A DNA stretch of 64,000 bases, from assembly GCA_037576195.1 (NCBI GenBank), contig CM075102.1, positions 6,138,001 through 6,202,000 of the forward strand, written 5' to 3'. The notes under the pieces are model-generated. The model saw nothing but the letters and a program-made list of their open reading frames with translations. It searched no databases and was not told the origin of the DNA. Below are positions 1-64,000 of this stretch, one piece after another (position 1 is the first letter of the stretch; the number at the start of each line of letters is the position of its first letter). The DNA comes from Phytoseiulus persimilis (Eukaryota > Arthropoda > Arachnida > Mesostigmata > Phytoseiidae). The translations under genes and the position numbers were made by a program.

Positions 1-557
1 TCGCTTCATTGGGTCGCTATGGTTGAAGGCTCTGGTTGCCCATCCCGGTTGTACGACCAAGTTGAAACAGTGTAAACGCAACTTTAGCTCTCGCACTTTA
101 CATCCACGACTCGCAACATCGCTCGGGTTCAGGTGGCCTGGAACATGCCTGACTTTTGCATGTCCAATGTGACATCTAATCTTTGACACCTGGTTCTTGA
201 CGAAAACCGGTAGTTTCTCTACCTGCTGCGATTGGATCTGATAGAAGGCACTTGTACTATCTGTCCACAGATGATACTCGTTGACTTCAAACTTAAGTCG
301 ACTCTTGAGGTAAGCACAAGTCTCCGCTGCCAGCGCTAGAGCCCTGAGCTCTAAGCGCGGTATAGTAGTCTTCTTCAAAGGAGCCACCTTCGTTCGAGCC
401 ATCAGTAAGCTCGACGCCCTTCTTTGTTGAGCGTCTGTTATCACAATATAAACAGCAACTCCACACGCAAGGCTACTCGCATCGCTGAAGAGATGAATCT
501 CGACCTTTTCCTCCGTCGCCCCGTAGCTTTCGTACTTCCTCGGTATTTTGTTCAATC
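1..557 (-). pseudogene. BEL/Pao pol, RNase H segment
   Basis: Minus-strand translation is open throughout and gives a Pao-type RNase H. It contains HLFSDASSLACGVAVY (first catalytic Asp), a TIPRLELRALALAAE block (catalytic Glu) and LWTDSTSAFY (third acidic residue), followed by VRHVPGHLNPSDVASRGC, which is the typical end of the domain. The same protein begins in the reverse transcriptase segment at 3005-4012. The two parts are separated by the 45-bp repeat insertion. Integrase sequence would start beyond base 1. Function in an active copy is removal of the RNA strand during reverse transcription. Confidence 0.85.
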
Positions 558-562
558 CTTAC

Positions 563-3003
563 TATATATAATCGGCTTAGTCTGTCAGTTTGTCAGTTTG
601 TCTGTCAGTTTGTCCGCACTTTTTCTGAAAGACATGAAGGTGGTTCTGGGACCAATCTGGACATACTCTCCCGAGTCTGGAGAGGTGATTCCGGTACGAG
701 TCTGACTATACTTTTCAGAGGCTGGAGGGGTGATTCTAGAACCAATCTGACCATACTTTTCAAAAGCTGGAGGGGTGATTCTAGAACCAATCTGACCATA
801 CTTTTCAAAACGTGGAGGGGTGGTTCTAGAACCGATCTGAGCAATACTTTTCAAGTCTGTAGGGGTGATTCCGAGACCAATCTGAGCATTACTTCCCAAC
901 TCTGGAGGGGTGATTCCGAGACCAATCTGAGCATTACTTCCCAACTCTGGAGGGGTGATTCCAAGACCAATCTGACCATACTTTTCAAAACGTGGAGGGG
1001 TGATTCTAGAACCGATCTGAGCATTACTTTTCAAGTCTGTAGGGGTGATTCCGAGACCAATCTGAGCATTACTTCCCAACTCTGGAGGGGTGATTCCGAG
1101 ACCAATCTGAGCATTACTTCCCAACTCTGGAGGGGTAATTCCAAGACCAATCTGAGCATTACTTCCCAACTCTGGAGGGGTGATTCCGAGACCAATCTGA
1201 GCATTACTTCCCAACTCTGGAGGGGTGATTCCAAGACCAATCTGAGCATTAGTTCCCAACTCTGGAGGGGTGATTCCGAGACCAATCTGAGCATTAGCTC
1301 CCAACTCTGGAGGGGTGATTCCGAGACCAATCTGAGCATTACTTCCCAACTCTGGAGGGGTGATCCCAAGACCAATCTGAGCATTACTTCCTAACTCTGG
1401 AGGGGTGATTCCGAGACCAATCTGAGCATTACTTCCCAACTCTGGAGGGGTGATTCCAAGACCAATCTGAGCATTACTTTCTAACTCTGGAGGGGTGATT
1501 CCGAGACCAATCTGAGCATTACTTCCCAACTCTGGAGGGGTGATTCCAAGACCAATCTGAGCATTACTTCCCAACTCTGGAGGGGTGATTCCGAGACCAA
1601 TCTGAGCATTACTTCCCAACTCTGGAGGGGTGATTCCGGGGTCAATCTGAGCATTACTTTCTAACTCTGGAGGGGTGATTCCGAGACCAATCTGAGCATT
1701 ACTTCTCAACTCTGGAGGGGTGATTCCGGGGTCAATCTGAGCATTACTTTCCAACTCTGGAGGGGTGATTCCGAGACCGATCTGAGCACTACTTCCCAAC
1801 TCTGGAGGGGTGATTCCGAGACCAATCTGAGCATTACTTTCTAACTCTGGAGGGGTAATTCCGAGACCAATCTGAGCATTACTTCCCAACTCTGGAGGGG
1901 TGATTCCAAGACCAATCTGAGCATTACTTTCTAACTCTGGAGGGGTGATTCCGAGACCAATCTGAGCATTACTTCCCAACTCTGGAGGGGTGATTCCGGG
2001 GTCAATCTGAGCATTACTTTCCAACTCTGGAGGGGTGATTCCGAGACCAATCTGAGCATTACTTCCCAACTCTGTAGGGGTGATTCCGGGGTCAATCTGA
2101 GCATTACTTTCCAACTCTGGAGGGGTGATTCCGAGACCAATCTGAGCATTACTTCCCAACTCTGGAGGGGTGATTCCGAGACCAATCTGAGCATTACTTT
2201 CTAACTCTGGAGGGGTGATTCCGAGACCAATCTGAGCATTACTTCCCAACTCTGGAGGGGTGATTCCAAGACCAATCTGAGCATTACTTTCTAACTCTGG
2301 AGGGGTGATTCCGAGACCAATCTGAGCATTACTTCCCAACTCTGGAGGGGTGATTCCGGGGTCAATCTGAGCATTACTTTCCAACTCTGGAGGGGTGATT
2401 CCGAGACCGATCTGAGCACTACTTCCCAACTCTGGAGGGGTGATTCTGGGGCCAATCTGAGCATTACTTCCCAACTCTGGAGGGGTGATTCCAAGACCAA
2501 TCTGAGCATTACTTCCCAACTCTGGAGGGGTGATTCCGAGACCAATCTGAGCATTACTTCCCAACTCTGGAGGGGTGATTCCAAGACCAATCTGAGCACT
2601 ACTTCCCAACTCTGGAGGGGTGATTCCGAGACCATTCTGAGCATTACTTCCCAATTCTGGAGGGGTGATTCCAAGACCAATCTGAGCATTACTCCCCAAC
2701 TCTGGAGGGGTGATTCCGGGGTCAATCTGAGCAATACTTTCCAACTCTGGAGGGGTGATTCCGAGACCGATCTGAGCATTACTTTCCAACTCTGGAGGGG
2801 TGATTCCGAGACCAATCTGAGCATCACTTCCCAACTCTGGAGGGGTGATTCCAAGACCAATCTGAGCATCACTTCCCAACTCTGGAGGGGTGATTCCAAG
2901 ACCAATCTGAGCATTACTCCCCAACTCTGGAGGGGTGATTCCGGGGTCAATCTGAGCATTACTTTCCAACTCTGGAGGGGTGATTCCGATTGTTTTATAT
3001 CGT
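563..3003 (-). mobile_element. Inserted element made of a 45-bp tandem repeat array (first locus)
   Basis: About 53 head-to-tail 45-bp units fill roughly 610-2995. The phase repeats exactly every 180 bp, so most units are indel-free. Units differ by a few substitutions; higher-order variants (for example those with GGGGTCAATC) recur irregularly. The block sits inside BEL RNase H and is flanked by CTTAC at 558-562 and 3004-3008, a probable 5-bp target duplication. Its two ends share a short inverted motif: CCGATT next to an AT-rich ATATA stretch. At the left end there are short CTGTCAGTTTG repeats (580-612). Because 45 is divisible by 3 and the unit lacks stops in several frames, long open frames appear here; I do not regard them as genes. 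Confidence 0.75.
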
Positions 3004-3004
3004 C

Positions 3005-4627
3005 TTACCACTCCATTACACTTTTCTCCATCGACTGCGGAACGGGGTCATCCCAACACATTTTTGGAATCTGGTAGATTTGTTGCATTATCAATTTAGC
3101 CCTCAGGACTACTGGTGCCAAACTGCCCAGCCTATCGTACACTGACGCCACTATGCTGAGCACATTCCTCTTGGTCAGCGTGGATGTCGACCTTTCCACA
3201 TTCGGATTCTCGATCTTCAGCGTGTCGGCCAAATTGTCATATCGTAAGCCCAACACCTTCAGACCTTTGTTGCCGTCCTCGATAAATTTTTCTATCGATA
3301 CATCATCTACTCTAAACCTCCTCGTAAGGTCTTCACAGTTCGAAACCTATTTTCGAAGGGTAAAAGATCCGCTAGCAAAAAGGCCCCTCGCGACCTCGTA
3401 AATTTGAGTCGCCATAGCGGGCTCTTGGACTGACATCACCAGGTCATCTACATAATAACTCTGACCAATTTGCCTGACGACTTCTGGATAGGGTCCACTG
3501 TAGGAGTCGATCAGCCGTCGTATGCACGCTGCTAAGATAAATGGGGATGGAGCAAGACCGAAATAGTTTCTAGTCAAGCGAAACTCCTGGGGCCGTCCTG
3601 TACCACCATAATCCCATAGCAACCGCAAGGCATCCCGGTGTTGTCTGCGAACGATTATTTGCGGGAAATATTTTTCAATGTCCGCCATTAGAGTTATGGC
3701 ATGGCGTCGGAAGTTAAGTAGGATCCCCAGAAGATCTGCGTTGAGGTTTGGTCCGCTCCAGAGTGCCTCATTCAGCGAGCATCCGTTCCGTTCCTTGGCC
3801 GAAGCATGGAAGACTATCCTCACTTTCGTCGTTGAACTATCGTCTCTCAGGATCTCACGATGTGGCAAATACGACACGACCTCTCCAGGCTCCTCGTTTT
3901 CTGCGACCCTTTCGATAAACCCAAGCTTGACCATGTCTTCGAATTCTGCCTGGTACTTCTCTCTCAAATTCGATCTTCGGAGACTTGTTTCCAGCACTCG
4001 GAGCCTGGCCAAACAGAGATTTCTGTTCTATGAGGGGACAATATTCTCTTTGAAGGGTAAACTTACGACGAATCTTCTTCGATTCTCGTCGAATGCCACA
4101 GTCTTCATGAAATCCTCCAGAAATTCCTTTTCTGAGCGCTCTTGCTCTGCTCCGAGCTGGAACGCGTCTGTCTCCACGAATTTTCGGAATCGCTCGTCGA
4201 GTGTTTTATCAGCATCGTTCATATCCCTCGGAAAAACACTGTCGGCTTCGGAACTCGCGATGAGACACGATGCTGCTTGCTGCTGGAATCCTTCGACCTT
4301 CTCTCCTTCTTGCGCAGTTCGTAGTCCAAACAACGTCCACCCCAAACGCGTTTCGACGGCCTCTAGTGTCCTCGAGAACCGGATGGCATTGTGTGTCTGG
4401 AACTCTACCAAATGATCGAGCCCTATTACGACCTCAATTGGTTTCTGCGTAATCGGACTGTCCGCTAGCTGGATTTTGAGTTTCTCGAGTTGATCCTTTG
4501 TCTCGTTGTCGACTTGTGGCTTGAACTCTCCTTCGACCATTTCGTCGATCGCCGGAGGAAATCCAGAGCTTCGTCGCTGGTACATCTCTTCTCTGTAGCC
4601 TGAACTCGACCCTACATGCTTCGACAA
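3005..4627 (-). pseudogene. BEL/Pao pol, protease-RT linker and reverse transcriptase
   Basis: One continuous minus-strand frame interrupted by two in-frame TAG codons (about 4014-4016 and 3344-3346). The first 200 codons (4627-4028) show the linker typical of BEL/Pao after the protease, with VVIGLDHLVEF and ETRLGWTLFGL. The reverse transcriptase follows: TKVRIVFHASAKERNGCSLN, LMADIEKYFPQI (palm Asp), and the catalytic YYVDDLVMS box near 3440-3460. The part after the second stop, up to 3005, contains the RT C-terminus (SIVASVYDRLGSLAP). It would copy element RNA into cDNA in a cytoplasmic particle. Broken by the stops and by the repeat insertion immediately downstream. Confidence 0.87.
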
Positions 4628-6230
4628 CTTTGGTCGTTTTGTTGAACATTTGAACTGGAATCAGAGTCTTCGGTCTAGAGCTCAAATCAATCCCCAAGTC
4701 GCGGGCGACGTTCGTTTTGACAAAAGAGAGCTCTGCGCCTCCATCGAACAAGATCCTCACCGGAAGTTTCCTCCCTTTGGTTCCGTACGCTAGTGCCTCG
4801 AAAGTCATGAAATTTCGTGCTGCGTTGCTCTGCTCACTAGCACAACAATTGACCTCTCGGAGTTTCTCAGGTTCACGGCACAAGGGTGAAATATGATTCT
4901 TCCGACCGCATTTGTTGCAAGAAACTGTTGCTCGACACTCTTTGGCCGAATGACCGACCCTCGTGCAACGGAAGCATCTCCTTTCGTTGGCAAACAGTTT
5001 TTTCTTGTCATTGAGCGATATTCTAGCTTCGCAGACCTCTGTTATGTGTTTCGTATCCCGGCAGAATACGCAACCTGCGTCCGGTTTTCTTCCGCCTTTC
5101 TGTTCCACTCTTCTGACCACAGGTAGAGCTGCCACGGTCGGAGTTCGAGCGCCTCGTGCCCCGAAACGCATCTCGCGTTCATTGAGTTTACGCAGTTTCT
5201 CGGGATCTACTGCACTCAGATCTTCACAGATATCCGAGAGGAACTCTATCATAGCATCAAGAGTTTCTGCACTCGCTTCGGCTGCTGTAGAATTCAGGCT
5301 GGTCGTACTTCGGTTCTCGCTCAACACAATCCTTTGAGATGTCTGAAACTCGAGATACAGCTCCACTGGTGTCACTTTTTTCAAGATCGGCAGGAAAAAT
5401 GGTGACACATACTCCTGTGTCAAGCCCGTATCTTTCAGTGCTGCCAGGGATGACCTCACCAACTGTACCAGGGAACGCAATCCTTCTATGTCGTTTCTCG
5501 ATTGCACATCTTTGACTTGCAGAAGTTTTTCGGTGAAATGTGACATGACTTCCTCTTCACTTCCGAACTCATCTTTCAATCGTTTCACCGCTGTCTCGTA
5601 GAACTCTTCAGCCAACGGAACTGTTTTTAGCTTGTTGATGATGTTCGGAGCTGAATATTGACGGAGGTAGTCGTATTTTTCCATCGTTGTCAAACTATCG
5701 TTTTTATGGACTCGCTCCTCGAACCTTTTCCAGAACGACAGCCAGGATTCGACGCTTCCCGTGAATTTCTCGAGTTTCAAAGTTTCAAGTTTCCGAGTTC
5801 GTCGCTCTGCTTCGACCGGTTCGGCAACTCGAATCGGCTGCCGATCAATGACTTCTATCGCCGTTACAATGTATTCTACTTCGATTTTCTTTATGTCCAA
5901 CTGCAGAGCGTCGTTGCCGTAATTTGCTCGAAGCTTCTTATGTTGGTCTTCCAATTCGAAATTGTCGGGCTTGAGTATGATGGCATTGAGCCTCGAGATT
6001 CGGTCTTGACGGTCTTTGATCACATTGACGTAGCCTTGAAGCTGGAACCTGCTTGCAGTTCTTGCACGACCTGTCTTGAGCGCGTAGTCGGCCATGCTGT
6101 TGGCCTCTTGCCGGATGAGCTCCCGCTCCTTGAGCACACTGTCTTGAACATTCAATACTGAAATTCGACTTGCCTCGTCTTGTTGCATTGTGGCTGTGGA
6201 GCATGACGCTTTGGTTTCTTCTTCCTGCAT
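4610..6230 (-). pseudogene. BEL/Pao gag and aspartic protease
   Basis: Starts at ATG 6230 and is open for nearly 600 codons. Gag residues 140-300 are helical, with the KLEKFTGSVESWLSFWKRFE block typical of Pao gag. Three CCHC knuckles follow at about residues 387-400 (CVFCRDTKHITEVC), 419-432 (CFRCTRVGHSAKEC) and 438-451 (CNKCGRKNHISPLC); these package RNA. The protease begins near residue 488 with ILFDGGAELSF, where the usual D-S-G is D-G-G. Around 4610-4630 the reading frame is lost and pol continues in a different frame, so gag-pol is frameshifted there. The start agrees with the leader lying between it and the primer site at 6343-6354. Confidence 0.85.
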
Positions 6231-6342
6231 CGTCGATTTTCAAGTGTTTCAACTCACGTTTGGTGGCTGTGCTTCCTTAGAATTTTTTCTTCGCACTTCC
6301 GCTGACTTGGACTTCTTGCCTCTTCAGAACTGGACAACTGAG

Positions 6343-6500
6343 CCGTTGGGCACCATGTAGTGGAATTTACTTCTGATTCCTCCTGGTGGGTTCTAATTTC
6401 CAGTCCTTCTGAGTTAAAAATGTCCTCTAGCTGGGAATTGCACAGTTGTTTATTCGTTCTCACTGGATCTGCTAACCCTTCTTGATCTCGCGCGCTCACA
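6343..6500 (-). repeat. BEL/Pao primer-binding site and 5' LTR end
   Basis: On the minus strand TGGTGCCCAACGG begins immediately after a TACA terminus, a layout typical of BEL/Pao LTR plus primer-binding site (tRNA 3'-end complement beginning TGG). On the plus strand the LTR would start with TG at 6355 and could end at the CA near 6500, where hAT sequence takes over. The partner LTR is outside the window, so the outer boundary is a guess. Confidence 0.5.
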
Positions 6501-7798
6501 CGCCTTTTTCCTCGGCACCTTCCGTCGATTGTGATCCGTGCCTGTATTCTTGGAAGCTGCTGCGGCTATTCTCAGTTCTATCAAATCGACTTGAATATTT
6601 GACATGCGCCAGGCACAGCTGATGAAAGAAGGGTTTAGGCCATAGCAAGGTCCTCAGTTGACGGCCCAACTTCCTCATGACGGGCGCGCCGTCCGTCGTT
6701 AGCCCACGCAAGTCCTCGATTCGTAAGCCCAACCGCGCAAGACAGTCTTGGAGTGTCTCCAGGAGATGCTCCGCCTGAGCCCGTTCGTGGAACCTTGCGA
6801 GAAGTGGGACCCAAGTTTTTCCCAAGCTGGGAATCCGAGCTGAGGTGTGAAGGGTCACGCCTGTGGGAATTTTGAGGGAACGCATTTCAGCATAGCTGAC
6901 GAGATACCATGTGCCTTGTCATTCTCGATCCTGGGAGGATCCCCCTGAAGTAATTACCCAGGAAACGCTTCCGTTGCCATGTCCATTCGTCTGCTGTAAG
7001 AGTGAACACCGTACCGCCGTCACGGAGCTTTTCCAGATCTCGGTTCACCACCTGCATCGCTCGTCTGCGGAATTCACAATCGTGAGAAACGTGGCATCTG
7101 AAGAGCAAGTATAAAAGCAGGAATATTTGAACAACCTCACCTCGCTTCGCTGTCGGTGCAACGTCTGGCGATGCTCTCGCTCATCGGTCCGAGACTCATG
7201 AGCGAGAAGTTAACCCGATGCACCGCGTGGCCGAAAGTTTGCAGCGGATAGTTGAGACAGGCTACCATCGTTCCAACGATCCATGCTTCGGTACTTTCCC
7301 GTTGTACAAACGTTCCCTTCTTTTCATGCATAGTTACGTACCCACGGAGGCTCGTCATGCTTCCTTTTACAGCTCGAATCTTCTTGTGACACATAAGACA
7401 ACTATATGTCTCGTCACCAGCGGGTTCGAAAAAATCGAGCATGGGATCTGATGGGGCACAGTTGTATAGCATGAGATTGATGAACGATGGAATCATCGAT
7501 ATAACGTGATACGTATCACGCTGCATGATCCTGTCATACTTCTGGGTCTGGGCGCACGTCCTCTGCTCCGCTTAGGTGGTGCGATTTCCTCGATGGATGA
7601 GTTATCTCGCTCAGAACCGTCTCCGTCACAAACGGAAGACTGTCCAGCCCAGGGCCCGGCTTCGTTGTCGTCAGCTTCGAGAGAAGGTTCTGCCGTGGCT
7701 ATCGGTGGCTCTTCCTCCTCTACCGACGCTGTGTAGAAGGCGTGAGTTCTACCCATGGCATCACATATTAGAGCGCGGGAACGGGATCGGGGGCACAT
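6496..7798 (-). pseudogene. hAT transposase fragment (hAT-1)
   Basis: Minus-strand pieces form an N-terminal half of a hAT transposase. At 7137-7526 there is a BED-type finger region (DETYSCLMCHKKI then an HE/HK pair) after an acidic, basic-patch leader at 7493-7798. A 43-bp GT-AG gap (7098-7140) joins in phase 2 to 6887-7097, containing FTLTADEWTWQRKRF, the conserved segment holding the first catalytic Asp. After a frameshift near 6886 the frame at 6496-6885 holds LRGLTTDGAPVM (second catalytic Asp) and FFHQLCLAHV. The C-terminal dimerisation domain is missing: the sequence runs into the BEL LTR. The related but distinct copy at 45791-47408 shares TVDEW and GLTT blocks. Confidence 0.75.
7098..7140 (-). 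other. Probable 43-bp intron in hAT-1
   Basis: On the minus strand the segment begins GTGAGG and ends TTGCTCTTCAG. Removal joins two transposase frames in phase. The left exon ends in the post-BED region and the right exon leads into the TADEW block. The small size is compatible with short-intron animals; no transcript evidence is available. Confidence 0.5.
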
Positions 7799-8029
7799 AC
7801 CTCACTTCTTCTCAAGGAATACGACGTGGATCACGTCTCAGTCGAGCATGCAGCATGCACCATGCACATCGACCAATACTCACTATGTCTCTTCGTTGTT
7901 CTTCTTCTCTTAGGCATCCAATTGAATGAGCCGGTGTTACATGAGAATTGTTGGCATTGGATTGGATTGGATTTATTTCGATCTTCCATATGCACATATG
8001 GTCCCTTTCATTCCAGGGGTGAGTCGTAT

Positions 8030-11000
8030 TGCGTTCACAGATCTTGCCGCTCCCAGTTAGTTAGGGTCACCTTCGTCTTTCGCAGAACTTCATGTTTGCT
8101 ATTGGGTGTGAGTCCAATTCGGAAGGGAAACTCCTCTGGGGGTAAAGTTCGTTCCTCGCACCCCAAGACTACGTGTCTTTCTATTTAGGGTGCTCCACAT
8201 CTTGAACAGTTGATGTCGATGGAGGAATCGCGGTTGTGTTGCCGGGTCTTGGTGTTTAGCATTCCCGCCCTGGTTAACGCTGAGAGTTGGCTTCCGCGGG
8301 AGTTATCGTACAGTCCGGGGTTGATTCCTCTAGTCTCTTTGTATCGTCGGCATGTACTCAGTGTGGATTTGGACTCCATCCTGTCTCTCCAGGTGGACGT
8401 CAAATTTATTCCGCACCCTCAGTTTGAGTTCTTTGCGGAACGTCCTCTACATCAGCTTGCCGGATGTGTTTCTGGCCAGTCGGATGTCCCCACATTTGAA
8501 TTGCGTGCTCAGTTTTTTGAGTCTCTCGGATGCTTCGATTTTGGTTTTTGTGAGTTCGATGGCCTCGAGGACAATTTTTGGCCATCTATGTGGATCCATT
8601 TGTTTTATCCTCTCGAAGAACATCACTTTGCTTATGGTCTCTCTGGCATCGAAGGAGCTCCATCCGAGTTCTCCCTCAATGAACTCCTTCGCTAAAGTGG
8701 AGTGCGGTATGCCAAGAGCCCATCTTCCCGCGTCACTCTGCCTGACTTCTGTGAGGTTTCTCAGTCTTTTTGGCATGGTAATCACTGCATTGCAGTATGT
8801 GAGCTGCGGGACCGCTGTAGCTTTCCAGAGTATTTTGGAGACTTCGAATCGGTCGAAGCTCCAAAGTGCTTTCGCGTTTAGTCTCTGGATTGCTTGGTCA
8901 GCTTTTTCTGACAGTTTAGGCCATTGTCTAGCCAAGTGGTCGCGGTCGGTGGATAGATCGATCCCTAGATATTTGTATGATTCCACCATAGGTATTGGTA
9001 ATCCTTGTATCCTGAGGTCTCTATCCGGAGTATGGGTTCCTGCTGGTCGAGAGAAGACCATTACACCGCTCTTCTCTGGGTTAAATTTGATGGACATGTT
9101 GTCCCCGAACCTTGTAGTAACCTCGAGGAGCGTTTCCATATCTCCCATGCTGTTTGTCATCAGAGCTAGGTCATCTGCAAACAGCAATCCGGGAATTGTG
9201 AAGAACTTTTTTTCTCTCACATCCCAGAAGTTGCCTTTCCTTGCGGATCTGAATCCTCGTCCTGTTGCCAGGAGTTCTCGTTCAAGGTTCGCAATGTAGA
9301 GGCTGAATAGGATCGGAGATAGTGGACAACCTTGTCGGAGTCCAATTGGTATGAACATTTCGTCCGACGTGTAGTCCCCATGTCGGAGAACAACGCGGGT
9401 ATCCTCGTACAGGTATTTAAGGATTTCGAGCAGTGGTTTGCTCATCTCTCTCTCCTCTAGAGTTCGCCATAGCTTCTTCCGATCGATTCGGTCGCACGCT
9501 TTTGTGGCGTCTAGGAAAACGCAATAAAGCCCTTTCTTATGGGATCTTGCGGTTTCGATTGCAGTTGTCAAGATGAATATGTTGTCATCTCCTCTGCAAT
9601 CCTTTCTGAACCCATTTTGCATTTCTGATAGCTGCTCCGTATCTTCCGCCCATTTTTGTATATGTTTCCCAAGTATTTTGGTCTGATACTGTTATGGGTC
9701 TGTATGTTCTGAGGTTTCTCTTTATCGAGTTTGGTTTTTCAATCAGGGACACCCTGCCTATCCTCTATTCTGCTGGTATCTCATGGGTACCTTGTAGAAT
9801 AGCGTTGAAGACATCTGTTACGTAGTTGTATCCAGTGTCGTCTAGTGCCTTGAAGACTTTAGCTGGTATTCTATCCGGCCCCGTCGCAGATGGAGCGGAT
9901 ATCGACACGAGTGTCGACTTCACCCACCCTACAGTTGTGGTCAGATTTACCGGTTCTCTTGGGAGATTGGATTCCCTCTGGGGTTCGGGGTTTCCTGTTG
10001 CCTCCAGTAAGCTTTTTGCTACCAGCGTAAGGTGTGACGTCATCTGTGTCGGTTGGATGTCGTCACCCTTCTCGTCTAGCACGCACAGCTTTTTTGGGGG
10101 TTTGTATTCATTCCTCCTAATGTGGTCCCAGAAGGCTTTTGATTTTGCCTGTCTTGGAGCCCTCATGATTTTATCATATATTCTCTGATTTTCGGTTTCG
10201 AGCAAGCGGGCAACCTCACTTCGGACAGCGTCTTGTGTCTGTCTATATTGTTGTCTCGCCTTGTCGGCGCCTGTTCCTAGGCGTTTCGCTCTCCTCCATT
10301 CCCGGTTCTGTTCCCTCCTTAGCTTCGATAGTCTCGTTAGCTCCGGTGAGGACATTTTTTCCCTCGGGTTCAGATTAACGAGTTTGCTGTTTTCGTTCAA
10401 AGCATTTTGGAGGGTGTCTATCAGATCTCTGTAGCTGGCAGACCATGTTGTCCTGGTCTTCGTCATGAGAGTCTCTGAGGCCTTCTCCGCTGCTCTTTTC
10501 GATCTTAACAGTTTCACTCGTACCTTCTTTTGGTGTGCATAGCCTCTTGGTTTACCCATTTGTAGGGTCATCAGGTTATGATCACTCCAATGAAGGATTT
10601 CCTTCTTTTCGTTAATGTGCATATACGTTAGTTCCCGATAGGTTCGGGAGTTACATAGCACGTAGTCTATTGTAGTGGAAATCCCACCCTGGGTTCGTGT
10701 GGTCTTCCCTCTACATTTTTCGGTCAGATTGAGAATGATTAGATCGTTTTCATTGGCTAACTCTTGGAGAAGTTTGCCACGTCTATCTGTTCTCCCGTCA
10801 AATTTGTATAGATGGGCGTTTATGTCTCCCCCCCCACCACAATTTTGACACCTAACGGTCTGTGTTCTCGAATGATGCGCCTAATCTCTTTGAATTGGTG
10901 TTCGTTCGATTTGTGCTCCATCGTAATGACGGCGTATACTGATATGAGGATCCAAGGTTGGCCCTCTATATCAGTCCCCAGAGCAATGAAATCTTCCCCT

Positions 11001-11300
11001 TTATGTGTCCAGCGTGATTCATCCATGGTGGAACGGATGAGTATTCCCGTACCACCAGACGACTTGTTGCCAGAGGGGCCAGATCGATTGCTACCCTGGA
11101 AAGTGAACCCCTGTATATGTGGTGGTTCTTCTATATTCATCAGGTTGGTTTCAGTTAGGAGGAGGACGTCATATGGTGATGGCGTTCCCTCACTCTGTCC
11201 CTCTAATAGATCTTTCCTCAGACTTTCCCACTTGACTGCGCTTTTCCCCCTTTGCATATTGAAGACCCCGATTCTGAGGTCAACACTGCGTGTTTTATTT
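8030..11300 (-). pseudogene. LINE-A ORF2: endonuclease, reverse transcriptase, C-terminal CCHC
   Basis: AP-type endonuclease first (11257-10820: YDVLLLTETNL, GGTGILIRS, then IVVGG), broken by a frameshift at the C-run near 10828-10836, and ending with HWSDHNLM at about 10590. A 250-residue linker leads to the RT: ATGPDRIPAKVFK near 9860, NGFRKDCRGDDNIFIL near 9600, GLRQGCPLSPILFSLYI, and the catalytic FADDLALM near 9170. A frameshift and small deletion lie at 9622-9765. After the thumb (8447) another frame continues to about 8030, with INCSRCGAP, a TAG, then HVVLGC, which together make a C-x2-C...H-x4-C finger as in LINE-B. Nicks the target and primes reverse transcription; this copy is inactive. 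Confidence 0.85.
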
Positions 11301-11341
11301 TCCTCCTCGGCTGGGGTTTGCTTCTTGGGGGGTGCGGTCCG

Positions 11342-12733
11342 TCAGTCCTTCTTTCTCAAGGCCTGTTGGAGGTTCGATGCCAGTTGGGCTTGGGTCGCCT
11401 CCCTCCTGTCGTTCCGTGGAGTGGAAGTTGAAGGGTGAGGTTTGTTTTCCTCCTTCCTCCCGGTGACTGTATTTGGATTTTGGCCCTCCGTCCGGGTGTG
11501 GGATTGGCGTCGGTCTTGTTGTGGCCTTCGCTTTTTTTGTTCATCTTTCCCGGAATCCATGGAAGTGTCAGCCACCGTTCTCTTTTTTCGTACGCTTTGG
11601 GCGCGAACGGTTACGAGAATTGGCGCTGATCTGGATTCCGAGGTTGATATCGCCCGGAGGTCGAGGCTCTGTGCTGATTTTCCGTTTGCCTGGGTTGGCG
11701 CACGGGATTTTTCGCCGAGACTGAGGGCTTTGGATTTCCATCGGAGGTTCTTTCCTCCTCGTCCGCAGTTCTCGTTTTGGCTTTAGCATCATTGCGTAGC
11801 CTCAATATGTTCCCCTCCAGCAGCTTTTCGACGTCGGCTTCCGTCAATAGTAGGTGACGACCGATTTCTCGGGTCATCTTGACCATCGCCTCGACTCGTT
11901 CCGCTGCTATCCACCCTTTGTCATCGTTGTACGCAGGGTTCCTCGAGATATATCTGAGGTCGATATTCTCTTCGGAGGTGAAACTGTCGAACAAGGCGTC
12001 TGTGAACATTGCCTGATCATGTTTCTTGACCTCTACATCCGGAGTGGTGTAGATAACCTTGTGGACTCCTTCGTGTCCTTCTAGTTCGGAGATGGCCTCG
12101 TTGGCCATTTCAATAGCTTCCTTCTTTTTGAAGGTCGGCTCTGGAAGGACATCGAGCCCTCCCCACAGAATTACTGTCATTGGGTTGTTCAACCCCATCT
12201 TCTCGACTTCCGCTTTAGCCTTTTGGCAAAGCATTGGAATTGAGTTGACTGGGAATTTCCTAACCCGTAGTCCTTTGTGGTTGTCGAGGGCCTTGTATAA
12301 GTTCAGGCCTGCCGGGCACAGATCAGCACAGTGGCGATCCGTTACGACCACGGATACGAACCACCATTACGACCGGGCCAAGGTAGGCTGGTCGCGGTGG
12401 TGGCAGCGTGAACTCCACTGGTGTTTTTGATACGGCTTCTCTCATCTGTGTGTCCATATAAGAGATTCTGGCTCCCTGAGCTGCCTGTTGGCCTCTCAAG
12501 CTCACCAGTTCCGCATCTCTGGCCTTCAGTTCCTCTGCCTGCCGCTCTATGAAGGCTGGAGCGGCAGCCCGCTCGCGGCGGTAAGCTAGTCGCTCACTCC
12601 GCAAGCAGTCGCTACATTCAAGCAGAATTGATTCGTTGGGGGTCATTCCTGATCCCGCCAACTCCTCCCTGCATCTGTCACAGAACTCGAAGGCTGGGGC
12701 CGTTCTGAGTTGGTTTGGGTTGAACTCAGCCAT
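11342..12733 (-). pseudogene. LINE-A ORF1: zinc finger, coiled coil, SGNH-like domain
   Basis: ATG at 12733. The N-terminus has paired cysteines (FCDRCREEL and LLECSDCLRSE, C-x2-C ... C-x2-C) followed by a charged helix (RQAEELKARDAELVSLRGQQ) likely to be a short coiled coil. After a frameshift near 12340 the frame at 12351-11611 reads like an esterase/SGNH fold as found in ORF1 of CR1/L2-type LINEs: VVTDRHCADLC at the position of the GDS block and VILWGGLDVLP at the position of the GxND block. The catalytic Ser and Asn of those blocks are absent, so if the fold is right it is probably non-enzymatic. A basic low-complexity tail continues to about 11342. ORF1 proteins bind the LINE RNA. Confidence 0.6.
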
Positions 12734-12779
12734 TCTGGAATATACCGTAAACTCTCGAACAGTAGGGCGGGCTCTATCA

Positions 12780-12965
12780 GACGGGCGATCTCTAACAGGC
12801 AGGCGGGTTTCAAACGTCTGAAAAAATAATCGTGCATCTTCCAATAGACGGGCGATCTCTAACAGGCAGGCGGGTTTCAAACGTCTGAAAAAATAATCGG
12901 GCATCTTCCAATAGACGGGCGATCTCTGACAGGCAAGCGGGCATCGACCATTTGAAGAAATAACT
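12780..12965. repeat. 67-bp tandem repeats, left block of MITE-1
   Basis: Units begin GACGGGCGATCTCT at 12780, 12847 and 12914, an exact 67-bp spacing. The third unit is more diverged. The same unit recurs in the same orientation at 13474. Confidence 0.9.
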
Positions 12966-13473
12966 GGGCAATCGCTCATGAACGGGCTCGTCACAGTCAG
13001 TTAGGAGGCGGATAGACGCTCCTCGAATATTAGGCAAGTTCTATTGGTCTGATTCGCTGTCGGACACCGCGCGGAAGAATGGAGAGTCCCTCTCCGTGCG
13101 TGTTCCAAGTCTTGAGTGGAGTCAAACCGGAGTCGATAGACGAGAAATAACCGTGTAACTAAAATAGACCGTGTAACTGACACGCAATAAATCTGTTATA
13201 GACGAGAACAAAACGTGAAACAGCCTCTCTGGAGCGAATGCGCGCTGAAAATTCAAAATGATTCTGTGTGCTGTTCCCTCTTCGGCGACCGACCGACAGC
13301 TCCTCTAGCGATTGCCCGATCTAGAGAAATTCTCGCCAACTCCGATCATGCCAACTAGGAAGTCATATCCCGGCGTATTCGGCTCCCAGTATCTAATCAT
13401 ACGAAAATTTCGCAAAAGATGAAAAGATCGATTCATACAAGATAGAGTAAAAGATGGACGCCCCTCATCCAAA

Positions 13474-13662
13474 GACGGGCGATCTCTAACAAGCAGGCGG
13501 GTTTCAAACATCTGAAAAAATAATCGGGCATCTTCCAATAGACGGGCGGTCTCTGACAGACAGGCGGGTCTGGAACATTCGAAAAAATAAACGGGCATCT
13601 TCCAATAGACGGGCAATCTCTAAAAGACAGGCGGGTCTGGAACATTTGAAAAAATAAACGGG
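13474..13662. repeat. 67-bp tandem repeats, right block of MITE-1
   Basis: Units begin at 13474, 13541 and 13608, again 67 bp apart, in the same orientation as the left block. Both blocks are subterminal, adjacent to the terminal inverted repeats, a typical place for transposase-binding arrays, but that role is inferred. Confidence 0.9.
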
Positions 13663-13690
13663 CCGCCCTAATGTTAGAGAGTTTACGGTA

Positions 13691-14162
13691 GATCGTTTTA
13701 CTGTCGAGATCTGTCTATGTCACTCCGCCTTTCCGACCATTAGCTATATTTCGGAAGCAGAGAGCCGGCCTCACGTTGACATTTGGCTTTCTCTGATTCC
13801 TCGCTTAGGTATGGTTTTCGGGTATTGGTTGTGAAGAACTGGTATTCCAGGTGGAGTGAGGGTGAAAATCTGGGTATATATTGAGGCTGTACTCCCGGAT
13901 TGTCAGTGTACGGTGGTTCCGAGATCGCGTGTTGGATCGTTAGTCCTAAGTAAGTTCGTTCACTTGGTTTCACCTCGGTAACTCCTCGTGCCTTCTCAGG
14001 CGGGGTCGTCAGGGGGTGCGGTGGGTCTCCTGGGGTTCTTTCACAGTAACCTCACCGGTTTTCACTCCTTTGTAATTCGTTTTTTTTTTGCTTTTCGTTT
14101 TCCGCGCTCGGCAGTTGCCGTGTTCTCGTCGGTAGCGGACGACAGATGACACGCAGTCAAGA
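13691..14162. other. Unassigned spacer, possibly LINE-A 5' region
   Basis: No protein motif seen. It may hold the remainder of the LINE-A 5' untranslated region displaced by MITE-1; there is a T-rich tract near 14082. Nothing else supportable. Confidence 0.3.
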
Positions 14163-15428
14163 CGGGTCTAGGACATTCTTTCGAAAAACATGGAGGCTCA
14201 GGGGAGAGAGGAGCAGCAGACGGAACACAGCCTGAGGGCGCTGCATTTGAAATTTTGAAAGCTCTTGAAAGCCTATGTACTTGGAAGCTTAATGTGGCAC
14301 ACATGTCTGGACAGGCTGTATCATTGAGTTATCGACTGACTGACTAGCTATCCATCATGTTTTGTCATCCCGCCTTGGCTCTACACATAAGAGATCGTCT
14401 CAGCAGCGTTATCGACTAGGGAGGGAAGCAGCGACAGCTCGCTCACTAAGTTCGAGTGGGAGATGGAGAGTTGGCTCCGGTCGACGTTCGACTCCTGCGA
14501 AGCCATTGATTCCGAGAAGGATTATAACCCACAAGATATGAGATTCCAATATTTACATCTGTACCTAGGCGAGGGCCGGGCGTACGTATCGAATTGGACC
14601 TCCGCTCAAATCAAGCTGTCGCTCAAATCCAACTCCCGCTCAAATTCGACTCTCGCTCAAATACGACCACTGCTCAAATCTGCTTCCGCTCAATTCACTG
14701 GTAACCGCCTTGGGCGAGTGATGGAGTTTTTCACTAGATAGTCGGTAGAACTCTGAAACAACAGATCTGCAACTGATAGGAAGATAACGGCAAATCAACA
14801 AACGTGTGTACTACGGAGTGGATACAGTTCCCCACTGTACCATGTTCCTTTATTCTTATATATACTCATCCCTGGAGAGGGATCCCGGTAAACGTCTAAC
14901 GATGGAACACGGCAGTGTTCCGGTTCAAGTCAAACACCTGACTCGAGTGGGACGCTATACCGAAGACACAGCTTCGTGTATGCGTACTTCCTCAATCGCA
15001 AGACATGCTTCAGCCACGAGCCTATACGATGTATTCTATCAGCGAGGTAGTCGAATTCCAGTTCCATTGCGAGTCTGGACCTCGATGTGACTCCACGGAA
15101 GACAAGATCGCGAGCAGTATGTAGTATGTGATGGTTGAGAATCAAGATTCGTGTGAGTTCTCACTAGTCGACAGTTGAGCAGTACTCGAGAAGAATGAAG
15201 CGACCTGTGAATCCAAATTATTCAGGGCCTTGGTTTCGTTGGCTTAAATAGTGCAGCAAATACTCTTCTGACCGATTGCCTGATTCCGTCCCGAGCGGCT
15301 CTCAAGAGCCTTCAACATTTTGAATAGCGCGCCGTCCGGCTGTTTACCTCTTCGCTGCCCTCCTATCTTTCTCCCTACCCTGCGTCGCCATGTTTTTCGA
15401 AAGAATGACCGTGTCCCCCCGAGTAGGT
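14163..15428 (+). mobile_element. Long-TIR element, copy 1
   Basis: A 1.27 kb unit whose two ends are inverted copies of each other over roughly 100 bp or more. CATTCTTTCGAAAAACATGG at 14174-14193 faces its reverse complement at 15388-15407, and AAGCTCTTGA-type sequence continues the pairing inward. No transposase is encoded. A TATA-like stretch occurs near 14855 (TTCTTATATATACTC), and CGCTCAAAT-type 17-18 bp iterons lie at 14605-14700. Short apparent open frames recur identically in all three copies but have no recognisable motif. Long TIRs suggest a Mutator-type or foldback non-autonomous element. Confidence 0.75.
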
Positions 15429-16726
15429 CGGGTCTAGGACATTCTTTCGAAAAACATGGAGGCTCAGGGGAGAGAGGAGCAGCAGACGGAACACAGCCTA
15501 AGGGCGCTGCATTTGAAATTTTGAAAGCTCTTGAGAGCCATTCGTTGAGGAAGCCGACGCAGGACCCTATGTACTTGGAAGCTTAATGTGGCACACATGT
15601 CTGGACAGGCTGTATCATTGAGTTATCGACTGACTGACTAGCTATCCATCATGTTTTGTCATCCCGCCTTGGCTCTACACATGAGAGATCGTCTCAGCAG
15701 CGTTATCGACTAGGGAGGGAAGCAGCGACAGCTCGCTCACTAAGTTCGAGTGGGAGATGGAGAGTTGGCTCCGGTCGACTCCTGCGAAGCCATTGATTCC
15801 GAGAAGGGTTATAACCCACAAGATATGAGATTCCAATATTCACATCTGTACCTAGGCGAGGGCCCTCGGGCGTACGTATCGAATTGGACCTCCGCTCAAA
15901 TCAAGCTGTCGCTCAAATTCAACTCCCGCTCAGATTCGACTCTCGCTCAAATACGACCACTGCTCAAATTCTTCCGCTCAATTCACTGGTAACCGCCTTG
16001 GGCGAGTGATGGAGTTTTCCACCAGATAGTCGGTAGAACTCTGAAACAACAGATCTGCAACTGATAGGGAGATAACGGCAAATCAACAAACGTGTGTACT
16101 ACGGATGGATACAGTTCCCCACTGTACCATGTTCCTTTATTCCTATATATACTCATCCCTGGAGAGGGATACCGGTAAACGTCTAACGATGGAACACGGC
16201 AGTGTTCCGGTTCAAGTCAAACACCTGACTCGAGTGGGACGCTATACCGAAGACACAGCTTCGTGTATGCGTACTTCCTCAATCGCAAGACATGCTTCAG
16301 CCACGAGCCTATACGATATATTCTATCAGCGAGGTAGTCGAATTCCAGTTCCATTGCGAGTCTGGACCTCGATGTGACTCCACGGAAGACAAGATCGCGA
16401 GCAGTATGTAGTATGTGATGGTGGAGAATCAAGATTCGTGTGAGTTCTCACTAGTCGACAGTTGAGCAGTACTCGAGAAGAATGAAGCGACCTGTGAATC
16501 CAAATTATTCAGGGCCTTGGTTTCGTTGGCTTAAACAGTGCAGCAAATACTCTTCTGACCGATTGCCTGATTCCGTCCCGAGCGGCTCTCAAGAGCCTTC
16601 AACATTTTGAATAGCGCGCCGTCCGGCTGTTTACCTCTTCGCTGCCCTCCTATCTTTCTCCCTCCCCTGCGTCGCCATGTTTTTTGAAAGAATGACCGTG
16701 TCCCGAGTAGGTCGAGTAGGCCGAGA
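15429..16726 (+). mobile_element. Long-TIR element, copy 2 (direct tandem)
   Basis: Second copy directly following copy 1, 1266 bp from the corresponding base (CGGGTCTAGG at 14163 and 15429). It carries a 29-bp stretch absent from copy 1 near 15540 and a few other small indels. Iterons at 15893-15985. Its right end runs into a head-to-head junction with copy 3 around 16700-16727. Confidence 0.75.
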
Positions 16727-17886
16727 GAGCCGCTCGGGACGGAATCAGGCGATCGGTCAGAAGAGTATTTGCTGCACTGTTTAAGCCAACGAAACCAAGG
16801 CCCTGAATAATTTGGATTCACAGGTCGCTTCATTCTTCTCGAGTACTGCTCAACTGTCGACTAGTGAGAACTCACACGAATCTTGATTCTCCACCATCAC
16901 ATACTACATACTGCTCGCGATCTTGTCTTCCGTGGAGTCACATCGAGGTCCAGACTCGCAATGGAACTGGAATTCGACTACCTCGCTGATAGAATACATC
17001 GTATAGGCTCGTGGCTGAAGCATGTCTTGCGATTGAGGAAGTACGCATACACGAAGCTGTGTCTTCGGTATAGCGTCCCACTCGAGTCAGGTGTTTGACT
17101 TGAACCGGAACACTGCCGTGTTCCATCGTTAGACGTTTACCGGTATCCCTCTCCAGGGATGAGTATATATAGGAATAAAGGAACATGGTACAGTGGGGAA
17201 CTGTATCCATCCGTAGTACACACGTTTGTTGATTTGCCGTTATCTCCCTACCAGTTGCAGATCTGTTGTTTCAGAGTTCTACCGACTATCTAGTGGAAAA
17301 CTCCATCACTCGCCCAAGGCGGTTACCAGTGAATTGAGCGGAAGAATTTGAGCAGTGGTCGTATTTGAGCGAGAGTCGAATTTGAGCGGGAGTTGAATTT
17401 GAGCGACAGCTTGATTTGAGCGGAGGTCCAATTCGATACGTACGCCCGAGGGCCCTCGCCTAGGTACAGATGTGAATATTGGAATCTCATATCTTGTGGG
17501 TTATAACCCTTCTCGGAATCAATGGCTTCGCAGGAGTCGACCGGAGCCAACTCTCCATCTCCCACTCGAACTTAGTGAGCGAGCTGTCGCTGCTTCCCTC
17601 CCTAGTCGATAACGCTGCTGAGACGATCTCTCATGTGTAGAGCCAAGGCGGGATGTCAAAACATGATGGATAGCTAGTCAGTCAGTCGATAACTCAATGA
17701 TACAGCCTGTCCAGACATGTGTGCCACATTAAGCTTCCAAGTACATAGGGTCCTGCGTCGGCTTCCTCAACGAATGGCTCTCAAGAGCTTTCAAAATTTC
17801 AAATGCAGCGCCCTTAGGCTGTGTTCCGTCTGCTGCTCCTCTCTTCCCTGAGCCTCCATGTTTTTCGAAAGAATGTCCTAGACCCG
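16727..17886 (-). mobile_element. Long-TIR element, copy 3 (inverted, truncated)
   Basis: Reverse complement of copy 2 over about 1160 bp, starting GAGCCGCTCGGGAC and ending GTCCTAGACCCG at 17886. It lacks the roughly 140 bp outer TIR at the junction side. Copies 2 and 3 form a palindrome with arms over 1.1 kb and a spacer of about 140 bp. Iterons appear in inverted form at 17330-17420. Confidence 0.75.
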
Positions 17887-18099
17887 ACGATCACAGTCCC
17901 GAAGCAAGGCTGATGGGCGCATTCTTTTGGGAGGGAGAGAGAGCGCGCCAGCTATGAATTCCGACGGTTCTGTAGTACAGACCGGCCAGGCACCTTCGGG
18001 GCAGGCAGAGTACTTCGGCTAAGCGCCTACGGGCCCGGCGAAGTACTTTCGACACGCACTGTCCACGGTGAGCGCCTTCTGAGCTCCTATAGTGCTGAG
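17887..18099. other. Spacer between long-TIR array and MULE-1
   Basis: GC-rich; contains near-repeats of GAGTACTTCGGC / GAAGTACTTTCG. The MULE-1 reading frame may extend back into this stretch, but no recognisable domain was seen. Confidence 0.3.
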
Positions 18100-19215
18100 C
18101 ATAATGCGCTCGTTCTAACGACCGCTAGCTCGCCCCAGCTGCTTAACGAAGCTGTGATGATGCACGCGGACGCCACCTACAGGAATTTGTGTTCGCAGTT
18201 ATTCACCATCCATGGGAACTGGCAGGGTCACGTCGGGATGGTGGCTTGTGCTCTCATGAATTCCGCGTCGGCCCCTGCCTACAGGTGGGTGTTCGGGTGT
18301 TTGAAAGCAGCCAGTCCAGGTTTGGCTGTCCAGCAGTTCATGAGTGATTGGGATACTTCGATCAGGGCCGCAGCCCAATCGGAATTCCCTCATGCTCTAG
18401 AACGAGGCTGTCTGTTCCATTACGCGCAAAGCGTAATTCGAATGGCCAGGTCTCCTATAATCGGTTTGGCTGCGGAGCTTCGTGGTCCGGGGGAAGTACT
18501 GTAACGCGTTCTGGGCTTCTGTGCTCTGCCCCTCCTGCCTTCCGCCCAAATCAGGCCTGCCTTCGAAGACTGTGCAGCTGCGGCGGTGGAACTTGCGCAT
18601 CCGCAACTCGAGAGACTCGCGAACTACGTGCGTACCTTTTGGTTAACTCGGGTCGGGCCCGACGATCTCTCAGTTTACAGGATAATCGCACGCCCAAAAA
18701 ACGCCGTGGAATCAAACAACGCTGCAGTGCGACGCCGTTTGGGTACACACGCCGCAGTTTGAAATTTGATTTCAGTGAACCTGGAGATGGCGGCAGACAT
18801 AATCATCGACCAGAAGATCCATCGCGGCGGGACCATGCACATCGGATCGAGGCCGAGTCGGGCAACGAGACTCAACGAACTCAACAGTTCGCAGTCTTGG
18901 AATTTATTGGATGCCGAGGAAATCTCTCCACTACAATTTATTAATCGGGTCAAGTTCAGAGTTGGAGCCTCCTTCGCACGTCACGGACTCTTCCAAATCA
19001 CGGGTGACGACGCCGGTATTGGGAACCCCGAAGATCCCGTGAGTCAAGCACCTGATGATTTGGACATACCGGAGGAGGAGCCCGAGCCTCCTGCAGTATT
19101 AGCAGACAGCGAAGAGGAACACGCATTCCGGATTTGGAGCACTGGCTCGTGGAAAACGACCACGTGTACGAAGGATTCCCTGGCGACCATTCCTACGCAG
19201 CTCAACCTCTTTTAA
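18100..19215 (+). pseudogene. Mutator-like transposase (MULE-1), two nonsense codons
   Basis: A single plus-strand frame from about 18100 to 19215 with stops only at 18502-18504 (TAA) and near 18757 (TGA where a Trp is usual). The MULE core is clear: ALVLTTASSPQLL, MMHADATYRNLCSQLFTIHG (first catalytic Asp, with DAT in place of DGT), FMSDWDTSIR (second Asp region), GCLFHYAQSVIR, then AVESNNAAVRRRLGTH, where MULE transposases normally carry NNxxE. The catalytic Glu position appears to be Val. The C-terminal tail is acidic (PEEEPEPP). It would cut and paste Mutator-type elements in the nucleus. It lies 0.2 kb from the long-TIR array, whose TIR length suits a MULE-mobilised family; this link is inference. 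Confidence 0.75.
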
Positions 19216-22130
19216 TCTGCAGTTTTCCATGAATTTCTAGGTCTCGCAGGTCTCATATCCAGATTAGCGTTCGATGTTTTTGTTTTTCAGAGTTCATGGG
19301 CTGGGTAGCATATTTTATCGATTGTGGGTCCCTTCTACAGACTCGCAGCCAATTTCTTCGTTAACCAGGGTCCAGAGGTTGTGGAGAATCATTTACCATT
19401 CGCGGGTCCCTCTTACAGACAGGCGGCCAATTTTTGAATTTCAGAGTTCACGGGTTGGAGCATGCTTTATCGCTCGCGGGTTCCTCTTACAGACCAGCGG
19501 GGAATGTTTGCTGCGGGAAATCTATACATCATCCAAAAATGAAATCATCGAACTATGGAAGGTGCACTCTACAGACTCGAATCCAATGTTTTCCTCCACG
19601 GTCCGTATGTTCCGCCGGGGTCCACTACTCTGCATTTCCTGATTCTATGTCTTCAACTGTCTTTATCTTTACTCTAATTCTCTATCAAGTCAAAATGCAA
19701 CACTCAAGAGGAAAGCTCCACGAGAAACTCATTTCGAGCAATGATGAAGAAGATGTTCTTACACCTAGCTGAGCCATCTCAGCGGTAGGGTGCAGCCATC
19801 TGTCCTGAGCAGAGAAATTCGAGGCGCTCTGGAGCTGCTTCCTTTTCCGTATGATCTGAAATCCGAACTGAGCATGGAGAAAGAAAGCTTCTGCCTTGAA
19901 GAAAGCAGGAAATAGGGAGATCACTCTCTACCTGCAGTTTCCGTCAAGCATGTCGCTCCCACAATCTCGAAGTCCGAGTACGAATGTTTCTCTTCCTATT
20001 CTATTCAGGATAGACCGAACTCGATGAAAATTGTTGGACTTCGCCAATTTTCGAAGTACAAATGCTGTTCCCAGCGTTCCGTTCACAACACGGTCGACTC
20101 CGGCGTCCAACAAGTGAGGACAATCTCCAAGGAACGATCCAGGTCTTCGAGTTGTCTTGGCGCTCGCTGACGGAATGTTCACGTTCGAAAGGACTCCTGT
20201 ACTCTTCACTCCAGATATTCCATGAATCCCATTCGACAAAAAGTCCGCGTGGGCCAGACTCAGAGTCCAGGCTGAGAGTCCAGCGGCGAGCGGCCGGTTC
20301 TCATTGAGGGGAGCTTGGTTGTATTCCTCGCCTACAAGGATGAGGCAGCTCTCGGCGCGCGTTTCTCCCGACGTCACGGCTTTCACACTCGAATGCAACC
20401 GAGATGCAGCAAATTCGCAGGCGGGTCGAATCGAGTGTCTGAAACGGGGCCCAAACTTCCAAGTTTCTCAGTATTCCGTCGGATTCGGGTCTCCAAGGGA
20501 TTTAGCGGTGTAGAAAGTCTCCGAAACATGGGACGGATGCATCCAATGTCCATTTGTGGCCCACGGATGAATTTCGTCCTCGTCACTTGACTTCCGGTAT
20601 GAACATCATGGCGACACTCGGCGAATGAGTGGGTGTCTCACAACCCTCCGAAATTCGGATTCAGCGCGCTCAGTTTCCGTCCGCAGGAATGCATTCATCA
20701 GCTGATCGCCGGGACTGTGATACGGACCGGGTGTAGGCCAAGTGATCGTATTCTGATCGTGTTTTGGTTGTTTCCAACTCACGGATTCGAGAGAGAGGCG
20801 GTGCCGGGGCAGCGCGCGGTTTTTCGAAACGAAGGGAGCAGGTAGTACATATTATCGCCCTCGAGCGGTATGTTTGCGAGATATCACAGGATGATAGCGC
20901 GATATGAATCGGGCCGTGGACCGACAGTCTGGTTGAAAATCGGAGACTGGAAGAATAGACTGTGACGAACAGTTCACAACTTCCAGGTACACACTGGAGC
21001 GAGGCCTAGCTCCCTGAGAGAGCGAAGAGCCATGCGCTTGCTCCCAACAGGAGATGGGAATCGGGCGACGAGGGGTGGAGGTCCATATCGGAAAGGTGAC
21101 TCATGGACGTCCGGCGGTCAGCGACAGTTTCCGCGTTCCCTCACAAGTACGGGGCTCCAAGAGGGAACTGGACTTTTGAGGAGAGGATACCAATGAGAAG
21201 CAAAACGTTCCCATCACATATCGACTCTGTCTGATGATATCTCGCGAGTGTCCAAAGTCTGCGTCGACAAACTATTCTGACTCCAAGTGAGGCTCACCCG
21301 AGTGACGTGTCAGCTAAAACGGGCGAGGATCACATGGGATTGACAGCAGTTTTCGCTCTCGTAGATACACTCGACGGACACCTGGATATTAGATTCGGGA
21401 GTCATGTGCGGGAAACCTTCCTTCCCGTTGCGCTCGACGCCTTAACGCTCCTTGTCTACCCTCCGTTGTCCGTTCCTCCTCAGATGCATATTCTCGATGA
21501 TGGTCGATTGGATAGCAGTGAAGGAAACAGGGTGCACGAGTCAGGTTCAGGTAGCTTCTTCATGTAGCTACATGTAGCTTAGCTTCAAGCGCTCCATCCG
21601 ATGCGTGACTGCAGTATAACGAGTGTATGGATCGAGAAACTGATGATCGGGGTCTCCGGACGCATTTGAGCTGGTGATCGTTCGTCATTTCCAACGACCT
21701 CTTATGAGTATTCGACGCCACAGCGGGAATAAATGCTTCCATTCCGCGACTCCGGTATGAGGTTTAGAAAATTCCCTCGCTCCTCTTCCGTTCCTCCCGG
21801 AAATGCGAACGAACCGCGACCCCTGCCGGGACCGAGCCTGAGGCCGTGCGTTATCGCAGAGCGCTGTCAAAGGCAGGATCGAGGCTCCTTGGTGGCATGT
21901 CTATATCCCATTGGATCGCAACATCGGCTGTACCTGGAGCCTTCGCTGAGGTTTGCATCTCAATCCGTTTTTGTGAGCACAAGGAAGTCAATCACTCGGC
22001 TTTGTTCCGATTCGCTCAGATGCGCGCTCAAAACTTGCTCGAAGCTCCGCCCCCTTACATCCTTCCCCTCGAATACGTCTGGAAGGCGCCATCTTGAATA
22101 CGATCACTTGGCTGCCCTCCATACGGACCC
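19216..22130. other. 2.9 kb without recognisable genes
   Basis: No convincing coding motif on either strand. A 156-codon minus-strand open frame at 19928-20398 uses a TTG start and has no motif, so I do not call it. Diverged repeats occupy 19288-19620 (separate entry). Short palindromic CTACATGTAGCT sequence occurs near 21566-21578. The right edge abuts the truncated LTR of element M. Confidence 0.4.
19288..19620 (+). repeat. Diverged tandem repeats with a TACAGAC core
   Basis: Four degenerate copies, spaced 88, 64 and 82 bp by their ACAGAC cores at 19337, 19425, 19489 and 19571. Each core follows a pyrimidine-rich TCTTAC-like tract and, in three copies, a GGGTYCCTCT-like stretch. Spacing is irregular, so this is an old, decayed array or a chance expansion. 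Confidence 0.5.
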
Positions 22131-22234
22131 CGGCAGAGGCGCGAAGCACACACAAGTGGTGCGGCCTAACTCCACGCGACGGGCCTCTACCACCAATCTA
22201 GCGTTCTCCGTCGCATGCAGTTTAAGCTCCGTAA
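22131..22234 (+). repeat. Element M 5' LTR, left part (truncated)
   Basis: Matches the end of the M 3' LTR (about 39155-39250) through GGCAGAGGCGCGAAGCACAC and TTTAAGCTCC, with a 7-bp indel and a few substitutions. It ends at GTAA (22231-22234), the left copy of the Gypsy-B target duplication. The rest of this LTR (GTAATA, 34858-34863) lies on the far side of Gypsy-B. The outer, left part of the LTR is missing. Confidence 0.75.
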
Positions 22235-22452
22235 TGTCATCTACTGGGACTCCGACGGATACTCTCTGAGACAGACTGTACCGATGAACAACGCGACTTC
22301 CCGGGCTCTCACTCGTTTATTCCACTCACGATATGCACTCCACGTGCTCGCCGTTAAGTACCCGTTTCTCTTCTCTACCTTATCCAGATACGCTCCTCTT
22401 CCAGCGCGTGTCTGGCTTCTTCTCCCTCCAATCAACTCTCTTGCCCCTGACA
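22235..22452 (-). repeat. Gypsy-B 3' LTR
   Basis: 218 bp with TGTCA...TGACA termini, identical to 34640-34857 except one A/G difference. Because the termini are perfect inverted repeats the LTR looks correct in either direction; orientation is fixed by the internal genes. Confidence 0.92.
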
Positions 22453-22731
22453 CTCGGTCACAGCTACCGGTGAATGTCCTCATCACACCCTAAGTATTTC
22501 AAACATACAAAAATCGTGAACCTATTCGGGTGAAATCAAACAACATTTCTCCAGATAACATCGCGACCCTACAGTCCATGTTTCTATAGCTTAAGTACGC
22601 TCAAATGATCTATTGTATGCCTATCTCGGCCACGCTCTAGATGGATGTCCTCATCGATCCCGATACCGTTTCCTCACGATGAACTCAACATTTGCAACCG
22701 ACCAATTCCGTTCTCTTGTCTTTCATTCAAA

Positions 22732-25683
22732 TTATTTCGGATACCTCCCTCTGAAGTGAGCCTGCCTTGATGGCCGTCGCCGATCCTGTTGAACTAATTC
22801 TTTCCCGGTTAGAGGAGTTGGCTCTGTTCGCCTAAACGTTGGCCCCACCGCCTGTTGCTTTCCTCCAGCTAACTTCGTATATTCCTCCGCTGGTGATTCC
22901 GCTTCTAGTTCAGTCTCGTCCCCGTGCATCGTTTCTTCCTCCTCAATGATAATCGCAGCATTCAAGTCCACCTGCTCCGAGGTCTCTTCCCCTGCCGACT
23001 CTTCCTTCTCCAGTTTACACTCCTCGAGTAGAACCGACAACTCTTCCACGTCTCTCGTTGTTACATGATTTTCTTCTTGTTCTTCCTTTTCGTCTTCTGC
23101 AACGGATGGTTTTTCTCGGCCTGTCTCTGGAAACTCTGAATCATTCTCAGTTAATGGGACTATATCGATATCTTCGGATCCGAATACTCTATACCACCGA
23201 ATTTGGGAACAGTGAGCCGTGCATTGGTAACTCCTACCCGGCCCCAACTGTGTCAGTCTATAGGTGTCTCTCGGCATCACTTCGGTTATCACCAGAGGCC
23301 CTCTATACTTAGGTTGGAGCTTTGTGGGTTTCCCTGTGTGAACTGGGAGTCTCGAAACCACCACTACATCCCCCAACGAGTATCGAACTGCGTGAGCCTG
23401 ACGCTTCCTCTCGTAATACATGGAGTATTCTGCCTGTTTCTTGAGAATTTGACTCCGAATCTGTTGCTGAACTTCATCCGACGGTGTCCAGACTTCCTCT
23501 TGTTCATTTTCCACCACTTGAGCGAACCCGTCAAGTCTTGGCATGTACCCATGAAGTATCTTGAACGGCGACGTCCCGGTTGTTCTCGATGGTGCCCGGT
23601 TAATCATCATTTGGACTGTTGCGACTTTTGATGCCCAATCTGACTTGTCTGGTTTCTCGCTGATTGTGCGCAATAATCTTGTGACTTCCTTCACCATCCT
23701 CTCCGCCTGTCCATTCGAGTTTGGCCTTTGTGTCGAAATCAATATTTGACGCACCGAGTGTTTCTTCAAGATTTCCCGGAATTTTTCCGACGTAAACGCA
23801 GTCCCACGGTCAGACACCACCCGGTCCGGATTCCCATACTGCATGAACACCTTCTTTAGGAACTTGATGACTGCCGCGGCGTTTGTGGTCCTTGTTGCCT
23901 CTAACACCACAAATTTGGATAAGCCATCCACCAATACAATCACATGTTGGAATCCATTCGATTTCGGGTACGGCCCCACAAAATCAAGGAACAATTTCTG
24001 GAAAGGGCGTCTCTCAGGACCTATCGCTTGACATAGCCCTTGCTTCTTGCCCGAATCACCCTTGTTGTACAAGCACTCGAGGCAAAGTTTCAAATGCTGC
24101 TTGATGTACTCCCTCATCCTCGGGAACCAGTAAGACTGTCTGAGTATTTCCAGCGTTTTGTCTCTTCCGTAATGGCCTGCTTTATCATGTGCCATCACCG
24201 CCATGTACTTTCTCAAGTGCCTTGGAACGACAAACAATAGCTTCTTATCGGCCGATTTGTACAGGATGCCTTGCTTCAGTTGGAACCCTTCGATAATACT
24301 CCTTTCCTTGAGAGTTCGTTCCGACTTCAGCCTCTCCAATATTCTAATTCGTTCCCTGATCTCCGGGTCAACTGCCTGAATCATGTAGACCTCGTCGTGA
24401 TTGAACGTCCAGTTTTGCTCAGTCATCAATTTTAGTACTTTCGCTTCCATCGGCTTCAAATCTGTAGGATATTCTTCCTCTTCGACATCTTGTGCTTCAT
24501 CAAACGGCATTCGACTCAATGAATCCACATGTTCCATTGCGGTTCCTGCTCTGTGTTCCACCTTAAAGTCGAATTCTGCGATCCTGTTGAGCCATCTCGC
24601 TAATTGTGGTGTTCCATTCAAGGACTTCAACGACGCCACCGCCTTACAATCCGAAACGACCGTGAAATGAATTCCGTGCAGATAATGTCTCAATCGCTCC
24701 ATGCTCCAAATCACTGCCAATTGTTCAAGCTTAGTCGAGTGGTAATTTTTTTCTGTATCCGAAAGTTTCCTGCTAACCGCGTAGACCATGTGAAATCTGC
24801 CATCTTCCTTCTGGAGAAGAATCGCCCCTAACCCTACACCACTGGCATCTGTATGCAGTTGAGTTTCTCTCTTTGGGTCAAAACGCTTCAGAATGGGCTC
24901 CTCAACTAAGGCTTTTCTCAGCGCACTGAACGCTCGTTCACAACTGTCGCTCCACACAAACTCAGCGTTCTTCTTCAGCAAAGCAGTGAGAGGTTCTGAA
25001 ATAGTCGCATAACCGCGGATGAATCTTCGAAAGAAACTGGTCAATCCCAGGAATCTCCGAACCTCGTGTAGATTCCTCGGTTTCGGGAATTCGTGTACTG
25101 CCATTGATTTCTTGCTTCCCGGTTGAATTCCATGTCTAGACACTTTGAATCCGAGGAACTCCACCTTTTCCATGGAAAACCGGCATTTGCTCAGTTTGAT
25201 TGTAAGGCCTGCCTTCCTTAGTGCTTCCAATATGCTCTCGATCAGGGCTAGATGCTCTTGGTGTCCGTTTGACGCTACAATCAAATCATCTAAAAAAGGA
25301 TGGACCCGATTGTTTCCCACCTTTGCTCTCACTTTCATCATTAACTCCTGAAAGCAGCTAGGAGCGCCTGAGAGTCCCATCATCATCACGGTGGGTTCGT
25401 AGTGTCCTTCAGGTGTTACGAAAGCCGCTTTTTCCGCTGCCGACTTCGCCATTGGAATTTGGAAATACCCAAACGCCAGATCGAAGGTCGAAAAGAATCT
25501 TTTCTCTCCTGTTTCGTCCAGGATATCGTCTACGAGGGGTAACGGGTAATTTTCCTTGATCGTTTGCGCATTGAGTTTCCTAAAGTCAATAACCATTCTC
25601 CAGGAATTGTCCGGCTTGCGCACCAACATAACGGGCGAAGCATACGCTGAGTGCGACTCTTTGATCATGTCGGCCTCCTTCAT
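22732..25683 (-). pseudogene. Gypsy-B pol: RT, RNase H, integrase
   Basis: Open for 983 codons. RT motifs: ASPVMLVRKPDNSWRMVIDF, FSTFDLAFGYFQIPM, HPFLDDLIVAS (catalytic DD). RNase H: QLHTDASGVGLGAILLQ. Integrase: an H-H-C-C finger region (HDKAGHYGRDKT ... CLECLYNK), LFLDFVGPYPKS (first Asp), VVSDRGTAFTS (second Asp) and NSNGQAERMVKE (Glu). The C-terminus has YRGPLVITEVMPRDTYRL, CTAHCSQIRWYR, and a long acidic tail (EEEYPTDL-like and EEKEEQEEN-like stretches). No chromodomain seen. Intact in this frame, but separated from gag/protease by an upstream in-frame TAA near 25684. Confidence 0.92.
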
Positions 25684-27048
25684 CTGTTACAGAATCTCTC
25701 TCAATGATTCTCTCTCCACCGCTGACATCCGGAATGGTTTACACCGCACAGGACTACTACCTGGAACCTCTTTTATAACGAACTCCGTCCAATCCGTTCT
25801 TCCTATTTCCTTCATCGATTTGGCGATGACGCTGCGATTCTTGTTAAGCAATTCCAACAATGCCCGCGTATACTTCCTTGGAACTTTCTCATTCACGTGA
25901 AGGTCCTCCATTTTGATTTCCTCCACTTCCGTCGTCTCAACTGCGTTGACTTGCGCTCTCGGGTACTGAACATTGAAATAGTCACTCTCCTCTTCCATAC
26001 GCCGACCCCTCGCTATCACCGTTCCTTTTTTTACAAGGAGATCTTTCTCTCCGAAATTTGTCACGGGCAATACGCAACCCTCTTCTGTAACTTCCAACAG
26101 TGTTTCGAATTCAGACGCGTCCTTGACACAGAGCAGTCCATCCTTCTGGTCCGAGACCTGAGTTCTAACGAAATCGACCGCTCTTGCTTTCAGTCTCACC
26201 GCCTCTGGCACTGAGAGTTTCACCGTATTGTTTTGCAATCGGGCCAATGTAGTCATCACTCGAGGATCTTCCTCATCCAGGACAGCTTGCGTGATTTTCT
26301 CGAAGTTCTCCTTCTCCAACAGCCAGGTGTTTCCACTGCATGTCATGGAAACAATCCCTCCATTGAGTACCGGTTTCCCGATCAGAATCTCGTCTTGTTT
26401 CCACATTTCGGATGGGACCACCGTCAGTGCGACGTTTTCCAGCATCATTCCGTCGATTTCCAATACGACGACCGCTTCCCCCAAGGGCTTGCATCCTGCA
26501 CCCGTATATCCCGCAACGAACCCCAACTGAGTCTGCCCCACGAAGATTGAGCCGCCTCGCCGCGTCCTCCGAAATGAGATTTGTGTCTGCTCCACTGTCG
26601 ATTTGTGCCTTCCATGGTTGCTGATTCACTCGAATTCCCATTAATTCCGACTCGAAAACGGGCTGGTTCCCCACCGCGTTGCCTGCAGTGCCCTGGCTGT
26701 TGATTTGTCTAACGTTTGTACAGTATCTGCTTATGTGTCCTTGCTCCCCGCATCGAAAGCAACCATCATTTCTTCTAGTGCTCGGCGCTTCGCCCGGCAT
26801 CACCGCCCGATTGTCTGCTTGGTCCGTTCGTCTAGCTGTATGACTCATTTGCCTGACCGGTTGCTCGGTTTCTCGTCGTCCGGGCGCCGCGGTCTCTGTC
26901 AGTGGGTGATGTATGTTCGGTCTGTCAGAAGTCCTCGTCTCTGCTGCCGCACTTGCCGCTGTTGAATCTTCGGCCCTTCGTCTGGAAAATCTCATCGTTC
27001 CTTGACTTCTGAAGCGATAATCTTCTCTCGTTTGTGGGCTGGGACACG
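25684..27048 (-). pseudogene. Gypsy-B gag 3' part and protease
   Basis: Two overlapping minus-strand frames. Upstream, a second knuckle CFRCGEQGHISRYC (about 26730-26770) and the protease motif IDSGADTNLIS (about 26585-26615). Near 26550 the frame shifts, and the protease continues as FVAGYTGAGCKPLGEAVVVL down to the RT N-terminus at 25687 (SPVRCKPFRMS), ending in TAA. At the right end is the second half of the first CCHC knuckle, split by the Gypsy-A insertion at 27049-27052. Protease would process the Gag-Pol polyprotein. Confidence 0.85.
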
Positions 27049-27052
27049 CATA
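27049..27052. repeat. Target-site duplication CATA of Gypsy-A (left)
   Basis: CATA precedes the 5' LTR and recurs directly after the 3' LTR at 33814-33817. 4-bp duplications are typical of Ty3/Gypsy integrases. Confidence 0.85.
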
Positions 27053-27302
27053 TGTCAGAGACGGAATTGGATATGTGGGAGCGGGATCAGCTATGGTGAA
27101 CGCAAGTGGATGGAAACGAAAGGGAAGGAGAAATGAGAGTGAACGTCGAGGGTAGAGAGGGAGAGAGTAGGTGTGAGAGAGAGAGAGAATGAGGCGAAGC
27201 GCCGAGTGTGACTGGACAGAATAGTTGAGTGCAGAATAAATACGGTGGAGGTGAAAAGAGAATGTGTGCGTACTAGCTACTACCGGCCCTTGCACGCTCA
27301 CA
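27053..27302 (+). repeat. Gypsy-A 5' LTR
   Basis: 250 bp, TGTCAGAG...GCTCACA. Contains GA-rich repeats near 27160-27190 and an AATAAA signal at 27235-27240. Confidence 0.93.
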
Positions 27303-27392
27303 TTAGCAGCGGTGGTGAAAAAGAACAACGGTGTCAAAAGTACAGAGAGAAAGAAAAAGAGAAGACCAAGGAACTTGAAGCACGGAAACGAG

Positions 27393-30300
27393 ATGGAAAA
27401 GGAGACAGCAGAAACACTGAGGATGGTCATGGAGGGGATGAAGATGCTGAATCAACAAATGGTCGAGCAACAAAGAAAGAGGGAGGAAGGAACAGACGAT
27501 ACGGAGAAAGTCGAGAGGATAGAGCGTCTCGTTGACACCTCTACATCGTTGCGAGCATTCTCAGGTGGGACCGTAGCGGTGGCAGAGGAGTGGTTACAGG
27601 ATGTGATTCAGGCCAAAAAGACGGGTAGATGGAGTGAGGAATATACGAAAAGTTTGCTGCAAGTGAAGTTGGTTGGACCGGCGAAGTGGTGGTATAGGGA
27701 CTATTGCGGGGAGGTAGGAACTTTAGATGAATGGCAGAAACTATTCGAGGAGACCTATACGCCAAGACAGAAACGGAGGGAATTGATGAATGAATTTTTG
27801 AAAGGAATACAGAGAAGGGGAGAAGGTTTAGAGATGTACATCAGGAGGACGGAGCATGCGGCGAGAAAGTTAGGGCTCGAAAATGAGGAGATAAAGGAAC
27901 AGATTATAGAGGGACTACTACCGGAATACGAGTTCCTGCAACACTTAATGATGGGGAGAAGTCATAAGAACATGACGGAGTTGTATAAGGATATTCAAGA
28001 AACAATGGAAAAAGAAAGGTTACGGAAAAGCAGACCGGGTGCATCGGGATTTAGAGGGGAGAGTCGAACAGAGTTACGAATGACGTGCTACATCTGCAAT
28101 AGGGAGGGGCATAAGCAAGCATGGTGCCCAGAAAGGACTAGGATCGGACACGGACGAGGAAGTCCGGACCGGCGTGAAATTGGAGGATACGGGAACTCAT
28201 GGCAAGGAGAGGCAGGAAGAGGTAGGGCTCAGGGATACGCGCCAGGGGATCAACTTCGAGGGAGTCCAATGAGGGAAGGACCAGGGTACCAAGGAGGAAC
28301 CTGGGGACGGGCAGAGCCAACTAGAGGACCACAGTCAGGACTAAGAACACCAACAAGGGAGATTACATGGAGGGAAACAACGAGCGGATCACGCGGAGGA
28401 CCACCAGCAAGGGGAGGAGCGACAACGTCGGGTACATCGCCAGGTGTGACGTGCTTCAGATGCCAGGGAGTGGGACACACGGTGAGGGAATGTCGAAACA
28501 TTAGGCACGTAGAAGAAGATTGGAGATTCGAAGAAATCAAACCGGTGGCGTCAAGTCGAGAACGGGGGTTGAAAAAGGTTATGGTAAACGGCAAGGAATG
28601 GACAGCGAGGGTAGACACAGAAGCGGAGATAAGCTTCATTTCAGAAAAATCAGCGGAGGAATTGAACTTGAAACTGACCCCGAGCGCGGTAAAAGCGATA
28701 CGTAGCATCGGAGGAGGTTCTTGCAAACCGGTAGGACAAGCACAGGTACGACTGGAAGCGGACGGACTAGAGATAGAAAATGTGACGTTGACAGCGCTGC
28801 CAGAGGGAGCAATGGAAGAGAGGGAAATATTCCTGGGGAAGGATCTCATTGATAAAGAAATGGTGATAGTCTATCGCGGGGGAAAATCATGGATACTGAG
28901 GGACGAAACTTTTGAAGAAATCACGAAGATGTTGCCGAAGGAAGAAGAGCGAGTCAGTTTGCAGACGAAAGAAGAAGTGACGCTGGGACCGCGAACAGTA
29001 GCAATGGTACGAGTGATACCACAGGAGAAGACAGAGGGGATCATAATGATAGAGGACCAACAAGACTGGGGAGCAATTTGTCAGTTACAGGAAGAATTAG
29101 TGATACCGGTAGCGAATTTGGGGAGACAAGAAGTTACCTTAGGTGAAGGAACGATTGTGGCACGAGGGAAAAGGATAGAAGAAGGCGAACTTTTCAGACT
29201 CAAACGGACGGGAGCGAGTATAAACCGCGTGGCGGTAGAGGAGAACACGGCCGAGAGGAATATTGGGGAAGAAGACGTTCACGTAGACCCGGGTACACCG
29301 GAAGAATACAGAGCCGAACTCGTGAGGATCTTGAATACACATCGGGAAGTAATAGCCACATCAATGAGGGAATTAGGACGAACGACACTGACTGATTTCG
29401 ACATTGAAGAAATTAAGGACAGCCGGCCAGTGAGGTGCAAACCGTTTCGATTATCCGTGGTAGAAAACCAAGCACTGAGGGACATAGTCCAACAATTAGC
29501 CGATGCAGGCATGATTGAACGCTCGAGCTCCGAATACGCAAGCCCGGTGATGTTGGTGAAGAAAGCCGATGGTGGATGGAGAATGGTCATAGATTATAGA
29601 AAACTGAATGCGCAGACCGTCAAATTGAACTATCCGTTACCACTGATTGACGAGATTCTGGATGGCGTCGGAGGGAAAAACATATACTCAACGTTCGATC
29701 TAGCTTGGGGGTACTTCCAAATACCTATGACAAAGAGGGCGGCGGAAAAGGCGGCATTTGTCACGAGCGAAGGACATTACGAACCGAGGGTTTTAATGAT
29801 GGGACTATGTAACGCACCCGCAAAATTCCAAGAACTAATGGTACGAGTGAAGGAGATGGTAGGCAAACAACAGGCATTTCCGTTCCTCGACGATTTAATA
29901 ACAGCATCGGACCGATTCGACGAACATCTACAGCAGATTGAGAAAATTCTAGAAGCATTGAGGGCCGCTGGACTTACTATACGACTTGACAAATGCAAAT
30001 TTTTCATGGAGACGGTAGAATTTTTGGGATTCAAGATATCGAAAGAAGGGGTCCGACCGGGAACAAGGAAGCTGGCAGCAGTGTCGGAGTTCGCAATACC
30101 GAAAGACGTGCATGAGGTTAGAAGATTTCTGGGATTAACATCATTCTTCAGACGATTCGTCAGGAATTACGCGACAATATCGAATCCTCTAACGGAGCTG
30201 CTGAGGAAAGGGGCAGAATTCAAGTGGACTGAGAAGTGTAAGGAAGCGTTCGAAAGATTGAAACAAGAGTTACTAAGAGACGCGGTGCTGGAGCGATATG

Positions 30301-32419
30301 AACCCGGGAGGAGGACAGAATTACATACGGACGCAAGCTGCGTAGGACTGGGGGCGATACTGATGCAAGAAGTAGAAGGAAAGATGAAAATGGTCTATGC
30401 GATCAGTCGGAAACTTTCGGAGACAGAGAAGAATTATCACTCAACAAAATTGGAGCAGCTAGCCGTAGTATGGAGTATGGAACGGTTGAGGCATTATTTG
30501 TACGGGCAAGAGTTCACAGTAGTTTCGGATTGTAGTGCGGTAGCAGCACTGAAAAAAGAGGGAGGCTCAACACAGATGAGTCGGTGGCTCGATAGGATCG
30601 CGGAGTTCAACTTTTCGGTGAGACATAGAGCGGGAACAGCGATGGGGCACGTTGACGCGCTGAGCAGAGAACCACTCGAAGACGGGAGAGACTTAGAGGA
30701 GAGGGAATCACCGGCAGAAACCGAGGCGAAAACGATATTCACAGCATTGGCGACTTACGACGAGTTTCAAATGATCCAGGCAGCCGATCAAGACATCAAA
30801 GAGAGACTGGAAGCGTTCAAGAAAACCAAAGAGGAAAGAACAAAGAGGGAAAATAATATCACGCAGGGGTTTTGCGTAAGACATGGAATACTTTACAAGG
30901 AACTTGAGGGGAAACGATTGTTCGTTGTACCGAAGGCCATGAGGAAATACATATTGGTGGTGGCGCACGACAAAGGGGGACATTTCGGAATCGACAAAAC
31001 TTTGGAAATTATGAAGGCAACATATTGGTTCCCAAACATGAGGGAATATACAAAGTGGCATCTGAAGGCGTGCCCAGAGTGCATATTCAGTAAGGATCTT
31101 TCGGGGAAGAAAGAGGGATTGTGTCATGCGATACGTCCGGTGCATCGACCCTTTGGGAAATGTTTCATAGATCACTTGGGACCGTCGCCGAAATCCCATG
31201 GTAAACAACACATCATAGTATTGGTGGATGGGCTAACGAAATTCGTGTATTGGAAGCGGTGCAGACAACCTCGGCCGCGGGCGTTATAAAATTCCTGGAA
31301 AGCGTGTTCATGAGATATGGTAGAATTGATCAATTAGTGTCAGACAGGGGGACCGCGTATACTCATAAGGATACAGAGGCGTTTCTAAAGAGGGAGCAGT
31401 GCAAGCACACGTTAATATCCCCGCAAAAACCGAGCTCTAACGGGCAGGTAGAGCGTCTGGATAAAGAGGTAGCCAGGCTACTGAGGGCATTGTGTCAAAC
31501 AGCGGATCATAGGGATTGGGTCAAGTACTTACCAATGGTACAAATGATGCTGAACAGGGTGGTCTCAAGAAGCACGGGGAAGTCGCCATTAGAGGTTCTA
31601 CATGGGTTCCTACCTAGGATCAATAATCATGCGCAGTTAGTCGAGCAGGAGCAGGATCAGGATAAGGTGTGGAGACCCGCGGCGGAAATTCAAGCAGAAG
31701 TGAGGGAACAGTTGGTACACAGTCAAAATAGGTATGCATATTACTATGATGCCAAGCGGAGGCCGCATTACATCCGGTATTCAACGGGGGATGGAGTCGT
31801 AGTGAAGCGGTTGCCGGTACACACGGGCCAACCAACCAAACTGCAGCCTAAGTTTAGGGGACCGATGGTTATTTCGGAAATACTGCCTAACGATACGTAC
31901 CGTCTTGTTCAAATCGGCCGAAAGAATTACACATGTACAGCTCACTGTTCACAAATCAAATGGTACCGACTGCATGATGAGAATGAGGAAGAAATTGAAC
32001 CCTATGAAGGAGATTCAATGGAGCCAGGGACAAGTCAGGAAGGAAAGCCCGAGATGCAACGAACGCAAGGAAACTCAGCGTCAAGGAGGGCGGCAGTGGA
32101 AGAAATCATCGAGGAAATAGAAAGACAAGAAGATGTTATCGAATCAACGAGGGTTAAGGAGGACGACCATGGGGAACAGCCGATTGAAAGGGACCAAGCG
32201 GGAACGGAAGACGACCCCATAGAAGTGGATTCATCAGCGTCGTCGGAAGATATAGTGATAACGATTGACCCAAGAAAGCATAGGCTGTTAAGCGATAGAC
32301 CGACTAGGGACTTGAATACGGCACGATTAGAGAATCCAGGTAGAGTAGGGGAGTATCAGAGCACAAGTAGGGTACAACCAAGTAGAAGATCTAGGTATCA
32401 AGGGAGGTATTCCAGATAG
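27393..32419 (+). pseudogene. Gypsy-A gag-pol with one integrase frameshift
   Basis: The open frame runs through the LTR edge, but the first good ATG is 27393. Gag: helical region with AEEWLQDVIQAKKTGRW, then two knuckles, CYICNREGHKQAWC (near 28087) and CFRCQGVGHTVREC (near 28450). Protease: VDTEAEISFIS near 28612; the Gly of the usual D-S/T-G-A is Glu, expected to cripple it. RT: ASPVMLVKKADGGWRMVIDY, FSTFDLAWGYFQIPM-like block, FPFLDDLITAS. RNase H: ELHTDASCVGLGAIL. Integrase finger: HDKGGHFGIDKT and CPECIFSKD. Near 31250 a one-base frameshift moves the frame; the core resumes with QLVSDRGTAYT and SNGQVERLDKE and ends at TAG 32417-32419 after CTAHCSQIKWYR and an acidic tail. Confidence 0.93.
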
Positions 32420-32550
32420 AAGTTGGGGACAACTTCGGTGGTAGCGTGGACGAGAACGGAACAAGGTGGAATGTAAACAACAAAGAATGAGAATCGAGGC
32501 GAGAGGAGCGTTGAGAGCGGAGAAAGCGAGGCGAGGGAAGTGCAGAGGAA

Positions 32551-33381
32551 ATGCGAGGAAACGCAGAAGAGATTCTTTTCGCTCGAGCCTCTGGAACGTG
32601 CGCACAACGACGACTAACGAACCTCGTGAATCACCAAGGAGGGATGGACTGCCAGGAACAACCCAACCAAGGAGGCAATGAGGGACTCGGAGACGTAGAA
32701 AGATTCAGCCGATTCAAGAAGGAGACGGAGGGACGGGTGAGCCCGGATTTCATACAGTTTCAAAAGGAGGGAGAGGCAACGGCGGATGCCGACGTCGTAC
32801 AAAGGAAGACGTTAGAGAGGGACATCGAGAGAGCGGTCGCATTTGAGGTCGGCGTATTTAGACAGCTCAGTTTGGAAGAAGCCCATCAGGAGCAGAAGCC
32901 GCTGAGGCAAGCCTGCGGGCGCTGCGATGACAACACCCACGACGATGATAGTCCGAGATGCAAGGCCCGTTGGGTGGAGTGCCGCTTGTGTAAACAGGTG
33001 GGACACTACAGCAGGAGCACGTTGTGCCCGCGAAACCAAGAGAGAGTCTGCTACAACTGCAACTCGAAGGGACACAAGGCGCGTGATTGTCGAGAGCGCA
33101 CATTCGTGAGGGATAATGAGGGCGTGTGTACGGTGGAGCGAAGAGGCGCCCCGGTAGCCACGTACACGAAGCAGTTCGGGTTTGACCCGGAGACCTACGG
33201 CTACATTGTGGGAAAACGGTTGCAACGTCGAGATCAGCGGAAGGAGGGACCCGTCGTCACGCAGCGAACACCAGCCAAGCAGAATGTTCCGGACTCGGTC
33301 GCCGCGACAGTTGTTGCTGCTCAAGGAGGGGCCACCGCGACGAAGACGTACCACGCGGTCCCGCCGCCAGCGAAATACTGA
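32551..33381 (+). CDS. Gypsy-A third ORF: triple zinc-knuckle protein
   Basis: ATG 32551 to TGA 33381, 276 residues, intact, between pol and the 3' LTR in the position where some Gypsy elements carry env. It shows no signal peptide or membrane segment, so it does not look like an envelope. Residues 75-115 are charged and helical. A cysteine-rich core follows: C122/C125/H130/C137 and C144/C147/H152/C159, both C-x2-C-x4-H-x6-C, then a canonical C-x2-C-x4-H-x4-C, CYNCNSKGHKARDC (167-180). The tail is basic and Ala/Pro-rich. Likely nucleic-acid binding. It starts 131 bp after the pol stop, so expression would need splicing or reinitiation. It may be a captured or duplicated gag-like or host gene; the origin is unknown. 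Confidence 0.75.
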   Translation: MRGNAEEILFARASGTCAQRRLTNLVNHQGGMDCQEQPNQGGNEGLGDVERFSRFKKETEGRVSPDFIQFQKEGEATADADVVQRKTLERDIERAVAFEVGVFRQLSLEEAHQEQKPLRQACGRCDDNTHDDDSPRCKARWVECRLCKQVGHYSRSTLCPRNQERVCYNCNSKGHKARDCRERTFVRDNEGVCTVERRGAPVATYTKQFGFDPETYGYIVGKRLQRRDQRKEGPVVTQRTPAKQNVPDSVAATVVAAQGGATATKTYHAVPPPAKY

Positions 33382-33555
33382 GGGAAGTTCCACGTAAGAT
33401 GCCATAGAGGAAGTTCTCGCGAATAAATGATGGTAGCGGAAGGATTACTGAGGGATACGAGGTGGTGTGCTCTATTTAACAACGTGCCGTAGTATAGCTA
33501 GAATTAGGTGAGCAGAGGCGATGTCAGGAGACATCGTAGACGTAGCGTGGTCGAA

Positions 33556-33813
33556 TGTCAGAGACGGAATTGGATATGTGGGAGCGGGATCAGCTATGGT
33601 GAACGCAAGTGGATGGGAACGAAAGGGAAGGAGAAATGAGAGTGAACGTCGAGGGTAGAGAGGGAGAGAGTAGGTGTGAGAGACAGAGAGAGAGAGAGAA
33701 TGAGGCGAAGCGCCGAGTGTGACTGGACAGAATAGTTGAGTGCAGAATAAATACGGTGGAGGTGAAAAGAGAGTGTGTGCGTACTAGATACTACCGGCCC
33801 TTGCACGCTCACA
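33556..33813 (+). repeat. Gypsy-A 3' LTR
   Basis: 258 bp, same termini as the 5' LTR; longer by 8 bp in the GA tract. Followed by CATA target duplication (33814-33817). Confidence 0.93.
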
Positions 33814-33817
33814 CATA

Positions 33818-34567
33818 TTACTTATGTCCCTCCTCACCACAGTCGTAACAGCTCACAACTGTCCGATCTCCATATCTTCTCGCGATCGAAGAATTCGAAA
33901 TTCGTGGTCGCATACCACCGTCCAAATCGAAGCTGTCTTCTAGATCTCTAACAAGCTCGTTCAACTTTCCATGAACTTGTGCATTGAGGAACGGAGCGAA
34001 TTTTTTGTACTCAGGCGACAAGCCTCTAAGGATTTGCCTTTTGAGATCTGTGAAGCCCATATCCACTTGGAAAGCCAATCGCTCAGCTCTGCGCGCAAAT
34101 GTTCCAATTGTTTCCCCGCGCTTCTGATAGCATTTCAAAAATGCCTGCATCAGATCGAGTTTCGTCTCTGGAGTCAAATACGAAGACTTGAATTCCTCTT
34201 TTCATTCCTGGAAGGTCTCCAGCTCGAACGCATTCGATTCATGCCAGTCCAAGGCCTCTCCGGTCAATTTACGAAGTATCATCCCCATGGTGTATGGGTC
34301 TGACCAGTTCCCTATTTGCTTCGCATTTTCTAACTGACGGAGCCATCGTTCCGCCTGCATCACTGTTCCCCCGGCAAATATAGGTACCGTCACCGAAGTA
34401 TCTGCATAACGTCCCACCAACCTGGCTCCGTTTCCCGACTCGCTGGTCGACTGGGTGATAGTCGCGAGGTTCTCCGACAACTGCTTGCACAAAGCCAATA
34501 CGGATTCCACCAGCTCAACCTGCGGCTTGTCCGCAGTTGATCCTGTTCTTTCCTTCTGATCTTGCAT
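33818..34567 (-). pseudogene. Gypsy-B gag, N-terminal part
   Basis: ATG at 34567. One frame with a TGA at 34199-34201 (a Trp position by comparison with FQE-x-KEEF spacing in related gags). Contains IFAGGTVMQAERWLRQLENA, LTGEALDWHESNAFE and a RAERLAFQVDMGF helix, then CYDCGEEGHK, the first half of a CCHC knuckle, at 33818-33860. The missing half lies on the other side of Gypsy-A at about 27030-27048. A stop codon lies two codons from the integration point in the pre-insertion sequence, so Gypsy-B gag was probably already broken, or the stop arose later. Confidence 0.85.
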
Positions 34568-34621
34568 GGAGTTCCACGTGTTGGGTCTCGCAAAGTTCTC
34601 GCTCTCCGTCTAATTCCCAGA

Positions 34622-34639
34622 GTATCCCACCGCTGCAAA
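34622..34639 (-). promoter_or_regulatory. Gypsy-B primer-binding site
   Basis: Directly inside the 5' LTR, minus strand reads TTTGCAGCGGTGGGATAC. Gypsy-A has TTAGCAGCGGTGG at the same place (27303-27315). Conservation at this position in two diverged elements marks it as the tRNA primer site; which tRNA was not established. Confidence 0.65.
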
Positions 34640-34857
34640 TGTCATCTACTGGGACTCCGACGGATACTCTCTGAGACAGGCTGTACCGATGAACAACGCG
34701 ACTTCCCGGGCTCTCACTCGTTTATTCCACTCACGATATGCACTCCACGTGCTCGCCGTTAAGTACCCGTTTCTCTTCTCTACCTTATCCAGATACGCTC
34801 CTCTTCCAGCGCGTGTCTGGCTTCTTCTCCCTCCAATCAACTCTCTTGCCCCTGACA
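34640..34857 (-). repeat. Gypsy-B 5' LTR
   Basis: 218 bp, one substitution from the 3' LTR. Followed by GTAA (34858-34861), the second copy of its target duplication. Confidence 0.92.
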
Positions 34858-34893
34858 GTAATATGGTGTCAGAAGTGGGGTCCAGGTCGTAAA

Positions 34894-37230
34894 ATGTCAA
34901 ATCCAGGTCAATCAGTGTCCAGCCCTTCGGTGACATCGTCGGCAACGATCCAGCTTCCCGCGCCGCCCAGGTTTGTGATCGGCGGCTCCGTGTGCCTCTT
35001 CTCGGCATGGAAACGCTGGTCTGCGGGTTTTCGCCGCTTCGCAAGAGCTGCCGGGATTGCGGGCCGCGATCAAGCCGAACAGATCAGCCATGTGTTGGTT
35101 CACGCGGGCGACGAGCTCACGGAGATCTACGAGGCACATGTCGAAGCCAGCATGGGCCCTACAAATGGATTCGAGCAGGTGCTCACAGCCATTGAAAAGC
35201 ACTTCCAGGCCCAGCTCAACACCTCTCAGGCGAGATTCGAATTCCTCAACGCCAAGCAGGAAGACCGCGATCTTGATCGACTCATGAAATATCTCAAAGA
35301 CAAGGTCACGGAGTGCGAATTCTGCGAGTCATGCTCCAAGTCCCTGACCGCCACCGCATTCATCAACGGAGTATGCGATAGGGAACTCCGAAAGCATCTC
35401 ATAGAGCGAAACAGACTCCTAGGCCCCGACGAGATGATCCTCAAGTCCAAAGCTTTCGCGGCCACTCGGAAGATCGAGGTTCAGATCCCAGGGGGAAAGC
35501 CACAGCAGGCAGCGGCGGACATCGACGAGCCGGCAAAGGTGGATCAGCTGGCGAGTCGCCGATTGCCACACCGCGAGCAACGCCAGCAATACGGAGCTCA
35601 GCCACAGAGCTCCCGAAGACCCCCGATCTGCAAGGACGGATGTTTCTCTCATCCCAACGGGAAGTGTCGCGCCCCAAACACCAAATGTCACAAGTGCCGG
35701 CGGAGGGGTCATTTCGCCAACGTGTGCAAGTCCGTCAACTCGATGGAAGAAGACAACTCCGAAACGGAGACCCTCGACAACCTAGCCCTGGACGCAGTTC
35801 GCATTCAGAGTCTCCGGGGCATAAACATCGGAAGAGATCCTCCGGGAGCGTGGTGGGCAGAGCTGTCAGTCGGCGAGCCGCCACGAGCAATCGAATTCAA
35901 GCTAGACAGCGGAGCCGAGTGCTCGGTCCTCCCGACCAACGTCTTCAAGCTGCTCCCAGGGCGACCGGCGCTCCAAGTAACCTCCAAGCGGGTTGTATCA
36001 TACTCCAATCATTCACTGCAGATCGACGGTGTCTGTCACCTTTCAGTGATGGCACCCGGCGCCGCGGCAGCACACCGCGTGAAGTTCTACGTCATTAGAA
36101 CTTCGGCTCCGCCGATTCTTGGGCTCCCGGCATGCGAGTCCCTCAAGCTCATCAAACGCTGCCACGTTGACTCGATGCATCTCCCGCCCCCAGCGGACGG
36201 CGCCCTGCCCTCACGTCTGATTGCCGAGTTCGCTGATGTCTTCGACTCGGCGGGGCTCGGGCTCCTCGATGCGACTCAGACAATCGAAATTCCGAATCCC
36301 CCGCCGCCGCGAAAATTCCCTTCCAGAAGAATACCGATGAGATTCAAAGAGCAGGTCAAACAACAACTGGCAAGAATGGTAGCATCCGGCGTCCTTGAAA
36401 GAAGCTACAAGGCCACAAGATATGCATTACCAATGGTCACCGTCAGGAAGGCTGACGGATCGATTCGAGTCTGCATAGACCCTAGATTGCTGAATCCACA
36501 CATCCAGCGCATGAAGTTCCCGCTACCCAAAGCGGAGCAACTCTTCGCAAACCTCGGTGGAGCAAAGTGCTTCACAGTGGTTGACGCCGCGTCGGCATTT
36601 TATCAACTCCCACTTGACGAGGCATCGAGTGATCTTTGCACAATATCAACACAGTTCGGGAATTTCCGCTTCAAGCGCCTCCCATTCGGAATAGCGGACG
36701 CCTCAGAGCGATTCAGTGAGGTAATTCACCGTTTTTTCGCAGACCTCGACGGTGTCATCAACTGCGTAGACGACTTCCTCGTGTACGGCCGAAGTCAGGC
36801 TGAACACGACGGGAACCTCCGAAAATTCCTCCTCCGGTGCCGCAAGGTCGGTCTCAAGCTAAAACCGGAGAAACTCCAGCTATCAAAGCCAGCAGTCCGG
36901 TTTCTCGGACACAACATCAGCAAGGAAGGAGTCCGCATCCTGGAGGAGCGCGTCGCTGCCATCAAGCAAATCAAACCCCCCCCCACGACGCCAAAGGCCG
37001 TAAGGCAATTCCTGGGAATTATCAACTATGTGCACAAATACATCCCGAACGCAGCGTCTCGCACTGCTCCTCTGCGACTCCTCACTCAGACCGACTCAAG
37101 CGAGTTTATCTGGGGAGACCCGCAACAAACCGCATTCGAGGATCTCAAAAAAGCCATATCCGAGGCCCCGGTGCTGCAACACATCGACCCCGCCAAGCAA
37201 CTCACAATCTCCACGGATGCAAGCTCGTGA
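34894..37230 (+). pseudogene. Element M gag, protease, reverse transcriptase
   Basis: ATG 34894, open for 778 codons to TGA 37228-37230. Gag: LFSAWKRWSAGFRRFARAAG, typical of mag/K02A2.6-like elements. Paired Cys fingers: CKDGCFSHPNGKC and the canonical CHKCRRRGHFANVC near 35685. Protease: FKLDSGAECSVLP near 35905. RT: MVTVRKADGSIRVCIDPRLL, TVVDAASAFYQLPL, and NCVDDFLVYG near 36760 (VDD box). The frame stops at TISTDASS, the start of RNase H, where the following 40 bp look rearranged. Transcribed with integrase sequence downstream in other frames. Confidence 0.88.
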
Positions 37231-38992
37231 ATTTCCTCGCTCGCGGGAATGAATTCCAGAGATGACGGAAGCGCTCGCTCCATGTTCGACCGAAACTCTG
37301 CACCAGCGTCGGCGTTCTGCTTCAGGAGGGGAGGCCAATTGCCCATACCTCAGCAAGCCTTACCCAGACGCAGCAGCGGTACGCCCAACTAGAAAAAGAA
37401 CTCTTTGCAATTGTCTTCGCTTGCGAACAATTCCGTTTCTACATCTTGGGGTCCCATATCAATATAGAATCAGACCATCGTCCTCTCGTGAGCATAGTCA
37501 AAAAAGACATATCGCTACTCAGCCCCAGGGTCCAAAAGATGATGCTCCGACTGCTGCGATACTCCTTTTCCCTTTAGTACGTCCCGGGAAGGCTCATGCA
37601 TATCGCCGACAGCCTCTCCCGCTCGCCAGCCGAAAGGTACTTCGAAACACCCGAGATGGAAAGCAAGGGTGAGAAGGTACTGTCATCGCTCGTGGTATCC
37701 GATCAACGGCAGCAGCGCCTGGTTCGAGAGACAGCCGAGGACCCGGGAACGGCAGCGGCAATGAGGCTCACCCGACAAGGCTGGCCTTCGCTCAAACGCA
37801 AGATCCCACTCCCGCGAGACCCTACTGGCAGTACAGAGGTGAGCTACACATCATTGACGGGCTTCTCTACAGGGGGCACAGACTGGTGTTGCCGGCAGTC
37901 CAAATTCCCTCGGTGCTCTCTAGTCTCCACGCCGCTCATCAGGGGGAGGAGCGCATGCTCCGACTGGCCCGTGCAACTGTGTTCTGGCCCGGCATCACGG
38001 CGGCGGTCAAGCGGACAGCCGAAAACTGCGACCAATGCCAGACTCGCCTTCGAGCGAATCCCAGAGAACCGCCACGGCCCAGCCCTCCTGCGCCACACCC
38101 ATGGCACTCGGTCGCTGCGGACTCCATGCATCTCAGGCAGGGCACGTTCTTGGTCATTGTCGACTACTTTAGTAAGGACGTGTTTGTCAGACCCATGCGG
38201 TCCACAACGGCTGACGCCGTGGCGGCGAGGGTTGAGGAGCTGATTGTCCAGCACGGGGCCCCGGCTCGTTTCGTCAGCGACAACGGTCCCCCTTTCAACA
38301 GCAAGGAATTTCGCGAGTTCTGTCGGCGCTGGTCAATCGAACTCAGCCCCGTGTCCCCGGGACACTCGTCGGCAAACGGGCAAGTCGAGCGAACGATCCA
38401 AACTCTAAAGGCGACCTTGCGGACCACCCCCGGTGCGGATGGCATTTCTCCCGCGCAGCTGTCCAACAGTAGGGTTCTCAGAACCAAACTCCCGATTTCG
38501 TCCAGTCAGCTGTCGACAGAGCCCGAACCCGTGTGGAATGTTCGAAAACAAACTCTCGAGAAAGTGGCGGAACTGGCCAGGCATTATCATGACCGCGGCA
38601 CGAAAGAGTTGCCGTCTCTCGAATGCAACCAGAGAGTCCTGGTGCGAAAATCCTGTCGACAGTGGGAAAGCGGCACCATTGTGAAGCTATTGAGCAACCC
38701 AAGAGCAAACATCATCCGTCTTCAATCCGGGATCGAGTTGAGAAGGAACAGAAGAGACATCCGGCCTGACAGAAGGGAAAGCAGCCGAAATCAATCCGCC
38801 AACGAGCAAGCGCCCACCCCCGAAATTCGCCCGACTATTTCGTTCTCGACACCTCTGAGCACCCCGGGAATATCCCCTCAACCCGCAACAACGTGCAAAC
38901 GTTCAGCACCGTCGGCTCTCATCCGGAGACGAACGAGTAGGGTCCCCGTTCCGAGCTCTCGAATCTACAACCCCAACTACATCACCAAGTAG
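37231..38992 (+). pseudogene. Element M RNase H and integrase, frameshifted
   Basis: RNase H continues in another frame at about 37310-37590 (VGVLLQEGRPIAHTS, YAQLEKELFAIVFACEQFR, a TAG, then VPGRLMHIADSLSRSP near 37590). Integrase occupies 37886-38992: finger region HAAHQGEERMLRLA ... CDQCQTRLR, VIVDYFSKDVFVRPM, RFVSDNGPPFNSKEF and SANGQVERTIQTLK, then a basic Pro-rich tail. Several frameshifts and stops separate the parts, more than in Gypsy-A or B, in line with M being the oldest layer. Confidence 0.85.
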
Positions 38993-39027
38993 CCAGAAGA
39001 AGCCCAACGATTGTGTGAAAAGAATGA

Positions 39028-39254
39028 TGTTACGTTCTTGTCGTTGTGGCGACATAAGACAATAATCTAAATAACTTGTGTATCCAAACAGTGCCGTTCA
39101 ATAAAGCGCGCCGTCGGAGTCGCGGTGCATGCCAGCCAACAAGTCTGGCATCTACCGGCAGAGGCGCGAAGCACACACAAGTGGTGCGGCCTAACTCCAC
39201 GCCTCTACCACCAATCTAGCGTTTTCCGTCGCATGCAGTTTAAGCTCCGTAATA
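39028..39254 (+). repeat. Element M 3' LTR (left boundary inferred)
   Basis: The right half matches 22131-22234. The left boundary is placed at TGTTACG because TG starts LTRs and it follows the pol stop closely; it cannot be checked against the 5' LTR, which is truncated there. AATAAA occurs at about 39101. Confidence 0.55.
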
Positions 39255-39345
39255 CTCCCGATTCAGTAAACCTTTCTATGTGCCTCTCTCATCGAGCTCA
39301 ATCGTGAAATTGTCGGTTTTACAGCCTCATTCGTTTCTCGCCGGC

Positions 39346-39908
39346 ATGAGGATCTCACGAACAATTGAGAAGAAGCTCGAAGCAACTCAGTATCGCAAAC
39401 GCTACGGTATGACTGCGGCCACCGTCAAATTCGAATGCTCCAAAAGTGTTCTTAGCGATTGGCGAAAGAAAGAGAATATTTTCAAGAAAACTCATAGGCG
39501 GAGACGGAGCCTGAGGAAAGGTATGCCGAGGTATCCTGCCCTGAAGGCGAAACTGAAAGACTGGGTACTCGAACAGCGATCAAAAAAGAGAGCCGTACCG
39601 CTGGTGAAAATTCAGAAGAAACCAAGTTCAAAGCCTCCAGTCAGTCTGCTCGAGGGTTCTTGAAGCGTATTAATTTGAGTATGCGGCGCGTTACCAGCGT
39701 GGGACAGCCGCTACCCTCAAACGCGGCCCGGCAAATAGCGCACTTCAGGTGCCGCGTCGCCGACGCATGCAAAGTCATCGGCGACGACAACTTCGGGAGC
39801 ATGGATGAGGTTCCAGTACCCTTCGACATTGTATTTGGGAGAACCGCGCACCCGAAGGGAGATGACAGTGTTAATCGAAACAACTGGTCATACAGGTTCG
39901 CTATCTGA
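39346..39908 (+). pseudogene. Tigger/pogo transposase, N-terminal part
   Basis: ATG 39346. The first 100 residues give a CENP-B-type helix-turn-helix pair (EKKLEATQYRKRYGMTAATV, ALKAKLKDWVLEQRSKKRAV). After a frameshift near 39640-39660 the frame to 39908 has GFLKRINLSMRRVTSVGQ and FGSMDEVPVPFD, which contains the first catalytic Asp of the pogo/Tigger DDE domain. The remaining catalytic domain is absent; the sequence passes into 16-bp repeats at 39895. TIRs were not found. Confidence 0.75.
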
Positions 39909-39958
39909 AGGGTTCGCTATCTGCCAGGTTCGTTATCTGATGGGTTCGCTATTTACTG
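39895..39958 (+). repeat. 16-bp tandem repeat, four units
   Basis: GGTTCGCTATCTG-type units start at 39895, 39911, 39927 and 39943, exactly 16 bp apart. The array begins within the last codons of the Tigger frame. Confidence 0.85.
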
Positions 39959-40428
39959 GATTTTGGGGTATCAGATGAGCGTACTCGAATGCACTTGCAA
40001 ATCCGCCCCGGGCACCATGAAGGCTCGCTACGCCACTGATCCAGCACCATGACGAAGAAAACGAAGACGGAAAAAAGAGGAGAACGAAGCTATATTCTAG
40101 AGCTCGTGAGTTTGTCACGGGTGAGGACGAAAACGCGGTGTGGGAAAGCACATGAAGAGCGCTGGTCATCAGAGAAGAACCACTGAGCAAATCAAGACAA
40201 TCGCTGGATGAAATGTCCCGACTTGTTGCGTTAGGGTGGCGAGCTGTTCTTCAATTAGGCCACATTCCAATTTTTGTGGTCTGGAACAGTAGCTTAGTTG
40301 CTCATGTCATCTGGACGCTACGCATTGTCTGCTCTCGGAACGACCGTTGCGCTCGGGGGAGATCGATGCACTTTCCCCACGTTGACGCCTCTCAGAGAAC
40401 TCAGTAGCGATATCCTCTTCGTGTTATC

Positions 40429-41965
40429 ATGAATGTGAAAATTGTAACAAGTGTCAAGGACAATCCCCTCTATGAAGTTGGAAATCACCTCTTCGAGGTA
40501 GAGAAGAAAGGCAACGATGGTGTTGTTTATTGTCGATGCATAAAAAAAAAGTCTCAGGGCTGCCCCGCAAGGGCTATCATCGAAAAGGTAAACACCCGTC
40601 ATCTCTGATCTGGAGCCCCGATTCTATCCCATTGCGTTCGTTGAATCGTCGTGACCTTAGCATTGACACCCTTCATATCTTCTCCGGCAGCTGCCCTATC
40701 TTCATTTCCGGAAGACGACAGGCACTCATTGCCATGAGCCTGACACAGACGGAATCATCAGAAAAACAGCGGTCCATGCAATGAAACAACGCATCGTCGA
40801 GGACTCGCAGAGAAGCGGTAAACAGGTTCACGAGGAAGTGGTAGCACGCACGCTCAACGAATTCCGAGGAGTCCACGCTGTCGAGCCTCTCGGAGCCGTG
40901 CTGCCGGGATACAGTTCCGTGTCCACTGCGCTGTACAGAGCTCGAGCCAGAGTACGACCTCCGCTCCCAGTTTCTCGCGCCGTCATCGATCTAGAGGGCT
41001 CCTGGACACAGACAAGTGATGGACGCCCGTTTCTTCTTTTCAACGACGGCTCGAATGACAGAATTCTCGGTTTATCGACAGAAGAGCTAGTATCTATTCT
41101 ATGCAACGCCTCAACCGTATTCATGGACGGCACCTTTCGGGTCACTCCGCACTTGTTCACACAACTTTATACGCTACATGTGTTCTAGAGGGGTCAGCTG
41201 ATCTCCGCAGCATATTTTCTCCTCCCCGACAAGGCCAAGGAAACTAACCGTCGGATGTTCTCGTTGCTTAGAAGCTATGCCGTTAGCGTCGGGAAAATTT
41301 TCAATCCGGCCACTTTCCAGCTGGATTTTGAGGTGTCAACCCTCAAAGCTATTCAAGAAGAATTCCCGACGGCTGGAAGGAAAGGCTGCTCCTTCCACTT
41401 TTCGCAGAGTCTATGGCGGAAAGTTCAAGAGTACGGTCTCGTTCCGCATTACGATGATCCAATCGTTCACAAGTTTCTGCGCTCCTGTGCCGCCATTGCG
41501 TTAGTTCCTCTCAACAGGATAGATGACGCCTGGCTCGAGATCCAAGCGGAATCTCCTTCCGAAACCCATGCCGCCTATGCAGGATTGGAAAATTTCAAGG
41601 AGTACTTCAATGATACGTGGCTAGAGAATGAGGGCACATATCCTAGGGAATTGTGGAACCACTACCAGAACTTCGGCGCGAGAACTACGAATCACCTTGA
41701 GGGGTGGCAGCAAGCCTTGAATCGGAGCGTCGGGAAATCTCACGCGAATATCTATGAGATGATAAGTCATCTCCAGCGTTTGGAAGAGAAGTTCAAGAAT
41801 GAGATGCTTATGTTGAGGATGGGGCATGAGCCGCCTCGCTCAAGGAAACAATTCGAGAAGTTGAATCAGCGCTTAGTAAGATTCGTGGATCAATATGAAA
41901 CGAATGAACTAACGCTCGTCCAGTACATTCGTTGCGTTGGTTTCAATCTCAAATTCGGCGAATGA
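40429..41965 (+). pseudogene. FLYWCH-MULE transposase (MULE-2), one amber stop
   Basis: Two exons. Exon 1 (40429-40587, 53 codons) starts MNVKIVTSVKDN and covers the first part of a FLYWCH finger (VVYCRCIKKKSQGCPARAII). Intron 40588-40714, GTAAAC...GGAAG, phase 0. Exon 2 (40715-41965) completes the finger with THCHEPD and continues as a full MULE transposase: VFMDGTFRVTPHLFTQLYTL (first Asp), FQLDFEVSTLKAIQ (second Asp), GCSFHFSQSLWRKVQ, and TTNHLEGWQQALN (catalytic Glu). The only lesion seen is TAG at 41186-41188. About 469 residues when counted across that codon, a usual size for this family. Terminal inverted repeats were not located. Confidence 0.83.
40588..40714 (+). other. Probable 127-bp phase-0 intron in MULE-2
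   Basis: GTAAAC donor and TTTCCGGAAG acceptor. It splits the FLYWCH domain between the Cys pair and the His pair; both halves are in frame when joined. Confidence 0.65.
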
Positions 41966-43619
41966 GGGAATTCACAGCGCCCATCGTTGTTTTCGTGATA
42001 AAAGTTTTCGAAAATCAGAGGACTCCGCGTATTTCCTCGGAGTCCGAAGGCGGTTGAGGTAACAATATAATCTTTGCGTCGCACAGATAGGCTTGGTCTC
42101 GACAAGGTCAAGAATCGCTTCTTATAGTACAACTGGCGGACAGATTACTCACCGGGTGAGTTTAGGGGATGGTAGAGGCTCGGGATTGTCTGACAAACTG
42201 TCCTCCCAGGTGACTAGATCAGTGACTGAGTTCTGACAGCGAAAAATGAGACGTCTGCTCGGTTTCCCCGAACCGTGTGGATCATGAGTTCGGTGTGGAA
42301 ATCGTTCCCCACTTCAGCAACTTTGATTCCCATTCCGTCAGTTTTCATGGGGGCAATGACTGATTCTTCATGCAAAATTATTGGCTATCCGAACAATCAG
42401 TACAATTCGTCCCTCCTCCGATGCGCTCCTTGGGTGTGATTGCTCGAGTTCATCCACATGCACTCAGGAGGGCGATGTCACAGAGATGCTCTCCGAACGC
42501 TTCTCCGTTCAGAGGGAAGGATAGCGACTCATGCTTTGAATCAGGCCAAGATGATGTAACCAGAGAACTCCTGGCGGAAGCGACATGGCCCCGCACAGAA
42601 GCTTCACTGAGCCGGCGCGCTGAGCGCTGGGCGGAGCTTTACTCGGGCTCGCGGAATCGGGCTCGAGGCAAGTCCCCGATTGCTCGCCCAGAAAGTCGGT
42701 GGGGAATCCACGTGAAAATCGATTCTCATAATCCGACCCCACAGATTTTTGCGTTCAGAATTGAGGAGACGTTGAAAAGTAACTTTTGACTGAGAATATA
42801 TCCTCATATTCGAAATTCAAGACCATTAGAATCGATCGTATCTTCATTCGTCGACGGAACGAAAAAACTCACACAGACAATCATAACTCGTTGCCTTAGG
42901 CGTGATGAATTACCGTAGGGAGTCAAGGAAAACCTCATCCTGCTCCTTTGAGCGGTGTACGAAGTAGAAGGATATAATTATCCATCTCCGATCCTCTATT
43001 TGAGTGGCTTGTCTCAACCGGTCGCTAACCCAGAGTACCCACCCTCCGATGTCGGGGCAGCTTCCTCCGTTCCTGAGTCGTGTTTCTGATGAAGGCATTG
43101 AATTAATTCTTTCCGCTATCAGTAGTTTCGCTAGAGCTACTTTCGAGTGCTCTATGTTAATCTGCCGTTGCTTTGCAGCTTTCTCTGCTGTACTTGTAGT
43201 CATCATCAGATTATCTGATCTGGCACTCAGCAACCGTCCTCAGAAGCCGGCACAGCTCGCACACGCGTGTTTTGCAGTATTCATGGTTTCCGCTGACCCA
43301 ACATTGCAATGCAGTTGACACTCGATGGGGCGAAGGCTCTCACGATGATTGTTCACTCTAGCGCTTGAAACCACCGTGTTTCTGCCATCTTCGCCTTTTG
43401 ACGTAGGATACGTCTCATCAGTAGAGTGCGAATGTTCAAGCATCAAGAAGAAGGAAAACATGCATGCAACTATGCATTGAAAACGAGGAAAATATGAACG
43501 AACTATTTACTGCGTATTAAAGGCCAGGACGAGTATTATCAGTGACTGCAATGTACCACAAGGGTCGTTTCGAGATTCTCGAAAGTGAAACGCTGCCGGC
43601 GGCATCGAGAAGCTCCTTT
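41966..43619. other. 1.65 kb without recognisable genes
   Basis: Open frames up to 139 codons occur (42370-42789) but lack motifs and overlap antisense frames of similar length. Any terminal repeat of MULE-2 would be expected near the start of this stretch; I could not see one. Confidence 0.4.
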
Positions 43620-44150
43620 CCACCTCCGTGGAGGTTATCGGCGCAAAGGGTCTCGGCCATTAAGGCTTGGTACGGAACTTATGGGAGGTACCTAGCGTGG
43701 GCTAGGTTGAAGACTGAGGCCGCAACGTGCGAACAGCAGCCGACCGTTCGGGCTCCGTTGAGGCACTCACACCAGTAGCGTCGGATCCCTCCTACGCTGT
43801 CTCTCCCGGGCTCGTAGTCGATGTAGACGCGAAAAGTTCTGCGTTCCCTGTGACGCGACCTGATTTTGAGACGGACGATGGTCGGTGCTTCTCTCATAAA
43901 CGTCATGTTGACGTTGTTTTCGGCGTCCATCGCTTCCGCCAAGTAGGATAAAGCCGAATTGATTTGGTATGGTCCAGAAGTAAGAAGCAGTACGAGGTCT
44001 CCTCTCAGCTTCGGCAAGTCAGTAAGCTGTGCGGAGGAAATTCTCTCAAAAGCCAACGGTCTGCGCGTCCACGCTGCGCGAAGGACTTTCTCTCCAAAAT
44101 CATGTTCGAGCGCCCTCTGGTGACGGCGCGATGTTGAAAGAGAGCGGGAC
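43620..44150 (-). pseudogene. SWIM-finger protein C-terminal fragment (transposase-like)
   Basis: Minus-strand frame with QLTDLPKLRGDLVLLLTSGPY, IRSRHRERRTFRVYIDYEPG and RRYWCECLNGARTVGCCSHV, a SWIM finger (C-x-C-x(n)-C-x-H), followed by NLAHARYLPPISSVPSL. This order is the C-terminus of a family I recall from arthropod and cnidarian genomes, in which the SWIM finger follows a DDE-type domain. The upstream catalytic part is not recognisable here: the frame runs toward the inverted arm at 44176. Fragment only; a bound-DNA role is inferred. Confidence 0.55.
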
Positions 44151-44175
44151 TCGGTTTTTCTACCATCTCTGAGAC

Positions 44176-44398
44176 AGGTGTGAAAATTTCGGAACGGAGG
44201 AACGTGGAATGAGTATCGCGTTCCAGTGGAACGGAGGGACGTATGCTGAAGAATACGGGACCCCGGTCCGAAGGAATACGCCGTAAAAATTGCTGAAGAG
44301 TTCTCTCATCATCGAAAACATGGCGACGCTGCTGATGATGATGATCTCTCCTTAATGTGGGCACGGCTTGGAAGCAGTGCACCGAAAATGGGCGGCCG
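44176..44398 (+). repeat. Inverted arm, left copy (GTTCCANTGGAAC family)
   Basis: Matches the reverse complement of 48111-48352: AGGTGTGA at the outer end, CGTTCCAGTGGAACG palindrome at 44219-44233, GGAAGCAGTGC and GGGCGGCCG at the inner end. Homology stops at AGGTGTGA on the outside. Confidence 0.7.
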
Positions 44399-45790
44399 GA
44401 AACACTGATCAGGAACATACTCTCCGATGAAAGCGCCGTTCCCGAGAACCGCGCCTTTGAGAATCGTGGCACTGATGATAATCCCTCCAGAATGCATGCT
44501 CGGCAAGGGGCATGCGATGAGTACAGCCTGGCTCTCTCGATGAATCGCAGCAAAGTCGAATTCAGCGACGACTTTTCCGATTGTCAGCACAATCCAGAAG
44601 AATGCTCCTCCTCGTCGCCCGCTCTGGTCGTTCAGAGAATTCGCGGGATTCGCTGAAATCCCGCATGCACGGAGCTCGCAGTCTCGCGAGCCATGCCCCA
44701 ACCGGTAAGTCAAGTCTGTACCACGTGACCGGTGGTCCATCTGTTTCCCGTTTGTTCCACTCTTCTCACAACAGTTTCCCGCAGCCCCAAGCGACGGCAG
44801 CCAGCGACAGTTTTGACAGCGACGCAACCTTGCGAACGGCAACGAGCTCGCTCTCTCCCGTCGCTCGTCTCGAACGAGCAAAACAAAATGCTCATATAGC
44901 TAGAAAAGAAGAGTTGAATCATTGCTCTATAAGGCATGAGTCATCTCGATTATTCTGTCTTCAACTCTCTCCAATGCTATGGCGTCTAGCAGTCGTGTAC
45001 CAACAACAAATATTAGGGAACCGGTTGAAGTCGTGGCAAGCGAGTTGTTTATATTCGACCCCCATAAAAATTTCGGTCAAGAACGAGGTCATGTGTTCGA
45101 ACTTCGAAATGGCCAGAGTTCAGTATGTTCCGTCTGTCTCTAACCAGCCACGCGTGAGAAGTGGAATTCTGTACTCACCAGTATTATCTGAACTGTCAAT
45201 GAAGTTAGCCAGATAATGATGATGGTCAGATATCTATAAAACCGTTCATACGATCGGTCGAGGTGACTTTTCGGCATCCTCTGGATAACAACATTCACAC
45301 GAAAGCAAAGAAGTTCGGCAGTTGAACGGCTTGCATCGTCGAAAGTCTACGCGGATCACGGCTAGCTCGAGCGTACGGATCAGATCCAGAGTTCGAGGGA
45401 GCTTCATCTCAATTCCTAAATTTTGAGCGACGTGTCTTTCTCCCGAGCTGTTCCAGCTACGGTACGGTAGCGGGATTAATACACTGCCCCGGATGGGCCG
45501 GGCTATCGGGTGAGTCCTACTCATGAGAGCCAGTTCATCCATCCATTTCCTAAGCTTTGAGTTTTGATGTCGAGATTCCTGACGTTCATTTGATACAAGA
45601 TGCCTGATTGGCTCACATCAGAACACGTGAATAGCTTTACTGTGGAAGATATGCAGACGCGCCTCGATAAGATGTGTTCATATGCTATACAACAGCCTCG
45701 GATTACGCGCGTTGAGAGAACTATCTCGGATCGATAAATGCGGATATTGCGCGCAAGACCGTGGACCATGAATATGAGAGAATTTAGGCG
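44399..45790. other. 1.4 kb without recognisable genes
   Basis: Open frames on both strands, up to 211 codons at 44581-45216, overlap one another and show no motif. Weak similarity to the right arm may continue to about 44480. The N-terminal part of hAT-2 was expected at the right end but no BED finger was seen. Confidence 0.35.
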
Positions 45791-47408
45791 GTGATTCCGG
45801 CGGATCTCGCCGACCTGAAGAAGCGGGCAGCCGTATTCTCGCTCACCGTGGATGAATGGAGTTTCCAACGTAAGCGCTTCGTTGGGGTTTTCCTTTGTTG
45901 TTCGCTGAGTATCAAGTCCATGAATACGAGGTTTTTGGCGCTCTTGTATCGATTCCGGGACCGAGCCACTGGGGCCAACCTACTGGAAACTATTCGAATT
46001 GCTCTCACAGACTTTGATCTTACTTTCGATGACATCGCGGGACTAACCACAAATGCAGCGAGTCTGATGATCTAACTCGCGGAACTCATCGAGAAGCATA
46101 GGGCCCCTAAACCATTTTTTCACCAAAAATGTCTTGCACACGCCTTACACCTCGCCGTTGAAGACACTCTGATGGAGAGGGGTCGACTCGATTCTTCTGA
46201 CGGGAAAAAGTCATCCCGTGCACGCAAGAGCCAAGCGAGGAAGAATTCGCATGACTTCGGAGAAGAACTTCTGGACTCCGCGGGGATGGAGGTTCGAGAA
46301 GAGGTAGAGATATCAGATAGCGGTCATTAGATTCTCTTTAAGAAAATCAGGAACATGTGCCGAGAGTTCACCATAAGCCCCATGAAATCAGTTCGGCTCG
46401 ATCAGATTTGCCATGAAATACCCAACTTAAAGGCCTTGAAATTTTCTCCCGATATAAACACCCGCTGGAGTAGTACTCTGCTGATGCTCGAGCGCTTCCT
46501 CCATCTCGAAAGGCCGCTCCGAAAATTTTCCGAGCTCCAAGACGAAGTCTTTCCGCTATCTGATCAGGAGATCACGTCTGTCAGCTCCATCGTACCCGCG
46601 TTGAAGATGTCAAGGAAGCGACAGATCGACTTCCGAGCGAAACAGCCACTCTCTTCGACGCGGAGGTCATTTAGAGGTGGGGCTCTTCCCGGAATGACCA
46701 AACTCGTGCATATTCTCAACGATCGGCATCCTGACCGCGCAACTGTTTGTGTTTCAGCATTTGTTCACCCGACTGGACCAGCCAGCTCTCAATAATCGCT
46801 TCGTCCGGGACTTGATCGAAAATTTAGAGAAACATGTTGCAAAGCGTAGGACGGTCGCCTCTCGGCTGATAATGTACGCCCGCACCCAGGAGCATTCATC
46901 GGATTTCGATCGCCGTCTGCGCCCCGAGCAAGACAGCAGCGAGTCAAAATCGACTATCCACGACGAACTCATCAAATATTTTCGTGAAGCGGGAGATGCA
47001 ACGCGCACCGTAGCTGCAGGAGAAGATGCTCCGTCAATGGACCCGTCGACATCCTCTGGGGCTTTCTCCGTAAATTGCCGTAGAACACGAGTGGCTGCGG
47101 CGAAGCGCTTGGCAACTTGAACTGCTAGTAGTCAGGCCGCAGAACGCGCGAGACTCTTCATGCAGCTCGGAAGCAGAACAGTTCCCGCCTAAATAATGGC
47201 CGTCTTGAATACGGTTCAACCAAAAAGCGTCTCAGCGGAGCGATCGTTCAGTATAGCGCGACAAAGCAGACGACTCAGCCAGGGAGTTCTTGACGACCGT
47301 CGATGTATGCGAAAACTGCTCGTGAAGCACTTCTATCGCAACAGCAAGCCTTGGGAAGTATCATATCGGTCAAGCGGCGGAACCAAGATGAAACCGTCTG
47401 TGCGATGA
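45791..47408 (+). pseudogene. hAT transposase (hAT-2), nearly full length, broken
   Basis: Starts with KRAAVFSLTVDEWSFQRKRF (first catalytic Asp), then FDDIAGLTTNAASLM (where hATs have a second Asp this copy shows Asn), FFHQKCLAHALHLAVEDTL, an RWSSTLLMLERFLHLERP block near 46460, and the C-terminal dimerisation motif PKSVSAERSFSIARQ...RLSQGVLDDRR at 47220-47310. Lesions: TAA 46073, TAG 46328, frameshift near 46745, TGA near 47118, TAA near 47191. No BED finger is visible upstream. It lies between the inverted arms at 44176 and 48352, which could be its long termini, but no target duplication supports that. Confidence 0.75.
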
Positions 47409-48110
47409 CAACGAGCTGATGATTCAGGTTCAGGCACGGAATCGGAGAGCGAGAAACAGCCCGGGACGTCATCAGGACACAGTACTCCCGCACCACGGTA
47501 TATACTCCGAACCAGAACTTAGTACTATGGAATTCCCATGAAGCCGTCATTTGCATGTAATCCGATCATGTTTGGTTCCTCTAATTATGCTCATTATTAC
47601 CTGAATGATTCCCCATATAACCAAGGAAACCGGCCGAGATACTCGTCCGAAGATCCAAACGAAGAAGAGGTCAATGAACATTACGCTGGGAGACTCCATC
47701 GCTGCCGAGAAACTGAGAGGGCCAAGCACGCCCTACTATTGCAATCCGTATTGCCTCGTACCCTGACGGGTGTCGTCCTGTTCGTTTCTGTCGCGAGATT
47801 GTTTGCGAGGGCCACCGTCCTCACCCTCCATATAAATTAATCAGATTCATCAGTCTTGAATCGCGCCTCTTCCGAGCGGAGTAGCCAATAGTCATAACTC
47901 AGAGAAAACGAGAACTCATTCCCACGCTGAATTAACGATTATGCTCTCGGCGATTCTCGTGAATGAGGCAGAAGTTTTCTTTCATCGCTTCGAACTCTGC
48001 CCGTGGACAGGAGATCTCCGATCGGGATCCGATCCAAAACAGCCAATCGGGGAGAGCGCTTCTGTGGATCGGGCCGGCTATCGGAGAGCCTGATTCTGAT
48101 TCACGGCTCT
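47409..48110. other. 0.7 kb without recognisable genes
   Basis: A 100-codon open frame at 47538-47840 has no motif. Nothing else seen. Confidence 0.35.
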
Positions 48111-48352
48111 CGGCCGCCCATGCTTGGGGAACTGCTTCCAATCCGACCCTGAATCAAACAGAGATCATCATTATCATCAGCGCCGCCATGTATTTTCTGG
48201 ATAAGAAAGCTTTCATAAAGCTTTGCAGCGCGTTCCTTCGGGATTCCCTACTCTCAAGCATACGTTACCCCGTTCCATTGGAACGGTGTTCTAAACATAC
48301 GTTCCTCCGCTCCATTGGAACGCCGTTCCTTCGTTCCGAATTTCTCACACCT
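48111..48352 (-). repeat. Inverted arm, right copy
   Basis: Reverse complement of the left arm at 44176. Contains CGTTCCATTGGAACG at 48271-48285 and a second half-site near 48310. Overlaps the C-terminal codons of the PHD ORF. Confidence 0.7.
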
Positions 48353-48771
48353 ATACGAATTTGGCGGCGAAGAGACGAGTTTTTTCCACTCAACTTGGCG
48401 TTCTGGAACTCAATACGTTTCCAGGAGCGTGCCTCAGCGCGGAGCTCTATGAGTTCAGACAGAATTAGTGCCAGCATGTCACGATCGGAGGCAGCGTCGT
48501 CGATCCGCGGAGGCGTTTCAGCCACCCTGCACATGAGGTTTTGAACTTTGTTGTGGTCGGCGAGGTCAGAAGTCTGTAGGTTGGAATATCTTTCCACGTG
48601 AATCCGCATTTCACAAGACGAACACTGGATGTGGTTGACATTTCGTTCAGCTCGACGGTGGCACACAGGGCAGGGTGAGTTCGAGCGATACCGCTTTTGT
48701 GTGGATGAAATACTGCCGTCGTCGCTGGACACTGAGCTCAGACGCTTCGTCGGGTTGAAAAATTGACCCAT
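48265..48771 (-). pseudogene. PHD-type zinc finger plus coiled-coil ORF
   Basis: ATG 48771, 168 codons. Residues 30-80 form a PHD-like finger: CPVCHRRAERNVNHIQCSSC, then EMRIHVERYSNL and LMCRVAE (C4-H-C-type spacing with the final Cys apparently lost). Residues 95-140 are a leucine-rich helix (MLALILSELIELRAE) probably forming a coiled coil. PHD-plus-coil ORF1 proteins occur in several LINE families (CR1-like) and in gag-like proteins; no RT is next to it. The 3' end runs into the inverted arm, so the native C-terminus is likely missing. Confidence 0.5.
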
Positions 48772-49539
48772 AATACACTGCTTCGTAATTTCACGGGAAA
48801 TTCAACGGGAGCTCGGAGAAATGCGGTGCCGCGGGAAGCGCGCTAGCAGACGAGTTGTGCGAGATACTTTCTGACCCGAAGCCTCATGCTGATCTGACGA
48901 GTTTTCCGTGAAGAAATGGGTAACATATTGTCCACGGATACATCACCACCAGACTTCTGCTCTACATAAAGCAGTTCCCCAGCAGAACGGAGAGAAGAAC
49001 TCGAAACTCCACGATACTCCTGGAAAGCGTCGTTCCCCACGGTTCTGCCCTGACTCCGGTCAAGCCTCCCATGGACACGTCCTACGCAAATGAAGTGCTT
49101 TGCACTTAGAGAGCCTCCAAAACCTGAGCTCAATTAAGGTCGGACGTCGTTTTGGGGAGGCACGGGTCACGGGAAGTCTATGGACACATCGCCGACATAA
49201 TGGTTCCAACCACATACAGAAGAACCTCGATCGTATCAACCTCAATCGGATCTGGCCCGTTAAAAGTCGCCTTTCTTGAAGAAGTCAGCTTGACGAAAGT
49301 TCAAGCCGGCTACACTGTGGATGCACGGAACGGCACTCTCAGCAAAATTCCATTCGAGGAACGATCGAACTCGCGGAATGACTTGATACAGCTCTTGGCG
49401 GATTCCTCGGGATCTTGTCGACTCAATTCCGGCCTGCCGTCACACTCCTGAAAGTTCCTGAAAGTAGTGGCGTCATCAGGAATGGCTCAGTCAGAAGACT
49501 CTGTACAGCAGTGAAGTTTATTCGAAAATAAGGGTCGTT
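48772..49539. other. 0.77 kb without recognisable genes
   Basis: Short open frames only, no motif. The last 8 bases (49532-49539) are the left target duplication of MITE-2. Confidence 0.4.
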
Positions 49540-49996
49540 GGTACTTGTGCGTTTGGCCCCCTCTTCGGAAGCGGCGCGAAAAACAGCCTAGATGGCGAGT
49601 TCTCAGCCCGTCAGCCGGCGGTACAGGAAGAAAGGAGACGGAGGAAGGGAAGACAGAACGGTCAACAGATACACGTGAGAATGGCGGCTGACATGATGGC
49701 TCGAGATCTGTTTTCGGAGTTCTTCGACCGACAAGTCCGAGTGAGAGAGCAGGAGAACGAAAACCTGAAGATGAAAGTGGAGTTTCTGAGTTTCTTCATG
49801 ATGCCGGCCTTCCGCAGACGTCGGAACGGTTTGAAGAAGTCAACGAAGTTGAGAAACGGGTCGGAGTTTCCTCAGGCAGTTCGAATATCGCGCCTTTGGA
49901 AGCGGCGTTCCAGCCGCCGCGTCAGCCATCGTTGGCTGTCGGCTGGCGGTTTAGCCGGCTGTGATTTTAGAAGAGGGGGCCAAACGCACAAGAACC
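49540..49996. mobile_element. 457-bp hAT-type MITE with 8-bp target duplication (MITE-2)
   Basis: Terminal inverted repeats of 27 bp, GGTWCTTGTGCGTTTGG..., at 49540-49566 and 49970-49996, one mismatch. Flanked by GGGTCGTT at 49532-49539 and 49997-50004. An 8-bp duplication is the hAT signature. No transposase of its own; an apparent open frame crossing it (49675-50094) extends past the right end and is not a gene of the element. hAT-1 and hAT-2 nearby are hAT sources in principle, but their TIRs are unknown. Confidence 0.9.
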
Positions 49997-50430
49997 GGGT
50001 CGTTATATACCCAGCAGAGGAGCATTGCTCTCCCATGATTGGTCTAAACTCTAGAGTCCAGACACCAGATGAGTCACATCTTAACATGAGTTGACAGATA
50101 GTCCAGTATCCAGGTCGGAGGTATTGTAAACCCGACTCCGTACTCTTAGATTTATGTGAACTGGCTGTATCAGTCCCTTACATCTGCTGTCGGGAGTGGA
50201 AACCCGATTTCGTTGCGTTCCCCAGGCGTCGTGAGTTGAGAGTACTTTGACTCATCTGAATGTGTCATGCTCTGAGCCTATTTTGGAGAAGATGTCCTTC
50301 CCCTGTGATGTCACTGCGTTCAGGCAGAAGGACTACCGCTGAAAACACTTCAGAAGAAGCATGAAGATCATCAGAAGGTTCAGTCCCCCCTCGCCGAAGA
50401 CTCGCATCCGTCCACAGGAGCCTTGCCAGG
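49997..50430. other. Spacer upstream of the candidate gene
   Basis: No coding motif. It would contain the promoter of the 50431-51269 candidate gene if that gene is real; no TATA or initiator stands out. Confidence 0.35.
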
Positions 50431-51269
50431 ATGGGTGGCTTGTGGAGCGACCAAGATGAAGATCCAGAAGGCGGAGTCAGCCCCGCAGCAGCTGCGGCCG
50501 AGGCAAGGTGGAGAGCATCCGAGACTCTCCGCACCGAGCGACTGGCAAGCGAGGGCCGAGCCCTCGGAACAGGCGAGGCAACCGGCGACGGGAGTTTTTC
50601 CCTTCGCCCCGCTGGAGCAGCAGCGGTAAGCTCCCCGCCCCAGGGAGCGGACCCGCGGATGGTTCGCAAGTGTGACCGCTGGACTTGTGTCCAGCCAGCG
50701 CAGGACGACCGGCCGGCGAATGGCCGCGACGCTCGAGGGGGGTGGCCACCCCCATTTTTCGCGATCACGGGTCGCGATTGTGAACGTTCTCACCCCGGCC
50801 GCGTCGCTCGCCGGTGGCGGCCTTTTGGGTGAGTGTTCTTTCAGTTGTTGTTGTGGTATGCACCAGTTCATTGCGGAGCTAGGGGTTGGACCTAAGTTGG
50901 TATCTTTTGTCTACTTGCAGCCGGAACGCTCATCGCCGGCAACGATGTGCCGGTCACTCGGTGCTCGGGGCCGAATCGACGACAAAGTTCGCTCCGTCGG
51001 TCGAGAGAGTCACCGGCAGTTCGGTGAAATGGTCGTCGGGGCACAGTGCTCCGCCGCCCAGTCTGGGCGAAGATGACGGAGCTGGGCTGGTAGGGGAGAG
51101 CGAGCGCATGCCGCTCGGGGCCTTTGTGTACCGGGTCTTGGGCCGCAGCCTGATTCGTTATTCGCCGCAGCAGCGGAGATGTACGAAGCCCCCGTTGATC
51201 CTCGTGAAGAGCGGAGTTTATTCCTCGTTGGCGGTATGTCGTGGCTATGACATGCTCGTAGAGTCGTGA
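50431..51269 (+). CDS. Candidate two-exon gene, unknown product
   Basis: Exon 1 from ATG 50431 to 50828, intron 50829-50920 (GTGAGT donor, pyrimidine-rich tract, CTTGCAG acceptor), exon 2 50921-51269 ending TGA. Phase 2 on both sides, giving 248 residues. AATAAA follows 10 bp after the stop (51279-51284). The protein is Ala/Arg/Pro/Gly-rich with an acidic start (MGGLWSDQDEDPEGG) and no signal peptide, membrane segment or domain that I recognise. The region is GC-rich, so long open frames exist on the other strand too, and open reading alone is weak evidence. Intron consensus, matching phase and the poly(A) signal are the support. It could also be a fragment of an unrecognised transposon gene. 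Confidence 0.45.
50829..50920 (+). other. Probable 92-bp intron
   Basis: GTGAGTGTTC donor; acceptor TTTTGTCTACTTGCAG. Best-looking splice-site pair in the window by consensus. Confidence 0.55.
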
Positions 51270-51278
51270 TCTATTTCA

Positions 51279-51284
51279 AATAAA
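51279..51284 (+). other. AATAAA polyadenylation signal
   Basis: Ten bases after the TGA of the candidate gene. Confidence 0.5.
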
Positions 51285-51595
51285 CGAAAAGATTTTTCCT
51301 CGCCGTAATTCGTGTTGACTTCATCAACTGAACATACACCATCCATGTAGATGTCTTAGTAACTCAGGATTTGGATGTAGCTATTGTTTATGGTCGAGGG
51401 TACCCTGCTGTTGTAATATTTCGCTCAGACGGCCAAGCATACAGCGGCATCGGCTGACGAGCCGATGGCCATGGTACGGCGTCCCTGACGGAAGCGCACG
51501 TCTATAGTAACCCTCTCATGTAACCTTGATCCATAGGATATGAAAGCAGCTTCCTTTAGTTCAATGAAGTGTAGTCGTCGTAGTCGTCGCGTATG

Positions 51596-52171
51596 CTACG
51601 CCGACGCTGTATCAGTTCTCAGTCCGCTTTCTGACGAACGGTGCTTACGACTCTTCGAGTATCCGGAACCAGAGGCTCTCATCATCCAGATTAGGTTAAA
51701 AGTGCACGGAATCTTCGACACTTTACATCGCTGAAGGGGTTCAGATAGAACTTTTTTGATTGCTTGAACTGGACTCTGGCCAGTCGAGTGGTTGAGAGCG
51801 TGTGTCTTCAGCTCGGAATGCTCACTGGGGAGATCGAGTAATCGTTGTCGATCTTTGGACCTTCTTTCGGATTGCCTTTTGTTGAGGGTCTCGAGTTGTT
51901 CAATGTGATCGGTGTGACCACACAAGTATTCGTAGGCCGTTGATTTCTCTAGTTCTTTCTCGAGGCGGGCAATCTTCTTCTGATAGAATGCGCGTTCATC
52001 ATGCCAGTTGCCTCTGTCTCGCTCAAGGAGGCGTTGTTCAGCCTCTAATTCAGTGCGTAGATCGTGGATCTTCCATTTGAGGATGCGGATCTCTGTTTCA
52101 GCGAGCCAAACTTGACGAGCTTCCTCGGAGACGATTGATTCATCGCCGGTCAACCCACGCTGGGAAGACAA
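51596..52171 (-). CDS. Coiled-coil ORF, possibly an exon or fragment
   Basis: 191-codon minus-strand open frame without a good ATG at its 5' end (opens at TTG). Residues 18-75 are strongly heptad-like and charged (EIRILKWKIHDLRTELEAE, KKIARLEKELEKS), and 90-120 continue with basic helices. The first 120 residues look like protein; the last 40 look random. No family recognised. Because it lacks a start codon it could be an internal exon or a transposon ORF1 remnant. Confidence 0.35.
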   Translation of the reverse strand: MSSQRGLTGDESIVSEEARQVWLAETEIRILKWKIHDLRTELEAEQRLLERDRGNWHDERAFYQKKIARLEKELEKSTAYEYLCGHTDHIEQLETLNKRQSERRSKDRQRLLDLPSEHSELKTHALNHSTGQSPVQAIKKVLSEPLQRCKVSKIPCTFNLIWMMRASGSGYSKSRKHRSSESGLRTDTASA

Positions 52172-52639
52172 CCGCCCGGCCTACCGGTGGACGTCGCGGA
52201 TAGCTCAATGCCAGAGAGACTGCGTCAAGGCTAGGAGAGCATTCCTTAGATCTAGGACGATCAGCGCAAGAAACCCTCAGAGTATGGAAACATGCCTGAG
52301 GAACAGACCTGGGCAGATTCGAATGAAAATGGTTCGATAACTTTGATTCGAATCAAAGTCCCCGACTCCCCGACTATCTCAGAAAACGGAAACATCCGAA
52401 CCCAATCCAGGAAACACTGAAGCACACAGTTTGTTCGGTCGCTCAATAGTCACTCCTCGCTCCAAAGTTCGAACTGACAACTTACTCACGTTCCGGCACG
52501 TATCGGGAGCTACAACATGTAGAGCGGGGCCGACTGGAGCCGGCCGCGCTAGGCGCGGTCGGACTACGGTCCCTTGCATCGAGACACTTTTCTCTGAAAC
52601 TATCTTCTCATTCGGTTGATTGCTACATGCTGTTATGGT
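52172..52639. other. Spacer, no recognisable gene
   Basis: No motif. A GC-rich patch with GCCGACTGGAGCCGGCCGCGC near 52530-52550 is a short imperfect palindrome. Confidence 0.35.
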
Positions 52640-52975
52640 CAGATGGACTCCGGAATTACCTCCTCAGATTCCAAATAGTATTGTCAGGTCGATCCTAGAC
52701 TCACCCCTTCAGACTCCGAAGATTATGCTCAGATTTGTCCCGGAATCACTCCACCAGACTCGGCAAAATCTCGTCAGATTGGTCCCGGAATCGCTCCACC
52801 AGACTCGGCAAAATTTTGTCGGATTGGTCCCGGAATCACCCCTCCAGACTCGGAAGAATATTGTCGGATTGGTTCCGGAATTACCCCTCCAGACTCAGAA
52901 AAGTACGCTCAGCTTAGCGCTGGAATCACCTCCATGTATTTGAGGAGGAATGCCGACAAAATGACAGACGAAGCC
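52640..52975 (+). repeat. 45-bp repeat, second locus, diverged block with element end
   Basis: Seven degenerate units of the same 45-bp family as 563-3003, opposite orientation (for example CAGACTCGGCAAAAT units about 45 bp apart from 52680 to 52930). The block ends in GACAAAATGACAGACGAAGC then CGATCATAAGTAGT, matching in order the outer edge of the first-locus element (CTGTCAGTTTG and AATCGGCTTAG on the other strand). So the terminal sequence is conserved between loci. Confidence 0.7.
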
Positions 52976-53074
52976 GATCATAAGTAGTGAGGATCCTCGC
53001 ATCCAGGGTACGAAAAATTAATTTCTTTACCGGCTGGTGCGGGAATTCTTTTGCCGTACTACGAAAATGATGTC

Positions 53075-53945
53075 TAGTCCCGGAATCACTCCTCCAGAGT
53101 TGGGAAGTAATGCTCAGATTGGCCTCGGAATCACCCCTCCAGAGTTGGGAAGTAATGCTCAGATTGGTCTCGGAATCACCCCTCCAGAGTTGGGAAGTAA
53201 TGCTCAGATTGGTCTCGGAATCACTCCTCCAGAGTTGGGAAGTAATGCTCAGATTGGTCTCGGAATCACTCCTCCAGAGTTGGGAAGTAATGCTCAGATT
53301 GGTCTCGGAATCACTCCTCCAGAGTTGGGAAGTAATGCTCAGATTGGTCTCGGAATCACTCCTCCAGAGTTGGGAAGTAATGCTCAGATTGGTCTCGGAA
53401 TCACTCCTCCAGAGTTGGGAAGTAATGCTCAGGATCGGTCTCGGAATCACCCCTCCAGAGTTGGGAAGTAATGCTCAGATTGGTCTCGGAATCACCCCTC
53501 CAGAGTTGGGAAGTAATGCTCAGATTGGTCTCGGAATCACCCCTCCAGAGTTGGGAAGTAATGCTCAGATTGGTCTCGGAATCACTCCTCCAGAGTTGGG
53601 AAGTAATGCTCAGATTGGTCTCGGAATCACTCCTCCAGAGTTGGGAAGTAATGCTCAGATTGGTCTCGGAATCACCCCTCCAGAGTTGGGAAGTAATGCT
53701 CGGATTGGTCTCGGAAGCACTCCTCCAGAGTTGGGAAGTAATGCTCAGATTGGTCTCGGAATCACTCCTCCAGAGTTGGGAAGTAATGCTCAGATTGGTC
53801 TCGGAATCACTCCTCCAGAGTTGGGAAGTAATGCTCAGGATCGGTCTCGGAATCACCCCTCCAGAGTTGGGAAGTAATGCTCAGATCGGTCTCGGAATCA
53901 CCCCTCCAGAGTTGGAAAGTAATGGCCAGATTGGTCCCGGCCATC
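53075..53945 (+). repeat. 45-bp tandem repeat array, second locus
   Basis: About 19 units, much more homogeneous than the neighbouring block; consensus like CCTCCAGAGTTGGGAAGTAA. Two units near 53431 and 53837 carry the same 1-bp insertion (CAGGATCGG), and units around them are near identical, suggesting a segmental duplication of about 406 bp (nine units) inside the array. Open frames here are repeat artefacts. Confidence 0.85.
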
Positions 53946-53959
53946 GTAGAACCCGCCTC

Positions 53960-54062
53960 ATTTACCCGGGTCCGTACCCGCGTCTGGAACCGGGTACCCG
54001 AAGTCGGGTAATCGGGTACCCGGGTCCGATACCCGGGTCCGGAACCGGGTATCATACCCGGT
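53960..54062. repeat. ACCCGG-type simple repeat
   Basis: Interrupted TACCCGGGTCCG / GAACCGGGTA repeats with several perfect palindromes (TACCCGGGTA). Low complexity; no coding. Confidence 0.75.
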
Positions 54063-54574
54063 TCTGCGACCCCTACTCTCGAGGGGTTGGGTCACCCCCC
54101 CCCATCCCCCGAAAAAAAATCGTCGTCTCGTTTTTCTGTAGGTGTTTCAAATCCAATCCACCGTACTTTCCAATTCATTTATCGACGAATTTTGTCTGTA
54201 TCCCGGCTTGACGCTAGGTTGTTCGCATTTCTGCGCCCCGGCTCAGCCCGTGGATGAACCGTTCCTGGTTTTTTTTTCGATTTTGCCCTCTTTGGAGAGA
54301 GTTTTGAAATTGTTTTTTTTTGCTCAAAAATTGCTCCTCTGGACTCAGAACTCGCTCGCGAAAATTCGGGGGAATCGGTTCAGCTGTTCAAAAGTTATGA
54401 TTTTTCGACAATCCCGACCGCTGTGCGTCGTTCCCAAGACTCCTACAACGCTGCATTGCGCCGCCGCTCCTAATCCCATCCTTCGACGACCTCTTACGGG
54501 ACCAAAAGGGCGATCGACACCCACTTCTATCGGCACGCAAGTTACAGCTCGTTATCTGGTGCCTCGCCGCCCTC
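54063..54574. other. Spacer upstream of recombinase fragment
   Basis: T-rich tracts near 54270 and 54313; open frame leading into the recombinase, but its own translation shows no motif. Confidence 0.35.
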
Positions 54575-54968
54575 CAATGTCTCGAGAAGCGTTACACTTT
54601 GTGGAGAACGCTATCCGACAATCAACAAGATCAGCCCACAACGTCTGTTGGAACAATTGGCTTCGTTGGTGCCAACTGCACCACGCCCCCACCGTTACTG
54701 CCTCTCTCAACGAAGTCTGTGACTTCCTAGCCGACATCGCCACGCCCGGATAGGCTTATTTCTCCGTAAACTCCCATCGTTCAACTCTCTCGTACCATCT
54801 GCCACGATAGACACGTTTAAAGTGGATTCGTACCCGACAATAGGCCTCACGCGCGGCATCTTCAACCTTCAGCCCCCCAGGGAGCTCCGACCACCGGTGT
54901 GGGACGTCGAGCAAGTTCTGGCTCACATGGACACCTGGGAACCTTCCGCTGCGTTACCACTACCTTAG
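54575..54968 (+). pseudogene. Tyrosine recombinase N-terminal fragment (DIRS/Crypton-like)
   Basis: Core-binding (SAM-like) domain of a transposon tyrosine recombinase: STRSAHNVCWNNWLRWC, NEVCDFLADIA, AYFSVNSHRSTLSYHLP, then after a TAG (54751) and a frameshift near 54800, IDTFKVDSYPTIGLTRGIF and a PPRELRPPVWDVEQVLAHM block. This succession, with the N-terminal RSAY/W-type helix, an INTHRSA-like segment and a KGIFNLRPP-WDV-like segment, is what I know from DIRS/Ngaro and Crypton recombinases. The catalytic R..HxxR..Y domain is missing, so the exact class cannot be decided. No RT of the DIRS type is adjacent. Confidence 0.6.
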
Positions 54969-55250
54969 GCCGCCTGTCGCACCCTGCCCCTTCCACTTCG
55001 GACGGGGCCTGTCAAAAAGCAGTAGACGAGGACACCACTCCTCGTAAATCATCTTCCGAGCTTTGGTATTGGTATGTATTTATCCCCATATATATGACAC
55101 TTTCGTTTCAGTGGCGAGTTGTCTCAGCGGATATTTGTAGTTTCTTTCCCCCACTGCTGAAGGAGCCTCTTGGTGTGGCTTGTCATCTCTGAAGAGGGGT
55201 TTTCGTCGAGCCCCAGTCGATTTAGTTCACTTCCTCTTCCTCGTGGTGCT
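54969..55250. other. Spacer
   Basis: No motif; lies between the recombinase fragment and the foldback element. Confidence 0.35.
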
Positions 55251-56289
55251 GGGTGCGTGCGAAAGTTCTGAGCGCTGAACTTTGACAGCTCATAACTCCG
55301 CTCCCAGAAGTCGCAGACAGATCATAAAAGGCTCTAAATACGCGGAATCAGCTTCCAGATGCTGTCGATCGCGCCCTGATTGAACAAACGGCCTGCCCAC
55401 TTTGACGGTTTTACTGAAAGGGTCGGAAATCGAAAGATCGCAATATTCGATTCCGGCGAAACTAAGATCATGACCCCCTGTTTTCTCTTCGGAATAACGA
55501 AGTTCGGCGGAAATCAAGCTGTTTCAAAAAAAAAATAAGAGCGATTCGGCCGCGGCCGAGCGGAGATATCGGCTTCGCAAGTTTCGATTTTCAGCCCTCT
55601 CGATCTATGCTGAGTAAATAGGAAAAAATGGGCTTTCCCCAAAAATGCTCCATCTCCCCCGAAAGACGAGCCAATTTGAGATACTGCACAGCACATGCTA
55701 TAACCGGGTTCAAGGCTACAAAAACATGTCATATTATCCAATTTCAGGCTTTCCAAGAGTTTCCAGGGAAAATCGTGCCGGTGGCGGCGAACCCAGAAAT
55801 TGGATCAGATGACATATTTCGAAGCTTTGAGCCCAGATATGGGATGTGCTATGCGGCATCTCGAATTGGCTCGTCTTTGGGTGAAGAGGAAGCATTTTCT
55901 GAGAAGGCCCATATTTTTCCCATTCACTCAGCATAGATCGAGAGGGCTAAAATCGAAACTTACGAAGCCGATATCTCCCCTCGGCCGCGGCCGAATCGCT
56001 CAATTTTTCTTCGAAACAGCTTGATTTTAGACGAGCTCCGTGATTCCGAAGAGGAAACAGGGTGTGATAATCTTAGTTTCCCCGGAATCGAGAAATCACG
56101 ATTTTTCTATTTCCGACCCTTTCAGTAAAACCGTCAGCGTGGGCAGGCCGTTTGTTGAATCAGAACGCGACAGCATCTGAGAGCTAACTGAATTCCGCGT
56201 ATTTTGAATATTTTGTGTTCTGTCTGCGACTTTTGGGAGCGGAGTTATGGGCTGTCAAAGTTTAGCGCTCAGAACTTTTGCACGCACCC
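55251..56289. mobile_element. 1.04 kb foldback (near full-length inverted repeat) element
   Basis: Ends GGGTGCGTGC (55251) and GCACGCACCC (56280-56289). Nearly the whole element pairs with itself: arms of about 520 bp meet near 55770. Landmarks pair in order: CTGAGCGC, GCCCACTTTGACGG / CCGTCAGCGTGGGC, CGGCCGCGGCCGA near 55548 and 55980, GATCTATGCTGAGTAAA / TCACTCAGCATAGATC, and AAGACGAGCCAATT. Arms carry many substitutions and small indels, so it is not a recent duplication. No coding. It adjoins the 3' part of LINE-B with no target duplication seen. Confidence 0.8.
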
Positions 56290-58310
56290 AATATACTTCG
56301 TTGCATCCCCAGATGACGTGGCCCAGGGTTTCCGGGTTTACTCCACATCTGACGCATGTGGTATCTGATCCCGGTTCGGAGTTTTGTCTGAATTCTCTGG
56401 TACCGAGCATACCTGCTCGGCTCAGTGCCAGTAGGGCCGAACCTCGACTCCTGTCGTATGGACCAGTTCTAATATCCCATTACCCGAAACCGAACCCACG
56501 CGGGTTCGGTTTCGGGTCAGGCTACTCCTGTATCTCATCGAGCTTTCCCAGCCAGCCATTTCAATTTCGCGTATCCTTTCCTTGATCGCTCTGTTGAATA
56601 TCCCCTCTAGAGGTGTACCTAGCTCCGTGTAAGTCAGTGTGATGTCTTCGCACTTGTATACACGACATAACTCCTGGACTCTCCGATATGCTTTTGTTTC
56701 AACATCGGTTGGATCCATCATGTCCAGTATGGCTTCCGGCCATCTATGATCAGGCATGGACTTCACTCTGGTAAAATATCTCATCTTGCTCTGGGCTTCT
56801 CTCGCCCCGAACGAAGACCAGCCCAGTTCTCCGGTGACGAATTCGTTTGCCACTCTACCGCTGGGGAGACCAAGAACGTACCTCCCCGCCTCCATTTGGG
56901 CTGTTGTTATTTTCTTTTGCAGAGTTTTGGACATAACTGTGACCGCATTTGCGTACGTGAGCGATGGAACTGCCACCGCTTCCCATAGAGTCTTGAAGAT
57001 TTCGAATCGATTGAATCCCCATAGAGCTCTCGCTCGCAATTGGTTTGGGACTCTCTGAGATTTTTCTATTCAGATGTCCTCCTGTCGATCTCGGTAGTTC
57101 TCAGAGTTTGATACAATTATTCCCAGGTATTCATAGTGCGTGTCGCCAGGCATTGTCTTGCCTCGGATTGTGAGGGGTCTCTGCCGCGCTGATCCGCCCT
57201 TGGAGGATACGACAATCGCTTTCTTGATGGATGGAATGTTAGTTTCTCGTCATCGCCAAACTGTGAGAAGATTTCTGACAATGTCTCTATTTCTGAGAAG
57301 TCTCTTCCCATTAGAATGAGGTCGTCGGCGAAAAGGAGAGCGGCTATGTTAGAGTATTTCTTCTCTCGGACATTCCAGAAATCTCCTCTTTTCTTCACCC
57401 GGGAGCCTAGCCCACCGTTCTAGGGAACCGATGCATAGGGGGAATAGGATTGGGCTGGCAGGGCAACCTTGTCGAAGGCCTCCTGTGGTGTTAACCCCTC
57501 CCGAGTTCTCTTTTCCGAGCATCAGCTCGCATCTGGTAACGGAGTAGATGTTCCGGAGCACTCCTATCCATGCTTAGTTCATTCCCTGCCCATCAAGGAT
57601 TTTCCATAGTGTTTCTCTGCATACTCGGTCATATGCGGCCGAGCAGTCCACCACGCCAAGAGCAACACACCAGTCCGGCTTCGAGCCGTCTGGATATTTC
57701 TATGGCACTCGTGAGGATGAAGATAATGTCTTCCCCTCGGCGGATCTTTCGGAAACCGGCCTGTGCCTCCTCTATTAGGTTTTTCTCTTCCATCCATCCT
57801 GAGATCTTGGATCTCAGTATCTTCATGAATGTCCGGTAGAGTGCAGGGGAGATTGTGAGTGGTCTGTAGGTAAGTAGATTGCCTCTGGTAGAGTTCGGCT
57901 CCTCTATCATGACGAGTCTACCTTCCTTCCACTCTCTGGGGATTTCTTCTTTGCCATCTAGGATCTTGCTGAATAGTTGGGTTATGAATCCCCTTCCTAC
58001 TTCATAGAAATCCTTGAGAATACCACTTGGGGTCCCGTCCAGGCCCATCGCGGATGCTTTTGACAATCTGGCAACCGCCTTCGAGATGTCTGTCTCTGTG
58101 AGTATAATTCTAGTCTCATTGATTATGTCCGCCGGTGGGATCACGCCATTTGCCGGCGTGTCCCCGAAGAGTTTCTTCCCCACATGAGTCGAGTGGTTAA
58201 CAATGTGGGATCCTTCGTTGTTGTGCTCTGTAGGCAACCAAGGCCTCTCCCACTCCTACGCCGGCTTTTCTCACCGCACGGTATGCTAGGTTAGCCTGTT
58301 TCCTCAGCTT
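56290..58310 (-). pseudogene. LINE-B ORF2: RT and C-terminal CCHC
   Basis: Starts with a helical linker (KLRKQANLAYRAVRKAG) matching the LINE-A linker, then RT: MGLDGTPSGILKDF, LTYRPLTISPALYRTFMKIL, AQAGFRKIRRGEDIIFILTS; after frameshifts GLRQGCPASPILFPLCIGSL (57500) and ALLFADDLILMGRD (catalytic FADD, near 57330). The thumb continues as ALWGFNRFEI and GELGWSSFGAREAQSKM. At 56482-56517 a perfect hairpin interrupts the C-terminal coding region. The frame ends with TCVRCGVNPETLGHVIWGC, the C-x2-C...H-x4-C finger, near 56300-56370. Confidence 0.82.
56482..56517. repeat. Perfect 16-bp stem hairpin
   Basis: ACCCGAAACCGAACCC at 56482-56497, loop ACGC 56498-56501, exact reverse complement 56502-56517. 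Inside the LINE-B C-terminal coding region; built of ACCCG/AACCG units like the simple repeat at 53960. Confidence 0.9.
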
Positions 58311-58324
58311 GGTCTTCCGTTTAA

Positions 58325-59930
58325 CTTCTTCCGTCTTCCGTTAAGTAGACCATCGGGCGAAGAAAACGGACAACTCTCGATCACGCAGTATGGCTTCAGA
58401 GCAGGCAGATCCACACTACAGGCCATCCAGAAAGTCACTGAAATTACAATGGAAGAAAAACGAAAACCCTGGCAGCAACGACAACGCACCATCATGATCC
58501 TACTGGACGTCAAGAATGCGTTCAACCCAGCCGACTGGGGGATAATACTCAACAGTCTGAAGAAGAGACAAATATCACCATCCATCCGGAGGGTCATAGA
58601 GTCGTATCTCGAAAACAGATGGATCGTCGACGCAGACGGCATGACGGCTGGTGTGCCCCAGGGCTCGGTACTAGGACCCACCCTTTGGAACGCCGCCTAT
58701 AATGACGTTCTCGGCCTCAAACTCCCCGAAGGAGCGTCAACGGTCGCATACGCCGACGACTTGGCGCTCATCATTAAAGGCGAGACAATCAAAGAGCTGG
58801 AAGGAATCGCTCAGGACTCCGTCGACATCATCGCGGACTGGATGAGTACAAACAAACTCACCCTGGCACCCGAAAAGACAGAAGCGGTCATGCTGATCAA
58901 AAGAAGAGCGGACAGGAATCCGGACATTGCAGTCATGGGCCACCACGTCAAAATACAAAAATCAGTCGGGTACCTTGGGGTACAACTTCAAAAAAGCCCG
59001 ACAGGAGTCACCCATATCAAAGCAGTCTTAGAAAAAGCATCAAAGATAGCTACAGACATCGCCAGACTTCTACCGAGGACCCACGGTGCATAAGAGAGGC
59101 AACGAAGTGTACTGGCCGCTTTTGCGGAGGCCATAGCCTTGTATGCAGCGCCGATCTGGGCGCCTACAGCAATGCGACTACGGAAGAACAGGGTTGCACT
59201 CGAAAAAGCGCAACGCATCACTGCGATCAGAATGACAAGAGCATACCGAACGACTCCCACACACGCACTAATACTGGCTCGAACGACACCATGGCCGTTG
59301 CTTGCTGAGCAGAGAACGGCACTGTACCGTAGATACAACACGGAAGAATCAGATGATGCTGACCAGACGGGGGACGAAATCGAAGCTGAAACACTACACA
59401 AGTGGCAGGCGACATGGAACGCATCCACGAAGGGCCGATGGACACACGAGTGCATTCCAGTCATCAAGACGTGGCTCGAAAGACAACACGGCGAGCTAAC
59501 GTACTACACAACACAGATGGTATCAAATCACGGAAATTTACATCAGTCCCTATTTCGAATGAAGAAGACAACCTCGCCTTTATGCACCCTGTGCAACTCA
59601 GGCGAAGAAGATGATGCGCATCACACAATCATAGCATGCCAGGCACTGCGGCAACCGAGAAATCAACTCGGTGCGGACTCTGTGCCAGAACTACTGAAGA
59701 ACATTATGATCTCGGAAGGGGAATGGGGCAGAACGACGAGAAAAGTCGAATGCATCTTCAAGAAGAAGGAAAGGATGCGAAGTCAGCAGCAGCGCAGTCA
59801 GCCGCACCCGTGGGGCTGATGTGGAGAAGAGTACATGTATAGAAGACCAAAGGCGGGGGATCCGCCAGAGCGAGCCCGCCAGCACCCCCAGGGGGAGCCA
59901 CGCGACGCATCAAAGGCGGATGACAGTCAC
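58325..59930 (+). mobile_element. LINE-C, R1-type non-LTR fragment, 5' truncated
   Basis: Plus-strand insertion in LINE-B. 5' truncated, as expected of target-primed reverse transcription; the coding begins mid-RT. The 3' end lies in GC-rich sequence near 59840-59930. At the left junction short TCTTCCGT repeats occur (58308-58335), a possible microhomology or duplicated target. Confidence 0.75.
58362..59819 (+). pseudogene. LINE-C reverse transcriptase and C-terminal region
   Basis: One frame with a single TAA at about 59091-59093. RT blocks: ITQYGFRAGRSTLQAIQKV, TIMILLDVKNAFNPADW, AGVPQGSVLGPTLWNAAYND, STVAYADDLALIIKG (catalytic ADD), WMSTNKLTLAPEKTEAVML, VGYLGVQL. After the stop, the R1-type tail: ALYAAPIWAP, a helical segment (QRITAIRMTRAYRTT), and a C-terminal CTLCNSGEEDDAHHTIIAC finger. 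This is R1/Jockey-clade style, clearly different from LINE-A/B. Only the first part of the RT and the endonuclease are missing. Confidence 0.85.
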
Positions 59931-60342
59931 ACAACTACTCCGCAGCATGAAGACAATCGAGGATAAGGTAGGAAGAGTCTCGATGTGAACAGTGTAGCAG
60001 GCCCCGACTCGTCTGGAAGTAATACCGACGGAACCAAGTGCTCTGAGTTCCCAGCGAGATGTTTCTTCCTGCGATTCCCATATCCAGGTAAAGGGCTCAG
60101 GCTCGAGCCGTCCCGATCCTGTTGAATGGCGGCGAGGCATTCCCTCAGAAACCCCTCGAAAAAGAAAATTATCGGGCAATCCGGCATCTTAAGAGTCCGG
60201 CGGGCTCGTTTCAACGCGGAATCGATTTCTCCCTTGAGCACATCGTGAGATTGTCAACTTTCAGCATCTTCTCCCACAGCCCTGTCTGTGCTATGGTCGC
60301 TGCTTTTCGGGAGTCGATGACCGAGGAGTGGATTGTTTTAAG
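59931..60342 (-). other. LINE-B linker remnant, heavily shifted
   Basis: Minus-strand frame with MLKGEIDSALKRARRTLKM resembles the basic linker after the endonuclease; further on toward LINE-C no frame is convincing. Confidence 0.35.
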
Positions 60343-61100
60343 TTAGTCCTCCCCGCACACCCCACATTGTATCATTATGAGGTTGCGGTCAGATAGATCA
60401 CTTATCAGTCTCTTCTCGTCAATGTACATGTGTTGGACAGTTTCACCTACCGGTGGATTTGCCAACACATAATCAATGACCGCTGATTTTCTGGTATATG
60501 TACCTTTGCACTTCTCCGATCCGTTTAATATGATCAGATCGTTTTCCCTTGCAAAGATTTCGAGCAGTTTTCTTCGCATATCTGATTTCCCATCATATTG
60601 CTAGATATCCCCGTTCATATCTCCTCCTCCGTTGTCGTACATTTGGTCCTGATCAGATTCGACCGTTCCTCATAGAGTTTTTCATTCTCGTCTTTCTTCT
60701 CGTGTGCTACGTATACTCTTCACGCCTAGTCGCCACGGCCATCCAATCTCTTCCCTTCTCAATCCATTCTTGGTCGAGAATGGAGCTGAGTAGGATTCCT
60801 GTTCCTCCGGTGGCAGTTTTCCCGGTAGCCACGTTCCTGTTGCTTCCAAGCCATTCGAAACCCTGGATCCTTGGTGGCGTTCGTAGGTTTGCTAGATGTG
60901 TTTCTTGGATCAGAACTATGTTGATATCCTCATTCTGGAGCATGTCTAGTTCCAATCGAGCCCATTTGGAATTAGTACACCCATTACCACTTAATATTCC
61001 GATCTTTATTGAGATAGCATTCTTAAGCGCTCTTCCCTTCCTGATTCCCTTCGGGCGTTTTCTTTGTGCTACTCGGGCTGGCTCTCTCCCCAGAGGCTCC
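60343..61100 (-). pseudogene. LINE-B endonuclease
   Basis: Two frames. Upstream: INIVLIQETHLANLR, IQGFEWLGSNRNVATG and GGTGILLSSIL (60955-60707 and just above). Downstream: LLEIFARENDLIILNGSEKC, SAVIDYVLANPP and LISDLSDRNLIMI, where SDRN stands at the SDHN box of AP endonucleases, so the final catalytic His is Arg. It would nick target DNA for LINE integration; the copy is frameshifted near 60600-60710. Confidence 0.78.
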
Positions 61101-61110
61101 GCACTTTAAC

Positions 61111-61500
61111 CTTCCATGCCGCCACCCGATTCGAAGCTTCCTCTTGCCCGATTTTGCTCCTTTCCGGGTGCGGCTTCCATGGTGCTAGGAATGTTTCCTA
61201 AACGGATGACCACGACGATTACGGCCCATTTGCCTGAAATCCTATTCGCCTCAGTACCCATTGGCCTGAAAACCCATTGACCTGAAAACCCGTAAGCCTG
61301 AGAACCGGCTCGCCAGAAAAAACAGAGAGTACTTCCTGGGCTAGCAAGGCTTCTACGCGCAGCGCTGATCCCGCAGACAGGTAGACGAATAGACACGAAT
61401 TTCCTGAGTTTAGGATTTCGAACTCTCGGAGAATCGGTATTGGAACTTAAGAGTGCTCTGGAAATGGATTTGGGCAATTTGGAAATCGATGTCCGCTCGT
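61111..61500. other. Spacer with an 18-bp diverged tandem repeat
   Basis: About five units of an 18-bp motif like CCCATTGGCCTGAAAA lie at 61228-61310. The rest holds no recognisable gene. It ends where the 762-bp satellite begins. Confidence 0.6.
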
Positions 61501-64000
61501 AAGTAAACTCTCGATTCTCTGCACAGGTGTGAGATTCGAACTAATGTTACGGCTGTAGTGTTCCATGGAACTACAGGGAACATGATACAATTGTGGGTTT
61601 GCTCGGTGAATAAAAGTGTGAAATTATAATAAAGACCTTCAGTGATAGAATGAAGCATACCATCTTGGTCTTCTATGTGGAACAACAGAATGATCGTTTC
61701 TTTAATGCACATACCGTCTGAATACGGATGCTGTTTCAGATTTCAGACGGTGGAATGTAGGCTATCAACCATTCGCATGTATACCAGTCTAATACCCAGG
61801 GCATGGTTGGGTGTTTATGCGTAAGTACCGGACTCCGGATTATTTCGCTCAGGTTATCAGATCGTCGGCCTCGAAATCGGGCCTTGTGGGATGAACCGTG
61901 ATTTTTACCGTAATTTGGGATCCCAACTCCGTGAAAAATTCCTGGGAAGGGTCTCGGCCTACAGTGGGCCCTTGGATTTTGCACTGCTTTTGACAAGAAT
62001 TGGTCAACTTCAAATGCTCATATCCCGGCTCCCAGATGGATTACAGCCCCGATCGAGCTATTTTTGGAAAGCTCAAGAAGAGATGGGCGCATACCTTTGA
62101 AATCGATGAATTCGAGACAGATGCGGAAATTGATAACGTCGAGTGCGCAGTCTGGGATCAACCTGGATCGAAAGTTCACTGAGAGTCGAAGGTTATGCGA
62201 GAGAAAAATCCGAAAAAAAAGAGGCGCTTTTTTTTCGGCCGAAAGAATATTTTTTTTCTTGCAAGTAAACTCCCGATTCTCTGCACAAGTGTGAGATTCG
62301 AATTATTGTTACGGCTGTAGTGTTCCATGGAACTACAGGGAACATGATACAATTGTGGGTTTGCTCGGTGAATAAAAGTGTGAAATTATAATAAAGACCT
62401 TCAGTGATAGAATGAAGCATACCATCTTGGTCTTCTATGTGGAACAACAGAAGGATCGTTCCTTTAATGCACATACCGTCTGAATACGGATGCTGTTTCA
62501 GATTTCAGACGGTGGAATGTAGGCTATCAACCATTCGCATGTATACCAGTCTAATACCCAGGGCACGGTTGGGTGTTTATGCGTAAGTACCGGACTCCGG
62601 ATTATTTCGCTCGGGTTATCAGATCGTCGGCCTCGAAATCGGGCCTTGTGGGATGAACCGTGATTTTGTCCGTAATTTGGAATCTAAACTCCGTGAAAAA
62701 TTCCTGGGAAAGGGTCTCGGCCTACAGTGGGCCCTTGGATTTTGCACTGCTTTTGACAAGAATTGGTCAACTTCAAATGCTCATATCCCGGCTCCCAGAT
62801 GGATTACAGCCCCGATCGAGCTATTTTTGGAAAGCTCAAGAAGAGATGGGCGCATACCTTTGAAATCGATGAATTCGAGACAGATGCGGAAATTGATAAC
62901 GTCGAGTGCGCAGTCTGGGATCAACCTGGATCGAAAGTTCACTGAGAGTCGAAGGTTATGCGAGAGAAAAATCCGAAAAAAAAGAGGCGCTTTTTTTTCG
63001 GCCGAAAGAATATTTTTTTTCTTGCAAGTAAACTCCCGATTCTCTGCACAAGTGTGAGATTCGAATTATTGTTACGGCTGTAGTGTTCCATGGAACTACA
63101 GGGAACATGATACAATTGTGGGTTTGCTCGGTGAATAAAAGTGTGAAATTATAATAAAGACCTTCAGTGATAGAATGAAGCATACCATCTTGGTCTTCTA
63201 TGTGGAACAACAGAATGATCGTTTCTTTAATGCACATACCGTCTGAATACGGATGCTGTTTCAGATTTCAGACGGTGGAATGTAGGCTATCAACCATTCG
63301 CATGTATACCGGTCTAATACCCAGGGCATGGTTGGGTGTTTATGCGTAAGTACCGGACTCCGGATTATTTCGCTCAGGTTATCAGATCGTCGGCCTCGAA
63401 ATCGGGCCTTGTGGGATGAACCGTGATTTTTACCGTAATTTGGGATCCCAACTCCGTGAAAAATTCCTGGGAAGGGTCTCTGCCTATAGTGGGCCCTTGG
63501 ATTTTGCACTACTTTTGACAAGAATTGGTCAACTTCAAATGCTCATATCCCGGCTCCCAGATGGATTACAGCCCCGATCGAGCTATTTTTGGAAAGCTCA
63601 AGAAGAGATGGGCGCATACCTTTGAAATCGATGAATTCGAGACAGATGCGGAAATTGATAACGTCGAGTGCGCAGTCTGGGATCAACCTGGATCGAAAGT
63701 TCACTGAGAGTCGAAGGTTATGCGAGAGAAAAATCCGAAAAAAAAGAGGCGCTTTTTTTTCGGCCGAAAGAATATTTTTTTCTTGCAAGTAAACTCCCGA
63801 TTCTCTGCACAAGTGTGAGATTCGAATTATTGTTACGGCTGTAGTGTTCCATGGAACTACAGGGAACATGATACAATTGTGGGTTTGCTCGGTGAATAAA
63901 AGTGTGAAATTATAATAAAGACATTCAGTGATAGAATGAAGCATACCATCTTGGTCTTCTATGTGGAACAACAGAAGGATCGTTCCTTTAATGCACATAC
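61501..64000. repeat. 762-bp tandem repeat (satellite), continues past window
   Basis: AAGTAAACTC units start at 61501, 62263, 63026 and 63787, period 761-763 bp, three full copies and part of a fourth. Copies differ by scattered substitutions and by T-run length. Each unit has a GTTCCATGGAAC palindrome about 60 bp in, an AATAAA-like region, and T-rich tracts near the end. The same short open frames recur in every unit but show no motif. The first copy diverges from the rest just upstream, so the array begins at 61501. Confidence 0.92.

What the first reader, a model, noticed from the sequence alone, without database searches (positions are those of the whole stretch)
22131..39254. Three-level nest of Gypsy elements with both inner target duplications preserved
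Sequence shows Gypsy-A (27053-33813, CATA duplication) inside the gag zinc knuckle of Gypsy-B (22235-34857, GTAA duplication), itself inside the last bases of the 5' LTR of element M (22131-22234 plus 34858-39254). Each inner element alternates strand. The order of insertion M, B, A is fixed by the nesting and agrees with M having the most lesions.
Basis: seen in the sequence. Interest (0 to 1): 0.75.

Follow-up and report, generated by a model that had tools for sequence, protein, structure and literature searches.

The report
Three retrotransposons nested inside each other

Summary
The nest is real. Element A (27053-33813, +, CATA duplicated) lies inside the first gag zinc knuckle of element B (22235-34857, -, GTAA duplicated). 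B lies two bases before the end of the 5' LTR of element M (22131-22234 plus 34858-39254, +). Nothing was excised: each flank was mapped separately onto uninterrupted copies elsewhere in the same 181-Mb genome, and in both cases the flanks meet with a 4-base overlap. The order M, B, A follows from nesting. The lesion argument is weak: LTR mismatches (A 3/250, B 1/218, M 1/97) do not resolve the order, and all three are broken. More interesting: A has an extra sense gene after integrase (32515-33381) with zinc knuckles and signs of purifying selection. Between A and copy A2 it is only 66.6% identical, beside 98.2% identical gag-pol, so it looks exchanged as a module. Two protein-database searches found no relative.

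The parts
22131..22234 (+). Remnant of the 5' LTR of M (last part only; resumes as GTAATA at 34858-34863)
   Evidence: Matches of 83-99% to the six other M-family loci tested (L002, L003, L005, L006, L007, L012); first ~128 bases not found in the window
22231..22234 (.). GTAA, left target-site duplication of B
   Evidence: empty site in M2
22235..34857 (-). Element B (Ty3/Gypsy), interrupted by A; LTRs 22235-22452 and 34640-34857
   Evidence: LTRs differ at 1 of 218; RT, RNase H, INT domains
22732..25686 (-). B pol: RT, RNase H, integrase
   Evidence: Pfam
26273..27052 (-). B gag end: second zinc knuckle and first part of protease (36 of 90 profile positions); the rest appears by eye in 25687-26625 in another frame, without a Pfam hit
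   Evidence: Pfam; translation
27049..27052 (.). CATA, left target-site duplication of A
27053..33813 (+). Element A (Ty3/Gypsy), with both LTRs, 27053-27302 and 33556-33813
   Evidence: copies A2 (L057) and A3 (L058)
27255..31289 (+). A gag-pol frame: gag, knuckle, protease, RT, RNase H, start of integrase
   Evidence: Pfam
31205..32419 (+). A integrase remainder in another frame (A2 has the core in one frame)
32515..33381 (+). A third gene (ORF3): 288 aa between stops, three CCHC clusters (two hit by Pfam zf-CCHC; the first, of unusual spacing, by eye), no strongly hydrophobic segment
   Evidence: 52 matches in the genome, its own included
33814..33817 (.). CATA, right target-site duplication of A
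33814..34639 (-). B leader and gag up to the first knuckle; in-frame stops, one of them in the knuckle just before A
   Evidence: knuckle and gag domains in B2
34858..34861 (.). GTAA, right target-site duplication of B
34864..34879 (+). M primer-binding site, complementary to the 3' end of tRNA-Leu(CAG) with CCA
34858..39254 (+). Rest of M: PBS, gag-pol (RT, interrupted RNase H, integrase), 3' LTR 39028-39254
   Evidence: copy M2 (L060)
37225..37315 (+). ~91-base stretch in M's RNase H, 99% like C1:10165167-10165257, apparently an insert
   Evidence: M-like copy at C2:18512966-18513105 has 14 other bases there
20729..22120 (.). 1392-base repeat with terminal inverted repeats abutting M; 9-base duplication ATACGGACC at 20720-20728 and 22121-22129

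Best explanation
Three successive integrase-mediated insertions of Ty3/Gypsy retrotransposons, each with few listed copies, in an animal genome, probably an arthropod. M inserted first; the start of its 5' LTR was lost at some time. B inserted in antisense two bases before the end of M's 5' LTR. A then inserted, again antisense to its host element, in B's first gag zinc knuckle. Both inner insertions were staggered cuts that duplicated 4 bases. Shown: boundaries, duplications, empty sites in natural copies, domain content, and that all three are now broken. Inferred: host group, and that the assembly join is correct. A also belongs to a subfamily with a third gene (zinc-knuckle ORF3) that I infer is an RNA-binding accessory protein, exchanged between lineages by template switching.
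For: LTR pairs and 4-base duplications. Empty sites in B2 and M2 with a 4-base flank overlap. Other copies have their own duplications: A2 GGTC, A3 TATG, B2 AATC, M2 ATGCC. Domain order protease-RT-RNase H-integrase in A, best match among solved structures Ty3 Gag-Pol. The places listed for M's LTR (9), B's LTR (6), B's gag end (2) and A's LTR (11) coincide only in the window; those lists are lower bounds.
Against: No reads, so the assembly join is untested. M's 5' flank and its own target duplication are gone, so M's insertion is inferred from its copies. LTR divergence does not confirm the order. The empty sites are copies elsewhere, not the same locus in another individual; M2 differs from the window at one of the four target bases.
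Confidence: 0.96

Rival explanations
1. The nest is an assembly join of separate copies.
For: No reads were available; the elements are repeats with copies 94.6-98.0% alike outside ORF3.
Against: Few close copies of each family are listed, and an assembler would not create exact 4-base duplications at both inner elements matching empty sites in other copies.
Confidence: 0.02
2. The outer-inner pair moved as one unit (B with A already inside, or M with B inside), so it was copied rather than built in place.
For: Compound elements have been sought in plants: PMC6911290 (section 7 read) found 26 similar nested pairs, but concluded they were probably not mobilised together, leaving an alternative open.
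Against: The only other place listed for B's gag end (B2) and the only other close place listed for M's leader (M2) are uninterrupted at these sites, and each inner element has its own intact duplication.
Confidence: 0.02
3. For ORF3: the divergence between A and A2 is not module exchange but gene conversion that homogenised gag-pol, or faster evolution of ORF3.
For: Gene conversion between dispersed copies would also leave gag-pol alike; the event itself is not seen. Informative sites in the integrase region (9) group the copies as ORF3 does, so the two regions do not conflict in branching, only in depth.
Against: Faster protein evolution does not fit: in the ORF3 block pS is 0.77 and pN 0.14, beside 98.2% identical gag-pol. 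The step is sharp near 32503-32526. Conversion over 5 kb stopping at the gene edge would itself be recombination.
Confidence: 0.25

Closest known systems
Nested LTR retrotransposons of plants (PMC6911290: abstract and section 7 read)
   Same: Elements inside pre-existing elements; higher nesting frequency reported more often for Ty3/gypsy than Ty1/copia families
   Different: Animal genome; in that survey nesting was rarest in LTRs and integrase, whereas B sits in an LTR (one case, no statistics)
Ty3/Gypsy (Metaviridae), best solved match Ty3 Gag-Pol 7q5b
   Same: gag, protease, RT, RNase H, integrase order; paired LTRs; 4-5 base duplication
   Different: A has an extra zinc-knuckle gene after integrase
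Errantiviruses / insect endogenous retroviruses (PMC12992720: passages read)
   Different: Their third gene is an envelope; A's has zinc knuckles and no strongly hydrophobic segment. That paper argues against envelope exchange between lineages
MDG1-group accessory sORF1/sORF2 of Drosophila (PMC11952523, preprint: passages read)
   Same: Accessory genes of envelope-less Gypsy elements, in some Lepidoptera downstream of pol
   Different: Short helix-turn-helix or transmembrane proteins; no zinc knuckles in the passages seen
Cer1 CERV protein of C. elegans (PMC10309623: passages read)
   Same: Extra protein of a Gypsy-like element, needed for export of genomic RNA, with a possible C4 zinc finger
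   Different: 517 aa, from a spliced mRNA; no sequence link to ORF3 was tested here
Retand elements of plants (PMC11963269: abstract read)
   Same: Additional genes between pol and 3' LTR, suggested to be regulatory
   Different: Those are antisense and many carry a TRP28 domain; ORF3 is sense and carries CCHC knuckles

Membership tests
Ty3/Gypsy LTR retrotransposon | Paired LTRs with TG...CA-like ends | tested here: met
   A and B TGT...ACA; M TGTTAC...GTAATA, ending TA
Ty3/Gypsy LTR retrotransposon | Integrase after RNase H | tested here: met
   A: protease 441-530, RT 768-928, RNase H 991-1118, integrase zinc domain 1225-1280; B and M2 also RT, RNase H, integrase
Ty3/Gypsy LTR retrotransposon | 4-6 base target duplication (range recalled) | tested here: met
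   A CATA, B GTAA; A2, A3, B2 4 bases, M2 5 bases; window M not testable at its 5' end
Ty3/Gypsy LTR retrotransposon | tRNA primer-binding site just inside the 5' LTR | tested here: inconclusive
   M: 16 bases to tRNA-Leu(CAG) including TGG. B 13 and A 10 bases to tRNA-Leu(AAG), but starting five bases in from the mature tRNA end and without TGG
Errantivirus | Envelope gene after pol | tested here: not met
   A's third gene: only zinc-knuckle Pfam hits at E <= 1, highest 19-residue hydropathy 0.81; B has 279 bases between pol frame and LTR
Chromovirus | Chromodomain at the integrase end | tested here: not met
   No chromodomain hit in the A, B, M, A2 and M2 pieces scanned
Nested insertion | Uninterrupted copy with flanks abutting at the duplication | tested here: met
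   B2 and M2

The most novel reading that the evidence does not exclude
A clade of arthropod Ty3/Gypsy elements carries a conserved third gene, a triple-zinc-knuckle RNA-binding accessory protein after integrase, that is swapped between element lineages as a cassette, independently of gag-pol and of the LTRs. It might act as a second nucleocapsid or as a Rev-like RNA exporter.
Probability: 0.45. Interest if true: 0.55.

Novelty: new member of a known kind. Interest (0 to 1): 0.3.

Why it matters
The nest is a clean record of three insertions in a fixed order and a good test case for nested-element annotation, but it teaches nothing new in kind. The by-product matters more. If the third gene is a real, exchangeable accessory protein, it would add to the list of non-envelope genes carried by Gypsy elements. 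It would also give a system in which module exchange can be measured, because gag-pol is nearly identical while the third gene differs.

Tried and rejected
ARAGORN found no tRNA gene in the window. Protein searches with ORF3 alone and with an alignment of eight ORF3 sequences found nothing at E <= 0.001 among 1724 and 6243 candidates. LTR dating was tried and rejected as uninformative; the A3 LTR figure there (33 of 242) rests on approximate boundaries in a copy whose 3' LTR has a deletion, and I do not use it. I first read M's 37172-37382 as an insert because M2 lacks it; the M-like copy at C2:18512966-18513105 and M2's shortened RNase H showed that M2 has a deletion and that only the middle ~91 bases look foreign. 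I considered that the left neighbour (20729-22120) truncated M; its intact 9-base duplication, with non-M sequence on its far side, argues that the truncation is separate. Structure prediction of ORF3 was not run: relatives from the whole-genome search are not on that tool's allowed list, and I expected a poor model from one sequence. The species was not identified; 'arthropod, perhaps a mite' is inference from BEL/Pao-type gag, nearest named protein hits in a pseudoscorpion and a spider, and genome size.

Full report
The window is G000:C2:6138001-6202000 of a 181-Mb assembly in 127 contigs. It is an animal genome by inference: a gag with DUF1759, which I recall as typical of BEL/Pao elements, lies at 4434-6239, and the nearest named relatives of A's polymerase are in a pseudoscorpion and a spider (best 120 of 655 hits listed).

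Boundaries. A's LTRs are 27053-27302 and 33556-33813, with CATA on both sides. B's LTRs are 22235-22452 and 34640-34857, with GTAA on both sides. M's 3' LTR is 39028-39254, and its 5' LTR survives only as 22131-22234 plus GTAATA at 34858-34863.

Empty sites without excision. I mapped each flank separately. In B2 (C4:1923534-1929384) window 27052 falls on L010:1501 and window 33814 on L010:1504. The right flank aligns over 1044 bases without a gap; the left over 1555 columns with 4 gap columns, the nearest at 26655, about 400 bases from the site. In M2 (C4:23294483-23299071) window 22234 falls on L012:1903 and window 34859 on 1905, so the shared stretch is again four bases, with one mismatch in it, and neither flank has a gap. 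In B2's uninterrupted gag the first knuckle CYNCDEEGHKSYAC lies at L059:1242-1283 and the A target at 1275-1278. The other copies carry their own target duplications: A2 GGTC, A3 TATG, B2 AATC (4 bases) and M2 ATGCC (5 bases).

State of the elements. A: gag-pol is open from 27255 to 31289, and the integrase core then continues in another frame (31205-32419). A2 has the integrase in one frame but a stop between gag and the rest. B: read from the leader towards A, the gag frame has a stop in the leader, one in gag and one in the first knuckle just before A; only the first 36 of 90 protease positions match in one frame, the rest appearing by eye in another; a stop lies just before the RT domain. 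M: RT matches over its full profile, RNase H only over positions 1-39, integrase follows in a later frame. M's 3' LTR lacks 7 bases that its 5' remnant has; alignments of the 3' LTR to L002, L003, L006 and L012 also show 7 gap columns, and L005 8. So all three are broken; I made no full lesion count. LTR mismatches are A 3 of 250, B 1 of 218, M 1 of 97 and cannot order the events. B2's LTRs differ at 10 of 218 and A2's at 4 of 252.

Surroundings. Left of M lies a 1392-base element (20729-22120) with terminal inverted repeats and a perfect 9-base duplication, ATACGGACC. The genome search listed 16 matches, the window's own included, four other places being 98-99% identical over 391-532 bases. 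A 9-base duplication suggests a Mutator-like element (recalled, not tested). Because its far flank is not M sequence, the truncation of M's LTR looks like a separate event.

Primer sites. M has a 16-base site for tRNA-Leu(CAG) starting with TGG. B (13 bases) and A (10 bases) match tRNA-Leu(AAG) from five bases inside the mature end, without TGG. The patterns hit 11 and 9 places in the genome; of 8 loci held I scanned 7, and 5 gave a tRNA-Leu at the pattern while L066 and L069 did not. How A and B prime is therefore open.

The third gene. Between integrase and 3' LTR, A has a sense frame of 288 residues (32515-33381) with three CCHC clusters; Pfam hits two, and the first, of unusual spacing, is by eye. 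PDB similarity is weak (HIV-1 nucleocapsid, best E 0.002, above the usual cut). It matches 52 places in the genome, its own included, some of them with stops or fragmentary. Of the 20 loci held for these, 17 have integrase similarity upstream on the same strand (weak in L036) and 3 do not (L044, L045, L050); L032 and L035 are one element. In an alignment of eight sequences chosen for long open frames, 10 of 12 knuckle Cys/His are invariant; the two exceptions are both in L043. Selection: of 15 pairs among five loci and A, 10 gave dN/dS 0.13-0.35 (three of these with dS near saturation, and several repeated because L038 and L040 are identical and L037 nearly so), 2 gave 0.30 from two changes each, 2 were saturated and 1 had no change. 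In the 132-codon A-A2 block pS is 0.77 and pN 0.14 in the right frame, and pN exceeds pS in the other two frames.

Module exchange. A and A2 are 98.2% identical over gag-pol, 66.6% over ORF3, and 95.7% in the 3' LTR. A and A3 are 97.1%, 96.5% and 91.9%; A2 and A3 96.8%, 66.8% and 92.4%. A fourth copy (L034) shares A2's ORF3 at 98.3% and the integrase region of the other three at 96.5-98.3%, but its 3' LTR region is only 65-68% like theirs; its LTR ends were not determined. In four-copy site counts ORF3 gives 221 sites for A+A3 against A2+L034, with 0 and 1 for the alternatives. The integrase region gives 9, 0 and 0 for the same grouping, the stretch after ORF3 also 9, 0 and 0, and the 3' LTR has no clear signal (1 for that grouping, 2 and 2 for the others). 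So branching does not conflict in the integrase region; what differs is the depth of divergence. Two deeply different ORF3 types, and in L034 probably a different LTR, sit on nearly the same polymerase. Template switching between co-packaged RNAs is the likeliest route; gene conversion is possible. PMC12992720 (passages) reports such switching among rover variants in flies, including exchange of internal sequences, but argues against envelope exchange between lineages.

Literature. Ten searches of the open library ran (one search failed). Five aimed at third genes, zinc knuckles or recombination; no title or abstract start listed there describes a zinc-knuckle third gene in Gypsy elements. That is a statement about those listings only. 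I saw passages of PMC10309623, PMC12992720, PMC11952523 and PMC6902594, the abstract of PMC11963269, and the abstract and section 7 of PMC6911290.

Verdict. The nest is real, well resolved and ordinary. The accessory gene is the part worth following.

Noticed in passing
32515-33381: Third sense gene of element A with zinc knuckles, with signs of purifying selection and apparently exchanged between element lineages.
   Followed up: yes
20729-22120: 1392-base element with terminal inverted repeats and a perfect 9-base target duplication, four other places at 98-99%; abuts the truncated M LTR.
   Followed up: partly
37225-37315: ~91-base stretch in M's RNase H, 99% identical to C1:10165167-10165257, with 2-4 bases of overlap at its edges: looks like captured filler DNA.
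   Followed up: partly
639-2989 and 52632-53940: Long array of 45/90-base repeats with an open frame of 820 aa on the minus strand, and a related inverted copy 50 kb away with a weak DUF4116 hit.
   Followed up: no
61501-64000: Tandem repeat with a period of about 762 bases, about 97-99% identical, running to the window's end.
   Followed up: no
14163-17888: About 1.2-kb units in direct and inverted order, 95-99% identical.
   Followed up: no
27303-27315 and 34624-34639: Primer-binding sites of A and B match tRNA-Leu(AAG) only from five bases inside the mature 3' end.
   Followed up: partly
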